Part shown: one piece after another, positions 1 through 64,000 of the stretch
Numbering within the stretch: the stretch's first letter is position 1
How the letters are laid out: every line of letters begins with the position of its first letter
NCBI RefSeq assembly: GCF_000756305.1
Contig: NZ_JRFE01000026.1
Coordinates: 31,147-95,146, forward strand
Reading direction: 5' to 3'
Origin: Myxosarcina sp. GI1
GTDB taxonomy: Bacteria > Cyanobacteriota > Cyanobacteriia > Cyanobacteriales > Xenococcaceae
Length of the DNA stretch: 64,000 nt
Translations under genes and position numbers: made by a program
Notes under the pieces: model-generated
Database searches by the model: none
Told to the model about the DNA's origin: nothing
The model's input: the letters and a program-made list of their open reading frames with translations, nothing else

Positions 1-613
1 ATTGCCAAAGCAGCAATCCGTTTTGGGGATTTAAGAAAAACACTACTGGTAAAGAACAAAGGCTCTTTGAGAAATCGAAAACCTCGCTCAGTAGATTGTT
101 GTGCTTTATACTCAATCAACAATTGGTCATTGCTCAACTGATGTTTGTCCAAGACATTAGTTGCCAGAATAAATCTTCCTGCTTTTCGTTCTTCTAGAGC
201 AATAGCATTTAGATTAGGAATCAAACTAGCATCAATTTGGTAATGAACCTGAGTTGGGAGTTGATTTTGAGGGGGTCTACCAGATTTGCCGTGACTAAAA
301 TGTGGAATTAGTTTCACATCATATCGTCATTAAGATGTTCTGGTAATATTCCTTCCCCCAGTAAATGTTCTGTAGCTTTACCCTCAAAGAATTTTGGGAA
401 CAGATATAATGGAGAGCTAATCATGCCCAAGCCATTGATAATCATGGCTTTCACTGCTTGCCCTGTTGTTACTTTTTGGTTGCCATGAGAAGCGATAATT
501 TTGTCTATTTCCTCTACTAGCCCAATTTCATCAATTATTCCTGCGATTATTCCACAGTGATTTAGGTCTTTAACTTTTACTTCTGCTGTTGATGGTGTCA
601 TGATTTTTAACAT
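1..613 (-). pseudogene. IS1634-type (DUF4277) transposase, internally deleted, runs off the left edge
   Basis: The first ~96 codons (613 down to about 323) read as the DUF4277 N-terminal domain of IS1634-family transposases (MTPSTAEVKVKDLNHCGI, then GQAVKAMIINGLGMIS and EHLNDD). The frame then hits TGA at 314-316. Immediately after, in another minus-strand frame, the sequence reads as the transposase C-terminus (PTQVHYQIDASLIPN, then QQSTERGFRFLKEPLFFTSS and SPKRIAAL) to the window edge. Members of the family are usually near 550 residues, so most of the catalytic domain between these blocks is missing. The element therefore carries both an internal deletion and a frame change and cannot encode a working transposase. 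Its outer end probably lies near 710, inside the neighbouring RTX gene. Confidence 0.85.
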
Positions 614-673
614 ACCATCAACTTTTTCTTTAATTTAACTTGATTTGATATCCAGACTTGATTCTTCCGATAA

Positions 674-2698
674 TTATTCAGTTATTTTTTTATTTCTGCG
701 GAATGTCGGTTCAAACTTTAGTCCCTCGACTAATAATAGAGAATCAAACCCGTTTTGAAAATCAAAAATCGTATCGGTTCCTTCTTGTACTCTAACTACA
801 AATCGATCTTCTCTTTTCCCTCCAAACAAACGATCGTTTCCCGCGCCGCCATCTAGTCGGTCGTTCCCAGTATCGCCATCAAGAAAATCATCACCATCGT
901 TGCCGCGCAAAATATCGTTTCCCGAACGACCCAGCAAAATATCGTTTCCACCGCGACCATTAATTACATCATTTGAATTTTCTAAACCTCCAACAGTGTT
1001 ATCTAAATCGTTAAGAAAAGTCACCGTATTGGGATTAAAAACTTTACCACGAATTTGCTCGGTGTTAAATACGTCGAAGTTATCTGTAACCCTTGAATCA
1101 AAGTTAAAAAGAATATTGCCGATACCAGAGGATAGATTATCTATATCTTCTATAGCAAAATCTTGCAGTATGACTTTGGTATCTTCTACGCCTTCAAAAG
1201 TAATTTCTAAGTTGTTTTCTTGCTGAGTAAAAATCAAATTCTCTGCGGTTAGCCCTTCTCCAGAAAATTGAAGAGTATCGACTCGATCGATAACTGCTTG
1301 CGAAGGATTAAATCCTTTGCCTACCCCACCAAAATCAGTAATAGTATCGATTCCTTCATCAGCACTAACAATAAATACATCGCGGTCTTTGCCTCCCGTT
1401 ATAGTATCATTGCCTTCTTGTCCCCAAAGAAGGTCTGCTCCAGCCTTGCCAAAAATGATGTCGTTGCCTTCTTTAGCAAAAATTTCGTCATTTTCCTTTG
1501 TACCGATTAAACGATCGCTCTTTGGCGTACTGGAAATAAGATTGAAAATAGGATTTAAGGTTTGCGTGTTTGCATCGGAAAAAACTACATCGGCAATAAA
1601 AATATCGGTAGCTTCATTGTTATCCCCCTCAACCAGATTTGAAGCATTAGAGGCAAATGCTACTTTACTACCATCGGCAGTAATTGAAGGAAAAAAAGAA
1701 TCGTCATTACCCCCTATACGAATGATTTCTCTCGTATTTAAATCGTAGACAAAAATATCTATACTGTTGTTATTATCTCCTTCGACTAAATTTGAAGCTC
1801 CAGAAGCGAATACTATGCGATTGGCATCATCGGCAAATGAGACAGAACCGCCACCTCTGATGCGTGTTGTAATTTCATTAGCGTTCAAATCATAAATTAT
1901 TAAATCATATAAATTAGAGCTGAAATTATTTGTTACAGGGTCAAAAGCATCTGACACAAATGCCACTTTGCTACCATCAGCATTAATTGAAGGAAAAAAA
2001 GAACCAATGTTGTTACCGCTAATGCGGATAATGTCTTCTGTAGCTAAATCGTAAACGAATATGTCTCGGTTGTAGTTGGTATCGTTCTCCACTAAATTTG
2101 TAGCAAAAGACTCAAATGCTACTTTGCTGCCATCAGCACTAATTGAAGAAGAAAGAGAATCATTATTACCATCAACACGGTTTAACTTATTAGTATTAAG
2201 ATCGAAGACAAAAATATCTCCTACGCCATTGACGATAGTGTTTCCACCAAGAGTAATATCGAACTCTGCTAAATCGTAACCTCCAGAAAATGCAATTTTG
2301 CTGCTGTCAGCATTAATTGAAACATCAGAAAAAGTATCATTGGGAACACCATTTATTTCAGTAACAATTTTATTAGTATTTAAGTCAAAGATATTAAGAC
2401 CACCATTAGAATCTTGAAATACTAGCTTACTGCCGTTGGCTTTACTCGTAATTCCTAGTATTTGAGTAGGTAAAAAACTATTGGCATCGAAAGGACGAGT
2501 AATTTTTTCTGTACTCAAATCGTAAACAAAAATATCTTCTGTATTATTAGTATCTTTTTATATTAAGTTTGTAGCACTAGAGCCAAAAGCTACTTTACTG
2601 CCATCATCAGCAATTATAGGACTGAAAGAAAAACCATTGCCGCCAAGACGAATAATTTCCGATGTATCTCGAGCGTTATTAGTACGAGTATTAACCAT
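674..2698 (-). pseudogene. Beta-propeller / RTX calcium-binding repeat protein, interrupted by an in-frame stop
   Basis: The N-terminal two thirds is made of TolB/PD40-like propeller repeats (GSKVAFASNASNLVEGDNN followed by DIFVYDL). The C-terminal third carries hemolysin-type RTX nonapeptides (GNDILLGRSGNDILRGNDGD), normally a Ca-dependent fold in proteins secreted by type I export. The only good ATG is at 2696-2698 (MVNTRTNNARD). The first repeat reads NLI-stop-KDTN, where sister repeats read NLVENDTN, so codon 2558-2560 is a TAA in place of an acidic or amide codon. The open frame after it begins only at a TTG inside a repeat (2516-2518). The C-terminus also departs from the RTX pattern after GLKFE and ends in PTFRRNKKITE, probably transposon-derived. 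Either a recent nonsense mutation or a dead gene. Confidence 0.8.
698..710. repeat. Putative terminus of the IS1634-type element
   Basis: The sequence TGCGGAATGTCGG lies exactly where the RTX reading frame stops resembling its family (after GLKFE). It is about 90 bases outside the transposase start, a plausible place for an insertion-sequence end. The matching inverted repeat at the other end lies outside the window, so the assignment is an inference from position. Confidence 0.4.
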
Positions 2699-2792
2699 AA
2701 TTGATTATTTTTGTTAGCTAGTTTGCAAGAACGACAGATTTTCATCAAAATTACTTGGAAATAAAGCGGCGATCGCACCATTGTTTCTTTTA

Positions 2793-3113
2793 TTAGTCAA
2801 ATCCTATTTCGCTACACACTTCATAAAAAGAAGTATTGGGTTTGGTGGTAAACAAAGGAGTCATTTCTTCTAAAATTGCTTCGTATGCTTCTGTTTGGTT
2901 TTCTTGCATATCATCAATTTTTTCCCAAACAATTATGGCAATTCCTTCATCGGTTCCTGGCTTTTGCAGTAGATATGCTCCTTGAAAACCATGTGTATAA
3001 GTAGAAACAGCTTTTTCATACAGTCGTTGAGCTTCGGCAAATCGCCCTGATTTAAATTGACCAATAGCGACATAGGCATACTTGTGTTTAAGAAAATCGA
3101 GAAATTCCTGCAT
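2793..3113 (-). CDS. ABM-like dimeric alpha/beta barrel protein
   Basis: A 106-residue soluble protein with no signal peptide. Its layout is that of the dimeric alpha/beta barrel (antibiotic biosynthesis monooxygenase-like) fold: an N-terminal strand/helix (FLKHKYAYVAIGQFKSGRFAEAQRLYEKAV), a central strand (FQGAYLLQKPGTDEGIAIIVWE) and a helix before a C-terminal strand (PNTSFYEVCSEIGFD). Such proteins range from small oxygenases to stress proteins without known chemistry, and no catalytic residue can be named here. The start is the ATG at 3111-3113. A 10-bp hairpin lies in its leader at 3142-3168. The function is unknown and the fold assignment is moderate. Confidence 0.6.
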   Translation of the reverse strand: MQEFLDFLKHKYAYVAIGQFKSGRFAEAQRLYEKAVSTYTHGFQGAYLLQKPGTDEGIAIIVWEKIDDMQENQTEAYEAILEEMTPLFTTKPNTSFYEVCSEIGFD

Positions 3114-3141
3114 GAGACTTGATTCCTAATTATTAAATATT

Positions 3142-3168
3142 AATGGTTAGCATTTTACGCTAACCATT
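3142..3168. promoter_or_regulatory. Perfect 10-bp inverted repeat in the leader of the ABM-like gene
   Basis: AATGGTTAGC at 3142-3151 and GCTAACCATT at 3159-3168 are exact reverse complements separated by 7 bases. The repeat ends 29 bases upstream of the minus-strand start codon at 3113. It has no T-run on either side, so an operator or leader hairpin is more likely than a terminator. Confidence 0.4.
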
Positions 3169-3592
3169 GGCTGTCTCTAAAGATATTTTGTTAAATAACT
3201 CAACAGTATAAATAAAAGTTAAACCTCAAGACTTTATCTTGCAAACTGATAGCAGGAGGCGAGCTCACAAACGCTATTGTGAAATCACTGATTCTCCTAT
3301 TACTAAGGTTTCTTCAGCAATCCGAATCACTAAAACTCGATCGGTTAATTTTTTTATTAATAATTAATATTTATTCGTTTAACTTTATTTTTGTTTGGAT
3401 TTGCTTTAAAAGAAATTGCAGCTTTAATATTTTAGTTTCCGAAAAGAGTTAATCTCAAAATAACAAGCAATTAATTCTTGCTTAATTTCTTAACAAAGAT
3501 AGCAGACACCTAAAATCTATTTATTCGATCCTATTCTCGATACAAGTAGGTTCTAGATCGAGCTAAATAGAACTTTTACTAAGGGGAAAATT
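3169..3592. other. Long intergenic region upstream of the EF-G paralogue
   Basis: About 420 AT-rich bases between divergent genes, presumably holding both promoters. A minus-strand open stretch at about 3276-3356 (LTDRVLVIRIAEETLVIGES) looks protein-like but is only about 27 codons long and has no start, so it may be a gene relic. A clear Shine-Dalgarno sequence (AAGGGG, 3581-3586) belongs to the downstream gene. Confidence 0.5.
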
Positions 3593-5635
3593 ATGAGTGA
3601 AAATAAAATAGAGAACATTCGTAATGTAGCAATTGTCGGTCCTTATTCTAGTGGTAAAACTACTTTATTAGAAAGTATTTTATTTGTTACTAAAGCAATT
3701 ACTCGCAAAGGAACTATTAAAGATGGCAATACCGTATCCGATCATTCGGCAGAGGCACGCGATCGCTCTATGAGCGTCGAAGTCTCCGTTGCCAGCACTA
3801 ATTATCGAGATATTAATTTTACTTTTTTAGACTGTCCTGGTTCGGTCGAATTTATTCAAGAAACTTACAACGCTCTTATCGGTGCGGGGGCGGCTATAAT
3901 CGTTTGCGAACCAGCGATCGATCGCGTTTTAACACTCTCGCCGTTGTTTAAATTTCTCGATGATTGGGAAATACCCCATTTAGTGTTTATCAATAAAATC
4001 GATCGCAATGCTCATGGCTATATGGAAATCTTGGAAGCTTTAAAAGCAGTTTCCAGTCGTCCTCTCGTTCCTCAACAATATCCTATTCGCCAGAAAGATA
4101 CTTGCATTGGTTATATAGATTTAGTTACCGAACAAGCCTACCACTACCATTTAGGAAATCCTGCTGACCCCGTACCCATACCCGAACATTTAGCTGAAGC
4201 CGAAAGGATGGCGCGGACGGAAATGTTAGAAACCCTAGCTGATTTTGACGACCATTTACTTGAAGAACTAATCGAAGAAATCGAACCTCCCCAGGAAGAA
4301 ATTCTTCGCGATTTAAAACAAGATGTAAGTGCCGATTTAATCGTGCCAGTTTTCTGCGGTATGGCAGAATCAGATTATGGAGTTCGTCCTTTACTCGATG
4401 CTTTAGTCAAAGAAACACCCGCCCCCGATATTACCTCTCAGCGTCGCGGTTTACAAACCCCAACCGATGACGAAACCGCAGTTCAAGTTCTCAAAACTTA
4501 CTTTACTTCTCAAGGAAAGTTATCTTTGGTTCGCGTTTGGCAAGGTCGGCTTAAAGACGGCATGGTCTTAAACGGCGAGCGTATTGGCGGTATCTATCGT
4601 CTGATGGGACAGCAACAAGAATCGGTCAATCAAGCTAACATAGGCGAAATTGTGGCTCTCAGTCGAATGGAAAGTGCTAAAACTGGAGACACTTTGACCA
4701 ATTGTCCTCTCACCAAACCTTTTAAATCACTACCCGAAGCAGAAAAAATTGCGCCCGTCTATGCTCTGGCAATTGCGCCAGAAAATCGTCAAGATGAAGT
4801 AAAAGTAAGCAATGCTCTTAGTAATCTCTTAGAAGAAGACCCTTCTTTATATTGGGAACAGCACGGCGATACCCACGAAGTAATTTTATGGGGACAAGGA
4901 GAAATACATCTTCAAGTTGCTTTAGACCGCCTGAAACGCAAGTATAGCTTACCCATGAGTACCAACTTGCCTCAAGTTCCCTATAAAGAAACTATTCGTA
5001 GCTCTACTAATTCACACGGACGTTACAAACATCAAAGTGGCGGTCATGGTGCTTTTGGCGATGTCTATCTAGATATCAAACCCCTATCTCGTGGCGAAGG
5101 TTTTAATTTTCATCAAACCATTGTCGGTGGTGTAGTTCCCAGACGCTATATCCCAGGAGTGGAAACGGGAGTAAGGGAATATCTACAACAAGGTCCTTTA
5201 GGTTTCCCCGTCGTCGATGTAGACGTTACGCTGACAGATGGTTCTTATCACTCAGTAGACAGTTCCGAACAGGCATTCAAACAAGCTGCTCGTATTGCCA
5301 TGACCGAAGGAATGACTAAGTGCAAACCAGTGCTACTCGAACCTGTTTTAGCGATCGCCGTTTCCGCTCCTACTGAGTTTACTTCTAAGGCATTACAGTT
5401 AATCACCAGACGCAGAGGGCAAATCTTGGGTTACGATACCATTGCTGATTGGAAGGGTTGGGATAAAGTTACAGGTTACTTACCCCAGGCAGAAATGCAC
5501 GATTTTATCGTCGAACTGCGATCGCTTACCTTGGGAGTCGGCTTTTTTGAATGGAAATACGCTCACCTGGCAGAAGTTCCCGATAAGTTAGCCAACGGTA
5601 TTTTAGAAGAAGTTGCGAGTAAGAATGGGCAATAA
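3593..5635 (+). CDS. Elongation factor G-like GTPase (EF-G paralogue)
   Basis: A 680-residue translational GTPase with EF-G domain order: G domain to about residue 280, then beta-barrel domain II, domain III, the domain IV region (about 460-590, containing GRYKHQSGGHGAFGDV) and a C-terminal domain V. The nucleotide motifs are intact: P-loop GPYSSGKT at 16-23, DCPG at 80-83, NKID at 134-137. The switch I motif is DRSMSVE rather than the RGITI of canonical FusA, which marks the EF-G-like paralogue group found in many cyanobacteria. The canonical role is ribosomal translocation, but paralogues may act in recycling or under stress. The start is set by AAGGGG six bases upstream. It converges with the ubiD-type gene across a palindrome. 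Confidence 0.9.
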   Translation: MSENKIENIRNVAIVGPYSSGKTTLLESILFVTKAITRKGTIKDGNTVSDHSAEARDRSMSVEVSVASTNYRDINFTFLDCPGSVEFIQETYNALIGAGAAIIVCEPAIDRVLTLSPLFKFLDDWEIPHLVFINKIDRNAHGYMEILEALKAVSSRPLVPQQYPIRQKDTCIGYIDLVTEQAYHYHLGNPADPVPIPEHLAEAERMARTEMLETLADFDDHLLEELIEEIEPPQEEILRDLKQDVSADLIVPVFCGMAESDYGVRPLLDALVKETPAPDITSQRRGLQTPTDDETAVQVLKTYFTSQGKLSLVRVWQGRLKDGMVLNGERIGGIYRLMGQQQESVNQANIGEIVALSRMESAKTGDTLTNCPLTKPFKSLPEAEKIAPVYALAIAPENRQDEVKVSNALSNLLEEDPSLYWEQHGDTHEVILWGQGEIHLQVALDRLKRKYSLPMSTNLPQVPYKETIRSSTNSHGRYKHQSGGHGAFGDVYLDIKPLSRGEGFNFHQTIVGGVVPRRYIPGVETGVREYLQQGPLGFPVVDVDVTLTDGSYHSVDSSEQAFKQAARIAMTEGMTKCKPVLLEPVLAIAVSAPTEFTSKALQLITRRRGQILGYDTIADWKGWDKVTGYLPQAEMHDFIVELRSLTLGVGFFEWKYAHLAEVPDKLANGILEEVASKNGQ

Positions 5636-5655
5636 ATTCGATTTATAGCAGCAGC

Positions 5656-5679
5656 AAGGGCGAATCGCGATTCGCCCTT
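5656..5679. repeat. 24-bp perfect palindrome between convergent genes (dispersed repeat / bidirectional terminator)
   Basis: The half-site AAGGGCGAATCG (5656-5667) is followed directly by its exact reverse complement (5668-5679). It sits in the 61-base gap between two convergent genes, where a strong hairpin could end transcription from both sides. Palindromes of the type GGGCGAAT...ATTCGCCC recur many times in cyanobacterial genomes; this is the only copy noticed in the window. Confidence 0.7.
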
Positions 5680-5696
5680 ACAAAATGTGACCATAT

Positions 5697-7208
5697 TTAT
5701 CTCATGTCATAACCGAATAGATTAGCGTTAACTTCTTCTGCAAGATCGATATCTTCTAAGCCATATTCCTGCCAACGCCGTTCGACCATTGCAGCAACAT
5801 CGGGATCGGATTCTAAAGGTTCGCCCCACTCATGATTGGTTTCGGGAGGAATTTTGGTAGTAGCATCAATACCCATGCGTCCTCCCAAACCAATTTTGAC
5901 GCTGGCAAAGTCAAGAGTATCGAAGGGAGTTTCGGAGAGAATGAACACGTCACGGGAGGGATCGACTTTAGAACTTATCGCCCAAACCACCTGACGAGGA
6001 TCGCGGATATTAATATTTTTATCGACGACAATGACAAATTTAGTATAGGTAAATTGCGGTAGTGCGCTCCAAAAAGCCAGGGCAGCGCGTCTGGCTTGAC
6101 CAGGATAGGCTTTATCGATGGAAATAATTGCTGCCTTATAGCTCAAAGCCTCCATCGGCAAAAAGAAATCAGTTATTTCCGACACTTGCTGGCGCAAAAT
6201 TGGGGTATAAATGCGGTTTAGCGCGATCGCCATCATTGCTTCTTCTTTCGGGGGACGACCGCTAAAGGTAGTAAGGTAAATAGGATCTTTACGATGGGTG
6301 AGACAGTGAAAGCGAACCAAAGGCGAATCTTCCACCCCGCCATAGTAGCCCATGTGATCGCCAAAAGGTCCATCGGGTAAAACTTCCCCTGGAGTAATCG
6401 TACCTTCTAAGACAAACTCCGAGTCGGCAGGAACTTCTAAATTTACCGTTTTGCACTTAGTAAGCTTGACTCCACTACCGCCATACAAACCTGCAAACAG
6501 CCATTCTGATAGATCTACAGGTATGGGAGTCGCCGCCGCCATAATAATTAAAGGATCGACACCTAGCGCGATCGCAATTTCTAATTTTTTCCCTGCTTCG
6601 GCAGCCTTACGCAGATGCCTCGCCCCTCCCCTTACCGACAACCAGTGAACAGTCATGGTATTTTTTGACTGTAGCTGAAGGCGATAGACACCTACATTGG
6701 GAGTACCCGTTTCTACATCTCTAGTAATTACCAGCCCCAAAGTAATAATCTTACCCGCATCACCAGGATAGGGACGAATCATTGGAATTTGGTTTAAGTC
6801 CAAATCTTCATCTTTAATTACCACCTGCTGACAGGGAGGAAAAAAGTCTTTGCCTGGTTTGGCTTTAACTACGTCAAACAAAACTTTGCCAAAATCTACG
6901 GCTTGAGAAATCTTTTTCGGGGGTTTGGGCTGCTGTAGCATTGCCAGCTTTTTCCCCAAATCTTCCAATTCCTCTGGCTGCTGCATATTCATCGCCCAGC
7001 AGATTCTCTCTACCGTACCCATAAGGTTAATCGCTACGGGAAAAGGAGAACCCTTAACGTTTTCAAACAGCAACCCAGAACCGCCAGCCTGTAACATGCG
7101 GTTAGATATCTCCGCAATTTCTAAATCGGGATCGACCAACGCCGAAATCCGTCTTAGCTGTCCTCTTTGCTCTAAAAGTTTGATAAATCCCCGTAAGTCT
7201 CTTGCCAT
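5697..7208 (-). CDS. ubiD: UbiD family (de)carboxylase
   Basis: 503 residues, full length for the family. UbiD enzymes use prenylated FMN to decarboxylate unsaturated or aromatic acids; in quinone biosynthesis the substrate is a polyprenyl hydroxybenzoate. Visible family blocks are NVGVYRLQLQSKNTMTVHW in the centre, VPADSEFVLEGTITPGEVLPDGPFGDHMGYYGG with the conserved acidic/Arg active-site region, and IALNRIYTPILRQQVSEI. Cyanobacteria make plastoquinone and a UbiD-type step is expected, so this may serve that pathway; no other quinone gene is adjacent to confirm it. The start ATG at 7206-7208 is unambiguous. Confidence 0.88.
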   Translation of the reverse strand: MARDLRGFIKLLEQRGQLRRISALVDPDLEIAEISNRMLQAGGSGLLFENVKGSPFPVAINLMGTVERICWAMNMQQPEELEDLGKKLAMLQQPKPPKKISQAVDFGKVLFDVVKAKPGKDFFPPCQQVVIKDEDLDLNQIPMIRPYPGDAGKIITLGLVITRDVETGTPNVGVYRLQLQSKNTMTVHWLSVRGGARHLRKAAEAGKKLEIAIALGVDPLIIMAAATPIPVDLSEWLFAGLYGGSGVKLTKCKTVNLEVPADSEFVLEGTITPGEVLPDGPFGDHMGYYGGVEDSPLVRFHCLTHRKDPIYLTTFSGRPPKEEAMMAIALNRIYTPILRQQVSEITDFFLPMEALSYKAAIISIDKAYPGQARRAALAFWSALPQFTYTKFVIVVDKNINIRDPRQVVWAISSKVDPSRDVFILSETPFDTLDFASVKIGLGGRMGIDATTKIPPETNHEWGEPLESDPDVAAMVERRWQEYGLEDIDLAEEVNANLFGYDMR

Positions 7209-7355
7209 AGTAAAAATAAAATCCGTTTATTTATTATGAACCGATCTCAAACGGGAAAAGTAAATATAGTGGGGTAAAAATAGAATATGATGAGTAGCGC
7301 GATCGCTTTAGTTAAAATTAGCAAAGTAAAAATAACCAATTCCAACAATGAAAAC

Positions 7356-7946
7356 CTATGCTTGAGAACTACTTTCACCTTTAATCACTGCTGCACCAAT
7401 TAAATGAGCCAAGCGCAAGGCTTCTGGTACCTTCCCGCAGTCTGTCAGACGTTTTAAAGCTGCGGCAATTATCTCTGGCTGTTCCCCCCACACTTGAAAA
7501 TAAAATGGAGGATAGACATGAATTTCCCCTGCTTTTTGTAATAGTTCTAGGCGTTTGGCGCGATCGCCCAAGCGAGAAAGAGCCTGTTTCATTTTAGGTA
7601 AATTGGGAAGTCGGCGCATTACTGCCACGCATGGTAATTGTAAATTAACTGAGAGCGTGGGTAAATCGACTAAGTTAAATCCACCAAAGCCAATACCATC
7701 GAGCAATACTAAATGTAGCTGTGGTAAAAACTTGCCACCGATCAGTAACTCGCTAATAACCTCGGTTGCATCCCAACCATCGGGTTGTATTTCACCCCAA
7801 ACCATACCTTCAAACCTAGTATTAGCGCAAACTATGCCAGCTAGAGGAACTTTTTCTGATTGATGCCGTATAAAAGGAGCATCGTCAAAACCGATCGCTC
7901 TGATTTTACGATTTTGTGCGATTAAGTCCTTTAGTTCTCTAGGCAT
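7356..7946 (-). CDS. DUF99 family protein (endonuclease V-like fold)
   Basis: A 196-residue soluble protein. It shows the DUF99 pattern: IRAIGFDDAPF near the N-terminus with an acidic pair, then LLIGGKFLPQLHLVLLDGIGFGGFNLVDLP and PCVAVMRRLPN. DUF99 proteins are distant relatives of endonuclease V, and conserved Asp residues (FDD; LLDG) could bind metal, but no activity is established. The C-terminus ends in HLIGAAVIKGESSSQA, in keeping with the family helix. It is transcribed in the same direction as ubiD with a 147-base gap, and probably independently. Confidence 0.8.
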   Translation of the reverse strand: MPRELKDLIAQNRKIRAIGFDDAPFIRHQSEKVPLAGIVCANTRFEGMVWGEIQPDGWDATEVISELLIGGKFLPQLHLVLLDGIGFGGFNLVDLPTLSVNLQLPCVAVMRRLPNLPKMKQALSRLGDRAKRLELLQKAGEIHVYPPFYFQVWGEQPEIIAAALKRLTDCGKVPEALRLAHLIGAAVIKGESSSQA

Positions 7947-8017
7947 CGTTAATAATGTAGTTAATATTTATTTTGCTTCTGTAATTAACTACCAAGCACC
8001 AAACTTATTATTTAGCA

Positions 8018-8497
8018 ATGTTTTTTCCGTTATCAAAACAATTTAATTATTTCGTCATCATATTTATAGTATTTATAGCTAGTGTAGGAATTTTGACACA
8101 AGCCAAACCGAGTGATGCTGCTAATATGCTGAGTAGAGAAGAAGTCATAGAAATAGTTGAGAGACAGGCTAGAGCTTGGGAAAATAGGGACGCAGAGGCG
8201 ATCGCTAATGATTTTGCTGAAGACGCTGTATTTGTAGTTCCAGGAATGAAGTTTGAGGGTAGAACAAAGATTAAAGCTGCTGCCGAAGATTATTTTAAGC
8301 AGTTTACCGATACAAAAGTTGAAATTAAAAATACCATCATAGAAGGCGATCGCGGGGCGGTGGAGTGGAACTGGCGCGATCGCTCCAAACATGCTCAAAA
8401 GCTTAGTTATGCTGAAGACGCAATTATCTTTGAGCTTGAGGAAGACAAAATTATATATTGGCGAGAGTATATCGAGAAAAAATCGCCATCCAGCTAG
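8018..8497 (+). CDS. Secreted SnoaL/NTF2-like protein
   Basis: 159 residues. An N-terminal hydrophobic stretch (FVIIFIVFIASVGILTQA, about residues 12-29) followed by KPSDAA looks like a signal peptide. The rest (EIVERQARAWENRDAEAIANDFAEDAVFVVPG through DKIIYWREYIEKK) is a single NTF2-like/SnoaL cone fold of the kind found in ketosteroid isomerase-like and polyketide cyclase-like proteins. The substrate cannot be inferred, because these domains are used both as enzymes and as binding modules. Exported versions are common in cyanobacteria. It stands alone between two minus-strand genes. Confidence 0.78.
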   Translation: MFFPLSKQFNYFVIIFIVFIASVGILTQAKPSDAANMLSREEVIEIVERQARAWENRDAEAIANDFAEDAVFVVPGMKFEGRTKIKAAAEDYFKQFTDTKVEIKNTIIEGDRGAVEWNWRDRSKHAQKLSYAEDAIIFELEEDKIIYWREYIEKKSPSS

Positions 8498-8749
8498 TTG
8501 CTAAAACTACTGATAGAGATCGGTAATAGATTCTCAGGGACGAGTTGCCAACACTTGGACAGACTTACTTAACTGAGCCAACCTTGGTTTTAAAGATATA
8601 TCGATTATCGAACGACTGTATTATTTTTAAAACAAAACTACTAAAGCTATAAATTAATAATATTCGGTATAAGTTTATTAATAAAAGTGGCGTTGCTCAA
8701 TTGTAGTGGTATGAGACATTTTTCTATTTGTTCTAAGATTTACGTTCTT

Positions 8750-9526
8750 TTAAAAAGATAGCGTGGGATCTAGCCAAATTGAAATTTCTTGTTTCAGGCG
8801 ATGTAAATCTCTGGAAAATCCTTGATTGAACCATTGTCCGAGCGTACTAATTGGAGTATTGCTGTCTTCACTTTGCCACTGTATTTCTTGACTTAAAGGA
8901 GTTAGATGATTGCCAGGGAGATTCAACAGGGCAATCATATTAGGAAACCTCTGGCGTAAAATTGGATTTAGTTCGATAGTTTGATCGATATTGTCGTTGG
9001 TGAACTTGACCAAAAGATTGCGGCGAATTGCATAGTTTTTAGCAATTAATTCTTGAGTTTCTATAGGTGAAGGGCTAAATTCTACATTGAAAGTGGAAGT
9101 TAGATTAAATTGTTCGATAAAAGGAATAGCGCGATTAACTGGATAATTATTAAAAGAAATGAGAATATTACCCGCTCGCTCTATGTTGTATAAACTACCA
9201 ATAAGTAAATGTAGCTTACATCCCATACTGTGTCCGATTCCATAAACAGGTAAATAGCGTTTGCCTAATTTATTAGTTTGATGTAAGCGATCTAATATAG
9301 TTTCAAAGCGATTCAAAACTTCACGAGCGATCGCTAAATGATCTAGAGTATTTAAAAAAGGCGTGGCGATTGTTGCGTATCCATCTTTACCAATTTGTTC
9401 GAGAAGCAACCGATAGGATATCTGGGGTGCAGTTGCTACAAATGCACCACCCAAGAAGTGAACGATTCCTTTAATGTCTCGCCGAGGCAAGTATACCCAA
9501 CCGCCCGAAATCTCTAACCATTCCAT
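8750..9526 (-). CDS. DUF1350 family alpha/beta-hydrolase-like protein
   Basis: 258 residues with an alpha/beta-hydrolase core. The family opening GGWVYLPRRDIKGIVHFLGGAFVA is followed by the nucleophile-elbow motif GHSMGCKLHLL, with Ser near residue 100. DUF1350 proteins are restricted largely to cyanobacteria and plastid-bearing plants, and their substrate is unknown. The start is the ATG at 9524-9526. It lies downstream of clpC but is separated from it by a strong terminator, so it should have its own promoter. Confidence 0.82.
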   Translation of the reverse strand: MEWLEISGGWVYLPRRDIKGIVHFLGGAFVATAPQISYRLLLEQIGKDGYATIATPFLNTLDHLAIAREVLNRFETILDRLHQTNKLGKRYLPVYGIGHSMGCKLHLLIGSLYNIERAGNILISFNNYPVNRAIPFIEQFNLTSTFNVEFSPSPIETQELIAKNYAIRRNLLVKFTNDNIDQTIELNPILRQRFPNMIALLNLPGNHLTPLSQEIQWQSEDSNTPISTLGQWFNQGFSRDLHRLKQEISIWLDPTLSF

Positions 9527-9577
9527 AAGCCTAGCTCGTCTTTCTTAATAAATAAATTTTGATTTTGAAAACCGCAC

Positions 9578-9610
9578 AAAAAAATAGTAGAGAATATTTA
9601 ATTCTCTACT
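9578..9610 (-). terminator. Intrinsic terminator of clpC
   Basis: AGTAGAGAAT (9586-9595) pairs perfectly with ATTCTCTACT (9601-9610) around a 5-base loop. On the minus strand the hairpin is followed by A and then seven T (the A-run at 9578-9584). It lies about 50 bases past the clpC stop codon and has the full form of a factor-independent terminator. Confidence 0.85.
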
Positions 9611-9657
9611 GAAACAATATTAGCTAGCTATTTAAGTTTAGCTATCGCTTTCGGTCG

Positions 9658-12126
<2,469 letters not shown>

Positions 12127-12240
12127 AACCTATTTCCATCACCTGCTGCTTGCCCTGTTACGCTGATTCTAGCACAGCATCCAAAATACGAATTTTTAGG
12201 AACCGTAAAGTCTAGATATAGAGAGCGTAAAGCCACAACC

Positions 12241-12789
12241 TCAGCAATGATTTTCTATGATATAGTTGGGATACAGGCGATCGCTTATTTGCTGTTGCCA
12301 GGTGTTTAATTTTTGTTTAAATTCCCGACTGTCAATTGCTTTACGCCACAAAATCAGGGCATCTTCTCCTGTCTTAGGGTAATAATTTTTTCTTCTCCCC
12401 GCAATCGTAAAACCGAACTTTTGATATAAATTTAAGGCTGTTTGGTTACTAGAAGCAACTTCTAATGTAGCTCGCTTTAGCTGATATTTATTTGTCGCTC
12501 GACTGAGTAAAGCGCAAAGTAATAATTTTCCCAATTTCTGTTGGCGGTACTCAGGAGCAATGCCTAACAAAGTTACGTGTGCTTCTTCTAAAATTGACCA
12601 AAAACAGCCAATACCAGCGAGCTTGGGATTTGAATCTTTGAAAAGTAAAGCGAGTAAACAACTATTAGGACTGTCAATCTCTCTTTGATAACCTGCTTCA
12701 GTCCACAAACCACCAAAACAAAGTTTGTCTAACGCTAAGATTTTGGGTAAATCTTCATTAGTAACTAATTTAATTTCTATAATTTTCAC
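12241..12789 (-). CDS. rimI: Ribosomal-protein-alanine N-acetyltransferase RimI-like (GNAT)
   Basis: 182 residues with a single GNAT fold. The acetyl-CoA loop reads GIAPEYRQQKLGKLLLCALLSRA, and the RimI-type C-terminal half reads ATLEVASSNQTALNLYQKFGFTIAGRRKNYYP. RimI acetylates the N-terminal Ala of ribosomal protein S18; in cyanobacteria orthology is inferred from sequence only. The C-terminal extension past residue 150 is longer than in enterobacterial RimI. The apparent start is a GTG (12787-12789). It is divergent from lysA, with 109 bases between them for both promoters. Confidence 0.82.
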   Translation of the reverse strand: MKIIEIKLVTNEDLPKILALDKLCFGGLWTEAGYQREIDSPNSCLLALLFKDSNPKLAGIGCFWSILEEAHVTLLGIAPEYRQQKLGKLLLCALLSRATNKYQLKRATLEVASSNQTALNLYQKFGFTIAGRRKNYYPKTGEDALILWRKAIDSREFKQKLNTWQQQISDRLYPNYIIENHC

Positions 12790-12898
12790 GTAATCTAACT
12801 GTACACTATATAAAATAGTAATTTTTATAGCTGATAAAATTTTTCAGCCAGCTAGTTTAAATAAATTTAATTGCTTTTAAGATCGAACTTAATAACTT

Positions 12899-14308
12899 AT
12901 GCTTTCAACCCACCCTAGTTTGCAAAATACTGGTTATCGTTACTTGCCTAAAATTACCAGTCTAGAGTTGCCTCCCTCTCCCAATCAAGAGTTAATGCCG
13001 TTAACTGCCAAAGTAAATAGTGAAGATAAACTAGAAATTGGAGGCTGCGAACTCGGTCTTTTAGTAGAGCAATTTGGTTCGCCTCTTTATATCTTAGATG
13101 AGTTTACTTTGAGAACTGCCTGTCGTCAGTATCGCGATAGTTTTGCAACCTACTATAGCGGTGAGTCTCTAGTTATTTATGCTTCTAAAGCTTGGAGTTG
13201 TCTGGCAGTATGTAGCATTATTGATAGTGAAGGTTTAGGATTTGATGTAGTTTCGGGAGGAGAACTATACACTACTCTCCAAGCAGGAGTCAGCAGCGAT
13301 AAAATTTATTTTCACGGCAACAACAAATCGGCAGCAGAGTTAAAATATGCTTTAGATGTTGGCTGCACGATAATGGTCGATAACTGGCTAGAGTTAAAAA
13401 CTCTTGCCGCCATGTCTGCTGAAGCTGAGAAGGCAGTTAAAATTATGCTGCGTCTGACCCCTGGTATTGAATGTCATACCCACGAATATATTCGTACGGG
13501 ACATTTAGATAGCAAGTTTGGTTTCGATCCCCAGCAAATCGATGCGGTTTTTACTTTTATTGCCAAACAGACAAAGCTTAACTGTATTGGATTGCACGCT
13601 CATATTGGTTCGCAAATTTTCGAGCGTCAACCACATCAAGATTTAGCGGGAGTACTAGCAGAATGGTACAAAAAAGCGCGAGAGTACAAACTACCTGTAG
13701 AGACTTTAAATGTAGGTGGTGGTCTGGGTATTCGCTATACCGAATCAGACGATCCGCCGAGTATTTCTGAGTGGGTTAAAGCAGTAAGCAAAGCGATAGA
13801 GTCTGCCTGTACGCGCCAGCAATTACCATTACCCAAACTAATTGCCGAACCAGGTCGTTCTCTTATTGGTTCGGCTTGTGTAACTGCCTATACAGTTGGC
13901 AGCAGTAAAGAAATACCCGAAGTACGAACCTATGTTGCTGTTGATGGCGGTATGTCGGATAATCCCCGTCCCATTACCTATCAATCAGTTTATCGCTCGG
14001 TAATAGCAAATCGCATGTCAGCACCGCTAACGGAAAACGTAACAGTTGCTGGCAAACATTGCGAATCTGGAGATGTATTAATTAAAGATGCTTCCTTACC
14101 CGTAGCTCAAACGGGAGATATTCTGGTAGTCATGGGTACGGGAGCCTACAACTACAGCATGGCATCAAACTATAATCGTATTGGTAGACCCGCAGCTATT
14201 ATAGTTAACCAAGGAGAAACCAATCTGATTATCGAACGAGAAACCTATCAAAATTTAGTCGAGCGCGATCGCCTACCAGAAAGGTTAGTCAGAGAAACCT
14301 CGCTATAA
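12899..14308 (+). CDS. lysA: Diaminopimelate decarboxylase
   Basis: 469 residues, PLP-dependent fold-type III decarboxylase, catalysing meso-diaminopimelate to L-lysine, the last lysine step and a drain on a peptidoglycan precursor. The PLP lysine is in LVIYASKAW (K97). Downstream are GLHAHIGSQIF, the phosphate-binding ETLNVGGGLGI, EPGRSLIG, and the CESGDVL and GAYNYSMASNYN blocks contributed to the active site from the partner subunit. An N-terminal leader of about 45 residues precedes the family core. The gene heads a lysA-cdaA-uppS order on the plus strand. Confidence 0.95.
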   Translation: MLSTHPSLQNTGYRYLPKITSLELPPSPNQELMPLTAKVNSEDKLEIGGCELGLLVEQFGSPLYILDEFTLRTACRQYRDSFATYYSGESLVIYASKAWSCLAVCSIIDSEGLGFDVVSGGELYTTLQAGVSSDKIYFHGNNKSAAELKYALDVGCTIMVDNWLELKTLAAMSAEAEKAVKIMLRLTPGIECHTHEYIRTGHLDSKFGFDPQQIDAVFTFIAKQTKLNCIGLHAHIGSQIFERQPHQDLAGVLAEWYKKAREYKLPVETLNVGGGLGIRYTESDDPPSISEWVKAVSKAIESACTRQQLPLPKLIAEPGRSLIGSACVTAYTVGSSKEIPEVRTYVAVDGGMSDNPRPITYQSVYRSVIANRMSAPLTENVTVAGKHCESGDVLIKDASLPVAQTGDILVVMGTGAYNYSMASNYNRIGRPAAIIVNQGETNLIIERETYQNLVERDRLPERLVRETSL

Positions 14309-14345
14309 AAAAATAAATAGATAGTGCGTAATGCATTCTTGCCTG

Positions 14346-14370
14346 CTCCCTCAAATGATATTTGAGGGAG
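14346..14370. terminator. Hairpin downstream of lysA
   Basis: CTCCCTCAAAT (14346-14356) and ATTTGAGGGAG (14360-14370) form a perfect 11-bp stem with a 3-base loop, 38 bases after the lysA stop. There is no T-run behind it, so it may be a 3'-end stabiliser or a weak terminator between lysA and cdaA. Confidence 0.55.
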
Positions 14371-14533
14371 ACGCTTTGCCATCTTGTCTCGTTGGTTTCA
14401 CAGTCTTTTAACTTCGTCAAGACAGAAGATAAGGTAAACTAATAAATTAAGATAGATTATTGTTTAGTTTCTAAACCTTAATTTTTTGAGGTTTTATTTC
14501 CCGCTCACCATTCGCAGCCGAGTACTTAATATA

Positions 14534-15445
14534 ATGTCGTTGTCGGGTTTTGTTCCTGACTTAAGTTGGATTCCTTCTTGGTTAGCCCATGGCGTTGACC
14601 TGGGCTTAGTTTTAGTCTTGAGTTACGTCCTGCTCTTAGTTATTGGCGAAGGCGAACGTCGTAGCTTATGGATGGTTCGAGGTTTTATCGTTCTGATGTT
14701 AGCTACGGTAATCAGTAGAGAACTGGATCTAACTCTATTAGGATTTTTGCTAGAAAAATTAGTTTTGGGCGCTGCCGTAGCTATGGCAGTCATTTTTCAA
14801 TCACAGTTTCGGCGTTTTTTAGAGCAAATAGGTAGAGGAGAATTACTACAGTTATTTCAATCTTCGGGAAGACCTGGAATCCAGTCCGATAGCGTAGTAG
14901 ATCGCATTGTCGAAGCAGTTAAAGAGCTATCTCAAAACCGCACGGGTGCTTTGATTTTAATGGAAACTACAGGTTCTTTGGATGAAGAAGATTTTGTCTC
15001 TTCAGGGGTAAGTTTGAACGCCGAGGTATCTAGAGAGCTACTGCAAACTATTTTTCAAACTACGACTTTGCTACATGATGGAGCGGTTTTAGTGCGCGGC
15101 TCGCGAATTGTGGCGGCGGCTGTGATTCTGCCATTATCAGAGCGTACCGCGATACGCCAATTGGGTACTCGTCATCGTGCGGCGATGGGAATTACTGAAA
15201 AAGTAGAAAGATGTTTGTGTATTGTAGTTTCCGAAGAAACAGGCTCAATTTCTCTAGCAGAGAAAGGAACGTTAAACAGACCTCTAACCAGCAACAAATT
15301 GAAAGAGTTATTGCAGGAGAGGTTTGCCACAACTGCCGAACGAGATGCAGTTCGCTTTAGTCGTCAACTGGGCTTTCAAGGCAAAGCTTTTTTAGCAAGT
15401 ATTTTTGGACGCAAATCTTCTGTCTCTCGCAAAAAAAATCAATAG
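14534..15445 (+). CDS. cdaA: Diadenylate cyclase CdaA
   Basis: The enzyme condenses two ATP into cyclic di-AMP at the membrane. Three hydrophobic segments lie within the first ~90 residues (LGLVLVLSYVLLLVIG, WMVRGFIVLMLATVI, LVLGAAVAMAVIFQ), followed by the DAC domain with the signature blocks LLHDGAVLV (DGA) and GTRHRAAMGI (RHR), and then SEETGSIS. I chose the ATG at 14534 (MSLSGFVPD), giving 303 residues; an upstream in-frame TTG at 14486 would add 16 unsupported residues. In many bacteria cdaA sits with glmM; here it lies between lysA and uppS. c-di-AMP typically controls potassium and osmotic balance. Confidence 0.93.
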   Translation: MSLSGFVPDLSWIPSWLAHGVDLGLVLVLSYVLLLVIGEGERRSLWMVRGFIVLMLATVISRELDLTLLGFLLEKLVLGAAVAMAVIFQSQFRRFLEQIGRGELLQLFQSSGRPGIQSDSVVDRIVEAVKELSQNRTGALILMETTGSLDEEDFVSSGVSLNAEVSRELLQTIFQTTTLLHDGAVLVRGSRIVAAAVILPLSERTAIRQLGTRHRAAMGITEKVERCLCIVVSEETGSISLAEKGTLNRPLTSNKLKELLQERFATTAERDAVRFSRQLGFQGKAFLASIFGRKSSVSRKKNQ

Positions 15446-15505
15446 AATCGCTCTCTTTCGAGCATTTCGATCTAACCTAGTTTATATTCAAATTTTTACA
15501 TACAG

Positions 15506-16270
15506 ATGAGCGTCGATCTTGCCTGGCAAAAACTACCCGTAGATTTAGATCCCAATCGGCTACCCAAGCACGTAGCAGCGATTATGGATGGTAATGGTCG
15601 CTGGGCGAAAAATAAAGGAAAACCGCGAATTGTCGGTCATCAAAAAGGTGTAGACGCGCTTAAGGATTTGCTGCGCTGTTGTAAAGATTGGGGAATTCCC
15701 GCTCTAACTGCCTATGCCTTTTCCACAGAAAACTGGGGCAGACCTTTAGAAGAAGTACAGTTTTTAATGACTTTATTCGAGCGTGTTTTACGGCGAGAGC
15801 TACAGGAAATGATGGCGGAGAATGTCAAAATTCGTTTTGTAGGTAATTTAACGGATTTACCAAAATCGCTGCGTCAAGAAATCGAACGCTCGATGCAAGA
15901 CACTGAAAATAATACGGGAACTCAGTTTACCATTGCCACTAATTATGGAGGTAGACAAGAAATCGTTCAAGCCTGTCGGGCGATCGCTTCCAAAGTCGAA
16001 CGGGGTTATGTTGAAGTAGAAAAAATCGATGAAAGCTTATTTGAAGAACATTTATATACAAAAGGAATTACTCATCCAGACTTGCTAATTCGCACTAGTG
16101 GCGAAATGCGGATCAGTAATTTTTTGCTGTGGCAAATAGCTTATGCTGAAATTTATGTTACCCCCACTCTCTGGCCCGATTTCGATCGTGCAGAGTTTTA
16201 CAAAGCTTTAACTACTTATCAGCAGCGTGAAAGGCGTTTTGGTAAGGTTAAATCTACAAATAATAAATAA
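15506..16270 (+). CDS. uppS: Isoprenyl (undecaprenyl) diphosphate synthase
   Basis: 254 residues, cis-prenyltransferase. The signature [16 protein letters not shown] (catalytic Asp in MDGN) is followed by [13 protein letters not shown], and near the C-terminus by [18 protein letters not shown] and [10 protein letters not shown]. The product is the C55 carrier lipid for peptidoglycan and exported polysaccharide, or another polyprenyl chain, since length specificity is not visible. It follows cdaA by 60 bases on the same strand, probably in one transcription unit. An RlpA-like gene follows after a 348-base gap. Confidence 0.95.
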
Positions 16271-16618
16271 TAAATAGTACGCGACGCTAAAATTTACTAA
16301 TTTTGTCGAGTTTAAGTTAAGCGTATTTCTACGGTCGCCGCTGTATTTCTCTTCAAAGCGATCGCTTTATTTAGCTCCAGACTAAAGTATTTTACTAGAC
16401 AAATTTAACTACTAAGCTGTTTGATTTACACGATACACACCTTTAAAAGCGGTTTAAATAGTTTTGTCTAATTTTTTTTGAAATCTATAATCGGTAATTT
16501 TACAATTTGTTGTTAATTTCATTCCTGGGTAAAATAGCAACCAAATGTTTTTTTGGTTTTTATAAATTCAGTTAATAACAAAAGATAATTCAATTAAAAA
16601 TAGTAATTTCTGAAGTTA
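16271..16618. other. Intergenic region between uppS and the rlpA-like gene
   Basis: 348 AT-rich bases with one HIP1 octamer near 16359. I searched by eye for a c-di-AMP (ydaO-type) riboswitch, since rlpA-like genes are sometimes controlled by one, and saw none of its conserved blocks. It is presumably the promoter region of the downstream gene. Confidence 0.4.
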
Positions 16619-17212
16619 ATGAGTAAGATCGATATCTCTATTAAAAATAGAATTAAACTTATAGGTGTTGCGACTTTTTGCACTTTTGCCTGTTTGGGAA
16701 CTAATACCGCTAAAGCTGCTACTGTAGAACAAAAAAGCAAAATCTTTAGACGAAGCCAATCCAAAGTTCAATTAAAATCCCAGCAATATCATAAACAAAG
16801 CTTATCAATAACTAAAGATTTGCTTAACTCAAATTCGCAAGATTTAAAGCGAAAAAATTTGGTTACTCGGGAAAGAGATCGAGAACTAAACTCAAATTCC
16901 AATTATTTTCAATTAGCTCAGACTGCTAGTGGTCAAGCATCTTGGTACGGACCAAAATTTCACGGTCGTCCTACCGCAAGTGGCGAACAATTCAATCAAA
17001 ATGCTCATACTGCGGCTCATCCTAGTTTGCCATTTGGGACGCAGGTAAAAGTGACCAATGTTAATAATGGTCGTTCTGTTGTAGTAAGAATAAACGATCG
17101 CGGTCCGTTTGTAGGAGGCAGAATTATCGATCTCTCGGCAGCTGCGGCTCGTGCTGTCGGTCTAGTTCAAAGTGGAGTCGCACCAGTAAGATTGCAAATT
17201 TTGGGTAGATAA
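16619..17212 (+). CDS. RlpA-like septal/cell-wall protein (double-psi beta-barrel)
   Basis: 197 residues. The N-terminus has a hydrophobic export signal (about residues 12-34; [21 protein letters not shown]). A Ser/Asn/Lys-rich linker of about 65 residues follows. The C-terminal domain is a DPBB RlpA-like domain: [34 protein letters not shown] and [19 protein letters not shown]. In RlpA these positions include the catalytic Glu/Asp of a lytic transglycosylase that cuts peptidoglycan lacking stem peptides. There is no SPOR domain. A periplasmic cell-wall role is likely; enzymatic activity is inferred. Confidence 0.85.
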
Positions 17213-17249
17213 GGCAAGTTAGCAAAAGGCGATCGATAATAAATAATTG

Positions 17250-18812
17250 ATGTTGTCGCTCGCCGTAAAAAAATTGCTAGTAATTAAAACAATTGCCGAG
17301 TTACGCTCCTATCTTGCTAGTCGTCACTCCGCCCAAATAGGTTTAGTGCCGACAATGGGAGCTTTACACCAAGGACATCTTAGTCTAATCGAGCGGGCGA
17401 TCGCCGAAACCGACACAGTAGTTGTAAGCATTTTTGTCAATCCCCTGCAATTTGCTCCCACCGAAGACTTACAGCAGTATCCCCGACAGCTAGAAGCAGA
17501 TTTCCAACTCTGCCAAAGACTGGGTGTAGACGTTGTGTTTGCTCCTACTGTAGAAGCAATGAATCTAAAAGGAGATTCTGCCGCTCAATCTCTAACAACT
17601 ACTGTAGTTCCTCCTGCCGATCTGATTACTGTATTGTGTGGTAAATTTCGTTCGGGTCACTTTGAAGGTGTTGCGACAATCGTTACGAAATTGTTTAACA
17701 TTGTCCGATGCAACCGCGCCTATTTTGGACAAAAAGATGCCCAACAGTTGGCAATTATTCGCCAGGTAGTAGCAGATTTGAATATACCTGTAGAAATTGT
17801 TGGCTGTCCGATAGTTCGAGAAGCATCGGGACTGGCGTTAAGTTCGCGCAACCAGTATTTAACTGCCGACCAAAAAGAATCTGCCGCTCAAATCTATCAA
17901 GGTTTGCTGCAAGCGCAAGCTGCTTTTAAACAAGGAGAAAACCACAGCCAGATCTTAGTCGATCTGGTCAAACAAAAATTAACCAATCTAGCAGAAGTTA
18001 AGATTCAATATATCGAGCTAGTTCATCCTCAAACACTTAAACCTTTGAATGAGGTAAAGCAACAAGGGTTACTAGCGATCGCTGCTCATGTCGGTTCAAC
18101 TCGTCTAATTGATAATATCTTGTTAAAAAAACGCCAACCAATTATTGCTATTGACGGACCTGCTGGTGCGGGGAAATCTACTGTTACCCGTCGCGTGGCT
18201 CAAAAATTAAAATTGCTTTATCTAGATACTGGTGCCATGTATCGAGCGGTAACTTGGTTAGTTATGCAGTCTAATTTAGCTCTGGATAATGAAGAAGCAA
18301 TTGCCGATTTGGTTGAGGAAGCAAAAATAGAACTGATTCCTCCCGATGCGATCGATTTACCAACGGGGGTATACATTAACAAACAAGATGTTACTCAAAC
18401 CATTCGCACCCCAGAAGTTACCGCTAATGTCTCTACCATTGCCGCTCAAGCCGCAGTGCGCGAAGCCTTAGTATCCATGCAGCAAAAATGGGGATTCGAA
18501 GGAGGGGTTATTGCTGAAGGTAGAGATATTGGTACTAATGTTTTCCCTGATGCCGAACTAAAAATTTTTCTAACTGCTTCTGCTGCTGAAAGAGCTAAAA
18601 GACGCAGTCAAGATTTAGCCAGGCAAGGCGAAAGTAATATCGATCTAGAACAGTTAACTAGAGAAATTCGGCAACGAGATGAAAAAGACAGCAACCGAGC
18701 GATCGCACCATTAAAAAAAGCTCCCGATGCAATTGAGTTAGTAACCGACGACTTGAGTATTGATGTAGTTACTCAGAAGATAGTCGAGCTTTATCGAGAA
18801 AGAATAGACTAG
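17250..18812 (+). CDS. panC/cmk: Bifunctional pantoate--beta-alanine ligase / cytidylate kinase
   Basis: 520 residues from the ATG at 17250; a TTG just before it is not needed. Residues 1-290 are PanC, which joins pantoate and beta-alanine with ATP in the coenzyme A pathway: LVPTMGALHQGHLSLIERA, FVNPLQF, FGQKDAQQLAIIR, LALSSRNQYL. From about residue 300 the chain is Cmk, which phosphorylates CMP: P-loop GPAGAGKST, YLDTGAMYRAVTW, EGRDIGTNVFP, and the lid region RAKRRSQDLARQG. The PanC-Cmk fusion is a known cyanobacterial arrangement. No insertion or frameshift is seen at the join. Confidence 0.96.
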   Translation: MLSLAVKKLLVIKTIAELRSYLASRHSAQIGLVPTMGALHQGHLSLIERAIAETDTVVVSIFVNPLQFAPTEDLQQYPRQLEADFQLCQRLGVDVVFAPTVEAMNLKGDSAAQSLTTTVVPPADLITVLCGKFRSGHFEGVATIVTKLFNIVRCNRAYFGQKDAQQLAIIRQVVADLNIPVEIVGCPIVREASGLALSSRNQYLTADQKESAAQIYQGLLQAQAAFKQGENHSQILVDLVKQKLTNLAEVKIQYIELVHPQTLKPLNEVKQQGLLAIAAHVGSTRLIDNILLKKRQPIIAIDGPAGAGKSTVTRRVAQKLKLLYLDTGAMYRAVTWLVMQSNLALDNEEAIADLVEEAKIELIPPDAIDLPTGVYINKQDVTQTIRTPEVTANVSTIAAQAAVREALVSMQQKWGFEGGVIAEGRDIGTNVFPDAELKIFLTASAAERAKRRSQDLARQGESNIDLEQLTREIRQRDEKDSNRAIAPLKKAPDAIELVTDDLSIDVVTQKIVELYRERID

Positions 18813-18828
18813 CAAGCTTGGCGTGATG

Positions 18829-19734
18829 CTAAAAAGCTTTTTGATACAAAATTTCTTCCGACTCTAACGCAAAATTTTGTCCCAGCCAAATCAAAGATAT
18901 TCGCTCGACAATACCGTTCTTTAAAGAAACTAGCGAAAAATTGCGCTGTAATTCTTCCCGCTCCTGTTTGAGCCGAGGAACACTAGCAGAATTAAAATAA
19001 ATAGTTCCCATACTATCGGTCACAACTCTGGTTCGCAAACGATCTTGGCGATGCCTTAGACGATGATGCATGTGTCCAAAAGTAACAAAGGGTATCGATT
19101 TGCCTAAAGTAATAGCTTTGGATATCGCTTCAGCTAAATCCGGATCGCCATAATCGCCGCCTGGAATCTGCCAGTCTTTACCACAGATGTCTTCTGGTTT
19201 ATCTCCCAGTCCGAATGGTCCATTGTGTCCGATAAAAATAACTGTATCGAATGCCGCATTTTGAACTGCTTCAACTATTCGAGCAGTAGACTCGGCAAAA
19301 TTATTTACATCGTAGCGATCGCGATAGAAATCTGCATTTTTCCAGTTTTTTCCTCCCCAACTAAAAGGGCGACTTCCTACTACAGAAAAGTCAAACTGAG
19401 GAAAATCGAGGTACGAAAACCCTACATGAGCATTACCTAAGAAATCTAACTGCCGCTGAACTCGATCTTCTAAATTGCGGTCGTAGGGAGCCTGTTTGCG
19501 TCCCCAATGAGAGGCAGTATACCAAGCGTCATGATTGCCCATAATTGTAGCTATGGGTAACTTAATTGCCGCTATTTTTTTGACTACATCTACAGATTCA
19601 TTACCAAAGTCGCCCACAAAGAGGACTAAGTCTACTCCAAGATGTTTTAAAGCTAATTCGTCGTCATCGTCCCAAAGATCGTGAATATCTCCAACTACTG
19701 CTATGTTTATTTCGCTATCAATAACACTCGACAT
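18829..19734 (-). CDS. TIGR04168-type metallophosphoesterase
   Basis: 301 residues. Calcineurin-like phosphoesterase motifs are present in order: VVGDIHDLWD near the N-terminus, LFVGDFGNE, IMGNHDAWYT, FIGHNGPFG and FGHMHH. These supply the dinuclear metal ligands. The protein matches the pattern of a family conserved in cyanobacteria and plants with unknown substrate. There is no signal peptide or membrane segment. It follows the response regulator gene by 8 bases on the same strand, so the two are very likely cotranscribed. The gene converges with panC-cmk across 16 bases. Confidence 0.85.
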   Translation of the reverse strand: MSSVIDSEINIAVVGDIHDLWDDDDELALKHLGVDLVLFVGDFGNESVDVVKKIAAIKLPIATIMGNHDAWYTASHWGRKQAPYDRNLEDRVQRQLDFLGNAHVGFSYLDFPQFDFSVVGSRPFSWGGKNWKNADFYRDRYDVNNFAESTARIVEAVQNAAFDTVIFIGHNGPFGLGDKPEDICGKDWQIPGGDYGDPDLAEAISKAITLGKSIPFVTFGHMHHRLRHRQDRLRTRVVTDSMGTIYFNSASVPRLKQEREELQRNFSLVSLKNGIVERISLIWLGQNFALESEEILYQKAF

Positions 19735-19742
19735 ACCTTAGT

Positions 19743-20462
19743 TTATTTTACCAATCCCGCTCTTAAAGCTCTTACTGCCGCTTGAGTGCGGTCATCAGCA
19801 CAGAGCTTGTTTAAAATATGGCAAACGTGGGTTTTTACCGTTCCCACTGTAATATACAGCTTATCTGCAATTTGAGCATTGCTACATCCAGCTACAATTA
19901 GCTCCAAAACTTCTAGTTCTCGTTGCGTTAAAGGAGAAGTTTCTAATATTTGCTGGTATTCTTCACCTATAGAGTCAATGCTTTGAGATTCCAACTCATC
20001 TTCATCTTCAACTGCAATAGCTGGTGTTTTTGCCTGTTTGAGTACTATGCGAGCGATCGCAGGATCGATCCAGGAATTGCCTTCATAGGTAGTTACAATC
20101 GCCTGTACTAAGTTTTCTATACTGACATCTTTAAGACTATAAGAATCTGCTCCTGCTGCAAAAGCTGCCATTACCGAATCTTCACTATCGTGCATCGTCA
20201 GAATCAAAACTTTGGTATTTGTATTGCCATTTTCCGACTCCGCTCGTTTGAGTTTTTGAGTTAATTCTACGCCATCTATATCTGGCAAACCTATATCAAC
20301 CACTGCTACATCTGGTTTGACATTAGCAATAGATTTTAATCCAGAATTACCATTAGCCGCATCGTCAATAATTTCAATATTATTATATTGAGACAAGGCT
20401 GTTTTTAAACCAACTCTAGTTAAATCGTGATCTTCTACCAAAACAACGCGAATTTTATTCAT
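19743..20462 (-). CDS. NarL/FixJ-type response regulator
   Basis: 239 residues. The receiver domain (1-125) has the acidic pair E10/D11, the phosphoacceptor D56 in VVDIGLPDIDG, and the conserved Lys in SYSLKD. A linker of about 45 residues rich in Glu follows, then a LuxR-type helix-turn-helix (LTQRELEVLELIVAGCSNAQIA, then KTHVCHILNKL). It should be a phosphorylation-controlled transcription factor. No histidine kinase lies nearby, so the partner is unknown. It is paired with the phosphoesterase gene 8 bases downstream. Confidence 0.92.
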   Translation of the reverse strand: MNKIRVVLVEDHDLTRVGLKTALSQYNNIEIIDDAANGNSGLKSIANVKPDVAVVDIGLPDIDGVELTQKLKRAESENGNTNTKVLILTMHDSEDSVMAAFAAGADSYSLKDVSIENLVQAIVTTYEGNSWIDPAIARIVLKQAKTPAIAVEDEDELESQSIDSIGEEYQQILETSPLTQRELEVLELIVAGCSNAQIADKLYITVGTVKTHVCHILNKLCADDRTQAAVRALRAGLVK

Positions 20463-21015
20463 TGCGATCGTATCTTTTAAAAATAAAAAATTATTGGTTG
20501 TAAACTTATTAGCTCGGCTTAGCTCGGCGCAAATGTGCCATTTTCACCAAAGTTTGTAGAGGGGCTACATAATGTTGACAAAATGAAGCCAAGTCCCGTC
20601 GCTTGAGGTCTGGGCAGTGTTAACTTTGATGGCTGGCGACGCTATACCGAGTTTGTGACTTGTATAACTTGAAGAAAACGCATAGTTTGGAACAATAACG
20701 CACAACGTCAAGGAACTTGCTATTTTCATCATAAATAAGTTAAATTTTTAGCATTTATAAGAGCGAGAAGTTGCTATCTTCTTTCTCCCATACCCGTCTA
20801 TCTTCATACTATCGTGCCGTAATCTATAGCGTAACAATTTGTTATTATCCTTATTAACATCTATCATTAGCAGTCTCTCAACATCCTACCAAAGTAGGAG
20901 ATACTTTGTCAGTTTTTTGTATTAAAAATGTAATTATAAAAACCCGTACTTATGCTAACTTGTTAGATGAATTATTAAGATCGAACAAAAAATCACTAAA
21001 ATTAAAGTAGCAATA
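20463..21015. other. 553-base intergenic region with a possible gene relic
   Basis: Divergent region upstream of the response regulator. On the minus strand 20509-20619 reads as an open C-terminus-like segment (PDLKRRDLASFCQHYVAPLQ then TLVKMAHLRRAKPS, stop). It has no start codon and is closed by a stop upstream. It could be the tail of a lost gene or of an insertion element; I could not identify the family. The remainder is AT-rich and contains nothing I can name. Confidence 0.4.
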
Positions 21016-21300
21016 ATGAATTCTCGCTCGGCAAAATTTTTGGGTTTAGTATATCGTAAAGAACCAATTTCGGGCTTTATTTTAATTTTAGGCATAACAG
21101 ATGCCACAATCGGAGGAGTTAGCGGACACTGGAGTTTGCTGTCGGTTGGTATAACGTTGGCTTTAATAGGATTACTTACTCGTTGGAGACAGACACAGAA
21201 AACCACAGAAGTGGTTACTTTCAATCCAGCTAGACATTTACTACCACCCAATTCTTCTCGTCCTCCGCTACCGTTTTTAATTAGTGAAAAAGGTCCGTAG
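21016..21300 (+). CDS. Small membrane protein (two hydrophobic segments)
   Basis: 94 residues. Two closely spaced hydrophobic segments (ISGFILILGITDATIGGVSG and LLSVGITLALIGLLTRW, about residues 18-54) are followed by a polar, Pro-rich tail. It probably sits in a membrane with both ends on the same side. It ends three bases before the DUF3288 gene, and the pair forms an apparent operon. I do not recognise a named family. Confidence 0.65.
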   Translation: MNSRSAKFLGLVYRKEPISGFILILGITDATIGGVSGHWSLLSVGITLALIGLLTRWRQTQKTTEVVTFNPARHLLPPNSSRPPLPFLISEKGP

Positions 21301-21303
21301 ATA

Positions 21304-21585
21304 ATGGTACTAGACCAAAAGCATCCCCAGGAGAAACGCGACCGCGCAGTAGTAAACGATTTATTACATGGAGAACCTAGCGATCGCAATTTAGTAGAGC
21401 TAGGGCGTTTGATTATTCGCTATCACAATTTTCCTGGAGCGAGGCAAATTCAGCAAGATCTAACAACGGTATTAAACAACTGGCAATTAAACGAAGAACA
21501 ACTTTACGCCAAGACTCGCCAAATCCACGCTGAGGGAAATATCTATCGTCGAACCGCCTCGGGAGAACAACAAGATTGGACTTGA
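21304..21585 (+). CDS. DUF3288 family protein
   Basis: 93-residue soluble protein with the DUF3288 pattern: KHPQEKRDRAVVNDLLHGEP, LVELGRLIIRYHNFPGARQI and LYAKTRQIHAEGNIYR. It is a cyanobacterial family of unknown function. The ATG at 21304 follows the preceding stop codon after three bases, so translational coupling is likely. The high charge and lack of hydrophobic segments suggest a cytoplasmic protein. Confidence 0.8.
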   Translation: MVLDQKHPQEKRDRAVVNDLLHGEPSDRNLVELGRLIIRYHNFPGARQIQQDLTTVLNNWQLNEEQLYAKTRQIHAEGNIYRRTASGEQQDWT

Positions 21586-21765
21586 ACCACGCCAGAATTA
21601 CTAGAAGTCAAGTAAACATCAATCGAAATTTAGTAGAAAATTCTTGTAGCGATCGACTTATTGTTATTTTTTAATTTAGTTTGAAAAAAAGGTAACTTAA
21701 GTGGTTACGAGAAAATTTTATAGTTATAGTGAGCGATATATTTAATTAGGAGCAACAGTTACAAA

Positions 21766-21906
21766 ATGTCAGACTTAAATCGTGGAATCATGAAATTTGA
21801 TGGTGCGGACAAACCAGTAGTTGTTGCCGTATCTGCCACTTTAATTTTCGGTAGTATCATTGCCTTAATCGTTTGGGCTTTGCAATCTGCCTATCAGATA
21901 GTTTGA
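21766..21906 (+). CDS. 46-residue single-helix membrane protein
   Basis: A short gene with a clear Shine-Dalgarno sequence (AGGAG at 21748-21752, 13 bases before the ATG). It encodes a polar N-terminus (MSDLNRGIMKFDGADKP) and one transmembrane helix (VVVAVSATLIFGSIIALIVW), ending in ALQSAYQIV. Its size and shape resemble the small single-helix subunits and assembly factors of cyanobacterial photosynthetic and respiratory complexes. I recognise the pattern as a conserved cyanobacterial protein but cannot assign it to a named subunit. Confidence 0.75.
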   Translation: MSDLNRGIMKFDGADKPVVVAVSATLIFGSIIALIVWALQSAYQIV

Positions 21907-21997
21907 TGGCTGCTATATTGACGGACTTAGAAAAATAAAATCGTAATTTTACTTTTTGCTCTCTTGTTATGCTATTATCAGTAACTGTGGCATAAAT

Positions 21998-22079
21998 GGG
22001 TCGGTGCCCGAGTGGTTAATGGGGGCGGACTGTAAATCCGCTGGCTATGCCTACGTTGGTTCAAATCCAACTCGGCCCA
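21998..22079 (+). tRNA. tRNA-Tyr(GTA)
   Basis: An 82-base class II tRNA with a long variable arm. The acceptor arm GGGTCGG pairs with TCGGCCC with two G-U pairs, and the anticodon loop in GGACTGTAAATCC carries GTA. The T-arm is GTTGGTTCAAATCCAAC. No CCA is encoded after the discriminator A. tRNA-Thr follows 16 bases later. Confidence 0.95.
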
Positions 22080-22095
22080 TACATTTTATTTTATT

Positions 22096-22167
22096 GCCCG
22101 TGTGGCTCAGTGGTAGAGCACACCCTTGGTAAGGGTGAGGTCACGAGTTCAATCCTCGTCACGGGCT
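22096..22167 (+). tRNA. tRNA-Thr(GGT)
   Basis: A 72-base tRNA. The acceptor stem GCCCGTG pairs exactly with CACGGGC, the anticodon loop CTTGGTAAG carries GGT, and the T-arm contains GAGTTCAATCCTC. No CCA is encoded. It is probably cotranscribed with the tRNA-Tyr 16 bases upstream. Confidence 0.95.
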
Positions 22168-22351
22168 TTGTTTATTTGAGTTTGATAGCCAACTGTTGTT
22201 ATATTTATTTGTTTTGTTGCGATCGCAAGCGACACAACTACATGGCTATTTATCTGGCGGGGTCGCCTCTTTGTCAAATTGAGCGCATGTCTACAGTTGT
22301 ATAACCTTGCTATTATCTATAGAATCGGTATAGTAGTTTCTTCGCTAGCCC

Positions 22352-23833
22352 ATGTTTAATTGGTTTCGCCGCAACGAGAAAGCATCTAAATCAAAGTCTA
22401 AACCCGATCGGGAAGTACCAGCTAAAGATACACCAGCAGCCCCAAATAAGACAGTAGCAGAATCAGAAACATCTACGTCTCAGGTAGATTATCTCGCCTA
22501 TGCCAAGGCAGCATATCAAAATATTCAGCAGCGTAAAGAACAACAAGAAGAAACCAAAACGGTAGCTGAAGCCAAAAAAACCGAATCGTTAGAGGCTGAA
22601 ACGGAAATTGCTGATACCAACACCGAAACAACTGCAACACCGCAGCAGCCTATTTCCGAACCAGAAGTACAACCCCAATTAGATGAAGTTGAAGCTTCTT
22701 CAACTTCGGCAGAAAATGTTCCTGTTTGGATGCGAAAATCTCAAGGTTTGGAAAAATTAAAGGCAACTGCGATCGAAACTCCCGAACCAGAAACCAAGCC
22801 AGAAGCGAGTAGTACAGTCAAAGAAGAAATTGACGAAGATTTTATTTGGTCGGCAAAAGTACTTGCCGATCGCGGCAGAACTGCTGAGGATGTCTCGGAA
22901 GAAGAAATTAGTTGGTTGACTAAGTTGCGTCAGGGATTGGGCAAAACTCGTCGGGGACTGGTAGATAGCTTAAAAGCTGTCGTAGGGAAAGGACCTTTAA
23001 ATGATGATGCGGTAATGGAAATTGAAAGTCTATTATTGCAGGCAGATGTAGGCATAGAAGCTACCGATTATATAATTGAAACCTTACAAAAGAAATTGCG
23101 CGAGGAAACTCCACCCCCCGAACAGGCGATCGCCTATCTCAAATCAATTTTGCAAGATATTTTAGACAAACCTCTGGCAGGGACAGAAGATACTGCATTT
23201 GTTCCCGAACAAGGTAAATTGAATATTTGGCTGTTAACTGGAGTTAATGGCGCGGGAAAAACTACTACCATTGGTAAACTGGCAAATTTAGGACAAAAAT
23301 CGGGCTATAGCTGTCTTATTGCTGCTGCCGATACCTTTCGTGCCGCTGCCGTCGAACAGGTAAAAGTTTGGGGAGGACGTAGCAATACCCCTGTAGTGGC
23401 GAATCCTGGCAAAAATACCGATCCTGCTGCCGTAGTGTATGACGCGATCGCCGCCGCTACTTCTCGTAATACTGAGTTGCTGTTAGTCGATACGGCAGGA
23501 AGATTACAAAATAAACAAAATTTGATGGCAGAACTTTCAAAAATACGCAAGATTATAGATAAAAAAGCTCCTAACGCTATAGTAGAATCTTTACTAGTTT
23601 TAGATGCCACATTAGGTCAAAATGGTTTGCGACAAGCCCAGGTATTTTCTGAAGCGGCTCGACTAAGTGGTGTAGTTTTAACTAAACTCGACGGTAGTGC
23701 TAAAGGCGGCGTAGCTCTAGCTGTGACTCAACAGTTAAATCTGCCAATTCGCTTTATTGGAGCGGGTGAAGGAATCGAAGATTTACGTCCTTTTTCCAGC
23801 TACGAATTTGTCGAAGCTTTGCTAAATGGATAG
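22352..23833 (+). CDS. ftsY: Signal recognition particle receptor FtsY
   Basis: 493 residues. A long acidic, low-complexity A domain (about 1-175; rich in Glu, Thr and Ala) precedes the N domain and the SRP GTPase domain. The P-loop is LTGVNGAGKTTTIGKLA near residue 295, followed by ADTFRAAAVEQ, LVDTAGRLQNK and VLTKLDGSAKGG. FtsY receives SRP-bound ribosomes at the membrane for cotranslational insertion, including of thylakoid proteins. The A domain reaches the membrane interface and varies between species. Transcription may follow the tRNA pair but a separate promoter is likely in the 184-base gap. Confidence 0.96.
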   Translation: MFNWFRRNEKASKSKSKPDREVPAKDTPAAPNKTVAESETSTSQVDYLAYAKAAYQNIQQRKEQQEETKTVAEAKKTESLEAETEIADTNTETTATPQQPISEPEVQPQLDEVEASSTSAENVPVWMRKSQGLEKLKATAIETPEPETKPEASSTVKEEIDEDFIWSAKVLADRGRTAEDVSEEEISWLTKLRQGLGKTRRGLVDSLKAVVGKGPLNDDAVMEIESLLLQADVGIEATDYIIETLQKKLREETPPPEQAIAYLKSILQDILDKPLAGTEDTAFVPEQGKLNIWLLTGVNGAGKTTTIGKLANLGQKSGYSCLIAAADTFRAAAVEQVKVWGGRSNTPVVANPGKNTDPAAVVYDAIAAATSRNTELLLVDTAGRLQNKQNLMAELSKIRKIIDKKAPNAIVESLLVLDATLGQNGLRQAQVFSEAARLSGVVLTKLDGSAKGGVALAVTQQLNLPIRFIGAGEGIEDLRPFSSYEFVEALLNG

Positions 23834-24217
23834 ATAACTATTACTATTAATTAACTCAATTTTTACAATTGGATAATTTGAGTATTTTTAACTATTTTTC
23901 TTGGCACTAAGAGCGATCCAAGCTATTATTAACCAACTACTAAAGTAAAGATTATCTTGTCATTTTTCGACACAGCAATCTTTAACTGGCTCTCTGTATC
24001 AATTGTTTAATAAAAATTAAGATTTTTAATTGAATTGTCAGGCAGAGCAAGTTGTTAGAAAATGCTTACTTATTATATAGTGAAGCATATTTTCGTTCTA
24101 ACAAAATTTAAGGTTATTTTAAGAGCAATAGCAGTAAATACTCAGTACTCTTAAAACTCAATTATTAGCGATTGATGTAGTAAAAATATTGTTGTAATCT
24201 TCCACCCTGTAGAGGCA
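23834..24217. other. Intergenic region between ftsY and the SpoIIE-type phosphatase gene
   Basis: 384 AT-rich bases. Just after ftsY there is a weak hairpin (ACTCAA near 23852 with TTGAGT near 23877, followed by ATTTTT) that may end ftsY transcription. The rest holds nothing I can identify and presumably includes the promoter of the downstream gene. Confidence 0.4.
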
Positions 24218-25636
24218 ATGACCGTTACTCCTTTTGGCAACACCTCTCAAAAACTAAATACTCTCAGTGCTGCTTCAAGAGGTGAAGCAAATCCAATTTT
24301 GGCATTAAAAGAATTAGTTGCCAATCTCCAAAGAGAACAAAATAAAGTTCAAGATTTGTTAAGCTCTTTAGGATTTGCTCTCCGCAGCTTTAGTAATCTA
24401 AATCAGTTTCTCGAACTAACTCCTTTAATGGCAGCTAGAGTGACCGATTCGGTTGGAGGGGCTTTGTTGTTATACAAAGATAACGGACAGGTACGTCTAG
24501 AACAAATTCATTGTCAGGACACTCAAATCGGTCTGGAAATGCGGCGCGTGTTCGAAACGGTTAACAAAAGTCTCAATAGTCAGCGAGACAATAAAAAAGC
24601 CCTTGCCGTTGCCGAGTCACAACTTTCTGGCGTTATAGACGAAAAAATTCAGCAAGAACTAGGTGCTACTCCAATTAGGATTTTTGGTACTCCCGTATTA
24701 GTCAAGAATATCGAACGCGGTCGTCTCTACGTTTTTAGCACCGAACCCGATTACAATTGGACGCATACGCGAAGAAAACTGACTCAGTTAGTAGCCGATC
24801 AAACCGCGGTAGCGATCGCCAATCACGAACTAACGGTAGAACTACGTTCTAAAGAGCGACAAGACCGCGAATTAGAAATCGCCTCAGAAATTCAGTTGCG
24901 GTTGTTGCCGAGCAAATGTCCTCAGATAGAAGGATTGCAAATTGCCGCCAAGTGCCAAACTGCAAGTAGGGTAGGTGGAGACTATTACGATTTTATCCCT
25001 ACCAACTACGATCGCCTTAGTGGCGATCGCAGCGAAGAAGCATCATTAGTTCCCTGGAGTATTGTTATTGGCGATGTTATGGGCAAAGGTGTTCCTGCTG
25101 GTTTGATTATGACCATGACTAGAGGAATGTTGAGAGCCGAAGTTTTAAACCGACATTCTCCTGCCGAAATTATGCGTCATTTAAATCGGGTAATGTACGC
25201 CGATTTAGAAAACTCCCATCGTTTTGTAAGCATGTTTTATTCGGAGTACGATCCTATAACCAAACAGCTTTGTTTTACCAATGCCGCTCATAATCCACCA
25301 CTATTATGGAAAGCCGCTACCGACACTATAGAGAAATTAGATAGTTGGGGAATGCTGATTGGTTTGGATATTGATTCTGAATATGAAGATGCTGTAGTGC
25401 AGCTTGCTCCCAGAGATACAGTTTTTTACTACACTGATGGCTTTACGGATGCGGCTAATGAAAGTGGAGTTCGTTTTGATGAAGAAAATCTCTGCCGTAC
25501 TTTTAAATGGGCTTGTCAGCATCTAGAAAGTCCCGAAGAAATTTTAGAGTATATTTTTAGCTGTGTAGAAGAGTTTAGCGGCAGCAACAATTATGGTGAC
25601 GATATGACTTCAATTGTGATGCGAATTAGTAAGTAG
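24218..25636 (+). CDS. SpoIIE/RsbU-type PP2C serine phosphatase with N-terminal GAF-like domain
   Basis: 472 residues. The N-terminal half (about 40-205) is GAF-like, ending in LTQLVADQTAVAIANHELTV. A short coiled linker (KERQDRELEIASEIQLRLLP) leads into the PP2C/SpoIIE phosphatase domain: GGDYYDFIP, VIGDVMGKGVPAGLIM, NAAHNPPLLW, YYTDGFTDAAN and NNYGDDMTSIVM. These supply the metal-binding Asp residues. Such proteins dephosphorylate anti-sigma-factor antagonists in partner-switching systems. No anti-sigma or STAS gene is nearby, so its partner is unknown. The start ATG is preceded by AGAGG. Confidence 0.9.
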   Translation: MTVTPFGNTSQKLNTLSAASRGEANPILALKELVANLQREQNKVQDLLSSLGFALRSFSNLNQFLELTPLMAARVTDSVGGALLLYKDNGQVRLEQIHCQDTQIGLEMRRVFETVNKSLNSQRDNKKALAVAESQLSGVIDEKIQQELGATPIRIFGTPVLVKNIERGRLYVFSTEPDYNWTHTRRKLTQLVADQTAVAIANHELTVELRSKERQDRELEIASEIQLRLLPSKCPQIEGLQIAAKCQTASRVGGDYYDFIPTNYDRLSGDRSEEASLVPWSIVIGDVMGKGVPAGLIMTMTRGMLRAEVLNRHSPAEIMRHLNRVMYADLENSHRFVSMFYSEYDPITKQLCFTNAAHNPPLLWKAATDTIEKLDSWGMLIGLDIDSEYEDAVVQLAPRDTVFYYTDGFTDAANESGVRFDEENLCRTFKWACQHLESPEEILEYIFSCVEEFSGSNNYGDDMTSIVMRISK

Positions 25637-25794
25637 GGATGGAAAGGAAATTTATAACGATACGTCCCGCTAGTAGAATGTAAAAATTAATCGTTCGCTC
25701 GGTTAAATATTATACTTAGGTATGAGAAATATCGCTCTAAATTTGATAATTTAGTGAAAATAGAGCGATCGCGCTATGCCAAATACCAAGCCTT

Positions 25795-26160
25795 TAATGC
25801 TCGATTGTTTCACATCAAACTCGATCGAATACAGAACGTACGTTTATTATTCTCAGTTTGGAATCCACTCAGTTTAGCCGTGCGATTCATGAAGCGATCG
25901 ACCCCGATTCAGTCGAACTCTTGCCTCTCTTTATTCAAGCCGAGCCGTTAATTTATCAAATTGGATTGGCACTTAAGTCAGAACTGGCAACAGGTGGAGT
26001 AGGCGGTCGTCTTTATGCTGAGACGATGGCAAATGCTCTGGCGGTTCGTTTACTAAAGCACTATACAACTAAAAATACTCCAGTTCTTATTATTCGGGAG
26101 GATTGACCAAAGCGAAGCTAAAGCAAGTTATCGATTACATTAACGAGTATTTAGAGCGAA
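25795..26160 (+). pseudogene. AraC-family regulator relic, frameshifted and truncated
   Basis: One frame around 25810-26106 reads as the ligand-binding half of an AraC-type regulator (NTERTFIILSLESTQFSRAI, HEAIDPDSVELLPLF, QIGLALKSELATGG, YAETMANALAVRLLKHY). It ends at TGA 26104-26106. The next frame continues with the expected start of the DNA-binding domain (LTKAKLKQVIDYINEYLERN). At about 26160 similarity stops and a different gene tail begins. The N-terminal part is also out of frame or missing. The gene is dead. Confidence 0.75.
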
Positions 26161-26341
26161 ATATGATGCAGCTTTACTGAGGATTCAAGCTGCTGGCGTA
26201 CAAATGATGAACTGGTTTAGTGTAGCTTGCGAACTGCATCGAGACTGGCAGAACGATATTGAAGGTTTGGGTGTTTTGTTGTCTAACTATATTCCCAATT
26301 ATCGTAATTTGATGACTAGTTATTTTGTTACGGAAAAATAA
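26160..26341 (+). pseudogene. C-terminal fragment of an isochorismatase-like cysteine hydrolase
   Basis: In a third frame the sequence YDAALLRIQAAGVQMMNWFS, then VACELHRDWQNDIEGLG and a tail ending YRNLMTSYFVTEK, reads as the C-terminal ~60 residues of a cysteine hydrolase (isochorismatase superfamily). The catalytic N-terminal part is absent. It joins the AraC relic directly, as expected if a deletion removed the end of the regulator and most of a neighbouring hydrolase gene. Confidence 0.65.
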
Positions 26342-26564
26342 GTTTTTCAGTATTGCTAATTGGGAAATGGTTTGAATGCTGCTAACGGAACTGAAAGAGT
26401 TTTATTGTTTATCAGTCAGCGATCGCATTTTGACTACTTACAAGTTATTGATAACTTTCAAGCCAGAAGACGACAAAAATACTATTTCTTTTGGGTTCTT
26501 TTGGTAAAAGTTGAGCTACATTTTTTTTATAGCCAGCTTGTCTAACTTTTAAACCGTTAATCAG

Positions 26565-27125
26565 ATGGACACTTTAGCATCCGAGCCAAACCATCAAGTA
26601 ACAGCTATTATTTCACATTATATTCGTCCTGGTCGCGAACGAGGTTATGAAGAATGGCTCAATGGAATTTCTCAAGCAGCCAGAAAATTTGAAGGTCATA
26701 ATGGAATAACTATTCTCAAACCGCAACCTGGTTCTAGAGCAGAATATGTAATTATTTTACGCTTTGACAAATATCAAAATCTCTGCCGCTGGATGCGATC
26801 GCCCGTAAGAAAAGAATGGCTCGAACTTGCTACACCTTTAACTGAAAAACCTGAAAACGTTCAAATTCTTACGGGTTTAGAGTACCTAGTTTCCCTTCCC
26901 CATACTGCTTCTTCTCTTCCACCAAAATATAAAACGGCTTTCGTCACCTGGATTGGAGTTTTTACATGTGTATCTATTTTAGGTTACTTTTTAGCACCTT
27001 ATTTAGAAGATTTACCCTATTTATTACGTCAAGCGATTATGACAGGATTGGTTGTTATTTTACTAGCTTATGTAGTAATGCCTAAGTTAACTCGTTTATT
27101 TTATGAGTGGCTTCATTCATCATAA
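26565..27125 (+). CDS. ABM-domain protein with C-terminal membrane anchor
   Basis: 186 residues. Residues about 10-100 form an ABM-type dimeric alpha/beta barrel (VTAIISHYIRPGRERGYEEW, HNGITILKPQPG, EYVIILRFDKYQNLCRWM). The C-terminal part has two hydrophobic helices (TWIGVFTCVSILGYFLAPYL and QAIMTGLVVILLAYVVM). Cyanobacteria and other bacteria have this fusion widely; its chemistry is undefined. The ATG at 26565 is the natural start. It stands alone beside the regulator/hydrolase relic. Confidence 0.8.
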   Translation: MDTLASEPNHQVTAIISHYIRPGRERGYEEWLNGISQAARKFEGHNGITILKPQPGSRAEYVIILRFDKYQNLCRWMRSPVRKEWLELATPLTEKPENVQILTGLEYLVSLPHTASSLPPKYKTAFVTWIGVFTCVSILGYFLAPYLEDLPYLLRQAIMTGLVVILLAYVVMPKLTRLFYEWLHSS

Positions 27126-27477
27126 AAACTGTATTTTACCTCTGATGTGAATTATCTCAAACTCTCGATTGGGTTAGGGAACAGGCAACGGAGAATAGGG
27201 AACCGTGCTAAATAACAATAGAATTATAGTTTGAGCGTCTAATACACATTAAATGTAGTTTAGATAACTAGAATTAAAGTAAACACGATATTTATTACGT
27301 CTAATATTATTTATTCTTGCTTTATTAACAAATGTTGTTACGACAGGCATTCATTTCATTGGTAATCATAAACGTAAAGAAATTTTAACGTTAGTAAAAA
27401 TATAAGGCGATTATAACTTTTCTAGTTTAGATTGGTCGTCGCTCTGCTAGCTAAACTAAGTAAGTTATCGCTCGACT
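27126..27477. other. 352-base intergenic region
   Basis: AT-rich, with a purine-rich GGGAACAGGCAACGGAGAAT stretch near 27178 resembling the degenerate short repeats common between cyanobacterial genes. No hairpin with a T-run or open frame of note was seen. Confidence 0.35.
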
Positions 27478-27693
27478 ATGGAAATTTTAGATATTCAGCT
27501 ATTTCAGATAATTGTAGAAAACTCCTACGATTATTTAGTTGCATTTTCCAGTATTTTGGCACAGTCAATCGAAGACCCCGACATTCTCGGTCAAATGCAG
27601 GATGCCTGGAATAATTTTTTAGAATCAGGGCAGGCATGGGCTTTGGCAATTGGTGCTTTTCTAGGCTATACCTTTAAAGGATTTACAGGTTAA
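27478..27693 (+). CDS. Small hypothetical protein with one hydrophobic C-terminal helix
   Basis: 71 residues: an acidic, mildly hydrophobic N-terminal half (LDIQLFQIIVENSYDYLVAF, SIEDPDILGQMQDAWNNF) and a hydrophobic Gly-rich end (WALAIGAFLGYTFKGFTG). I do not recognise the family. The ATG at 27478 has no strong Shine-Dalgarno sequence. The balanced composition and the position directly before argH make it plausible but not certain. Confidence 0.5.
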   Translation: MEILDIQLFQIIVENSYDYLVAFSSILAQSIEDPDILGQMQDAWNNFLESGQAWALAIGAFLGYTFKGFTG

Positions 27694-27767
27694 GTATTTG
27701 GTATAACGATCGCCGATAATTTAATTTAAAATATATTGCGACCCATAATACCAATAAATATATAATC

Positions 27768-29153
27768 GTGACCGAGAAACAGACCTGGAGCGATCGCTTT
27801 GAAACTGCCCTAAATCCCGCGATCGCTATTTTTAATGCTAGTATTGGCTTCGACATCCAATTAATTGAATACGATCTTACGGGTTCGATTGCTCACGCTA
27901 AAATGCTAGCCAAAACAGCTATTATCTCCGATGCAGAAGCAGAACTGTTGGTATCTGGGTTAGAGCAAATTCGCCAAGAATATCGTCAGGGAAAGTTTAA
28001 TCCAGGAGTAGAAGCCGAAGACGTTCATTTTGCCGTCGAAAAAAGGCTTACCGAAATTGTCGGCGATGTTGGTAAAAAACTACATACGGCGCGATCGCGC
28101 AACGACCAGGTAGGCACTGATATTCGTCTGTATTTAAAGGCTGAAATCGAGCAAACACAGGAGCAAATCAAAGCCTTTCAGTCAGCTTTATTGGCACAAG
28201 CCGAACAACACGTAGAAACTTTAATACCTGGCTATACTCACCTGCAACGGGCGCAGCCATTGAGTTTGGCTCATCATCTACTAGCCTATTTTCAAATGGC
28301 ACAAAGAGATTGGGAAAGATTGGCTGACGTATATAAAAGAACAAATGTATCCCCTTTGGGCTGCGGTGCTTTAGCGGGAACGACTTTTCCTATAGATCGA
28401 GCATACAGTGCCAAATTGTTAGAATTCGATCGCCCTTATGAAAATAGTTTGGATGGAGTCAGCGATCGCGATTTTGCTATTGAATTTCTCTGCGCCGCTA
28501 GTCTGATTATGGTGCATTTGAGCCGCTTGAGTGAAGAAATGATTCTTTGGGCATCTCAAGAATTTAACTTTATTACTCTCAAAGATAGCTGCGCTACTGG
28601 TTCGAGCATCATGCCTCAAAAAAAGAATCCCGATATTCCCGAACTAGTGCGAGGCAAAACAGGTAGAGTTTTCGGACATCTTCAGGCTTTGCTGGTAATT
28701 ATGAAAGGACTGCCGTTAGCTTATAACAAAGATTTGCAGGAAGACAAAGAAGGTATTTTTGATAGCGTTAAAACTGTTAAAAGTTGTCTGTCGGCAATGA
28801 CAATATTGCTAAATGAAGGCATTGAATTTCGTACCGCCAGACTCAATGCTGCCGTAGCTGAAGATTTTTCCAATGCTACCGATGTTGCCGATTATCTGGC
28901 AGCCAAGCAGGTTCCATTTCGCGAAGCTTATAATTTAGTTGGCAAAGTAGTTAAAACTAGTTTGGCTGCGGGTAAACTACTCAAAGATTTAAGCTTGGAA
29001 GAATGGCAACAGATTCATCCCGCTTTTGAAGCCGACATCTATCAGGCGATCGCGCCAGAAAGAGTAGTATCGGCACGAAATAGTTATGGCGGTACTGGTT
29101 TTGAACGAGTCCGACAGGCGATCGCTGTTGCCAAATCTCAGCTAAATTCATAA
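27768..29153 (+). CDS. argH: Argininosuccinate lyase
   Basis: 461 residues, full length, starting at GTG. It splits argininosuccinate into arginine and fumarate, the last arginine step. Fumarase/aspartase superfamily blocks are present: [34 protein letters not shown] and the signature [12 protein letters not shown] with the catalytic Ser. The reading frame is intact. It is followed at 32 bases by a Nudix gene and then an M28 peptidase, all on the plus strand, probably one transcription unit. Confidence 0.97.
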
Positions 29154-29185
29154 ATCCAATCGTTTTTTAAATTAGCTATTGTCTT

Positions 29186-29644
29186 ATGCGTCGTACTTGG
29201 CGATTTATTTCTACCGTAATGGGCATTATTTTCCGCCACCCCGTGACGGGAACGACAATTATTCCTGTCTTGCCTGATGGACGTATCGTCCTGGTACAGC
29301 GCAGCGACTCAGAAAAATGGGGGCTGCCTGGGGGAATGGTAGACTGGGGAGAAGATATTCCTACTGCCGCTCGAAGAGAATTAGCTGAAGAAACGGGGTT
29401 AGAACTAGTCAACATCGAGCGTTTAATCGGTGTTTACTCCGATCCCTATCGCGATCCTCGCCTTCATTCAATTTCTGTTTTAGTAGAAGCTAAAGTTACA
29501 GGAGAGATAGAGATCGAAGATAAGTTGGAAATTTTACAGGCAAAAGCTTATTTACCCGAAGAATTACCCTTGGGCGATCTCAGCCACGACCACGACCGCC
29601 AGCTGAAAGATTACCTTGATGGCAAAATCGCGCTCGTTAAATAA
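29186..29644 (+). CDS. Nudix hydrolase
   Basis: 152 residues with a complete Nudix box, GX5EX7REUXEEXGU, at residues 50-72 (GMVDWGEDIPTAARRELAEE then TGL). Nudix enzymes hydrolyse a nucleoside diphosphate linked to another group; the substrate here (for example an oxidised nucleotide or ADP-ribose) cannot be told from the sequence. Its stop codon lies two bases before the start of the M28 peptidase gene, suggesting translational coupling. Confidence 0.9.
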   Translation: MRRTWRFISTVMGIIFRHPVTGTTIIPVLPDGRIVLVQRSDSEKWGLPGGMVDWGEDIPTAARRELAEETGLELVNIERLIGVYSDPYRDPRLHSISVLVEAKVTGEIEIEDKLEILQAKAYLPEELPLGDLSHDHDRQLKDYLDGKIALVK

Positions 29645-29646
29645 AA

Positions 29647-30486
29647 ATGAGTATAGAAAGTCGCCTCTACGAACATCTACAACAAATTGTCAGAGAAAGA
29701 GATCCCTATGTTGCTTCTGGCGGACACTTTCTGGTACGAGAATATATTCGCCAACAGCTAGAACTATTGGGAACGGTAACAATTCACGAATTTACGGTTA
29801 GAGAAAAAATTTACCAAAACTTAATTCTCGATTTGCCAGCAAGTAAAAATCGCAATTTACCACCTATTTTAATAGGAGCGCATTACGATGCCGTTCCTGG
29901 AACTCCAGGTGCGGATGATAACGCTACGGGAGTTGCTGTTTTGCTGGAAATGGCAAAGTACTTTAGCGATTGTCCGTTGAAATATCCTCTGAGGTTGGTC
30001 GCTTTTGATTTAGAAGAGTATGGCATGTTGGGTAGCACTGCTTATGCCCGAGCTCTCAAAGCTAAGGGACAAGCTTTGCGCCTGATGCTGTCGCTAGAAA
30101 TGCTTGGCTACTGTGACGATACGCCTAACTCTCAGACCTATCCCGATCTAATTAAGCGTTTTTATCCCGATCGCGGTAATTTTATTGCTTTAGTAGGCAA
30201 TTTGGCGGCTCTTGGCGATCTGTTTCACCTCAGTCGTCAGATAAAACGCCAGGGTACACCATGTCAGTTTTTGCCCGATCCTAGCAGTGGCAAGTGGATA
30301 CCCCAAACAGGGTTGAGCGATCACTATCCTTTTTGGCAACAAGGATATCGCGCCATCATGATTACAGACACGGCTATGCTACGCAACCCCAACTATCATC
30401 GCTCTAGCGATACTATCGACAGCTTAGATCTCAATTTTTTAACCAATGTCTGTCAGAGTTTAATTGTGGCTATAGAAGCGATTTAA
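29647..30486 (+). CDS. M28 family zinc peptidase
   Basis: 279 residues. Metal ligands of the M28 aminopeptidase/glutaminyl-cyclase fold are visible: GAHYDAVPGTPGADDNATG (H79, D81, D90/D91) followed by the acidic pair in AFDLEEYGMLGS, and a C-terminal His in SDHYPFWQQGYRAIMITDTA. There is no signal peptide, so the protein is probably cytoplasmic. M28 members cleave N-terminal amino acids from peptides; this subgroup's natural substrate is not known. It is tightly coupled to the Nudix gene. Confidence 0.85.
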   Translation: MSIESRLYEHLQQIVRERDPYVASGGHFLVREYIRQQLELLGTVTIHEFTVREKIYQNLILDLPASKNRNLPPILIGAHYDAVPGTPGADDNATGVAVLLEMAKYFSDCPLKYPLRLVAFDLEEYGMLGSTAYARALKAKGQALRLMLSLEMLGYCDDTPNSQTYPDLIKRFYPDRGNFIALVGNLAALGDLFHLSRQIKRQGTPCQFLPDPSSGKWIPQTGLSDHYPFWQQGYRAIMITDTAMLRNPNYHRSSDTIDSLDLNFLTNVCQSLIVAIEAI

Positions 30487-30511
30487 ACTCAATCCGATTG
30501 TTTACCGTATG

Positions 30512-30575
30512 TAAGGTGGGCAAAGATCGCTTTGGTAATTGCCGACAACTGGAAGAAATTTGCCCATCCTACTCA
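30512..30575. repeat. Imperfect inverted repeat of the GTGGGCAAA type
   Basis: GTAAGGTGGGCAAA (from about 30514) and TTTGCCCATCCTAC (ending near 30574) are imperfect reverse complements flanking about 32 bases. Arms of this sequence type recur as dispersed palindromic elements in cyanobacteria. It lies between the convergent M28 peptidase and small membrane protein genes. Confidence 0.5.
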
Positions 30576-30609
30576 TTTATTGGATTTATCATTACCAGAC
30601 TACAGCTGG

Positions 30610-30822
30610 TTATTGTTGATTTTGCTTGGCTTTAGTATCTTGTACTGCCGCCCAAAACAAGATCCCAGTTAAGGGAATGCTAGCTGCCAAAATAATACTG
30701 GTAGTCAAACTACCTAATTCGGGATTGCCAGAAGACAACTCAAAAACCGAACCAACTGCTGCAATTGCTGTAATACAGCAAAGCAATAGTAATACACCAC
30801 TTTTAATTGTTATTGGTGTCAC
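30610..30822 (-). CDS. Small two-helix membrane protein
   Basis: 70 residues with two hydrophobic segments (GVLLLLCCITAIAAVGSVF and SIILAASIPLTGILFWAAV) joined by a short polar loop (ELSSGNPELGSL), ending in a charged tail. The start is a GTG at 30820-30822, supported by a good minus-strand Shine-Dalgarno sequence (AGAGGAG, 30833-30839). The family is not named; it looks like a conserved cyanobacterial membrane protein. It lies 35 bases after def on the same strand and may share its transcript. Confidence 0.65.
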   Translation of the reverse strand: MTPITIKSGVLLLLCCITAIAAVGSVFELSSGNPELGSLTTSIILAASIPLTGILFWAAVQDTKAKQNQQ

Positions 30823-30857
30823 CTAAAGTTTACTCCTCTAATTTTGCTTTTAGTTTA

Positions 30858-31418
30858 TTAAACTGGCTTGACTGCACCAAGATCGAATCCTTTTTTTTGT
30901 AATTCCGCTGTTAGTGCCAAATTGTTCTCAACGCGATCGACAAACATCACGCCGTTAAGATGATCCATTTCGTGCTGGATAACTCTAGATAATAAGCCAG
31001 TAGTTTTTAATTTACAAGGTTTTCCCCGTTCGTTCTTGTAGGATACTATAATCTCTTCGGGACGGGTGACTTCTAAATAAACCCCAGGAATACTCAAACA
31101 TCCTTCTTCAGCTTTGCAGAGGCGATCGCCAAACTTAATAATTTTAGGATTGATTAACACTAAAGATGTATCTTCAGGCTTATTAGGTTCGCAATCAATC
31201 ACGATTAACTGTTTATTAACGCCTACTTGAGGTGCTGCCAAACCAATACCGTCGGAACTGTACATAGTTTGCAGCATCTCTTCAATGAGAGAGGCAATTT
31301 TATCGTCTACTTTGGAAATGCGTTTGGCTGGTTGACGCAAGACGCGATCGCCTAAATAATGAAGTTCTAAAGGTGGTTGGGCTAATTTTTTCTTTTCTGT
31401 GGTGACTACAGAGGTCAT
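30858..31418 (-). CDS. def: Peptide deformylase
   Basis: 186 residues. It removes the formyl group from nascent proteins. All three family motifs are intact: GIGLAAPQVG (58-67), EEGCLSIPG with metal ligand C107, and QHEMDHLNG with H149, E150 and H153. The N-terminal 15-residue extension is usual in cyanobacteria. The start ATG is at 31416-31418. Confidence 0.97.
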   Translation of the reverse strand: MTSVVTTEKKKLAQPPLELHYLGDRVLRQPAKRISKVDDKIASLIEEMLQTMYSSDGIGLAAPQVGVNKQLIVIDCEPNKPEDTSLVLINPKIIKFGDRLCKAEEGCLSIPGVYLEVTRPEEIIVSYKNERGKPCKLKTTGLLSRVIQHEMDHLNGVMFVDRVENNLALTAELQKKGFDLGAVKPV

Positions 31419-31572
31419 ATTTAAAGTAAATTATTATCTCTTTAATTATATTTTATCGTTAAATACTAATAGCTGTTGCTGTAGTGGATTTAAGATTTTC
31501 TAAAACCGCATTTAAATCGAAAACAATAGAGCGAGAAAACGGTAAAAGTTTACAGTTACTGAAAGCGTTCGC

Positions 31573-33522
31573 TCAAAATTTGTGACTCCAAATTAATTCT
31601 TGGCGATCGCGCAATTCAAGGTTCACGACCTCTAGCGGTCGAGCAAAAATACTAGTAATATTATCTAAAAGCCCATAGTTATCATTGTTGTTTGCGTTAG
31701 AGTTCAGCGCGATCTCAGCTTGTTTGCGATATTGCGATTCTCCCCCAGGATAAATAACCGTTCCCTGACAGCTAATTTCTGCATAGTAAAGATTTTGCTC
31801 TACTTTTACTGGTGATGAAGAAGAATTAAAACATTCGCTGTTGTTGCTAGATACCGATACTGTTTCGGCATACTTGGGATCGATAGTATAAAAAACTCTT
31901 AAGGCAGCATTTTCTAATCCGCGAGCGGGGAAAGCCGATTTATTGATAATCGAAGCCGTTACTAATGCTTGGTTTCTGGCTTTTTTAATATCTGTTTCTA
32001 CATAAATTTGCTCTGTTTCTGGCGGCTCAAAAACAATATTGGCTGTAGGTTGACCGCCAAACTCAGCATACATTTTTGCCAACGCACCTGAAAACCCTGC
32101 GTTGTAGCCAATTGCCACTTCATTAGCAACCCAGTCGTTGCGATTGTCTTGCCAGTTGTCATGTTCGTCTGGTCCTCCTACCAAAGCACCAATCAACAGG
32201 TTGCGGCTTTGTGCGGGGTTGTTGCTATCGTTCGTCCAACTTCCATGAGCAGTTCGATGATGGGGATTTTGTGGATAATTATGACCATAGCCAATTAGAT
32301 AACTGCGGTTATGGGGATTGTTTCCCAAAATATAGTTAATCTGACTTACGCCAAAATTAAAATAGCGGTCTGCCTTAGCAATTTCACCACGCTCTCGCAA
32401 CCAGTCGCTATAGACAAAGCCGACAAAACTCGTATTGGCAGCTAGAGCCAGCGAACCCCATTTAGTCAAAAAAGCCAAACCTCCTGGAGTATACTGAATT
32501 TTTTCTCCCTGGTAGCCAGTAGACCAAAAATCCAACCAGGCTTCGGCTCTTTGCTGGTATTCTGGATCTTCAGTTTCTTTTGCCAACAAAACATAAACTC
32601 CGTAGGACTTATCGTCGGTAATAAAAGTATAGTTATAAGGTTTAGACATCGCCTGATATTCAGCGATCGCTTTACTTAAATATTCTCCACCATAACTGTA
32701 ATTTTGAGCTTGCTTGGCTTTATGCAGCCAAATCGCTCCCCAAACCAACTCGTCTTGATAGCCACTGTAAGATTTGTAATATGGTACGGCTGCAGTGATA
32801 CAGTCTGAATAAGCACCTCGATAGCGATCGGCAAATTCATAAAGACGTTCGGCTTTTGTTACTAACAAATTGGCATAATCAATATCGCCAGTTTTGCGAA
32901 ATAAAATTGAGGCTGAAGCTAGCGCGGCAGAAGTTTCCGAGGCTAAATCCGAACCAGGACAATTAGTATCTATCTTGTATGCAGGTCGTTCCATTTGATA
33001 GCGAACTACTTCTGCCGCCCCCCACCAATTATGATCTAGTTCGGCGTTGCCTACCTGTCCGTATAGTACGTAATTTTCTGGAGTATCGTTAGCAAAAGCT
33101 TTTAAAAAATAATCTGTTACCCATCTAATGTTTTTAGTTAGAGCGTCTAGCTGTCCTGAGTTCTGGTAAGCATCGTAATATTCAATTCCTCCCCAAGCCA
33201 GAGTAGTTGCACTAGCCGCCATCGGAAACCCAAACTTAACGTGATCTCCAGCATCAAACCAACCACCACTTAGATCGATGCCGACATCTGCACCATCGTC
33301 AATGGCAGCATTCCCGCGCCAGGGAACACGATTCCAGTCAGGTAGCTCTCCTGCCTGCTGCGCTTCATAAAATAGTATCGATTTTTGTAAGGCTTCGCCG
33401 TAGTTAAACTGAGTTGTGGATTTTAGCGGCAAAGATGAGATAAAAAATACTAGTAGAAAAGAAATGATAGTACCAATTTTTTTAGTGCTTTTTAAACGAG
33501 CGATCTTGCCAATAGGTTTCAT
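31573..33522 (-). CDS. GH9 endoglucanase with CBM3c-like C-terminus
   Basis: 649 residues. An N-terminal hydrophobic signal or anchor ([17 protein letters not shown], 16-32) exports it. The GH9 catalytic domain (about 38-490) has the nucleophilic-water Asp pair in [15 protein letters not shown] (D90, D93), the His block [11 protein letters not shown], and the catalytic acid in [11 protein letters not shown] (E468). The last ~140 residues ([54 protein letters not shown]) match the CBM3c module that accompanies processive GH9 endoglucanases. It cleaves beta-1,4-glucan. It is the last gene of a polysaccharide locus, which points to trimming or release of the cell's own polymer rather than feeding. 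Confidence 0.92.
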
Positions 33523-33545
33523 TACAGTTATGTAGTTTAATTAAA

Positions 33546-34661
33546 TTAAAATTCTCCTTGCCAACGTTTTAATTGGTCATGTTCGGCTAAAAATTTTCGT
33601 ATTTCTTCTAAATAAAGACGGCGATATTCTTCAAAACTGTATTTATTTACTTTTAGCCCAAAGCTGACAGGTTTTCCCTGTAAAATATCCGCAATTTCGT
33701 CGTTCACTGCTACAGAATAGTGACTGCCATCAAAAGTAAGATCGGGATTTTTAGTTATTCTTGAAGGTACGGTAAAATCGTACATCACATCGTAACTTTG
33801 AGCGAGTTGATAAGCTACTGTTAATTGGCAATCCATCAACCCCCTGCCATAGGTGTCATTGACTATACTCCAGGCTGAAACGGGCGGTATATAACCAATA
33901 AATTCAGCTTTGGGAAAGATTTGCCGTAAATTAGCAAACTGCTCGACGATAGAAAGATCGCATTTTTGCTGACTTTGAGGTTTGTAAAAATCGGGTCTGT
34001 ATATTGGCTGCTGCGCGAAATCTGCTACTTCAAAATTGCGATCGTAATAGTTACTGGGATCGGGACTTATTCCCAGCAATGTCATTACTGAAAATAAAAA
34101 AACATCAGCCGATAAATATGCTTGAGTAAAAGACTGGGTGGCAACTGTATTAACATCAAATGCTTCGCGTTCTTTACGAGTTTTAATGACAAAGTTTAGT
34201 CCATCTACACCTATGTACACTTTTTTTGGCGTTAATCCCGTTTCTTTTAAAAACTTGGCATAATCGATAAAATCTTCTATTTCACCCCCTTTGAGCGCAT
34301 AGTTGAAACAGTTTTGCTGTTGAAAATTAGAGGAATTCAAGGCAATAGCTCTAGAACTACCTAAAATTAAACAGTTATAGTTAACTTTATCTTTAGTTCT
34401 AAGATACAAATTGGTTTTAGTAACTCTTTCGTTAAAGGCAAAGTTTTTGCCAGTTAAGATATTTCCGTGACTGTACCAAAGAGGATCTACTAGCCAGTTT
34501 ATGCCGCTTATAGCACCCAACAGCAGCAAAACGAGCGAGCCATAAAGTTTAAAACTAAATCCCGAATTTGTTTTTTTAACCTCTGAATCTTTAGCCAATA
34601 TTGAAGAGTGTTTGTTTTTACCCGATCGCATTGATTTTAGGTTGGAGCTTTTGAGATTCAT
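33546..34661 (-). CDS. Membrane-anchored SGNH/AlgJ-like acetyltransferase partner
   Basis: 371 residues. A cytoplasmic tail of about 37 residues, one transmembrane helix (LYGSLVLLLLGAISGINWLV, 39-58), then a periplasmic domain. The candidate SGNH residues are Ser in ILGSSRAIAL (S103) and the Asp-x-x-His pair in TFDGSHYS (D311, H314). Proteins of this form act with AlgI/DltB-type MBOAT proteins to place acetyl groups on exported polysaccharides, as AlgJ/AlgX do for alginate. It starts 17 bases after the MBOAT gene ends, supporting a functional pair. The substrate polymer is unknown. Confidence 0.8.
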   Translation of the reverse strand: MNLKSSNLKSMRSGKNKHSSILAKDSEVKKTNSGFSFKLYGSLVLLLLGAISGINWLVDPLWYSHGNILTGKNFAFNERVTKTNLYLRTKDKVNYNCLILGSSRAIALNSSNFQQQNCFNYALKGGEIEDFIDYAKFLKETGLTPKKVYIGVDGLNFVIKTRKEREAFDVNTVATQSFTQAYLSADVFLFSVMTLLGISPDPSNYYDRNFEVADFAQQPIYRPDFYKPQSQQKCDLSIVEQFANLRQIFPKAEFIGYIPPVSAWSIVNDTYGRGLMDCQLTVAYQLAQSYDVMYDFTVPSRITKNPDLTFDGSHYSVAVNDEIADILQGKPVSFGLKVNKYSFEEYRRLYLEEIRKFLAEHDQLKRWQGEF

Positions 34662-34678
34662 ATTCTATGTATATTCTT

Positions 34679-36256
34679 CTAAAATTGAAAATATAAAAAT
34701 TCACTGACTCTGGTAAAGCAAAGTAAAGAAACTGAAGTCAAACCAGCAATAATAACCGACCAAATCTTGTTGGGTCGCCAAGCTAAAATCTGCCAGAACC
34801 TTTCTAGCCACAAAGGTCTGTTTTGAGTTGTTGGTTCGGTCAAGGTTGGATTGTAAATGCCCATCCACTGCTGGGTATTGGGGGTAAACCACGCGATTAA
34901 CAACAGCATTGCTACGCCAAAAGTGGCATATTTTTGAGAAATGCCAACATTGACAGTAATGCCCTGAAATCCCACACCCCAATTTCTTAAAAATTCCATA
35001 TGTGGCTCGAAAAAAGGCGGTAACTGTATGCCATTAGCACCAAACATCGCACCCAAAATTCCTAATGCAGTATCAAAACTACTGGCACGGAAAAACACCC
35101 AGGAAATAACTACGGCAATAAATGTTACCAACCATCCTACACCTCGTAGCAACCAACCATCATTTCTAAGATTATGTCCTAAATACTTGCGTAGCGAACG
35201 ATAGAGATGATTGACGACTAAATAGATACCGTGTAAACCACCCCAGAATACAAAAGTCCATCCCGCACCATGCCACAGACCTCCTAAAAGCATAGTGATT
35301 AATAAATTAGAATAGCGTCGCAATTCACCTCGGCGACTGCCACCCAAAGGAATATACAAATAGTCTCTAAGAAAATGAGAAAGAGTAATGTGCCAGCGTC
35401 GCCAAAAATCAACGATACTAATTGATTTGTAGGGAGAGTTAAAATTTAGCGGCAGTTTGATACCGAACATATATGCCGCACCAATTGCCATATCGGAATA
35501 ACCAGAAAAATCAAAATAAAGCTGTAAGCTATAAGCCAACGCGCCGATCCAAGCTTCAGAAAAAGTTAAATCTATTCCCTGAGCGGCAGCACCAAAAGCT
35601 AAATTGGAATATTCGGCAATGCGATCGGCTAAAACTACTTTTTTGAATAAACCTGCCATAAATACAGACAGACCGATCGCAAAAACTTGGCGATCGAAGT
35701 GATAAATAGAAGGTCGATTGAATTGAGGCAGTATCTCTTTGTGATGTACGATTGGTCCTGCTATTAACTGTGGAAAAAAGCAAACAAACAGCATATATTT
35801 GAGTAAGCTGTATTCTTTAGTTTCTCCTCGATAGGCATCGACTAAATAAGCTATTTGTTGAAATGTAAAAAATGATATAGCTAACGGTAAAACAATTGGC
35901 GGTAAATTGACTTCTGTACCGAGTAGTTGATTGACATTATTTATAAAAAAATTGGCGTATTTAAAATAACCAATCAATCCCAAATTAAAAATAACGCCTA
36001 AAATCAACACTGCTTTTTTAGCCGTTTTGCCTTCAAAGACATTGCCGAGCAATACACCCAATCCATAATTAAACAAAATGGAAATGATAATTATAGGTAA
36101 GTTTGCAGGGTTCCACCAACCATAAAAAAATAAAGAGGCAATAACTAATATTAAAACAGGAAGCTGTTTGTAATTACTTTTTTTTCCGAACCAGAAAAAT
36201 AAACTTAGAGTTATAGGTAAAAAAAGTAAAATAAATTCAAATGAATTAAAAAGCAT
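34679..36256 (-). CDS. AlgI/DltB-type MBOAT O-acyltransferase
   Basis: 525 residues with about eleven hydrophobic segments. The family core is present: SISFFTFQQIAYLVDAYRG, FFPQLIAGPIVHHKE, YFDFSGYSDMAIG, VDFWRRWHITLSHFLRDYLY, and LLGGLWHGAGWTFVFWGGLH with the conserved membrane His. It moves acyl (usually acetyl) groups across the membrane to an extracytoplasmic acceptor. The SGNH partner is directly downstream, and flippase and polymerase genes lie upstream, so the acceptor is most likely the polysaccharide made by this locus. A 202-base gap before it may carry an internal promoter. Confidence 0.92.
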   Translation of the reverse strand: MLFNSFEFILLFLPITLSLFFWFGKKSNYKQLPVLILVIASLFFYGWWNPANLPIIIISILFNYGLGVLLGNVFEGKTAKKAVLILGVIFNLGLIGYFKYANFFINNVNQLLGTEVNLPPIVLPLAISFFTFQQIAYLVDAYRGETKEYSLLKYMLFVCFFPQLIAGPIVHHKEILPQFNRPSIYHFDRQVFAIGLSVFMAGLFKKVVLADRIAEYSNLAFGAAAQGIDLTFSEAWIGALAYSLQLYFDFSGYSDMAIGAAYMFGIKLPLNFNSPYKSISIVDFWRRWHITLSHFLRDYLYIPLGGSRRGELRRYSNLLITMLLGGLWHGAGWTFVFWGGLHGIYLVVNHLYRSLRKYLGHNLRNDGWLLRGVGWLVTFIAVVISWVFFRASSFDTALGILGAMFGANGIQLPPFFEPHMEFLRNWGVGFQGITVNVGISQKYATFGVAMLLLIAWFTPNTQQWMGIYNPTLTEPTTQNRPLWLERFWQILAWRPNKIWSVIIAGLTSVSLLCFTRVSEFLYFQF

Positions 36257-36458
36257 GTTTCGGCAAAATCTACCTATTTTAAAAAATAGTTACAAAGTTA
36301 TTAAGTTAAATATTTTTTATATACTTAAGTATAGTTCAAGAAAAAGCTAACATATAAAAGTAAAGTTTAATATAAATTTATGATAAAGTAAAATTGAAGA
36401 TTTAATTAAATTGAATTACTTTGCTATATTTGTTCGTAGTTATAATTAATAGTTAAAT

Positions 36459-37742
36459 TTAATGTTTAGCTATAGCTGTTCTTCTATATAAAAACAAAAT
36501 TATTACCCATAGACTAAACAGCCTTAAAGAATCTGAAATTAAAGTCGCCCAAGCTGCACCCTTCCAAGAGTATATAGGTATCAACCAGATATTTAATAAA
36601 ACATTAATTACAGCAGCAGCAACCTGAACGAAACTACGAGCTTTTTGATGTCCCGCACCCGTAAGAGTATCGGCGGCTAAAAACTGGAATGAAGCGATCG
36701 CTGGTAATGGTGCCAACCACAGCAAAGCTGCAACTGCCGAGCGATATTCTTCTCCTAAAATTGCAGGTAATAGAGGAGCAAAAACAAAATAGCCTACAAC
36801 ACTAACAACTGCATACAATAAGATTATCGGAAACAGACGTTTAGCAAAACCCAGGCTATTTTTTATTCCCGAAGCTCCATGTTGAAAAAATCTGGTATAA
36901 GTAGCTGAAAACAATGCAAACAAAGGAACATAGCCTACATCGATAAAACGATATGCAGAGCCATATATACCAGTAGCGGTTAAAGTAGATAGACTGGCAA
37001 GCATTGTTTTATCCAGACTAGAGTTAACATTGTATGCCGAAGCACTAATAGAAAAGTAAAATCCTTCTTTAAGATTAGATTTCAGTTTTGAGAATAGGGG
37101 ATGTGGATAACCAGCCAGTTTATTGACCATCATGACTGAAAATATCCCCATAACTATCGAACTAATCAAATACAGACAGGCCCAAGTATTAGTAGAAGGA
37201 TTGGTAAAAAAAGCCCACAGGCAAAGAGCAGCCAACAGTTTTCCGCAGGTGCTAAATATGGCTAGATGTGCCACTTTATTAAGCATATTAACGGCGGTCA
37301 AAGCTTTGTAGCTAACATCAAGCAGTCCCAAAAAAATCAGATCTGCTAATAGTATTATTAATATTGTTAACAAAGAAATATTTTTAGCAAAAATTAGCGG
37401 TGAGAGTAATAAGAGAATAATTGTTACAGCAATACCGTTTGCCACCAATAAAAGTAAACAATTGCCCCAATAATTACTAAACGAAGCTTTATTTGTCGAT
37501 ACTTGCTGAACTAAAATATGTTCGCTTCCAAGAGCCAAAAAAGGAAAAACAATCGAGGCTAAAGCAGTTACTCCTACAAAAGAACCGTAGTTTTCGGCAC
37601 CCAAAACGCGGGCTACAATTATAAAATAACCTGCCTGCATTACTATGTTAAATAATTTAGCAAACAACATCCATAAAGTATCTTTAGCCAAATTACTGTG
37701 AAACAATTTGACAACCTTTGCTTTGGCTTTTGCTAAATTCAT
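36459..37742 (-). CDS. Wzx-like polysaccharide flippase
   Basis: 427 residues, about twelve transmembrane helices, with the MOP-superfamily opening LWMLFAKLFNIVMQAGYFII and ARVLGAENYGSFVGVTALAS. Flippases of this type turn lipid-linked repeat units from the cytoplasmic to the periplasmic face. It starts 24 bases after the Wzy-like gene stops, on the same strand. Substrate specificity cannot be read from the sequence. Confidence 0.88.
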   Translation of the reverse strand: MNLAKAKAKVVKLFHSNLAKDTLWMLFAKLFNIVMQAGYFIIVARVLGAENYGSFVGVTALASIVFPFLALGSEHILVQQVSTNKASFSNYWGNCLLLLVANGIAVTIILLLLSPLIFAKNISLLTILIILLADLIFLGLLDVSYKALTAVNMLNKVAHLAIFSTCGKLLAALCLWAFFTNPSTNTWACLYLISSIVMGIFSVMMVNKLAGYPHPLFSKLKSNLKEGFYFSISASAYNVNSSLDKTMLASLSTLTATGIYGSAYRFIDVGYVPLFALFSATYTRFFQHGASGIKNSLGFAKRLFPIILLYAVVSVVGYFVFAPLLPAILGEEYRSAVAALLWLAPLPAIASFQFLAADTLTGAGHQKARSFVQVAAAVINVLLNIWLIPIYSWKGAAWATLISDSLRLFSLWVIILFLYRRTAIAKH

Positions 37743-37766
37743 ATTGCTGAAGCTATATTGCGATTA

Positions 37767-39035
37767 TTAATATATAGCGTATTTATTATCTCTAGCTATG
37801 ATTAGGGAATAAGATATTGCTATATAGATAGCCCAAAAGGAGTTGTTCATTGTAGTAATAGTTCCTTCGGTAATATTGGATAACAAAATATAAGTTAAAA
37901 ACAGTAGCGGCCACAAGCCTTCTGGAGTATTGGTTTGGCGCAATAAAGCCAAAGATCTATATCCCGTACTAAAGAATCCTGCCAAAAATACTATTAAGCC
38001 GACAAATCCAATAGAAAGGCATAAATCTAAAAATCCGTTATGAGCATAAATAACTTCTACCGTCATTGCTAGTTGAACGTAAGCAGAAGGACCTTCCAAA
38101 CCATTCCAGAAAGCAGCTAAACCATACCCAAGCCAGGGACGAAGCTGAATTTCATCCCAGACATACTTCCAGATATAAGTACGACCAGATAGAGTTGCGT
38201 CTTTACCAAGTGCTATAAAAAAAGAATCGGATTCAATAAAACCTGCAAAAAACAAAAGTGCAGCAAATCCAAAAACAGTAGCAGCCAATATAGCAGAAAT
38301 TAGTATTTCATATCGCCAACGAAAGATACGATAAATTAGACAAAGCATCAACATGACGCCTAGTGTACCTAAAGAAGTCGTCGAATTAGATAAAACGACC
38401 AAAGCAATAAGAAATGCCAGCAACAGCCAGTAAAGCCAACTCATTTTTTCGTTTTTGAAGGCTTTTAATAAAAAAACAACTGCGCCTAGCACCATAATTG
38501 CCCCAAATTGGTTTTTGTGAGTAAATACACCTCGCAATGCTCCTTCATGAATACCGCCCATAATGCCATATTGAGGTAATGCAACTGCAAATAGACCACT
38601 GAGAATTGTCATTAGCCCGAAAGTGTAAGCAAAAATATTAAACTGTTCTTCAAGAGAATATCTGGTAGCTAGATAAAGCCCAAAAGCAGTAGTTCCAAGA
38701 GCATAAATTACGGTTTTAAAAGTTTCTGATGGGGATACCGACCAAAAGTAAGATAAACATATAATGGCTACAAGCAATAAAATTATTTGATTTTTAGCAA
38801 TGTAATAAATAACTCTTTTCCAACGCAGTGACAACAATACAAAACTTACTAAATAAATGAGCAGACAAATTTGAGCATTCAAAGCTAGATCGGCATCGTT
38901 TACTTTAAAACCGTCTCCTTCGCTAATACCACCCGTTAAAATTAATGGCGTAACTGCTCCTGATAAATGAAATAAAGCAAAAACAGAAAAAACTAATTCA
39001 AATAACTTTAAAGCTTTTCTATTAGTCTGAGCCAT
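37767..39035 (-). CDS. Wzy-like polymerase / O-antigen ligase family protein
   Basis: 422 residues with ten or more transmembrane helices. The O-antigen ligase/polymerase domain is recognisable by the central RGVFTHKNQFGAIMVLG (conserved H-K-N), then SNSTTSLGT and the large loop with GRTYIWKYVWDEIQLRPWLG, AFWNGLEG and EVIYAHNGFLDL. With the adjacent flippase and Wzc-like protein the likely role is polymerisation of lipid-linked repeat units; a ligase role cannot be excluded from sequence. Confidence 0.88.
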   Translation of the reverse strand: MAQTNRKALKLFELVFSVFALFHLSGAVTPLILTGGISEGDGFKVNDADLALNAQICLLIYLVSFVLLSLRWKRVIYYIAKNQIILLLVAIICLSYFWSVSPSETFKTVIYALGTTAFGLYLATRYSLEEQFNIFAYTFGLMTILSGLFAVALPQYGIMGGIHEGALRGVFTHKNQFGAIMVLGAVVFLLKAFKNEKMSWLYWLLLAFLIALVVLSNSTTSLGTLGVMLMLCLIYRIFRWRYEILISAILAATVFGFAALLFFAGFIESDSFFIALGKDATLSGRTYIWKYVWDEIQLRPWLGYGLAAFWNGLEGPSAYVQLAMTVEVIYAHNGFLDLCLSIGFVGLIVFLAGFFSTGYRSLALLRQTNTPEGLWPLLFLTYILLSNITEGTITTMNNSFWAIYIAISYSLIIARDNKYAIY

Positions 39036-39125
39036 AATAATTTTTAAACGAATTAAACAGGTTTGTTCGATCGCTATAATACTATAGTTTTAAAAACTAA
39101 AAACAGTGAGTCGCTCTTATCTATT

Positions 39126-40142
39126 TTAACGATAACTATAAAACTTGTTTTTTTTAAAAGGAGAACTAGACTTTTTTTTTGTTAAAATAAAATTTATTTT
39201 GGGTTTCAAAATAGCAAGTAGTTTTAAAATAACGTCTTTAGAAAGATAAGGATTGAGTATAATTTCTTTAATGCTATCGAGCATTTTTTTGCTTTTACAA
39301 GATTCAATAAATCGATAATAAGATAGTCTTTCTTCAAATAAAACTAAATTTTTTTCTATAGCTTGTAGCAGTTGAGGATTATTTTTTAAAGCTTTATTAG
39401 CGATAAATTGCCTGGCGATCGTACAAGATTCTTGTAAATAAGCAGTTGGAGTTCGATCGCTAAGAGAGGACTGCCTGAGACGATAAAAGTAGTAAGATTG
39501 CGGTACAAACAAAAGTTTGCCCTGTTGGAGCAAACATTCTAAATACAAAGTAAAATCTTCTCCAACCTTTAAGTTTTCTCGATACTTAATTTTGCGATCG
39601 AGTAAAAATTTACGGTCGATTAATGGTTTGATATAACCAAAGCTCCAATTCGAGCCTAAATTAATTGGATTTAAGCGATCGGATTCAACAAACTGAACCG
39701 CATCGATCGCTTTTGGCGATACAATGTGGTGTTTCCCTTCAATTAACAAAGTACTCCAAGGATTGCGATCGCCATCATTAATCAAATAAAGGTCATCTGC
39801 AACTAAATGTGCTTTATGTTTTTGGGCTGCTTGTAACAGTTTTTCTAATCTGGTACGAGAATACCAATCATCGGCATCGAGAAGAGAAATCCAGCTGCCA
39901 CTAGCCTCTTCTATTCCACGATTGCGGCTAATACTAACACCTAAATTTTTTGGGTTTTTAATTACTTTAAGTCTGCTGTCATTATAACTAGTGGCAATTT
40001 GATAGGTATTATCATAAGAACCATCATCAATGACTATTATTTCAAAGTTAGAATAGGTTTGATCTAAAACAGATTCAATAGCTCGATCGACGTACTGTTC
40101 GCAATTGTAAGCAGGTATAATAACCGAGATTTTAGAACTCAT
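39126..40142 (-). CDS. GT2 family glycosyltransferase
   Basis: 338 residues, soluble or membrane-associated GT-A enzyme. The N-terminal nucleotide-sugar domain has ISVIIPAYNCEQYVDRAIES, IIVIDDGSYDNTYQIA and the DXD-like ISLLDADDWYS. The C-terminal part, with the basic tail KPKINFILTKKKSSSPFKKN, may bind the membrane surface. It lacks the transmembrane channel of cellulose or hyaluronan synthases, so it adds a sugar to a lipid-linked unit rather than making the polymer alone. It is the only glycosyltransferase in the locus inside this window, so others must be encoded elsewhere. Confidence 0.9.
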   Translation of the reverse strand: MSSKISVIIPAYNCEQYVDRAIESVLDQTYSNFEIIVIDDGSYDNTYQIATSYNDSRLKVIKNPKNLGVSISRNRGIEEASGSWISLLDADDWYSRTRLEKLLQAAQKHKAHLVADDLYLINDGDRNPWSTLLIEGKHHIVSPKAIDAVQFVESDRLNPINLGSNWSFGYIKPLIDRKFLLDRKIKYRENLKVGEDFTLYLECLLQQGKLLFVPQSYYFYRLRQSSLSDRTPTAYLQESCTIARQFIANKALKNNPQLLQAIEKNLVLFEERLSYYRFIESCKSKKMLDSIKEIILNPYLSKDVILKLLAILKPKINFILTKKKSSSPFKKNKFYSYR

Positions 40143-40272
40143 AATTTAACTTATCTTTTTATTGCAAGCGCGAGCGGCAATTGAGCGCGTTATTATTTTC
40201 GATCGAACAAACCTAAATCAAATATACAATATTTTGTCTAATTTTGATTTACAACTGAAATAAATTATATTG

Positions 40273-40301
40273 CAAATTTGACATATGATTTTGCAAATTT
40301 G
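40273..40301. promoter_or_regulatory. Two helically phased palindromes upstream of the GT2 gene
   Basis: CAAATTTG occurs at 40273-40280 and again at 40294-40301. Each copy is self-complementary within the wider direct repeat TTGCAAATTTG. Their centres are 21 bases apart, two turns of B-DNA, as for a protein binding two sites on one face. Outer arms TTTTGTCT (about 40228) and AGACAAAA (40304-40311) add a looser inverted repeat. They lie in the 238-base gap before the GT2 gene. Confidence 0.4.
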
Positions 40302-40380
40302 TCAGACAAAACATAAATTTAAAATTAATAAATATTTGACTATTTAACTTCAACCAAAAATATCAACAAATAAATACTAA

Positions 40381-42057
40381 TTAATAGGTTAATTTAGAGG
40401 TTAAAAACAAAGGTTTGCCATCCATATATTTTGGTATTGAAGCTCCCATTAATTCTAAAATCGTTGGAGCTAAGTCCACAGCTTCTGCTGCTGGCAAATT
40501 ACAACCAGGCGAGATGTTTGACCCTTTTGCTATTAAAAATCCCTGGCTTTTGTGTCCTCCTGCTCGGCAATGAGTTAAAGGTCCGATACGACCTAAATCG
40601 GGACTATCAATAACATCGGTAATAGGTTCGCTCCACAGTACGACAAGATCGGAATCAGGTAGTTTGGGATTTGTATCTAAAGGATTAGTGCGAGTTCTGA
40701 CTACCTGTTTGACTACAGATTTTCTCGTTCTGCCATCTCGTAGGCGATAGAGAATTTCTGTTAATTCATTACACAGAGATTCATACTCAGAAACATCGAC
40801 AATACCATCTCTTTCTCGTCCCTTGAGGTTGATTCTGAGATGTCCGTTGGTAAATGCTGGTAAGGCAAAAACTTTCATCGTCGACCAAAGCTGCGAATAC
40901 CACATAGCAGGCATCCAGCTCATAGCCAATTCTGGTTCTGTGCCATAATCCATTAAGCCATAAGGAGATAAAAGTCCATGCTTTCTTCCTGTAAGGAATT
41001 TTTTATGAGTCCAGGTTCTAAATAGTTTTTTGATGGGATTGGGTTCGTAAATCTGACTCCAGATTTCTCCAGGCCAAGAATTTCTTACAGGCTTAGTTGT
41101 TATCGATGCGGGAGTTCGGTCAAGTCTGCCAGAAACCAGTGCGGGTTTACCAAAACTGTAGCGATAGAGCAATTCGGGTAAAACTGCCATGCTCAGTAAA
41201 TCGGTAAAGTTAGCTGCCATACCATGAACGGCAAAGCAGATAATATTAGCATCGTGAGGAGCTTCAGCTATAATTTCACCAATCGCGCGATCGACTTTTT
41301 GATAGGTAGCTAGTAAAGGATCGCTCTTAGTACCATTTTTAGTAAGATGGCTGTAGAGAGGATGATCTGGCTGACTGTGGTTGTAGAGATCGTGACCGAT
41401 AGTGTGAGTCTCACCAAACACCATTAAAAATAGATCCCAGGCTTCGCGCTGAAGCAATTCGCGAGCGATCGCTGAATGTCCCCGAATACTCTGGTCTACT
41501 GCTTGTTGAATCCATTTTACATATTCTGGCTGCCACCAAAGCCCATTGTCATTATGTAAAACGGGATTTTTACCATATTTATTAATAATTTCGCCAAACA
41601 ATTCTGGTGGGTTGGAATCGCTTACTGTATAGGGATAATGCCCCCCCCAACCCAAAATTTGCGCTCCGTTTACTCCTTCTGATAAAACAGTTACTGGTAC
41701 ATCAAAAACCGCTACTTTATAATCATTTCCTAAAGCGTAAAAAGGTGGATACTCTCGATAGTCATAGCCACTTTTAACTACATCGCAAATAATTTCGTAA
41801 TTTTGCGGATTATAACTAACTGTATCCCAATAGCCGAGTTTATCGGCACGACAGCCTGTCGAAAATGTTGCCCATAGTGGTTCCGTTGTCGAATATTCGG
41901 TAGGAATGCCGCAGTAGTTAACGGTGTTATTTAAACGGCTATAAGTTCCTTGTAGACTAATCTGTTTGAGATTGGGTAAATGTCCTTCAGACATCCACTG
42001 TTCGACTAATTTTGGTTCGGCAGCATCCAAACCAATAGCAATAACTGGCTGCTTCAT
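40381..42057 (-). CDS. Alkaline-phosphatase-superfamily phosphodiesterase / nucleotide pyrophosphatase-like protein
   Basis: 558 residues, no signal peptide or membrane helix. Superfamily features: AIGLDAAEPKLVEQWMSEG with metal ligand D11, TTEPLWATFSTGCRADKLGYW where Thr57/58 would be the nucleophile, then FGETHTIGHDLY, FAVHGMAAN and CRAGGHKSQGFLIAKG supplying further metal ligands. Members cleave phosphodiesters or transfer phospho-groups. Its place between Wzc and the glycosyltransferase suggests work on a nucleotide sugar, a lipid-phosphate or a phosphorylated glycan, but the substrate is not known. The lack of an export signal implies cytoplasmic action. Confidence 0.82.
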   Translation of the reverse strand: MKQPVIAIGLDAAEPKLVEQWMSEGHLPNLKQISLQGTYSRLNNTVNYCGIPTEYSTTEPLWATFSTGCRADKLGYWDTVSYNPQNYEIICDVVKSGYDYREYPPFYALGNDYKVAVFDVPVTVLSEGVNGAQILGWGGHYPYTVSDSNPPELFGEIINKYGKNPVLHNDNGLWWQPEYVKWIQQAVDQSIRGHSAIARELLQREAWDLFLMVFGETHTIGHDLYNHSQPDHPLYSHLTKNGTKSDPLLATYQKVDRAIGEIIAEAPHDANIICFAVHGMAANFTDLLSMAVLPELLYRYSFGKPALVSGRLDRTPASITTKPVRNSWPGEIWSQIYEPNPIKKLFRTWTHKKFLTGRKHGLLSPYGLMDYGTEPELAMSWMPAMWYSQLWSTMKVFALPAFTNGHLRINLKGRERDGIVDVSEYESLCNELTEILYRLRDGRTRKSVVKQVVRTRTNPLDTNPKLPDSDLVVLWSEPITDVIDSPDLGRIGPLTHCRAGGHKSQGFLIAKGSNISPGCNLPAAEAVDLAPTILELMGASIPKYMDGKPLFLTSKLTY

Positions 42058-42118
42058 GGTTATTTATATTTATTATCGGTTTTAAGTTTAAGGTTAAGTA
42101 TGGTAAAAAACCGATTAT

Positions 42119-44332
42119 TTATGCAGTTGCTATTTTTGAACTACTTTTAGATTTGGATGTAGATTTATCAAAATAGTTTTTGCTGTACTTGGCATGATAA
42201 GAATAGCGATCGAACTCGCTGGCTTTAACTCCATTAATTACCATGCCTAAAACTTTTTGTCCGATATTAGCATTGTTCAAAGTTTCTTGCGCCAGCTCGG
42301 CACTTTCGTGTTCGACTACACCAGGACGAGTAACAAATAAAATACCGTCGGCTAATTTGCTAAGAGTGAGTACGTCGGCAGTTACTGGCAATGGAGGAGC
42401 ATCAATGATAATTGTGTCATACTCTTTTCTCGCTCTAGCAACCAATTCGCTCATTTCTGCCGAATCTAAAAGTGCTAGAGGATTGGGAGCAGTTACTCCA
42501 GAAGTTAACAGATCTAACTGTTTCATCGGTCTGGATACCAATTCTTCTAAAGCAGTTTTATGAGCGATCGCATCTTTTACTCCAAGCTTATTATCTACTT
42601 GCCACAGTTGATGTTGAGAAGACTTCCTTAGATCGCCATCAACTACTAGTACCCGACGACCTAATTGAGCCATAGCTGCCGCTAGATTTGCTGCAATAGT
42701 AGATTTTCCCTCTCCTGGAACGGAACTGGTAAGCAAAATAACTTTTGGTTGTCTCTTGAGATCGAGAAATTTTAAGTTAGCCTGAATCATACGGTAAATT
42801 TCACTGGTAAAAGAGTCTGGCTCTTCTCGAACGATAATTCCACCAAGATCTGTCTTTAAAGAATCTAAAGGAATAATCCCTAAAACTTTGTAAGCAAACT
42901 TCTGTTTGATTTCGGGAATTGTTTTGAGAGTACGATCCTGCATTTCTAACAAAACTGCCGTTAAATTTGATAGTAACAGTCCTATTAGAACGCCCATTAT
43001 CATTAAAGCCATTCTGCCAGTAGAACCTTCTTCTGGAACTCTAGCAAGTTCGATTACTTCGGCATTACCAGTTTGTTGATTGACTAATAACTGTAGTTCT
43101 TGCTGATTGCCTAAAAGAGTTTCGTAGGTTTTACGAGCCGATTCTACTTCACGTAGCAACTCTTGTTCTGTTTTTTCTAGTTTTGGCAACTGTTTGGCTC
43201 GATCTAAATATGCTTTTTGATAATTGTATAAAGCGGAAAGTTGGGTTTGAAGACTAAGCTCCTCTATTTTTAAATTGATAAATTTTTCTAACTGATTTTC
43301 TTTTAATCGATCGCTTTCTAATAAGCCTTCAGAAACTTTTGTTCCTACATACTTAGTAACCAACTGCTGAAGTTGTTGGTTTAAATAACCTTTTTTCTCT
43401 AACAGGCTTTGAACGCTAGGATGATTGTCGTTAAATCGTTGGCGTTCTTGTGCCAGTTGGCTTTCGGTAGTGGTTAACTGTTCTAGAATACTGCGCACGG
43501 TAGGAGTACTGCCTAATTGATTGGCAGCGATCGCCTGTTTCAAATTTAAGCCTAGTTGACTCTGCAAGCTCGATGCTTGTGCTTGCGTTCCCTGTAACTC
43601 CGCTCCAGTCGTTGAAATCTGACGGTTTAGCGTACCGAGATCGTTGACCAAATTTCTTTTTTCTTCTTGAAGATCGATAACTTGGTTTTTTTCGTAAAAT
43701 TGTTGTAAGTTTGATTCGATATTTTTGAGTTTGGTTTCAACTTTGGGAATCTGGTTATTAATAAAGCTATCGGCATTGACTGTATCGGCTTGATTGCTGC
43801 GAATTTGTTCTTGAATATAAGTATCCATTAAAGTATTGACTACTTTAGCAGCTCGGTAGGGGTCTGGATGCTCGTAAGAAATAGAAATTACGTCAGTTCC
43901 ACCAACAATCTCTACATCTAAACTGTCTTTCAGAGCTTTGATATCGAGCGGCTTTCCCTCTTTGTCTTCCAGTTTTAAACTATCGATAGTTTGCTGCAAA
44001 ACTGGCTCGGAAACTAGCCGCAGTTTTTCCGTGCTTAAAGGTGTTTGATTATTTAATAAAGAATTTAATTGCTGCGTTTCTCCTCCCAATCCCGTTAAGT
44101 TATCAATAGAATTTTGTTTAAATAATATTTTGCCTTCAGATTTATAGGTCTCTTTTAATAAAGTGCTTAAAAAAGCTGTCGCACCAATCGTCAATAAAAA
44201 TACTCCCAAAGCCGGTAGCCAACGCCTTCTAAGTTTTCGTAAATAGCTTTCTACGTTGACATCAATTGCTTCTCTTCGTTCTGTATTATTGGCACGCTCG
44301 TATGCAAGTTTATCTGTTTGTATATTGGTCAT
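42119..44332 (-). CDS. Wzc-like polysaccharide co-polymerase / BY tyrosine kinase
   Basis: 737 residues. A Wzz-type N-terminal half has transmembrane segments near residues 38-57 and 450-470, separated by a long periplasmic coiled-coil region (about 180-420). The cytoplasmic BY-kinase follows: Walker A SSVPGEGKST (536-545), Walker A' VLVVDGD (561-567), Walker B IIIDAPP (641-647), and a C-terminal tyrosine cluster at 710, 712, 716 and 720. Such proteins control polymer length and export by cyclic autophosphorylation. It is the first gene of the minus-strand polysaccharide locus. Confidence 0.94.
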   Translation of the reverse strand: MTNIQTDKLAYERANNTERREAIDVNVESYLRKLRRRWLPALGVFLLTIGATAFLSTLLKETYKSEGKILFKQNSIDNLTGLGGETQQLNSLLNNQTPLSTEKLRLVSEPVLQQTIDSLKLEDKEGKPLDIKALKDSLDVEIVGGTDVISISYEHPDPYRAAKVVNTLMDTYIQEQIRSNQADTVNADSFINNQIPKVETKLKNIESNLQQFYEKNQVIDLQEEKRNLVNDLGTLNRQISTTGAELQGTQAQASSLQSQLGLNLKQAIAANQLGSTPTVRSILEQLTTTESQLAQERQRFNDNHPSVQSLLEKKGYLNQQLQQLVTKYVGTKVSEGLLESDRLKENQLEKFINLKIEELSLQTQLSALYNYQKAYLDRAKQLPKLEKTEQELLREVESARKTYETLLGNQQELQLLVNQQTGNAEVIELARVPEEGSTGRMALMIMGVLIGLLLSNLTAVLLEMQDRTLKTIPEIKQKFAYKVLGIIPLDSLKTDLGGIIVREEPDSFTSEIYRMIQANLKFLDLKRQPKVILLTSSVPGEGKSTIAANLAAAMAQLGRRVLVVDGDLRKSSQHQLWQVDNKLGVKDAIAHKTALEELVSRPMKQLDLLTSGVTAPNPLALLDSAEMSELVARARKEYDTIIIDAPPLPVTADVLTLSKLADGILFVTRPGVVEHESAELAQETLNNANIGQKVLGMVINGVKASEFDRYSYHAKYSKNYFDKSTSKSKSSSKIATA

Positions 44333-44912
44333 TTTTATGTAGACTGCTTGAAGTACGATTTTAACTTATATTGCCCTGACTGCTGGTTCTAAAAAACTTT
44401 TCTGACATTTTTTGGTCTAAATTCTTTATAAACGATAAATTAGGGAGTTAGCTTAAAGTTTTGATAAAGTTGTAGCTAGATAAGCGTAAATTTGTCAAAA
44501 AGTCTCCTGCGGTCGCTAACTATCATCTAAATTGTTTCCATTATTGACCACAAAACTCAAACCAGCAAACTGCGTTTTTATTACTACAGTTACTAGATGT
44601 TTATTAGCAGCAAATATTAGAGAGAGCGAGCAAATAATTATAAGTATTATCAACCGTCAAAATTCAGTCTTGTAACGAGAATTTAAATTGTTATCGTCAA
44701 AGGTTAAATAATTATTTTATGTTACGATAAAACGACTCAATTTGCTCGTTCTAAAAAGATTGTCAAAAAATATTTATGACTGTCTACAAACTGGAACAAT
44801 TAGCGCACTTATAGTGTTTGGGTTTTGTAGAATATAAATACAAATTTATTAAAATTACTAGCAAATTTAGTATATTTTTAGTAAAAATTTTTTGACTTTT
44901 AAGATTTTTTTT
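44333..44912. other. Divergent promoter region of the polysaccharide locus
   Basis: 580 AT-rich bases between the Wzc-like gene and a divergent secreted-protein gene. TTATCGT near 44693 and ACGATAA near 44725 form a 7-bp inverted repeat about 30 bases apart. No riboswitch, hairpin terminator or extra gene was recognised. Its length suggests substantial upstream control or long leaders. Confidence 0.4.
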
Positions 44913-45356
44913 ATGAAACTGCTTCATGACAGTATTATTAAATCAATAGCTATAGCAATCGGCATTTTTGTTGTTGGTGTTGGAGAAGATAGCAATAGTT
45001 TATCTGTCTTTGCTCAAACAAAAATAGACGGTACAGTTCGAGAAACTATTAGTGGACTTTCAGGCGGTTCGGTTGATAGCAAGGGTTGCGGTTTTATTGC
45101 CAATACACCAAATCATACTTTTAACATTCCAGAAAGAGTTGACTATATGCGTCTTACCTTGCAGACTTCTGGCGGACAACCAACGCTTTTGGTTTTAGGA
45201 CCAAAGCCTGAAGATCGTTTTTGCGTTCTGGGAGAAGCATCTCGATTGCAGCCAGAAATTTCTGGAGTTTGGGAAGCAGGAAAATATCAAATTTATGTAG
45301 GCGATCGCTTGGGAGAAAACTACCAGTTTACTCTAGATATTTCTACCAGAAATTAA
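44913..45356 (+). CDS. Secreted protein of unknown function
   Basis: 147 residues from ATG 44913; an upstream in-frame TTG at 44892 would add seven residues ahead of the signal peptide. The hydrophobic stretch (IAIAIGIFVVGVG) and the end of the leader at VFAQT look like an export signal. The mature part (DGTVRETISGLSGGSVDSKG, GQPTLLVLGPKPEDRFCVLG, GKYQIYVGDRLGENYQFTLD) is a beta-rich domain with two Cys. Similar small exported beta proteins occur in cyanobacteria. No function can be assigned; its divergent position next to the EPS locus may be coincidental. Confidence 0.7.
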   Translation: MKLLHDSIIKSIAIAIGIFVVGVGEDSNSLSVFAQTKIDGTVRETISGLSGGSVDSKGCGFIANTPNHTFNIPERVDYMRLTLQTSGGQPTLLVLGPKPEDRFCVLGEASRLQPEISGVWEAGKYQIYVGDRLGENYQFTLDISTRN

Positions 45357-45360
45357 ACAC

Positions 45361-45741
45361 TTATTCGTTGTAAGTATTTTCTTCAATCTGTTGGGGTGAA
45401 ACTTCCACTGCATTTACGTCAATAGTGCCAGGAGGAGTAATACGGCTAAAACCATCTGATTCTACTTGCAGCGCCTCTCCACAGCTAGGGCATCTAAATT
45501 CCGTGTTTTTAAATCCAGTAAATTCGTAGCTACATACAGGACATTCATCTTGGACTAATTTGCGTTTGAGCCACCATTGAAAGCCCCAAAAAGCAATAAT
45601 CGGTGTGATTAGCAATACGCACAACAAGATTAAAAATCCGTTGACTACCCACCCCAAACCTACTGACGCTAAAAGAAAAGCAATTAAAATAAAGCTCAAC
45701 CCGCAACCAAGCCCTGAAGTATTGGCGTTATATCGAAACAT
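45361..45741 (-). CDS. Membrane protein with C-terminal zinc ribbon
   Basis: 126 residues from the internal ATG at 45739-45741 (MFRYNANTSGLGCGLS). Two hydrophobic segments (LSFILIAFLLASVGLGWVV, FLILLCVLLITPIIAFWGF) are followed by a zinc ribbon CPVC...CPSC and a Thr/Pro-rich acidic tail. A longer open frame starts at a TTG (45882), but that start touches the terminator hairpin at 45884-45907, so the shorter protein is preferred. The function is unknown; membrane-tethered zinc ribbons often serve as small adaptors. Confidence 0.75.
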   Translation of the reverse strand: MFRYNANTSGLGCGLSFILIAFLLASVGLGWVVNGFLILLCVLLITPIIAFWGFQWWLKRKLVQDECPVCSYEFTGFKNTEFRCPSCGEALQVESDGFSRITPPGTIDVNAVEVSPQQIEENTYNE

Positions 45742-45883
45742 TTGTAGAAAGCGATCGTTCACGGCTATAAGTGCTCTCTGGTAAGATTGTCTAAATGATT
45801 TGGCGACCTGTAAATTATATTTTAACGCGAGGCGATCGGCTACACACTTTACGTAATAAAAACTAAAGCTTACAAAATACAAA

Positions 45884-45907
45884 TTAAGCTCGCGTCAGCG
45901 AGCTTAA
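45884..45907 (-). terminator. Hairpin terminator downstream of the methyltransferase gene
   Basis: TTAAGCTCGC (45884-45893) and GCGAGCTTAA (45898-45907) pair perfectly around a 4-base loop. On the minus strand the hairpin lies 33 bases after the methyltransferase stop and is followed by a T-rich stretch (TTTGTATTTTG). It also separates that gene from the zinc-ribbon gene downstream. Confidence 0.7.
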
Positions 45908-45939
45908 GTATAAGAACGACTAAGTTAGAATACAAACTT

Positions 45940-47034
45940 TTAACCAGATGCCATTGGTTTGCGAGCTACCCAATACTTACTAACAAAATGATTTGTGACT
46001 CGAACCTCAGTAAATCCCGCGTTTGTCAATCGCTCTTGCAAATCGTCAGTAGTGTAGTGTCTGTAATAAGGTTCGTGGAAGATAGCAGGAAAGTTTTCCA
46101 TCATCACTCTAAAGTCGGGAGAATCATCTGCCTGCATAGAATCACAGACAACTAACGTACCTCCAGGCTGAATCACCCGAAATGCCTCGTTAATTACCTG
46201 CTGGCGAACATCACCAGGCAACTCATGAAATAAGAACACCGAAGTAACAGCATGAAAGTAATTGTCTAAATAAGGTAATTCTTCGGCATTAGCCTTTAAC
46301 AACTGCGGTAGTTCTCCAGGAATTTCTGAAAGTAACTGATTGGCTTTTCGTAAATAAGCAGGAGATAAATCGACTCCAAATAAAGCTGCTTTTGGTAACG
46401 CACCGCGAATCATTCTCAAAGTACGACCAGTACCACAAGCAAGATCGAGAATTTTTTGCTGTTGTGGGGGAACATCAAAAGCAGTCAAACTTTGTTTCAG
46501 AGGAGCGATAATTCGCCGACGCATCGCATCTGCCGAACCGTTAAACAAAATCTCTACCTGAAGATCGTAAAGATTGGCAGATAAATCGCTAAGATAGCCA
46601 TCTGTTTGATAGTGAAAATTTTGTAAGTAATAGGAAGGATATCCTTCTCGGTCGATTTTAGCGTCAAATTGCTGATATTCTCTGGTTTTTAATCTATCCC
46701 AGATTTTGAACATATCTAACCATACTTCGGGATAATAGCGAAAGAAATCCGACCAAGGATTATCGAATAGCAAGCTGGTAGGATAAATTCCCTGTCGCGC
46801 CTCCTGCCAGTCAATTTCTTCTAGCTTTTTTAGTCTTTGCTGGAGTTTTTCCAAAATTTGAGGTGAAAGCGGTTGGCTTTTATGGTAGCGTTCGGGTACA
46901 AAGGTATCAGTCAGGCGATCGCTCACGAGTTTATGAGCAAAACCAAAAACTTTCTTACTTTCTTGAAAGCCTTGGTACGCGACTTTAGTTAAAGAGTCGG
47001 GGACAAATTGATCTATGTTCGGAGTCGATTGCAT
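45940..47034 (-). CDS. Class I SAM-dependent methyltransferase
   Basis: 364 residues. An N-terminal region of about 170 residues (with PWSDFFRYYPEVWLDMFKIW) precedes a Rossmann methyltransferase domain with motif I ILDLACGTGRTLRMIRG (D198-G203), ALFGVDLSPAYLRKA, and the downstream FHAVTSVFLFHELP and GGTLVVCDSMQ blocks. The domain is of the Methyltransf_11/UbiE type. The substrate is unknown; the long N-terminal extension is a feature of a cyanobacterial group. No membrane segment. Confidence 0.87.
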   Translation of the reverse strand: MQSTPNIDQFVPDSLTKVAYQGFQESKKVFGFAHKLVSDRLTDTFVPERYHKSQPLSPQILEKLQQRLKKLEEIDWQEARQGIYPTSLLFDNPWSDFFRYYPEVWLDMFKIWDRLKTREYQQFDAKIDREGYPSYYLQNFHYQTDGYLSDLSANLYDLQVEILFNGSADAMRRRIIAPLKQSLTAFDVPPQQQKILDLACGTGRTLRMIRGALPKAALFGVDLSPAYLRKANQLLSEIPGELPQLLKANAEELPYLDNYFHAVTSVFLFHELPGDVRQQVINEAFRVIQPGGTLVVCDSMQADDSPDFRVMMENFPAIFHEPYYRHYTTDDLQERLTNAGFTEVRVTNHFVSKYWVARKPMASG

Positions 47035-47250
47035 AAATGTTTATTAGTTCGATTTTGTAGATGAAAATAATTTGAAGTTAGCCTCAAAAAAATAGCTAAC
47101 TAAACGAAATAAAGTTTTGTTGTGTTTTGTAAATATCTATATATTAAGTATAATCAACCAGAACTCGCGAGCGTAATTTTTTAAACAACATCTCAACGGA
47201 TTAGCGTCTGTAAATTTAATTGTCAATCTCAAGGTTGGCTTCTGTCGCGC

Positions 47251-48888
47251 CTACATATTGTTATTGTTGTCGTGAATTTTTGCGGCTGAATTTTCCCACC
47301 AAATTTGACGCTGGGGTACGGCAATAGAAATACCAGCCTGTCGAAAAGTATTTTGAATGCGACGACGAAACTCGCGTGCTACCTCCCATTGCCTGGAAGG
47401 ATGGGTTTTAATCCAGACGCGAACCATCGCGCCGCGATCGCCAAAATTATCTACACCTAATACTTCGGGAGTTTCCAAAATTTTGGTTTGCCAATTGCCA
47501 TCTGCGATTATTTCTTCTGCTACCGTAGCAACTAACTTTAAAGCGCGATCGATTTCAGTTTGATAGGCAATCGGAATATTAACATCGGCTCTCGACCACT
47601 GACTGGATAAATTGGCAACAGTTTTGATTTCGCTATTGGGTATGGTAATTAATCTCCCTTCGGCATCTCTAAGCTGAGTAATTCTTAAATTGAGATTTTC
47701 CACTTGACCGCCGAACTCGCCAATATTAACTATATCGCCGACGGCATACTGATCTTCCAGAATAATAAAAAAACCATTTAGAGCATCTTTAATCAAGTTT
47801 TGCGAAGCAAAGGAAAATGCCAAACCCAAAATTCCCGCACCAGCCAGTAAAGGAGTCACGTCAATACCAATAACGGTAATGGCGACAATAAATCCCAAGA
47901 TTACCCAAAAAACCGTAATAATACCGCCAACCAAGCGAGCAATTGTCGCAACTCGTAACTGCATACGCTGGCGACTATCTCGATTCATTACATAGTTTTC
48001 AGTAAAGCTACGGTTGATTTTGGCAATCAGTGCGTAACTCAGACGAATCAAAACATAAGTCAGAAACCCGACAACAGCAATTCTGAGAGGAATACGTATT
48101 AAAGTAACTATCCACAAGCGAGCCGAACGGGTGTAGGGAAATAATTCTAAAATTAATAACAACCCTCCCAGCCAAATAGCTATTTGCGTACACTGCAACA
48201 GACGGTATTTTATTTCTCGGATATTGAGTTTTTGTTTTTGAGTTAGATGAATTCCTACGGAAGAAAAAACGGTATTTTGCTGAGATTTTAGCCTTTTTTT
48301 AGCTTTTTGCTGACTTTTTTGTTCGTTAAAGACCGCCAAACCACTTAATAAAGCCACAACTGCAATGCCAATAGCAATCTGAAATTTTTCGATTAGATAC
48401 GATTTCTGCCTTTCTTCTTTAGCTTTGATAATTCCCTTTTGGATATCGGTGGCAATTTCTCTGGCTCGTTCCCCTAGTAATACTCCCCTGGGATCGGCAT
48501 CGCGCTCGTATAATGTAAAAATCGTTCTCGGTTGGCGATCGCCAATAGCGATCTTGATATTGGAGCGATTTTCGTCGGTTTCTGAAAATACATTCAGTTT
48601 GCTCTCATCATCAACGCTAAAATAATCTCGACTGACTTCTCTTATACGTTCCTCTATATATTGAATACGATGGGGTAAATTAGCCTGACGGTCGAAAATT
48701 TTAAACAGACAACGTCCGTCGAGGCGTACGCAACCTGAAATCAAAGCATCTTCTCGATCCTGGAGCGATCTCAAAGTCTGCCAATTAAGTTGGGGTAAAA
48801 AAGGTCGTTGCGATCGCACTGGTGTAATTAGGATGAAACTCAAGGCGATCGCCACTAAAATTACTCCCGTTAAAAAGCGAATTCTCAT
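47251..48888 (-). CDS. MscS-type mechanosensitive channel with large N-terminal domain
   Basis: 545 residues. A signal-like N-terminus (LTGVILVAIALSFILITPV) is followed by a periplasmic region of about 130 residues and then several transmembrane helices. The MscS core is clear: ITVIGIDVTPLLAGAGILGL, FASQNLIKDALNGFFIILED (pore-lining helix and cytosolic entry), VGDIVNIGEFGGQVENL and RLITIPNSEIKTVANLS. Channels of this group relieve osmotic pressure. The extra N-terminal domain places it with the larger MscS-like proteins rather than the compact E. coli MscS. Confidence 0.92.
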   Translation of the reverse strand: MRIRFLTGVILVAIALSFILITPVRSQRPFLPQLNWQTLRSLQDREDALISGCVRLDGRCLFKIFDRQANLPHRIQYIEERIREVSRDYFSVDDESKLNVFSETDENRSNIKIAIGDRQPRTIFTLYERDADPRGVLLGERAREIATDIQKGIIKAKEERQKSYLIEKFQIAIGIAVVALLSGLAVFNEQKSQQKAKKRLKSQQNTVFSSVGIHLTQKQKLNIREIKYRLLQCTQIAIWLGGLLLILELFPYTRSARLWIVTLIRIPLRIAVVGFLTYVLIRLSYALIAKINRSFTENYVMNRDSRQRMQLRVATIARLVGGIITVFWVILGFIVAITVIGIDVTPLLAGAGILGLAFSFASQNLIKDALNGFFIILEDQYAVGDIVNIGEFGGQVENLNLRITQLRDAEGRLITIPNSEIKTVANLSSQWSRADVNIPIAYQTEIDRALKLVATVAEEIIADGNWQTKILETPEVLGVDNFGDRGAMVRVWIKTHPSRQWEVAREFRRRIQNTFRQAGISIAVPQRQIWWENSAAKIHDNNNNM

Positions 48889-49053
48889 AAAAACCCATTA
48901 AAAATTTATTTAGTTTCGATATTTTGGTCGATCGGCTAAAATATCCCCAGGTTTACTGTCATAATATAAATAAAAAATAAATATCTTTAATAGAGCATTT
49001 AACTTCTCTAGAAGATACAACCTATTCCTGAAGCTATTTAAATAATTTATCTT

Positions 49054-49401
49054 ATGAGCAATACGGTCACTAACGCCTTTTTTTTTGGCAGAGCTTTAGC
49101 TGAAGTTTTGAGTGAAAAGCTAGAAGATTCATTTGCCAACGCTATGAGCGAACTTGGTAAGTTTGATGCCCAACAGCGAGAAAATCTCAGAGAGTTTATT
49201 GAAGAAGTAGAATTACGCGCCGAAAACATAGCGGCGAATTCACCTGGCACTACCGATGTCAGCAACGTTAGTAGCGATCGCCCCGTTACTAACTCCAATA
49301 GCGATCTCTATTCAGGAGACCTGCAAGCTATGCTCGATAAACTGAGAGCCGAAATTGCCAGCGTCAGAGCGGAATTAAAACAACATCGTGATGTCGCCTA
49401 A
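49054..49401 (+). CDS. DUF6825 family protein
   Basis: 115 residues. The conserved opening [20 protein letters not shown], then [20 protein letters not shown], marks a family shared by cyanobacteria and plastids. Helical and acidic, with a low-complexity middle ([20 protein letters not shown]) and a C-terminal coiled coil ([20 protein letters not shown]). No function is known. It lies upstream of the ABC1-kinase gene on the same strand but 168 bases away. Confidence 0.78.
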
Positions 49402-49569
49402 ATATGGCAATGCTCTTAGAAGCCACAAGTTATTTTTTTTAAATGAGATTTAACATGGAGTAAATTGCTCCACGTCGATCGATTAAAACAACAAAGCCAT
49501 CTTCGAGCATCAAACCATTCTGCCTAATTAAAACATAATATTACAGTTAATTTTCTGTTAAATAACCCT

Positions 49570-51366
49570 GTGTCTTCTGTCTCTTCCGATCGAAATTCAA
49601 TAGCTAGAGATAAGAGCCAACAGGCTCACTCTTCGACCAAAATAGAAGCTATCGATACTCAATTCTACGAAAAACAGCCCAATAAACCAATAGTCAAATC
49701 TCAAAAATCCTATCGTTGGAATAAGCGAAAATATTCTCCCCTTCGCCGCAGGATAGATATTTGGCTGTTTGTGCTGTCTTTTTTGTTTAGATTTTGGCGC
49801 AGCAATCAAAAATGGACTTATCCAGGTGGCTTTACTCCAGAAAAACTCTCAGCAAGAAGAAAAGTGCAGGCAAACTGGATTCGCGAGAGTTTTTTACAAT
49901 TAGGACCTACGTTTATCAAAGTCGGACAGCTTTTTTCAACTCGCGCCGATTTATTTCCTATTGAGTACGTAGAAGAACTTTCCAAATTACAAGACCGGGT
50001 TCCAGCTTTTGCCTACGAACAAGTTACAGAAATTGTCGAAGCAGACTTGGGCAAACCAATCGTTAAATTGTTTCTCAACTTCGATCCTACACCCCTGGCA
50101 GCAGCGAGTTTGGGACAGGTGCACAAAGCTAAATTGCACGGTGGCGAAGAAGTAGTAGTTAAGGTGCAAAGACCTGGTTTAAAACAACTTTTTACCGTAG
50201 ATCTAGCAATTTTAAAGCAGATTACACGCTATTTTCACCATCATCCCGAATGGGGTAGAGGTAGAGACTGGCTGGGAATATATGAAGAGTGCTGTCGCAT
50301 TCTTTGGGAAGAAACCGACTACTTAAATGAAGGACGCAATGCCGATACGTTTCGCCGTAACTTTCGCCATGCAGACTGGGTCAAAGTTCCGCGAGTACAT
50401 TGGAGATACACTTCACCAAAAGTTCTGACTTTGGAATATTTGCCAGGAATTAAAATTAGCCATTATGAGGCAATTGAAGCGGCAGGTTTAGACCGCAAAG
50501 TACTAGCGAGATTGGGAGCAAAAGCTTATTTACAGCAACTACTTCATAGTGGTTTTTTTCATGCCGATCCCCACCCTGGTAATATTGCAGTCAATCCCGA
50601 AGGCGCGCTGATTTTTTACGATTTTGGCATGATGGGGCAAATTAAAAACAATATTCGCGAGAAGTTGCTCGATACCTTGTTTGGTATTGCCCAGAAAGAT
50701 GGCGACTTAGTAGTTCAATCGCTAATTGAAGTTGGGGCATTAGCTCCAACTGGCGATATGACTCCCGTACGGCGATCGGTGCAATTTATGCTGGATAATT
50801 TTATGGATAAGCCATTTGAGCAGCAGTCCGTAGATGCAATTAGCGAAGATCTCTACCAAATTGCTTACGGACAACCCTTTCGCTTTCCAGCAACTTTTAC
50901 CTTTGTAATGCGAGCATTTTCGACTTTAGAAGGAGTAGGTAAAGGTTTAGATCCTGAATTTAATTTTATGGAAGTAGCTCAACCTTATGCAATGCAGCTT
51001 ATGACTAATACTAATGGTGACGGCAATACTATATTTGACGAGTTAGGCAAACAGGCGGCTCGCGTGGGCAGTACGGCTTTGGGATTACCCAGAAGAATTG
51101 ACGATACTATAGATAAGTTAGAACGAGGAGACTTAAGACTCCGCGTTCGTTCTATAGAGTCAGAACGAGTATTACGACGCTTGGGTGCAGTTCAACTATG
51201 TACTAACTATGCTTTGTTGTTTGGAGCCTTGATTGTATCGGCAACTTTACTTTTGATTGGTGAATACGAGCCACTTGCAATAATCGCTGCTATATTAGCA
51301 TTAATACCTGGTTGGGCTTGGCTAAGACTAGTCAAGCGTCTCGATCGCATCGACCGCATGTTTTAG
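49570..51366 (+). CDS. ABC1/UbiB family atypical kinase
   Basis: 598 residues starting at GTG. The ABC1 core has the family KxGQ motif (PTFIKVGQLFSTRADLFP), the Ala-rich loop in LAAASLGQVHKAKLHGG, VVVKVQRPG with the ATP-site Lys, HADPHPGNIAV and DFGMMGQ (metal-binding Asp). Two hydrophobic helices at the C-terminus (YALLFGALIVSATLLLIG and PLAIIAAILALIPGWAWL) anchor it. Family members support quinone or prenyl-lipid biosynthesis; in cyanobacteria and plastids they are linked to tocopherol and plastoquinone metabolism. Which lipid this copy serves is not known. Confidence 0.92.
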   Translation: MSSVSSDRNSIARDKSQQAHSSTKIEAIDTQFYEKQPNKPIVKSQKSYRWNKRKYSPLRRRIDIWLFVLSFLFRFWRSNQKWTYPGGFTPEKLSARRKVQANWIRESFLQLGPTFIKVGQLFSTRADLFPIEYVEELSKLQDRVPAFAYEQVTEIVEADLGKPIVKLFLNFDPTPLAAASLGQVHKAKLHGGEEVVVKVQRPGLKQLFTVDLAILKQITRYFHHHPEWGRGRDWLGIYEECCRILWEETDYLNEGRNADTFRRNFRHADWVKVPRVHWRYTSPKVLTLEYLPGIKISHYEAIEAAGLDRKVLARLGAKAYLQQLLHSGFFHADPHPGNIAVNPEGALIFYDFGMMGQIKNNIREKLLDTLFGIAQKDGDLVVQSLIEVGALAPTGDMTPVRRSVQFMLDNFMDKPFEQQSVDAISEDLYQIAYGQPFRFPATFTFVMRAFSTLEGVGKGLDPEFNFMEVAQPYAMQLMTNTNGDGNTIFDELGKQAARVGSTALGLPRRIDDTIDKLERGDLRLRVRSIESERVLRRLGAVQLCTNYALLFGALIVSATLLLIGEYEPLAIIAAILALIPGWAWLRLVKRLDRIDRMF

Positions 51367-51407
51367 AGGAGTATTAATTTTATTGTTTTGTTATTGACTA
51401 ATTGTTT

Positions 51408-52130
51408 ATGAAACGTCACTTTACAGGTCTTACTGACACGGGGATTGTACGAACGGTCAACCAAGATAACTACCATATAGACGACTTAGGACGTTTTTGT
51501 ATCGTAGCTGACGGTATGGGAGGGCATGCTGGCGGACAAGAAGCTAGCAAAATTGCTACTGAGGAAATCAAAGCTTTTCTGGCTGCTAACTGGGATTCGA
51601 CAGTGTCATCTGAAGTGCTGCTAAAAGAAGCCATCGAAAAAGCCAATCAGGAAATTTTAGCCGATCAGCAACAGCATCCCGAACGTGGAGACATGGGCAC
51701 TACAGTAGTAGTATCTATTTTTCGACAGGAAAAAGCTTGGTGCGCTCATGTAGGAGATTCTCGTCTCTATCGCTGGCGCGACTCGTGTATCGAACAAATT
51801 ACAGAAGATCACACCTGGGTTGGTTTGGCTCTTAAAGCTGGCGAAATTAATAAGGAACAGGCAAAATTTCATCCCTGGCGACACGTTTTATCTCAGTGTT
51901 TGGGACGTAAGGATTTACATCGTATTGACATTAGAGAAATAGATCTAAAATCTGGCGATCGCCTGTTAATTTGTAGCGATGGTCTTACCGAAGAAGTACC
52001 CGATGATAAAATTGAAAGCTATTTAAGTCAAAAAATAAGTTCTGAAGCAGCCGTAAAAGAGCTAATTGCTGCTGCTAAGCAAGCAGGTGGTTCTGATAAC
52101 ATTACGGCAATTTTGGTGGCTCAAGAATAA
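51408..52130 (+). CDS. PP2C-type serine/threonine protein phosphatase
   Basis: 240 residues from the ATG at 51408, with a single PP2C domain: TGIVRTVNQDNYHI, VADGMGGHAGGQEAS, TTVVVSIF, AHVGDSRLYRWRD, LICSDGLTEEVPD and GGSDNITAILV. The Asp residues bind two Mn or Mg ions. It is of the Stp/PppA type, which reverses Hanks-type kinase phosphorylation and in cyanobacteria may act on PII or cell-wall proteins. It follows the ABC1 kinase by 41 bases and may share its transcript. Confidence 0.93.
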   Translation: MKRHFTGLTDTGIVRTVNQDNYHIDDLGRFCIVADGMGGHAGGQEASKIATEEIKAFLAANWDSTVSSEVLLKEAIEKANQEILADQQQHPERGDMGTTVVVSIFRQEKAWCAHVGDSRLYRWRDSCIEQITEDHTWVGLALKAGEINKEQAKFHPWRHVLSQCLGRKDLHRIDIREIDLKSGDRLLICSDGLTEEVPDDKIESYLSQKISSEAAVKELIAAAKQAGGSDNITAILVAQE

Positions 52131-52294
52131 GTATCTCGTTCCTGTAATTTTTAAATTGTCTGTTCGAGGCAATAGGCGAGCGCGGGCTGCGGAACGCGCA
52201 CTAAGACGGCAATAAGCAATAGAAAACTAACTATAGTTATAATTCTTTTAAGTAAAGATATAGACGATATCGCCAAAATCTTGAATTCTGTTTG

Positions 52295-53509
52295 ATGATG
52301 CGATTGCCGTCTCAACCCAAAAATTATTTGTCAATGCTCTCTGAAATAAAAAACCTTGCCGAAGCTTTTGCTCCTAGATTATTAGAAATTCGCCGTCACA
52401 TTCACGCTCATCCAGAACTAAGCGGGCAAGAATATCAAACTGCTGCCTATGTTGCTGGTGTTTTATCTTCTTGTGGAATTTCAATTAGGGAAGGAGTAGG
52501 TAAGACAGGAGTAATTGGAGAATTAGCGGGAAAAGGTGCAGACCCCCGAACATTGGCAATCCGTACGGATATGGATGCCTTACCAATAGAGGAACTAACT
52601 GAGTTAGAATTTGCTTCCCGCAAACCAGGTATTATGCACGCTTGTGGTCATGATGTTCATGCCACTATAGGTTTGGGAACGGCAATGATTTTATCGCAAC
52701 TGTCAGAACCACTACCAGGCAATACCCGCTTTTTGTTTCAACCAGCAGAAGAAATTGCTAGTGGAGCGCAGTGGATGGTAAAAGATGGTGCTATGGAAGG
52801 TGTAGATGCGGTGTATGGCGTTCATGTGTATCCCTCAGTTCAGGCGCGTCATATAGGAGTTCGCTATGGTGCTTTGACATCGGCTGCTGACGATATAGAA
52901 ATTATTATTCGAGGAGAATCGGGACACGGAGCGCGTCCACATCAGGCGATCGACTCAATTTGGATTGCCGCGCAGATAATCACCTCATTACAACAGGCAA
53001 TTAGCAGAACCCAAAATCCCCTACATCCAATCGTGCTGACTTTTGGCAAAATTGAAGGAGGTACTGCACCCAATATTATTGCCGATCGCGTGAGAATGGT
53101 TGGTACGGTGCGATCGCTACATCCAGAAAGCCACGCCAGTTTACCTCAGTGGATTGAAAATATTGCTACTCACATCTGCGCTACTTACGGAGCAAAATGC
53201 GAAGTAAATTATCGTCGGGGCGTTCCTTCAGTACAAAACGATCCTACCCTGACTCAAATCCTAGAAACCGCCAGTATTGAAGCCTGGGGCAATGAATACG
53301 TAAAAATTCTTCCCGAACCGTCTTTAGGCGCAGAAGATTTTTCCGTGTATTTAGATCGCGCTCCTGGCTGTATGTTTCGTTTGGGAGTAGGACATCAAGA
53401 TCGCCCTAACTATCCCCTGCACCACCCTAAGTTTGAAATTGATGAATCGGCAATTGTTACAGGGGTAGTTACTTTAGCTTACACTGCTTGTAAGTATTGG
53501 CAACGGTAA
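52295..53509 (+). CDS. M20 family amidohydrolase
   Basis: 404 residues from ATG 52295; ATG 52298 or 52334 are also possible. The M20D pattern is complete: ARLLEIRRHIHAHPELSGQE-like opening, RTDMDALPIEELTELEF, PGIMHACGHDVHATIG, LFQPAEEIASGAQWM and PSLGAEDFSVYL with metal ligands Asp, His and Glu. The closest enzymes are hippurate hydrolase, N-acyl-amino-acid and IAA-amino-acid hydrolases. It cleaves an acyl-amino acid amide; the natural substrate is not clear. Stands alone, convergent with sdhB. Confidence 0.88.
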   Translation: MMRLPSQPKNYLSMLSEIKNLAEAFAPRLLEIRRHIHAHPELSGQEYQTAAYVAGVLSSCGISIREGVGKTGVIGELAGKGADPRTLAIRTDMDALPIEELTELEFASRKPGIMHACGHDVHATIGLGTAMILSQLSEPLPGNTRFLFQPAEEIASGAQWMVKDGAMEGVDAVYGVHVYPSVQARHIGVRYGALTSAADDIEIIIRGESGHGARPHQAIDSIWIAAQIITSLQQAISRTQNPLHPIVLTFGKIEGGTAPNIIADRVRMVGTVRSLHPESHASLPQWIENIATHICATYGAKCEVNYRRGVPSVQNDPTLTQILETASIEAWGNEYVKILPEPSLGAEDFSVYLDRAPGCMFRLGVGHQDRPNYPLHHPKFEIDESAIVTGVVTLAYTACKYWQR

Positions 53510-53529
53510 AAATTCTGTTGTCTGGATCC

Positions 53530-54267
53530 TTAAAATTGAGCGTTGATATACTCCCGACGCATAGCGGAAATCGCATCAATAGAAATACCTTTGGGACATA
53601 CCGCCTGACACTCACCATGATTAGAACAATCGCCAAAACCTTCTTCTGCCATTTGTTCGGTCATATTTAGTACCCTTTGTTGGCGTTCTGGATGTCCTTG
53701 CGGGAGCAATGCCAGGTGAGAAATTTTGGCAGCAGTAAACAAAGATGCCGAAGCATTGGGACAGGAAGCAACACAGGCACCACAACCGATACAGGCAGCA
53801 TAGTCAAAAGCGCGATCGCTATTTGGTTTGGCTACGGGAAGCGAATTAGCATCGGGTGCCGCACCAGTATTTACAGATACATAGCCTCCTGCTGCCATAA
53901 TGCGATCGAAAGCCGAGCGATCGACTACTAAGTCTTTGATTACGGGAAAAGCTTTAGCGCGCCAAGGTTCTACTATAATCGTATCCCCATCATTAAAAGA
54001 GCGCATATGTAGCTGACAGACGGCAGTAAGCTGCTGTTTGCCGTGAGCGATACCATTAACCATCAACCCACAAGAACCGCAAATTCCCTCGCGACAGTCG
54101 CTGTCAAATTCTACAGGTTCCTGGTTACTGACGATTAACTGTTCGTTTAAAACATCCAGCATCTCTAAAAAAGACATCTCTGGATAAACGTTATCGAGAG
54201 TATAAACGGCAAATTGTCCTTTATGTTTGGGTTTTGCCTGTCGCCAAATTTTTAAATTGATTTTCAT
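53530..54267 (-). CDS. sdhB: Succinate dehydrogenase/fumarate reductase iron-sulfur subunit
   Basis: 245 residues from ATG 54265-54267; a TTG at 54294 would add nine unsupported residues. The N-terminal ferredoxin-like part has DCREGICGSCGLMVNG and a further Cys in AVCQLHMR for the [2Fe-2S] cluster. The C-terminal part has CIGCGACVASCPN and CSNHGECQAVCPKGIS for the other clusters. It carries electrons from the flavoprotein to the quinone pool in the cyanobacterial respiratory chain. sdhA is not adjacent, which is usual in cyanobacteria. Confidence 0.92.
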   Translation of the reverse strand: MKINLKIWRQAKPKHKGQFAVYTLDNVYPEMSFLEMLDVLNEQLIVSNQEPVEFDSDCREGICGSCGLMVNGIAHGKQQLTAVCQLHMRSFNDGDTIIVEPWRAKAFPVIKDLVVDRSAFDRIMAAGGYVSVNTGAAPDANSLPVAKPNSDRAFDYAACIGCGACVASCPNASASLFTAAKISHLALLPQGHPERQQRVLNMTEQMAEEGFGDCSNHGECQAVCPKGISIDAISAMRREYINAQF

Positions 54268-54842
54268 AGCTGAGATGATTATGTATATTTGCAATACTTT
54301 GACCGATAATGAAAGATTGCGAAGTAATTTCTGATTTGAGCTACCGATATAGAGTGTTCGAGAAATCTATTAATTTTAACTTCTATTTATTACTCACAAG
54401 ACAAAGCTTTACTATATAAAAAAATTGGGTGCTATCTCTAGGGTAACAATCATAAGTTACAAATGCTATCGATTTAATTTAAATGATTAATAATTTCAAG
54501 GTTTTTATACATACAGATTTGAACAAACAAGCTCGTCTAATATTAAGATTTAAGAAATAGCAAAAATAAAAAAACATCATTTTTTATATCTAAGTTTATT
54601 TATTTGCTTTGTTATTTAATAGTAAAAGAAAATTATTTAATAAATTAAGGTATTGTCATCATTTTTTTATAAGCTATTTAATAAATCACTGCTTAAAATA
54701 ATTAAATTTCTTCTGCTGAATTTGAGCTTTTTACGATTGTCAGATATAATATTTTTGTTAGTAAACTGTTAGACAAAAATATGAACAAAAAGTGACAAAA
54801 AAATGAATAAAACATGAAATTAATAGAGTTATAGTTTAAACA
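54268..54842. other. Long AT-rich leader/promoter region upstream of mntP
   Basis: 575 very AT-rich bases between divergent sdhB and mntP. I looked for the yybP-ykoY manganese riboswitch, which often precedes such exporters, and did not see its conserved GGGGAGUA-type loops. An inverted repeat at 54749-54782 is the only structured element I can point to. Confidence 0.45.
54749..54782. promoter_or_regulatory. 10-bp inverted repeat upstream of mntP
   Basis: ATATTTTTGT (54749-54758) and ACAAAAATAT (54773-54782) are exact reverse complements around a 14-base spacer, ending 60 bases before the mntP start. It could be a regulator site (for example for a metal-sensing repressor) or a leader hairpin. 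Its very AT-rich composition means chance is possible. Confidence 0.4.
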
Positions 54843-55409
54843 ATGATGAATTTTACAATAGTTATTTTGGCTTTAGGATTAGCTGCTGATGCTTTTGCTG
54901 TTTCTCTCGCTAGTGGTTTTACAATTAAATATTTAAAATTAAACAAAATTCTTAAAATTGCTGTTTTCTTTGGTGTATTTCAATTTTTAATGACTTTTGG
55001 AGGATGGCTGATAGGTCTAAGCTTTCGAGAGTTTATTTCAGAGATCGATCATTGGTTGGCTTTTGGACTTTTGTTTGTTTTAGGAAGCAAGATGATTTAT
55101 GAATCGAATCAAGAAGAAGACAAAAAGTCTAAATTCAATCCCTTAGAAGTTTATACTTTGATAGCTTTATCTATTGCTACTAGCATTGATGCTTTAGCTG
55201 TAGGAATTAGCTTGTCAATATTAAAAATACAAATTATGTTAACGGCTGTAGTTGTTGGCGTTATTACTTTTAATTTATCTGCCATCGGCGTTTGTCTCGG
55301 TCACTATTTTGGCAACTTACATCAAAACAAGGTCGAATTTGCAGGAGGTGCGATATTAATTTTAATTGGTAGTAAAATTTTATTAGAACATTTAATAGGT
55401 AAGGTTTAA
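54843..55409 (+). CDS. mntP: Manganese efflux pump MntP
   Basis: 188 residues, six transmembrane helices. Two inverted half-repeats carry the acidic motifs ALGLAADAFAVSLASGF and ALSIATSIDALAVGISLS, the Asp residues that carry Mn2+. The charged loop between the halves (ESNQEEDKKSKFNPLE) is typical. It exports excess manganese; in cyanobacteria Mn homeostasis matters for photosystem II. Upstream is an unusually long AT-rich leader. Confidence 0.94.
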   Translation: MMNFTIVILALGLAADAFAVSLASGFTIKYLKLNKILKIAVFFGVFQFLMTFGGWLIGLSFREFISEIDHWLAFGLLFVLGSKMIYESNQEEDKKSKFNPLEVYTLIALSIATSIDALAVGISLSILKIQIMLTAVVVGVITFNLSAIGVCLGHYFGNLHQNKVEFAGGAILILIGSKILLEHLIGKV

Positions 55410-55613
55410 AGAAAAATATAATCCCCGTCTAATTTGAAAACTGGAGTTTTATTTTTAATACTTTATTACCTATTGCCTGTTTCCTCAAATCGATATCTTA
55501 GAATTCTTGGTTTGAAACTAGATGCGGTTTGATTAGCAATTGTCACAGCTATAAATTTAAATAATGCGTATACGATCTTGTTTTAGATGTGGGTAGTAAA
55601 CAAATTTAAATTA

Positions 55614-56291
55614 TCAAATTTTAAAACAGTTATTGTCGCGATAAAAAATTGAAGTACACCATTCGCGAGTACCTATTGGTCCTAGACCTTGAAAATCTAT
55701 ACGCCTGAAACCACGTTCGATAAGATAAGCGTAACCTTCGAGATACTGCTGCCGATCGCTATTATCCCAAACGATCGCGCCATCATCTTTTAATGCTTTT
55801 AGTGCGTTTTTAGCACAATTGATTCTATCTCTACCGTCAATAACGACGATATCAAATTTTTTGGAGTGTTTTAAAATAGTTTGAGAGTATTTGCCGCCAC
55901 GATCTAGCGGACAATATATGTAGGTTACGTTTGGCGGAATTTTCTGTTTTAAATAATTGTACCAGTCAAGATCGTGTTCGCAGGAGATAATACTAGAAAC
56001 TCGATCGCTCCACCACAAAGTTGAGTGACCGCTACCGTATTCAAATACTCTCATATCAGAACGTATTTTCCCGCTCAGGAAAGAAATCATGGAATAAGTA
56101 AACCAAGGCAAGCAACTACCGTCTCGAGCTACGGGTAATCCTTCAGTAAAACTTTTCAAATATCCAATTCTTTCTAGATAAAGCCTCAAGCTATAGAAAA
56201 GAATTAACTTCTTTCCCAGAATAGACTTTCCTAGTAATAATTTTGCGTATTTTTTTATGAAAGCTTTCGTTTCCAGTTTTTCTAAAGCCAT
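55614..56291 (-). CDS. FkbM/class I SAM-dependent methyltransferase-like protein
   Basis: 225 residues. Motif I reads MRVFEYGSGHSTLWWS (80-95), followed by FDIVVIDGRDRINCAKNALK and DGAIVWDNSDRQQYLEG. The fold is that of a Rossmann SAM methyltransferase, of a type often encoded in glycan gene clusters. The N-terminal part (residues 1-75, rich in Lys, Leu and Tyr) has no domain I can name. It lies alone between mntP and the hydrolase trio. The substrate is unknown. Confidence 0.72.
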   Translation of the reverse strand: MALEKLETKAFIKKYAKLLLGKSILGKKLILFYSLRLYLERIGYLKSFTEGLPVARDGSCLPWFTYSMISFLSGKIRSDMRVFEYGSGHSTLWWSDRVSSIISCEHDLDWYNYLKQKIPPNVTYIYCPLDRGGKYSQTILKHSKKFDIVVIDGRDRINCAKNALKALKDDGAIVWDNSDRQQYLEGYAYLIERGFRRIDFQGLGPIGTREWCTSIFYRDNNCFKI

Positions 56292-56558
56292 CGCTCGCTA
56301 AAAGAAATTTGTGTTTGCTTGCCTAAATGTATACAACCAGCTATTTTGCCTATATCAATAATCTTTGCCTACATCAATAATCCCAACCGAAATGATATAA
56401 CAAGTTAGATAGATCTAGCTTGACGATCGCAAGTTAATTTATAAAATTTAAATAGCATTTGTTTGACTTATTAACACCAGAGCGAAATGCCAGCGGTTTT
56501 TTGTGATATTCTAAATCAGCGATCGCAATATTACCACACGATCTAAATAAGAGGCTCG

Positions 56559-57362
56559 ATGCAATACATTCAGGTCGAACCAGATGTAAGAGTTTTTGTT
56601 CGAGATTGGGGGACTGGAAAACCAATTGTTTTTATTCACGGTTGGCCCTATAGTCATGAAATATTTGAGTATCAGTATTTGCCTTTGCTCAAACACGGAT
56701 ATCGCTGTATTGGCATCGACCTACGTGGTTATGGAAAATCAGACCAACCTTATGAAGACTATAACTTTGACGTTTTTGCAGACGATTTGCATCTGGTTTT
56801 TGAGGCTCTAGATTTACAAGCTATAACTTTGGTTGGCTTTTCAATGGGGGGTGCAGTAGCAGTACGCTATATGGGCAAATATTTGGGCTTGAGAGTTACC
56901 AAACTCGCACTACTCAGCGCGTCTACCCCATGTTTGACCAAAAAGCCAGACTTTCCTCAAGGGCGAGACGAGGCAGTTTATAATGATTTTCTCGATAAGC
57001 TTTATGCCGATAGACCACAAACACTTGCTGATTTTAGTAAAGGAATATTTTGCCAACCAATTAGTTCCGCTCTTGCCAGTTGGTTTACTAGTATTGCCAT
57101 GCAAGCATCGCCACATGCTACAGTCAAGACTTTGATTGCCTTACGCGATGCTGACTTACGCCCTAATCTAGCTAAAATTGAAGTACCAACAGCAATTATG
57201 CACGGCGTTTACGATAGTTCCGCACCTATAAAGATAACTGCGGAAGTAAACCACAAAGCAATTAAAGACTCGCAGCTAATTCATTTTGAAAATAGCGGTC
57301 ATGGAATATTTTTAGATGAAAGAGAAAAATTAAATGCAGAATTGATGCGTTTTGTTGGTTGA
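56559..57362 (+). CDS. Alpha/beta hydrolase
   Basis: 267 residues with a standard alpha/beta-hydrolase fold: oxyanion region VFIHGWPYSHE, IDLRGYGKSDQP, nucleophile elbow LVGFSMGGAV (S95), acid in IMHGVYDSSAPI, and final His in HFENSGHGIFLDE. The nearest types are esterase/chloroperoxidase-like and haloalkane-type hydrolases. It is followed 12 bases later by a thioesterase gene and then an exported MBL gene, all on the plus strand, suggesting a shared breakdown or detoxification task, which is inference. Confidence 0.88.
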   Translation: MQYIQVEPDVRVFVRDWGTGKPIVFIHGWPYSHEIFEYQYLPLLKHGYRCIGIDLRGYGKSDQPYEDYNFDVFADDLHLVFEALDLQAITLVGFSMGGAVAVRYMGKYLGLRVTKLALLSASTPCLTKKPDFPQGRDEAVYNDFLDKLYADRPQTLADFSKGIFCQPISSALASWFTSIAMQASPHATVKTLIALRDADLRPNLAKIEVPTAIMHGVYDSSAPIKITAEVNHKAIKDSQLIHFENSGHGIFLDEREKLNAELMRFVG

Positions 57363-57374
57363 CAATTCGAGATT

Positions 57375-57809
57375 ATGAACGATACAAAATTTGAGTCTCA
57401 AGCTATCTTTCGCCATGAATTCGTCGTTCCTCATAGCGCAATCGATCGAAATGGTCACGTTAATAACGTATTTTATATCCAGTGGATGCAGGATGTTGCT
57501 ATTCGCCATTCTGATGCCACAGGAGGCACAGCGGCAATGCAGTCTGTTGGATGCACCTGGGTAGTGCGATCGCATCAAATTGAATATATGAGTCCTGCTT
57601 TTGCTGGCAATGAAATAGCAATTATTACCTGGGTAGTGAATTTGCGACGAGTTAGATCTCTGCGTCGCTACAAATTCGTGTGGCTATCTGACGGCAGGCT
57701 TCTCGCCAGAGGTGAGACAGATTGGGTTTTCATCAATAGCAGCGGACGACCTCGAGCTATTCCCGAAAGTATTAGGACTTCTTTTCCTCTCATGCCAGAC
57801 TATGAATAG
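57375..57809 (+). CDS. 4HBT-type acyl-CoA thioesterase
   Basis: 144 residues with a hot-dog fold: VVPHSAIDRNGHVNNVFYIQ then WMQDVAIRHSD, followed by VVRSHQIEYMSPAFAGNEIA and YKFVWLSDGRLLARGETDWV. The HVNN-type segment at the N-terminus of the long helix is where the active-site acidic or Asn residue lies in 4-hydroxybenzoyl-CoA/YbgC-type thioesterases. The acyl substrate is unknown. It lies 12 bases after the alpha/beta hydrolase gene. Confidence 0.87.
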   Translation: MNDTKFESQAIFRHEFVVPHSAIDRNGHVNNVFYIQWMQDVAIRHSDATGGTAAMQSVGCTWVVRSHQIEYMSPAFAGNEIAIITWVVNLRRVRSLRRYKFVWLSDGRLLARGETDWVFINSSGRPRAIPESIRTSFPLMPDYE

Positions 57810-57833
57810 CTACAAATTTTAGACGCAGCACTG

Positions 57834-58727
57834 ATGAAAAATTACTACCATACAAAGCTCGTTAGTATTGGTCTGGGGCTACTGCTACTGTTTACTACTG
57901 GCAAACCTACCCTGGCGCAAAATTATCAAATCGAGCGAATTCGCGGTAACGTTTACCGTTTCACCGCAGGAAATTATCGTTCCGTATTTATGGAGACTGA
58001 TGGGGGAATAGTCGTAAGCGACCCGATAAACAAAGAGGCGGCTACCTGGCTGAAGCAAGAATTAGCTAAGCGTTTTGATAAACCAATTCGCTATGTCGTT
58101 TATAGCCACAATCATCCAGACCATGTATATGGTGGAGAAGTTTTCGATGGAGAAGGCGTTCAGTTTGTTTCCCATCAACTAGCACGTGAAGACTTAGTAC
58201 GTACCTTAGCAAAAACTCGAATTCCCAATCTAGTTTTTGAAGATGAAATGGTGCTTTATATTGATAACAATCTCGTCCGCTTACGCTATCACGGCAGAAA
58301 CAATGGGCGCGGCTCAATTTCAATGCTGTTTGAACCTGCTGGTGTTTTACATGTAGTCGATTGGATCGTTCTAGGACGAATGCCTTATAAAGATCTTCAG
58401 GGTTACGATATTCAGGGAATGATTGATTCTACCCAAGAAGTATTAAACATGGATTTCGACATTTTTGTAGGGGGACATGCCGAAATAGGTCAAAAAGAAG
58501 ACATAAAGCGGTATCTTAGCTATCTTCAGACACTCTACAATTCAGTTCGAGATGGCATCCTGGCTGGCAAAGATCTCGCCACGCTTCAGCAAGAAATTCG
58601 GCTCGACGACTATCGCGACTTACCTATGTATGAAGAATGGCTACCTCTCAACATCAAAGGAGTTTATCGCACTTTAGTAGATGAATCTTATCTGCTCAGG
58701 CGTTCCGATGTTACTCCATCGCAGTAG
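57834..58727 (+). CDS. Exported MBL-fold metallo-hydrolase
   Basis: 297 residues. The N-terminus (VSIGLGLLLLFTTGKPTLAQ, 10-29) is a signal peptide. The metallo-beta-lactamase fold has the metal motif YSHNHPDHVYGGE (H92, H94, D96, H97) and further ligands in VVDWIVLGRMPY and FVGGHAEIGQKED. It does not resemble the known carbapenemase classes; many exported MBL proteins are lactonases or other esterases. It is the third gene of the trio starting at 56559. Confidence 0.85.
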   Translation: MKNYYHTKLVSIGLGLLLLFTTGKPTLAQNYQIERIRGNVYRFTAGNYRSVFMETDGGIVVSDPINKEAATWLKQELAKRFDKPIRYVVYSHNHPDHVYGGEVFDGEGVQFVSHQLAREDLVRTLAKTRIPNLVFEDEMVLYIDNNLVRLRYHGRNNGRGSISMLFEPAGVLHVVDWIVLGRMPYKDLQGYDIQGMIDSTQEVLNMDFDIFVGGHAEIGQKEDIKRYLSYLQTLYNSVRDGILAGKDLATLQQEIRLDDYRDLPMYEEWLPLNIKGVYRTLVDESYLLRRSDVTPSQ

Positions 58728-58746
58728 TAAATGGTATAGTTAATTA

Positions 58747-59334
58747 TCAGACATCTAAGTTAGAAGAGCGAGATTTAGTTTGCTCTTGTAAAGCCCATAA
58801 GCTCAATAGAGATGCTACTATGGCTCCAATAGTATCCATAATTAGATCTACAATAGTATCGTCTAGAGAGTTGATAGTTGCAGTAACCCATTCAAATATT
58901 TCCCACAGCGCACCGATCGCAATGCCAAAAGAAATAATTGTCACAATATACAGCAGACGGTGACTGCGAAATACTGACAGCATTGAGTGATAGACGATAA
59001 AACTAACTGCTAGAGTGATAGAAAAAGTGGTATAGCCATGTACGATTTCATCATAAGGTCCTGGTTGATAAAATAATCCAATCCAGCCACCAGCATTAAG
59101 CAGTGCTGCTATTACAAATAACAAGTCAAATAAAGTAGGTAACTGGCGATCCTTTAAGACAAAAATAAACGAGGCAATTAAAAAAACTAATAAGATAATT
59201 GCTGCTTGCCAGCCAACGCGAACCCACACAATTGCAGTAGCAATCGCTAGCAAAAACTGTCCTATCCAAGCCGCAATTCGATAACCTCGCCAATTGGTGC
59301 TTTTTATCGTCCTAGCTTCATTACCTTGGAACAT
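58747..59334 (-). CDS. YjdF/DUF2238-like membrane protein
   Basis: 195 residues with five or six transmembrane helices. Polar conserved blocks sit between helices: YQPGPYDEIVHGYTTFS, GALWEIFEWV and DTIVDLIMDTIGAIVAS, the pattern of the DUF2238/YjdF group. These Asp/His/Glu residues in the membrane could bind a metal, but the family has no known activity. It converges with the MBL gene across 19 bases. Confidence 0.75.
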   Translation of the reverse strand: MFQGNEARTIKSTNWRGYRIAAWIGQFLLAIATAIVWVRVGWQAAIILLVFLIASFIFVLKDRQLPTLFDLLFVIAALLNAGGWIGLFYQPGPYDEIVHGYTTFSITLAVSFIVYHSMLSVFRSHRLLYIVTIISFGIAIGALWEIFEWVTATINSLDDTIVDLIMDTIGAIVASLLSLWALQEQTKSRSSNLDV

Positions 59335-59692
59335 AAAAAACTACAGTAAACTCGTGTGTCAAGCAGCTTACCATATTAACAATCATCAAATAACATCAAT
59401 TTTTTTCCTGTAAATTTTTTAACTTGTTTAAAAAATAACAATACCAATCCGTACTAATCTGTAGTCATCTAAAAATTAAAAAATTGGCGTTGGTGATTGC
59501 GTCATGCTTTTGATGCAAATGTTTACGAAAATTTAAACTATTGAGTAACATAATTTCTCAATCAGCCTTCTCTATTTACCAACACCAAAAAATTAATTGG
59601 CATTACAGGTTTATTAAAACTCAATATTTGGGAACTATTGAGGATAAAGACAGAGCCAGAAAACATATTGTTGTTTAAATCATTCCCTTTTT
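59335..59692. other. 358-base intergenic region with imperfect inverted repeat
   Basis: TTGGCGTTGGTGATT (from about 59484) and its imperfect reverse complement ATTTACCAACACCAA (about 59573-59588) flank about 75 bases, with a small internal hairpin GCGTCA/TGATGC near 59500-59517. The layout resembles a short non-coding dispersed element. The rest has no recognisable feature. Confidence 0.4.
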
Positions 59693-59890
59693 ATGGAAGT
59701 CATCTTTGGTTTGATAATCGGATTAACTTTAGTTGGATTAAGCGTTTGGCAAATACGCTCTCGGTCGCATTCGACTGCTGAAGAAAGCGATGCTACACTT
59801 ACACGGTATGTAGAACTATTAAAAGAATTTTCGGCTCAATCTGAAGAAGAACGAGAATTGTTAGAAAACCACCACAACAAAAATGACTAA
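59693..59890 (+). CDS. Small single-helix membrane protein
   Basis: 65 residues: one N-terminal transmembrane helix (VIFGLIIGLTLVGLSVW) and a charged, acidic helical tail (LLKEFSAQSEEERELLENHH). The overall form resembles small membrane-tethered adaptors. The family is not recognised and no strong Shine-Dalgarno sequence is visible, so it is a plausible but unproven gene. Confidence 0.5.
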   Translation: MEVIFGLIIGLTLVGLSVWQIRSRSHSTAEESDATLTRYVELLKEFSAQSEEERELLENHHNKND

Positions 59891-60063
59891 AGTTTGTAAA
59901 TAGAATAGACTTCTTGCACAAATAAATATAATTAAACCTTTTCTCCTTTGAGGAAGTCAAGGCAGCTTTTGAAACTTGCATTCGAGAGAACGCCGACCTT
60001 TGTACTGTTCCTTCTCGTCAAAGTAGTTAATGTAGTTAATATAGCTAGGAAAATATCATAATT

Positions 60064-61770
60064 TTACTCTGCAACTTTTAAACTTCTCAAACGATTTAAG
60101 GTTGCTGCTAGCTCGAAGCGACGAAACAAAGCTAAGTCACCTTGAGGAAAATTAGCGATCGCATCCAAACTTTTATAAGTAATATCGTTAATAACCTTAT
60201 CTAAAATTTCGGATACGGTAAGTTTTTCATCGAGATAATTTTCTTTAGCATAAACTATAGCTCGGGCGATCGCTTTTAACTGCCCTGCATCGACAAGTTG
60301 TTCTACGGCAGAAAGATCGATATCTTCGGTGCCAAAAACAATTTTATTAACATCACGAACTGTTAACTTAACTTCTTTTCTACCCCTACTGGAATTTATA
60401 CTGTCTGGTAGCGGTATTCTGGGGCTAATCTTGCCAAAATTATCTCCACCCTCGGCTTGTCTATCTGTAGCATACTGTTGCGCGATCGCTTTAGCTTTTT
60501 CTGTAACTTCATAAGGCACAAAGTTTTCCATCGCAATTACCGGATCTGCAACCTCAAAATAATCACCACTGCCCCCCATAACTAAAACTGTCGATACGCC
60601 ATAGTCGTTATAGAGTTGCCGTACTTTATCGATAAAAGGGGTAATGGGTTCTTTTTCTTTAGCGATTAAAGCCTGCATTCTGCGATCGCGAATAGTAAAG
60701 TTAGTTGCAGAAGTGTCTTCGTCAATTAAAAGTAATTTGGCACCTGCTTCTAAAGCTTCGATAATATTTGCCGCCTGAGAGGTGCTGCCGCTGGCATTGG
60801 TAGTAGAAAAACTAGTTGTAGAACGTCCTTGGGGTAAATGGTCGATAAACGGAGAAATATCTACTCCTACAATGCTACGTCCATCTTCAGCCCGTATTTT
60901 AACCGCAGCAGGATTAGTAACTACAAATTCTCGTCCATCTTGAGGAATTTGGTTGTAAACTCCTAATTCTATGGCTCTGAGCAGAGTAGATTTACCGTGA
61001 TAGCCACCACCGACAATTAAAGTGATGCCTTCTGGTATGCCCATACCCTTTATTAAACCAAAATTTGGTAGCTCGAACTCTACTTCTAAACTAGGTGGTG
61101 ACTGAAAAGAAATAACTTCTTGCTGGAGGGGACGAGAATCAACACCGCTACGACGAGGTAAAATTGCCCCATTCGCCACAAAAGCTACTAATTTTTTAGC
61201 TGATAGCTGTTGGCGCAACCAGTCTGCATCTTCAATAGTTTCGACGTGCTTTTTTATATCTTTGGCGTTGAGAGAAGAATATAGTAAAGCCGTTTCGACT
61301 ATATCTGGTAAATCTTCACAGAGCATTTCTGCCGCCTGACAACCTAAAATTCTTCTTCCCCTGGCGGGAAGTCCCACGACAAAACGTATCTCTACAAAGT
61401 TTTTATCGATAAAAGCCGCAGTGCGTTTTAATACTTCTTGTCCATAACTAGCGATAGCAATTAGTCCACTTTTGCCCGTACCCCGACGCGAACTTATTCT
61501 ACGTGCGGCGCGATCGAACTGGCGGACGAGGTAATCTCTCAAAGCAACTTCTCGACTATGAGAGCGATATAAATCTGCGGGAAATTTGGCTATAGTTTGG
61601 GGGATTTTTACTCTTAAATTACTAGGTGAGGCGAAAGGATCTCCCTGTACGCGATCGACTATTAAAGTAAAGCGATCGAATTTATAGATTGCTTTAATAT
61701 TTTTATATGCTTTGTAGCTAGCGTTATCGAGTTTTAATAAAGTAGATTTTAAAGTATGACTGTCAGACAT
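60064..61770 (-). CDS. ABC-class ATPase domain protein
   Basis: 568 residues from the internal ATG at 61768-61770 (MSDSHTLKSTLLKLDN); the open frame extends upstream from a position inside the divergent grxC gene and that part is not protein-like. It shows the pattern of the single-copy ABC-class ATPase family: IAIASYGQEVLKRTAAFI, GLIKGMGIPEGITLIVGGGY, P-loop GGGYHGKSTLLRAIELGVYN, and LLIDEDTSATNFTIRD (Walker B-like acidic pair). Unlike transporters it has no membrane partner. Its function is unknown; it is conserved in bacteria and cyanobacteria. Confidence 0.85.
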   Translation of the reverse strand: MSDSHTLKSTLLKLDNASYKAYKNIKAIYKFDRFTLIVDRVQGDPFASPSNLRVKIPQTIAKFPADLYRSHSREVALRDYLVRQFDRAARRISSRRGTGKSGLIAIASYGQEVLKRTAAFIDKNFVEIRFVVGLPARGRRILGCQAAEMLCEDLPDIVETALLYSSLNAKDIKKHVETIEDADWLRQQLSAKKLVAFVANGAILPRRSGVDSRPLQQEVISFQSPPSLEVEFELPNFGLIKGMGIPEGITLIVGGGYHGKSTLLRAIELGVYNQIPQDGREFVVTNPAAVKIRAEDGRSIVGVDISPFIDHLPQGRSTTSFSTTNASGSTSQAANIIEALEAGAKLLLIDEDTSATNFTIRDRRMQALIAKEKEPITPFIDKVRQLYNDYGVSTVLVMGGSGDYFEVADPVIAMENFVPYEVTEKAKAIAQQYATDRQAEGGDNFGKISPRIPLPDSINSSRGRKEVKLTVRDVNKIVFGTEDIDLSAVEQLVDAGQLKAIARAIVYAKENYLDEKLTVSEILDKVINDITYKSLDAIANFPQGDLALFRRFELAATLNRLRSLKVAE

Positions 61771-61882
61771 TGTGTAGTAATAGTTAGTATAAATCCTTTC
61801 TGTTTTCACTGATTTAAAATCTGCGATCGCTTCATAATCGCTATAATTTAGGCAAAACGAATATTTAAACCCTTGTAAACAG

Positions 61883-62212
61883 ATGTTTGATTTTCTCAAT
61901 CCGCTTTTAAATCGGCACCCCGAACGCATGAAAGCTAATGTAGAAATTTATACTTGGGCTATTTGTCCTTTTTGCATTCGCGCCAAAATGCTGTTGTGGT
62001 GGAAAGGAGTTGACTTTACTGAATACAAAATAGACGGCGACGAACCAGCTAGAAACAAAATGGCTCAAAGAGCCAACGGCAAAAGAACCGTTCCTCAGAT
62101 TTTTATTAATGACAACCATGTAGGCGGTTGCGACGAGCTTTACGAACTAGATGCAAAAAATCAGTTAGATCCTTTGCTGGCTCAAACTTCCAGTACCGCT
62201 ACGCAGAAGTAG
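61883..62212 (+). CDS. grxC: Glutaredoxin 3
   Basis: 109 residues from ATG 61883. Thioredoxin fold with the dithiol active site CPFC (C28, C31) in YTWAICPFCIRAKMLL. Glutathione-binding segments TVPQIFINDNHVGGCDELY follow, with the cis-Pro after TV. It reduces protein disulfides and mixed disulfides with glutathione. A second ATG at 61928 gives a shorter form closer to enterobacterial GrxC, but the N-terminal extension resembles other cyanobacterial versions. It is divergent from the ABC-class ATPase gene. Confidence 0.93.
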   Translation: MFDFLNPLLNRHPERMKANVEIYTWAICPFCIRAKMLLWWKGVDFTEYKIDGDEPARNKMAQRANGKRTVPQIFINDNHVGGCDELYELDAKNQLDPLLAQTSSTATQK

Positions 62213-62285
62213 TAAGTAGCGAGTAAAAATTTTTAACTTTTGCCTTTTGTCTGTTTCCTATTACTTTGGTAACTGCTGATAACTT

Positions 62286-63581
62286 CTAAGCATGATGTCC
62301 ATTGCTAGAATGTTCTGGTGGATTAATATTGCGCTCTTTGACGGTAGAAAAATCTACTGACTTAGAAGAAAAAATGTTGTTTTGCCTAACTGTATTTTGA
62401 TAAGAGGCAAGGAGAAATTTTAACCAAGATATGCGCGATGGAATAGGAGTACGAGCGGGTTTTAATCCCTGCAACATATCCGACAACTGCAAACCTTCTA
62501 GCGGTTTGGTTTCTTTTATTTTGTGCCAGACAGAACGCGACATTAATAACGTGTTTTCTACGGAATTGGCACCAATTTTAGTAAAATATTCTTCTCGTTC
62601 TGGTTGATAGTCAGCAGAAGCAATTTCTAAATACTGCCAATTCGATCGCTCTTTATCAGTAGATGCTTTATTTTTGAGATTTATTTTTTGAGTTATTTGC
62701 GCCATCTGAGCGATTAGCTTGGGATAGAGCCAGGTATAGGCTGGATTTACCGTCAACTGGGCTTTGTGAGGTCGAGAGCCATCTAAAGAAGATTCTAATT
62801 TAAAATAGCCGATTGCAGCCTTGCGCTGTGGCTCAAAGACATAACCGCTAACTACATCAATCCGATTTAACCACTGCCGAATTTGAGCTACTGCGACTTG
62901 AATCAAGTTAGTTTTAAAATCTTCGACGCGGCGATCGAATACCTGGCGTAGCAATGGCGGCATGGAAACGCAATCTAACTGATAGAGTAAAGGAGCATCA
63001 GCGTTGCTTACTGGCAAAAAATTGGGTAAGTCTGGTTCTTGCTGTGCTAATTCTTCCAAAAGTTCTGGAGAAAGCTGCCAATAAGTCATCTGTGCCAGAG
63101 GTTGAAAACCATTTTCGCGATATAAAGCCAGATGATTTTTTTCATTGACATTAACTTCTAACATCCAGGTTCGTGCTTCCCAGATATTTTCCAAACAGTG
63201 GCGTAATAGCTGAGAACCAATTTCTTTTTGACTTTTAAGTAGCTTTAAATTGGGAGAATTACTATTGAGCAAAACTCGTTCGACTCTCCATGTGCTATGA
63301 GTGCTGTTTAAGGAAGATACCTGAATTAAACCCAGTACCTCCTTAAGCTGTTGAGCGACATAAATGCGCCACCCATGATAGTAAGATTGCGGTAAAAAGC
63401 TCAAAAACCTTTTTAGTCCGTACCAAGAACCGACTTGCTCTAGTTCCCTATCGATCGTGACTAAACGTTTGGAGTTTTCTCTGACAACGCATTCGTTAAC
63501 TAAGGCATTGATTGCCTCGACATCGCGATACTGAAGTGGACGAACTACAAGTTTGGGAGTATTTTGTACGGATGAACTCAT
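62286..63581 (-). CDS. GNAT family N-acetyltransferase-like protein, long form
   Basis: 431 residues. The N-terminal half is a GNAT domain: VRPLQYRDVEAINALVNECV, VAQQLKEVLGLIQVSS, KEIGSQLLRHCLENIWEART then WMLEVNVNEKNHLALYRENG and FQPLAQMTYWQLS. The C-terminal half (about 200-431) looks like a second, diverged GNAT-like domain or a cyanobacterial extension (PLLRQVFDRRVEDFKT, YLEIASADYQPEREEYFTKI). The substrate is unknown. The small upstream gene ends five bases before its start, so they form an operon. Confidence 0.82.
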   Translation of the reverse strand: MSSSVQNTPKLVVRPLQYRDVEAINALVNECVVRENSKRLVTIDRELEQVGSWYGLKRFLSFLPQSYYHGWRIYVAQQLKEVLGLIQVSSLNSTHSTWRVERVLLNSNSPNLKLLKSQKEIGSQLLRHCLENIWEARTWMLEVNVNEKNHLALYRENGFQPLAQMTYWQLSPELLEELAQQEPDLPNFLPVSNADAPLLYQLDCVSMPPLLRQVFDRRVEDFKTNLIQVAVAQIRQWLNRIDVVSGYVFEPQRKAAIGYFKLESSLDGSRPHKAQLTVNPAYTWLYPKLIAQMAQITQKINLKNKASTDKERSNWQYLEIASADYQPEREEYFTKIGANSVENTLLMSRSVWHKIKETKPLEGLQLSDMLQGLKPARTPIPSRISWLKFLLASYQNTVRQNNIFSSKSVDFSTVKERNINPPEHSSNGHHA

Positions 63582-63586
63582 ATTTG

Positions 63587-63862
63587 TTAATCAACCTTTT
63601 CTAATTGCCACAAAATTTGATTGCCTTCTCTTCTAACTCTAGAAACAACCCAATTTCGCCATGACCAGTGATCTCCTCGGCTAGTAACCGCGCTAGCGTT
63701 AATATCCATTAAATCTGCAAGTTCCGAGCTACTGATTAAATACCCATTAGTAGCTATTTCTTCTGCAATTCTAAGTGTATCAATTAAATTCCTGAGTTCG
63801 TTGACTCTTTCTTCACTCGATATTTTTATTTCTTCCATTGCGTTGTTGGCTGATTCTGTCAT
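63587..63862 (-). CDS. Small HTH-like protein cotranscribed with the GNAT gene
   Basis: 91 residues from ATG 63860-63862; a TTG at 63883 would add seven residues. The central part (AEEIATNGYLISSSELADLM, then DINASAVTSRGDHWSWRNWV) resembles a short helix-turn-helix of the type that precedes a Trp-rich wing, and the end is VRREGNQILWQLEKV. It could be a small DNA-binding protein. The family is not named. It sits five bases upstream of the GNAT gene. Confidence 0.65.
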   Translation of the reverse strand: MTESANNAMEEIKISSEERVNELRNLIDTLRIAEEIATNGYLISSSELADLMDINASAVTSRGDHWSWRNWVVSRVRREGNQILWQLEKVD

Positions 63863-64000
63863 AGGTATCAAGAACTCAAACAATTTACGATTGGGTTTAA
63901 AGATGAAACTGGATTTTTAGTTTAAAGTTTATTCCATAATTTTCATACCGTCATCTTAACTAATTTGTACCAAAATTTTCTCTTACCAAATTAGGATATT

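Follow-up and report, generated by a model that had tools for sequence, protein, structure and literature searches.

Introduction

In the succinoglycan (exo) system of Sinorhizobium (Rhizobium) meliloti, ExoZ and ExoH provide acetyl and succinyl substitutions, and the secreted enzymes ExoK and ExsH lower the length of the product (PMC4443731). The Wss operon of Pseudomonas fluorescens joins MBOAT and SGNH acetylation genes to an endoglucanase (PMC10302187). Among cyanobacteria, the XcsA-XcsB-XcsC system couples glucan export to an endoglucanase (PMC12430437), and the synechan (xss) locus of Synechocystis is a Wzx/Wzy cluster that has no OPX gene of its own (PMC8205485). Cyanobacterial EPS genes are usually scattered (PMC4594306).

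Here we describe a compact locus in Myxosarcina sp. GI1, a sponge-associated cyanobacterium whose assembly comprises 76 contigs (7,069,859 bp, N50 195,043; PMC4510999). The locus lies in a 64,000-nucleotide stretch of DNA that was analysed as a whole (the window). A sequence-only reading of the window had proposed eight same-strand genes that combine a Wzx/Wzy exporter with an acylation pair and a GH9 endoglucanase. Our searches return the same coordinates and families, with the SGNH assignment made from motifs and gene position. In the open-licence literature we found no description of a GH9 enzyme with an MBOAT/SGNH pair in a Wzx/Wzy locus.

Results

Eight open reading frames, all on the minus strand, occupy positions 31573-44332 of the window:

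42119-44332 (-), Wzc-type polysaccharide co-polymerase/tyrosine autokinase (TIGR01007), with orthologues in genera g2 and g8
40381-42057 (-), AlkP-superfamily protein (PF01663), 558 aa, no TM segment, apparently non-canonical active site
39126-40142 (-), GT2 glycosyltransferase (Pfam)
37767-39035 (-), Wzy-type polymerase of the Wzy_C/O-antigen ligase family (PF04932)
36459-37742 (-), Wzx flippase (PF01943)
34679-36256 (-), MBOAT O-acyltransferase (PF03062), with WHGAGW histidine and C-terminal FLYFQF
33546-34661 (-), SGNH-like putative partner, membrane-anchored, assigned from GSS(R/K) and DGxH motifs and its position after MBOAT
31573-33522 (-), GH9-CBM3c endoglucanase, predicted secreted (PF00759, E=4e-142), with D90, D93 and E468 kept
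44892-45356 (+), 45361-45882 (-) and 45940-47034 (-), flanking genes outside the system, upstream of wzc and also found in g8

All three hallmarks of a Wzx/Wzy-dependent locus, namely Wzx, Wzy and a PCP/Wzc protein, are present in Pfam/NCBIfam searches. The 737-aa Wzc has two TM segments, a Walker A motif (GEGKS) and a tyrosine in its C-terminal tail; it matches the BY-kinase/PCP profile TIGR01007 at 150 bits, above the cut-off, and is 60-72% identical to its orthologues in g2 and g8. The GT2 protein is the sole glycosyltransferase of the locus and its least conserved product. An in-locus priming enzyme and OPX protein are usual for Wzx/Wzy loci, though not obligatory. The same searches detected neither a priming phosphoglycosyltransferase nor an OPX protein among the eight genes, and the rest of the genome holds eight copies of PF02397 and two of PF02563, so both functions are presumably supplied in trans. 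One candidate source is contig C14, where an OPX-Wzc pair (a second Wzc) accompanies a priming transferase. A scan for promoters and terminators gave a site count that was not above that of shuffled sequences.

The acylation pair carries the strongest functional indication after the pathway type itself. All 20 MBOAT proteins compared keep the WHG histidine and an FxYxxF motif (FLYFQF; FLYFEF in one) at the very C-terminus. PatA auto-acetylates the tyrosine of this motif, from which its SGNH partner is supplied, and the authors apply the acyl-shuttle model to further MBOAT-SGNH pairs (PMC12148441). The invariance of both motifs, together with the PatA precedent, strongly suggests that the exported polymer is O-acylated in the periplasm; by precedent, the acyl group is probably acetyl. 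The SGNH-like gene adjoins the MBOAT gene, and its putative identity rests on this position and on motifs GSS(R/K) and DGxH, which are invariant across 19 homologues. Its product has no family match in Pfam or PDB, PDB profile searches with the SGNH and AlkP alignments returned nothing convincing, and a single-sequence structure prediction reached a pLDDT of 40.

GH9-CBM3c enzymes act on beta-1,4-glucan and are classically active on cellulose. The GH9 protein of the locus, encoded 23 bp beyond the SGNH-like gene, begins with a hydrophobic segment and has the characters of the T. fusca E4 type: a GH9 domain, catalytic residues D90, D93 and E468, and a C-terminal CBM3c. Pfam did not report the CBM3c domain. 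Its presence is supported by phmmer: one alignment, to T. fusca E4, runs from residue 38 to 606 and extends through the cellulose-binding domain of that enzyme, and another pairs residues 492-608 with the B chain of 2xfg (Endoglucanase 1), which is a separate chain (E=1.9e-13). As a separate observation, residue 94 (window numbering), which adjoins the catalytic base, differs with gene context: all ten unlinked g8 enzymes (L113-L122) read DAGDN, against the canonical DAGDH of the linked forms.

The AlkP-superfamily protein belongs to a family with relatives in 69 of 291 genomes of the order; in cyanobacterial polysaccharide loci its genes mostly lie near GT2 genes, often in tandem. Residues D11, H218, H222, H278 and H502 are kept, as is E59 in 36 of 37 homologues. 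Compared with a canonical PF01663 phosphodiesterase, which has a Thr/Ser nucleophile and an SDHG metal ligand, nearly all 37 homologues have another residue in place of the aspartate before HG, and 13 of them differ at the nucleophile threonine (motifs placed by hand). The active site thus appears remodelled and non-canonical.

The eight-gene set is conserved outside Myxosarcina. Both genomes of g2 (putatively Stanieria), G001 and G008, have the exact gene order, with protein identities to the window of about 40-73% (GT2 ~41%, most 59-68%, MBOAT 73%). The genes flanking these two clusters differ from those of the window. Because the order is identical in two genomes of another genus despite the different flanks, the arrangement is more than chance. 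In g8, whose labels (Pleurocapsa, Waterburya, Hyellaceae) come from named contigs that carry the same GH9, the cluster is present whole or reduced in 12 genomes, in every case without a linked GH9. Several of these genomes also have the window's upstream genes beside the cluster, and so share its chromosomal position. Ten of the 12 encode a full-length GH9 orthologue at an unrelated site; in G007 and G019 the orthologue is missing. Conservation of the exact order, put forward by the sequence-only reading as a check, is therefore seen in G001 and G008 and not in the 12 g8 genomes. That reading had also held that GH9 and MBOAT/SGNH genes in unrelated contexts would count against it. Such a context is what we find for GH9 in ten g8 genomes, and not, within the family, for the MBOAT/SGNH pair; outside the family, the pair is also part of other polysaccharide loci. 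Overall, the Wzx/Wzy locus with its MBOAT/SGNH pair and attached GH9 holds as a unit in two genera.

Across the 27 family genomes, 13 carry both GH9 and the cluster, two the cluster only, none GH9 only and 12 neither (Fisher p = 6e-6, a value that shared ancestry makes too strong). Trees of GH9 and of MBOAT are concordant, both giving ((g1,g8),g2), with g1 the genus of the window. This topology agrees with a published 1209-gene tree in which GI1 pairs with Pleurocapsa PCC 7319 and Stanieria stands apart (PMC7381351). Because the concordant trees place the linkage before the genus split, the simplest account is that the GH9 linkage looks ancestral and was broken once in g8. A recent arrival of GH9 at the locus is less likely for the same reason, and two independent gains are possible.

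The cluster itself appears modular. The core predates GH9 and the acylation genes: Wzc-AlkP-Wzy-Wzx occurs in genome G107 of family f15 (45-63% identity), and g5 genomes lack MBOAT but carry Wzc, GT2, AlkP and Wzx. In f32 genomes, one longer locus holds tandem AlkP genes, glycosyltransferases, a Wzx-like gene, SGNH and MBOAT. The inner genes are eroded in g8: GT2 is frequently lost, and in G017, G022 and G023 the cluster is reduced to Wzc-Wzx-MBOAT-SGNH. We rejected plain loss of wzy in G013, G017, G019, G022 and G023, because each has the orthologue in a second locus (L222-L226) beside a paralogous wzx and, in most cases, GT4, PIG-L deacetylase and FkbM methyltransferase genes. In the tree, these second-locus Wzy proteins nest among the g8 cluster Wzys. 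G015 (putatively Pleurocapsa PCC 7319) has carbamoyltransferase, SxtJ-family (PF19588) and GDSL-like proteins inserted between wzx and MBOAT (L169:7370-11127). Separately, the AlkP of G025 is internally deleted and the Wzy of G019 truncated (L174:3828-4070, L173:8357-8881), which may be signs of decay inside the cluster. Overall, the pattern resembles that of capsule types: the repeat unit seems to diversify while the export and acylation genes change less.

Pfam searches found no cellulose synthase and no BcsB or BcsC in the eight-gene locus. Contig C22 encodes two BcsA-like cellulose synthases (L187:6685-8940 and 13672-15894), which lie on opposite strands with some 5 kb between them, one with a PilZ match. 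They score 469 and 445 bits against the CelA profile TIGR03030, both below its curated cut-off of 699 bits. The proposal that the modules are attached to a Wzx/Wzy exporter instead of a cellulose synthase is thus correct for the locus but not for the cell. BcsA-like synthases occur in 24 of the 27 family genomes, including genomes that lack this GH9.

Discussion

We consider it somewhat probable that the locus encodes a Wzx/Wzy module for a capsule or sheath, in which the polymer is O-acylated in the periplasm and a secreted GH9 endoglucanase cuts the matrix. Lipid-linked repeat units would be primed and partly assembled by transferases encoded elsewhere, with GT2 adding at least one sugar. 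Wzx would flip the units, Wzy would polymerise them under the control of Wzc, and the polymer would leave through an OPX outer-membrane protein encoded elsewhere. In the periplasm, MBOAT would pass the acyl group onto the tyrosine of its C-terminal motif, chemistry to which the conserved motifs strongly point, and the SGNH protein would then move it to the polymer. The GH9-CBM3c enzyme would cleave beta-1,4-glucosidic bonds within the cell's own matrix, thereby trimming, releasing or loosening it. Both its substrate and its biological role are putative. We favour the cell's own matrix, where candidates are a Wzy polymer with a cellulose-like backbone or cellulose made by the C22 synthases; a beta-glucan polymer may be proposed tentatively. 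The unlinked GH9 in all g8 genomes and its absence from G007 and G019 count against a capsule module of this kind, as does a locus with one glycosyltransferase and no priming enzyme. A more specific version, in which the dedicated GH9 and MBOAT/SGNH proteins yield an acetylated, cellulose-backbone sheath that GH9 cuts to free baeocytes, is very unlikely.

The polymer is where a closely overlapping explanation parts from the capsule module. The product could be a non-glucan or variable heteropolysaccharide, built by strain-specific genes of the sort seen in capsule typing, and GH9 might cut only a minor linkage, or else a different glucan of the matrix. The low identity of GT2 (41-52%) and its absence from several g8 genomes, the carbamoyltransferase insert in G015, and the five g8 wzy orthologues that sit with another wzx, GT4, PIG-L and FkbM genes make this a real contender, if one with less than an even chance; a variable polymer alone does not explain why GH9 is retained. 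It is possible, though rather doubtful, that GH9 instead serves cellulose made by BcsA/XcsA-like synthases, as XcsC and BcsZ do, and shares expression with the capsule module only because both contribute to the sheath. The classical cellulose activity of the enzyme type and the two C22 proteins, with counterparts in most family genomes, are compatible with this idea, and in T. vulcanus the endoglucanase is encoded away from the cellulose synthase (PMC12430437). However, such synthases also occur where this GH9 is absent, the enzyme instead tracks the Wzx/Wzy cluster, and both synthases fall short of the curated score.

It is unlikely that GH9 acts as a catabolic cellulase, or is a hitch-hiker, with no role alongside its neighbours. 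Its unlinked position in g8 and the further GH9 paralogues dispersed among cyanobacteria would fit such an enzyme. Yet gene order and tight spacing are kept across two genera at ~65% identity, every family genome with a full-length GH9 has the cluster, and the linkage predates the genus split in the tree and hence is lasting.

For baeocyte-forming cyanobacteria, whose polysaccharide genetics have apparently received little attention in the literature we found, the locus offers a defined and conserved set of sheath or capsule genes. It bears on whether a cellulase can partner a Wzx/Wzy polymer as BcsZ partners cellulose. Two genera have GH9 linked to the cluster, a third has it unlinked, and two genomes have lost it, a natural contrast that makes the question answerable by comparison.

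Succinoglycan synthesis employs AT3 acyltransferases and a GH16 glycanase. The window locus has enzymes of other families, MBOAT/SGNH and GH9-CBM3c, and the exo locus, unlike ours, has its own priming enzyme and many glycosyltransferases. The two are alike in having a Wzx/Wzy pathway, a tyrosine-kinase co-polymerase, acylation proteins and endoglycanases, those of succinoglycan being secreted (PMC4443731). Placing acylation and glucanase modules on a Wzx/Wzy exporter is not new, since succinoglycan already unites the pathway with acylation and a beta-glucanase. Wss differs in being synthase-dependent, with no Wzx/Wzy; its WssD is BcsZ-like rather than GH9, it has extra AlgX/AlgF-like acetylation proteins, and the BcsA/B/C cellulose synthase that marks it is absent from our locus. 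Xanthan is likewise an acetylated Wzx/Wzy product and has a beta-1,4-glucan backbone, but acetylation there is by the PFAM family 3 acetyltransferases GumF and GumG, and the descriptions of the gum proteins that we consulted list neither a glycanase nor an MBOAT/SGNH pair. Organisms that degrade xanthan have GH9 xanthanases (PMC10881899), which show that the GH9 family can cut decorated Wzx/Wzy polymers. Of the cyanobacterial systems, XcsA-XcsB-XcsC is synthase-dependent and absent from the window locus, and in synechan sulfotransferases take the place of O-acylation, the paper mentioning no acyltransferase or cellulase. The locus described here combines known parts in a new way and does not amount to a new type of machine.
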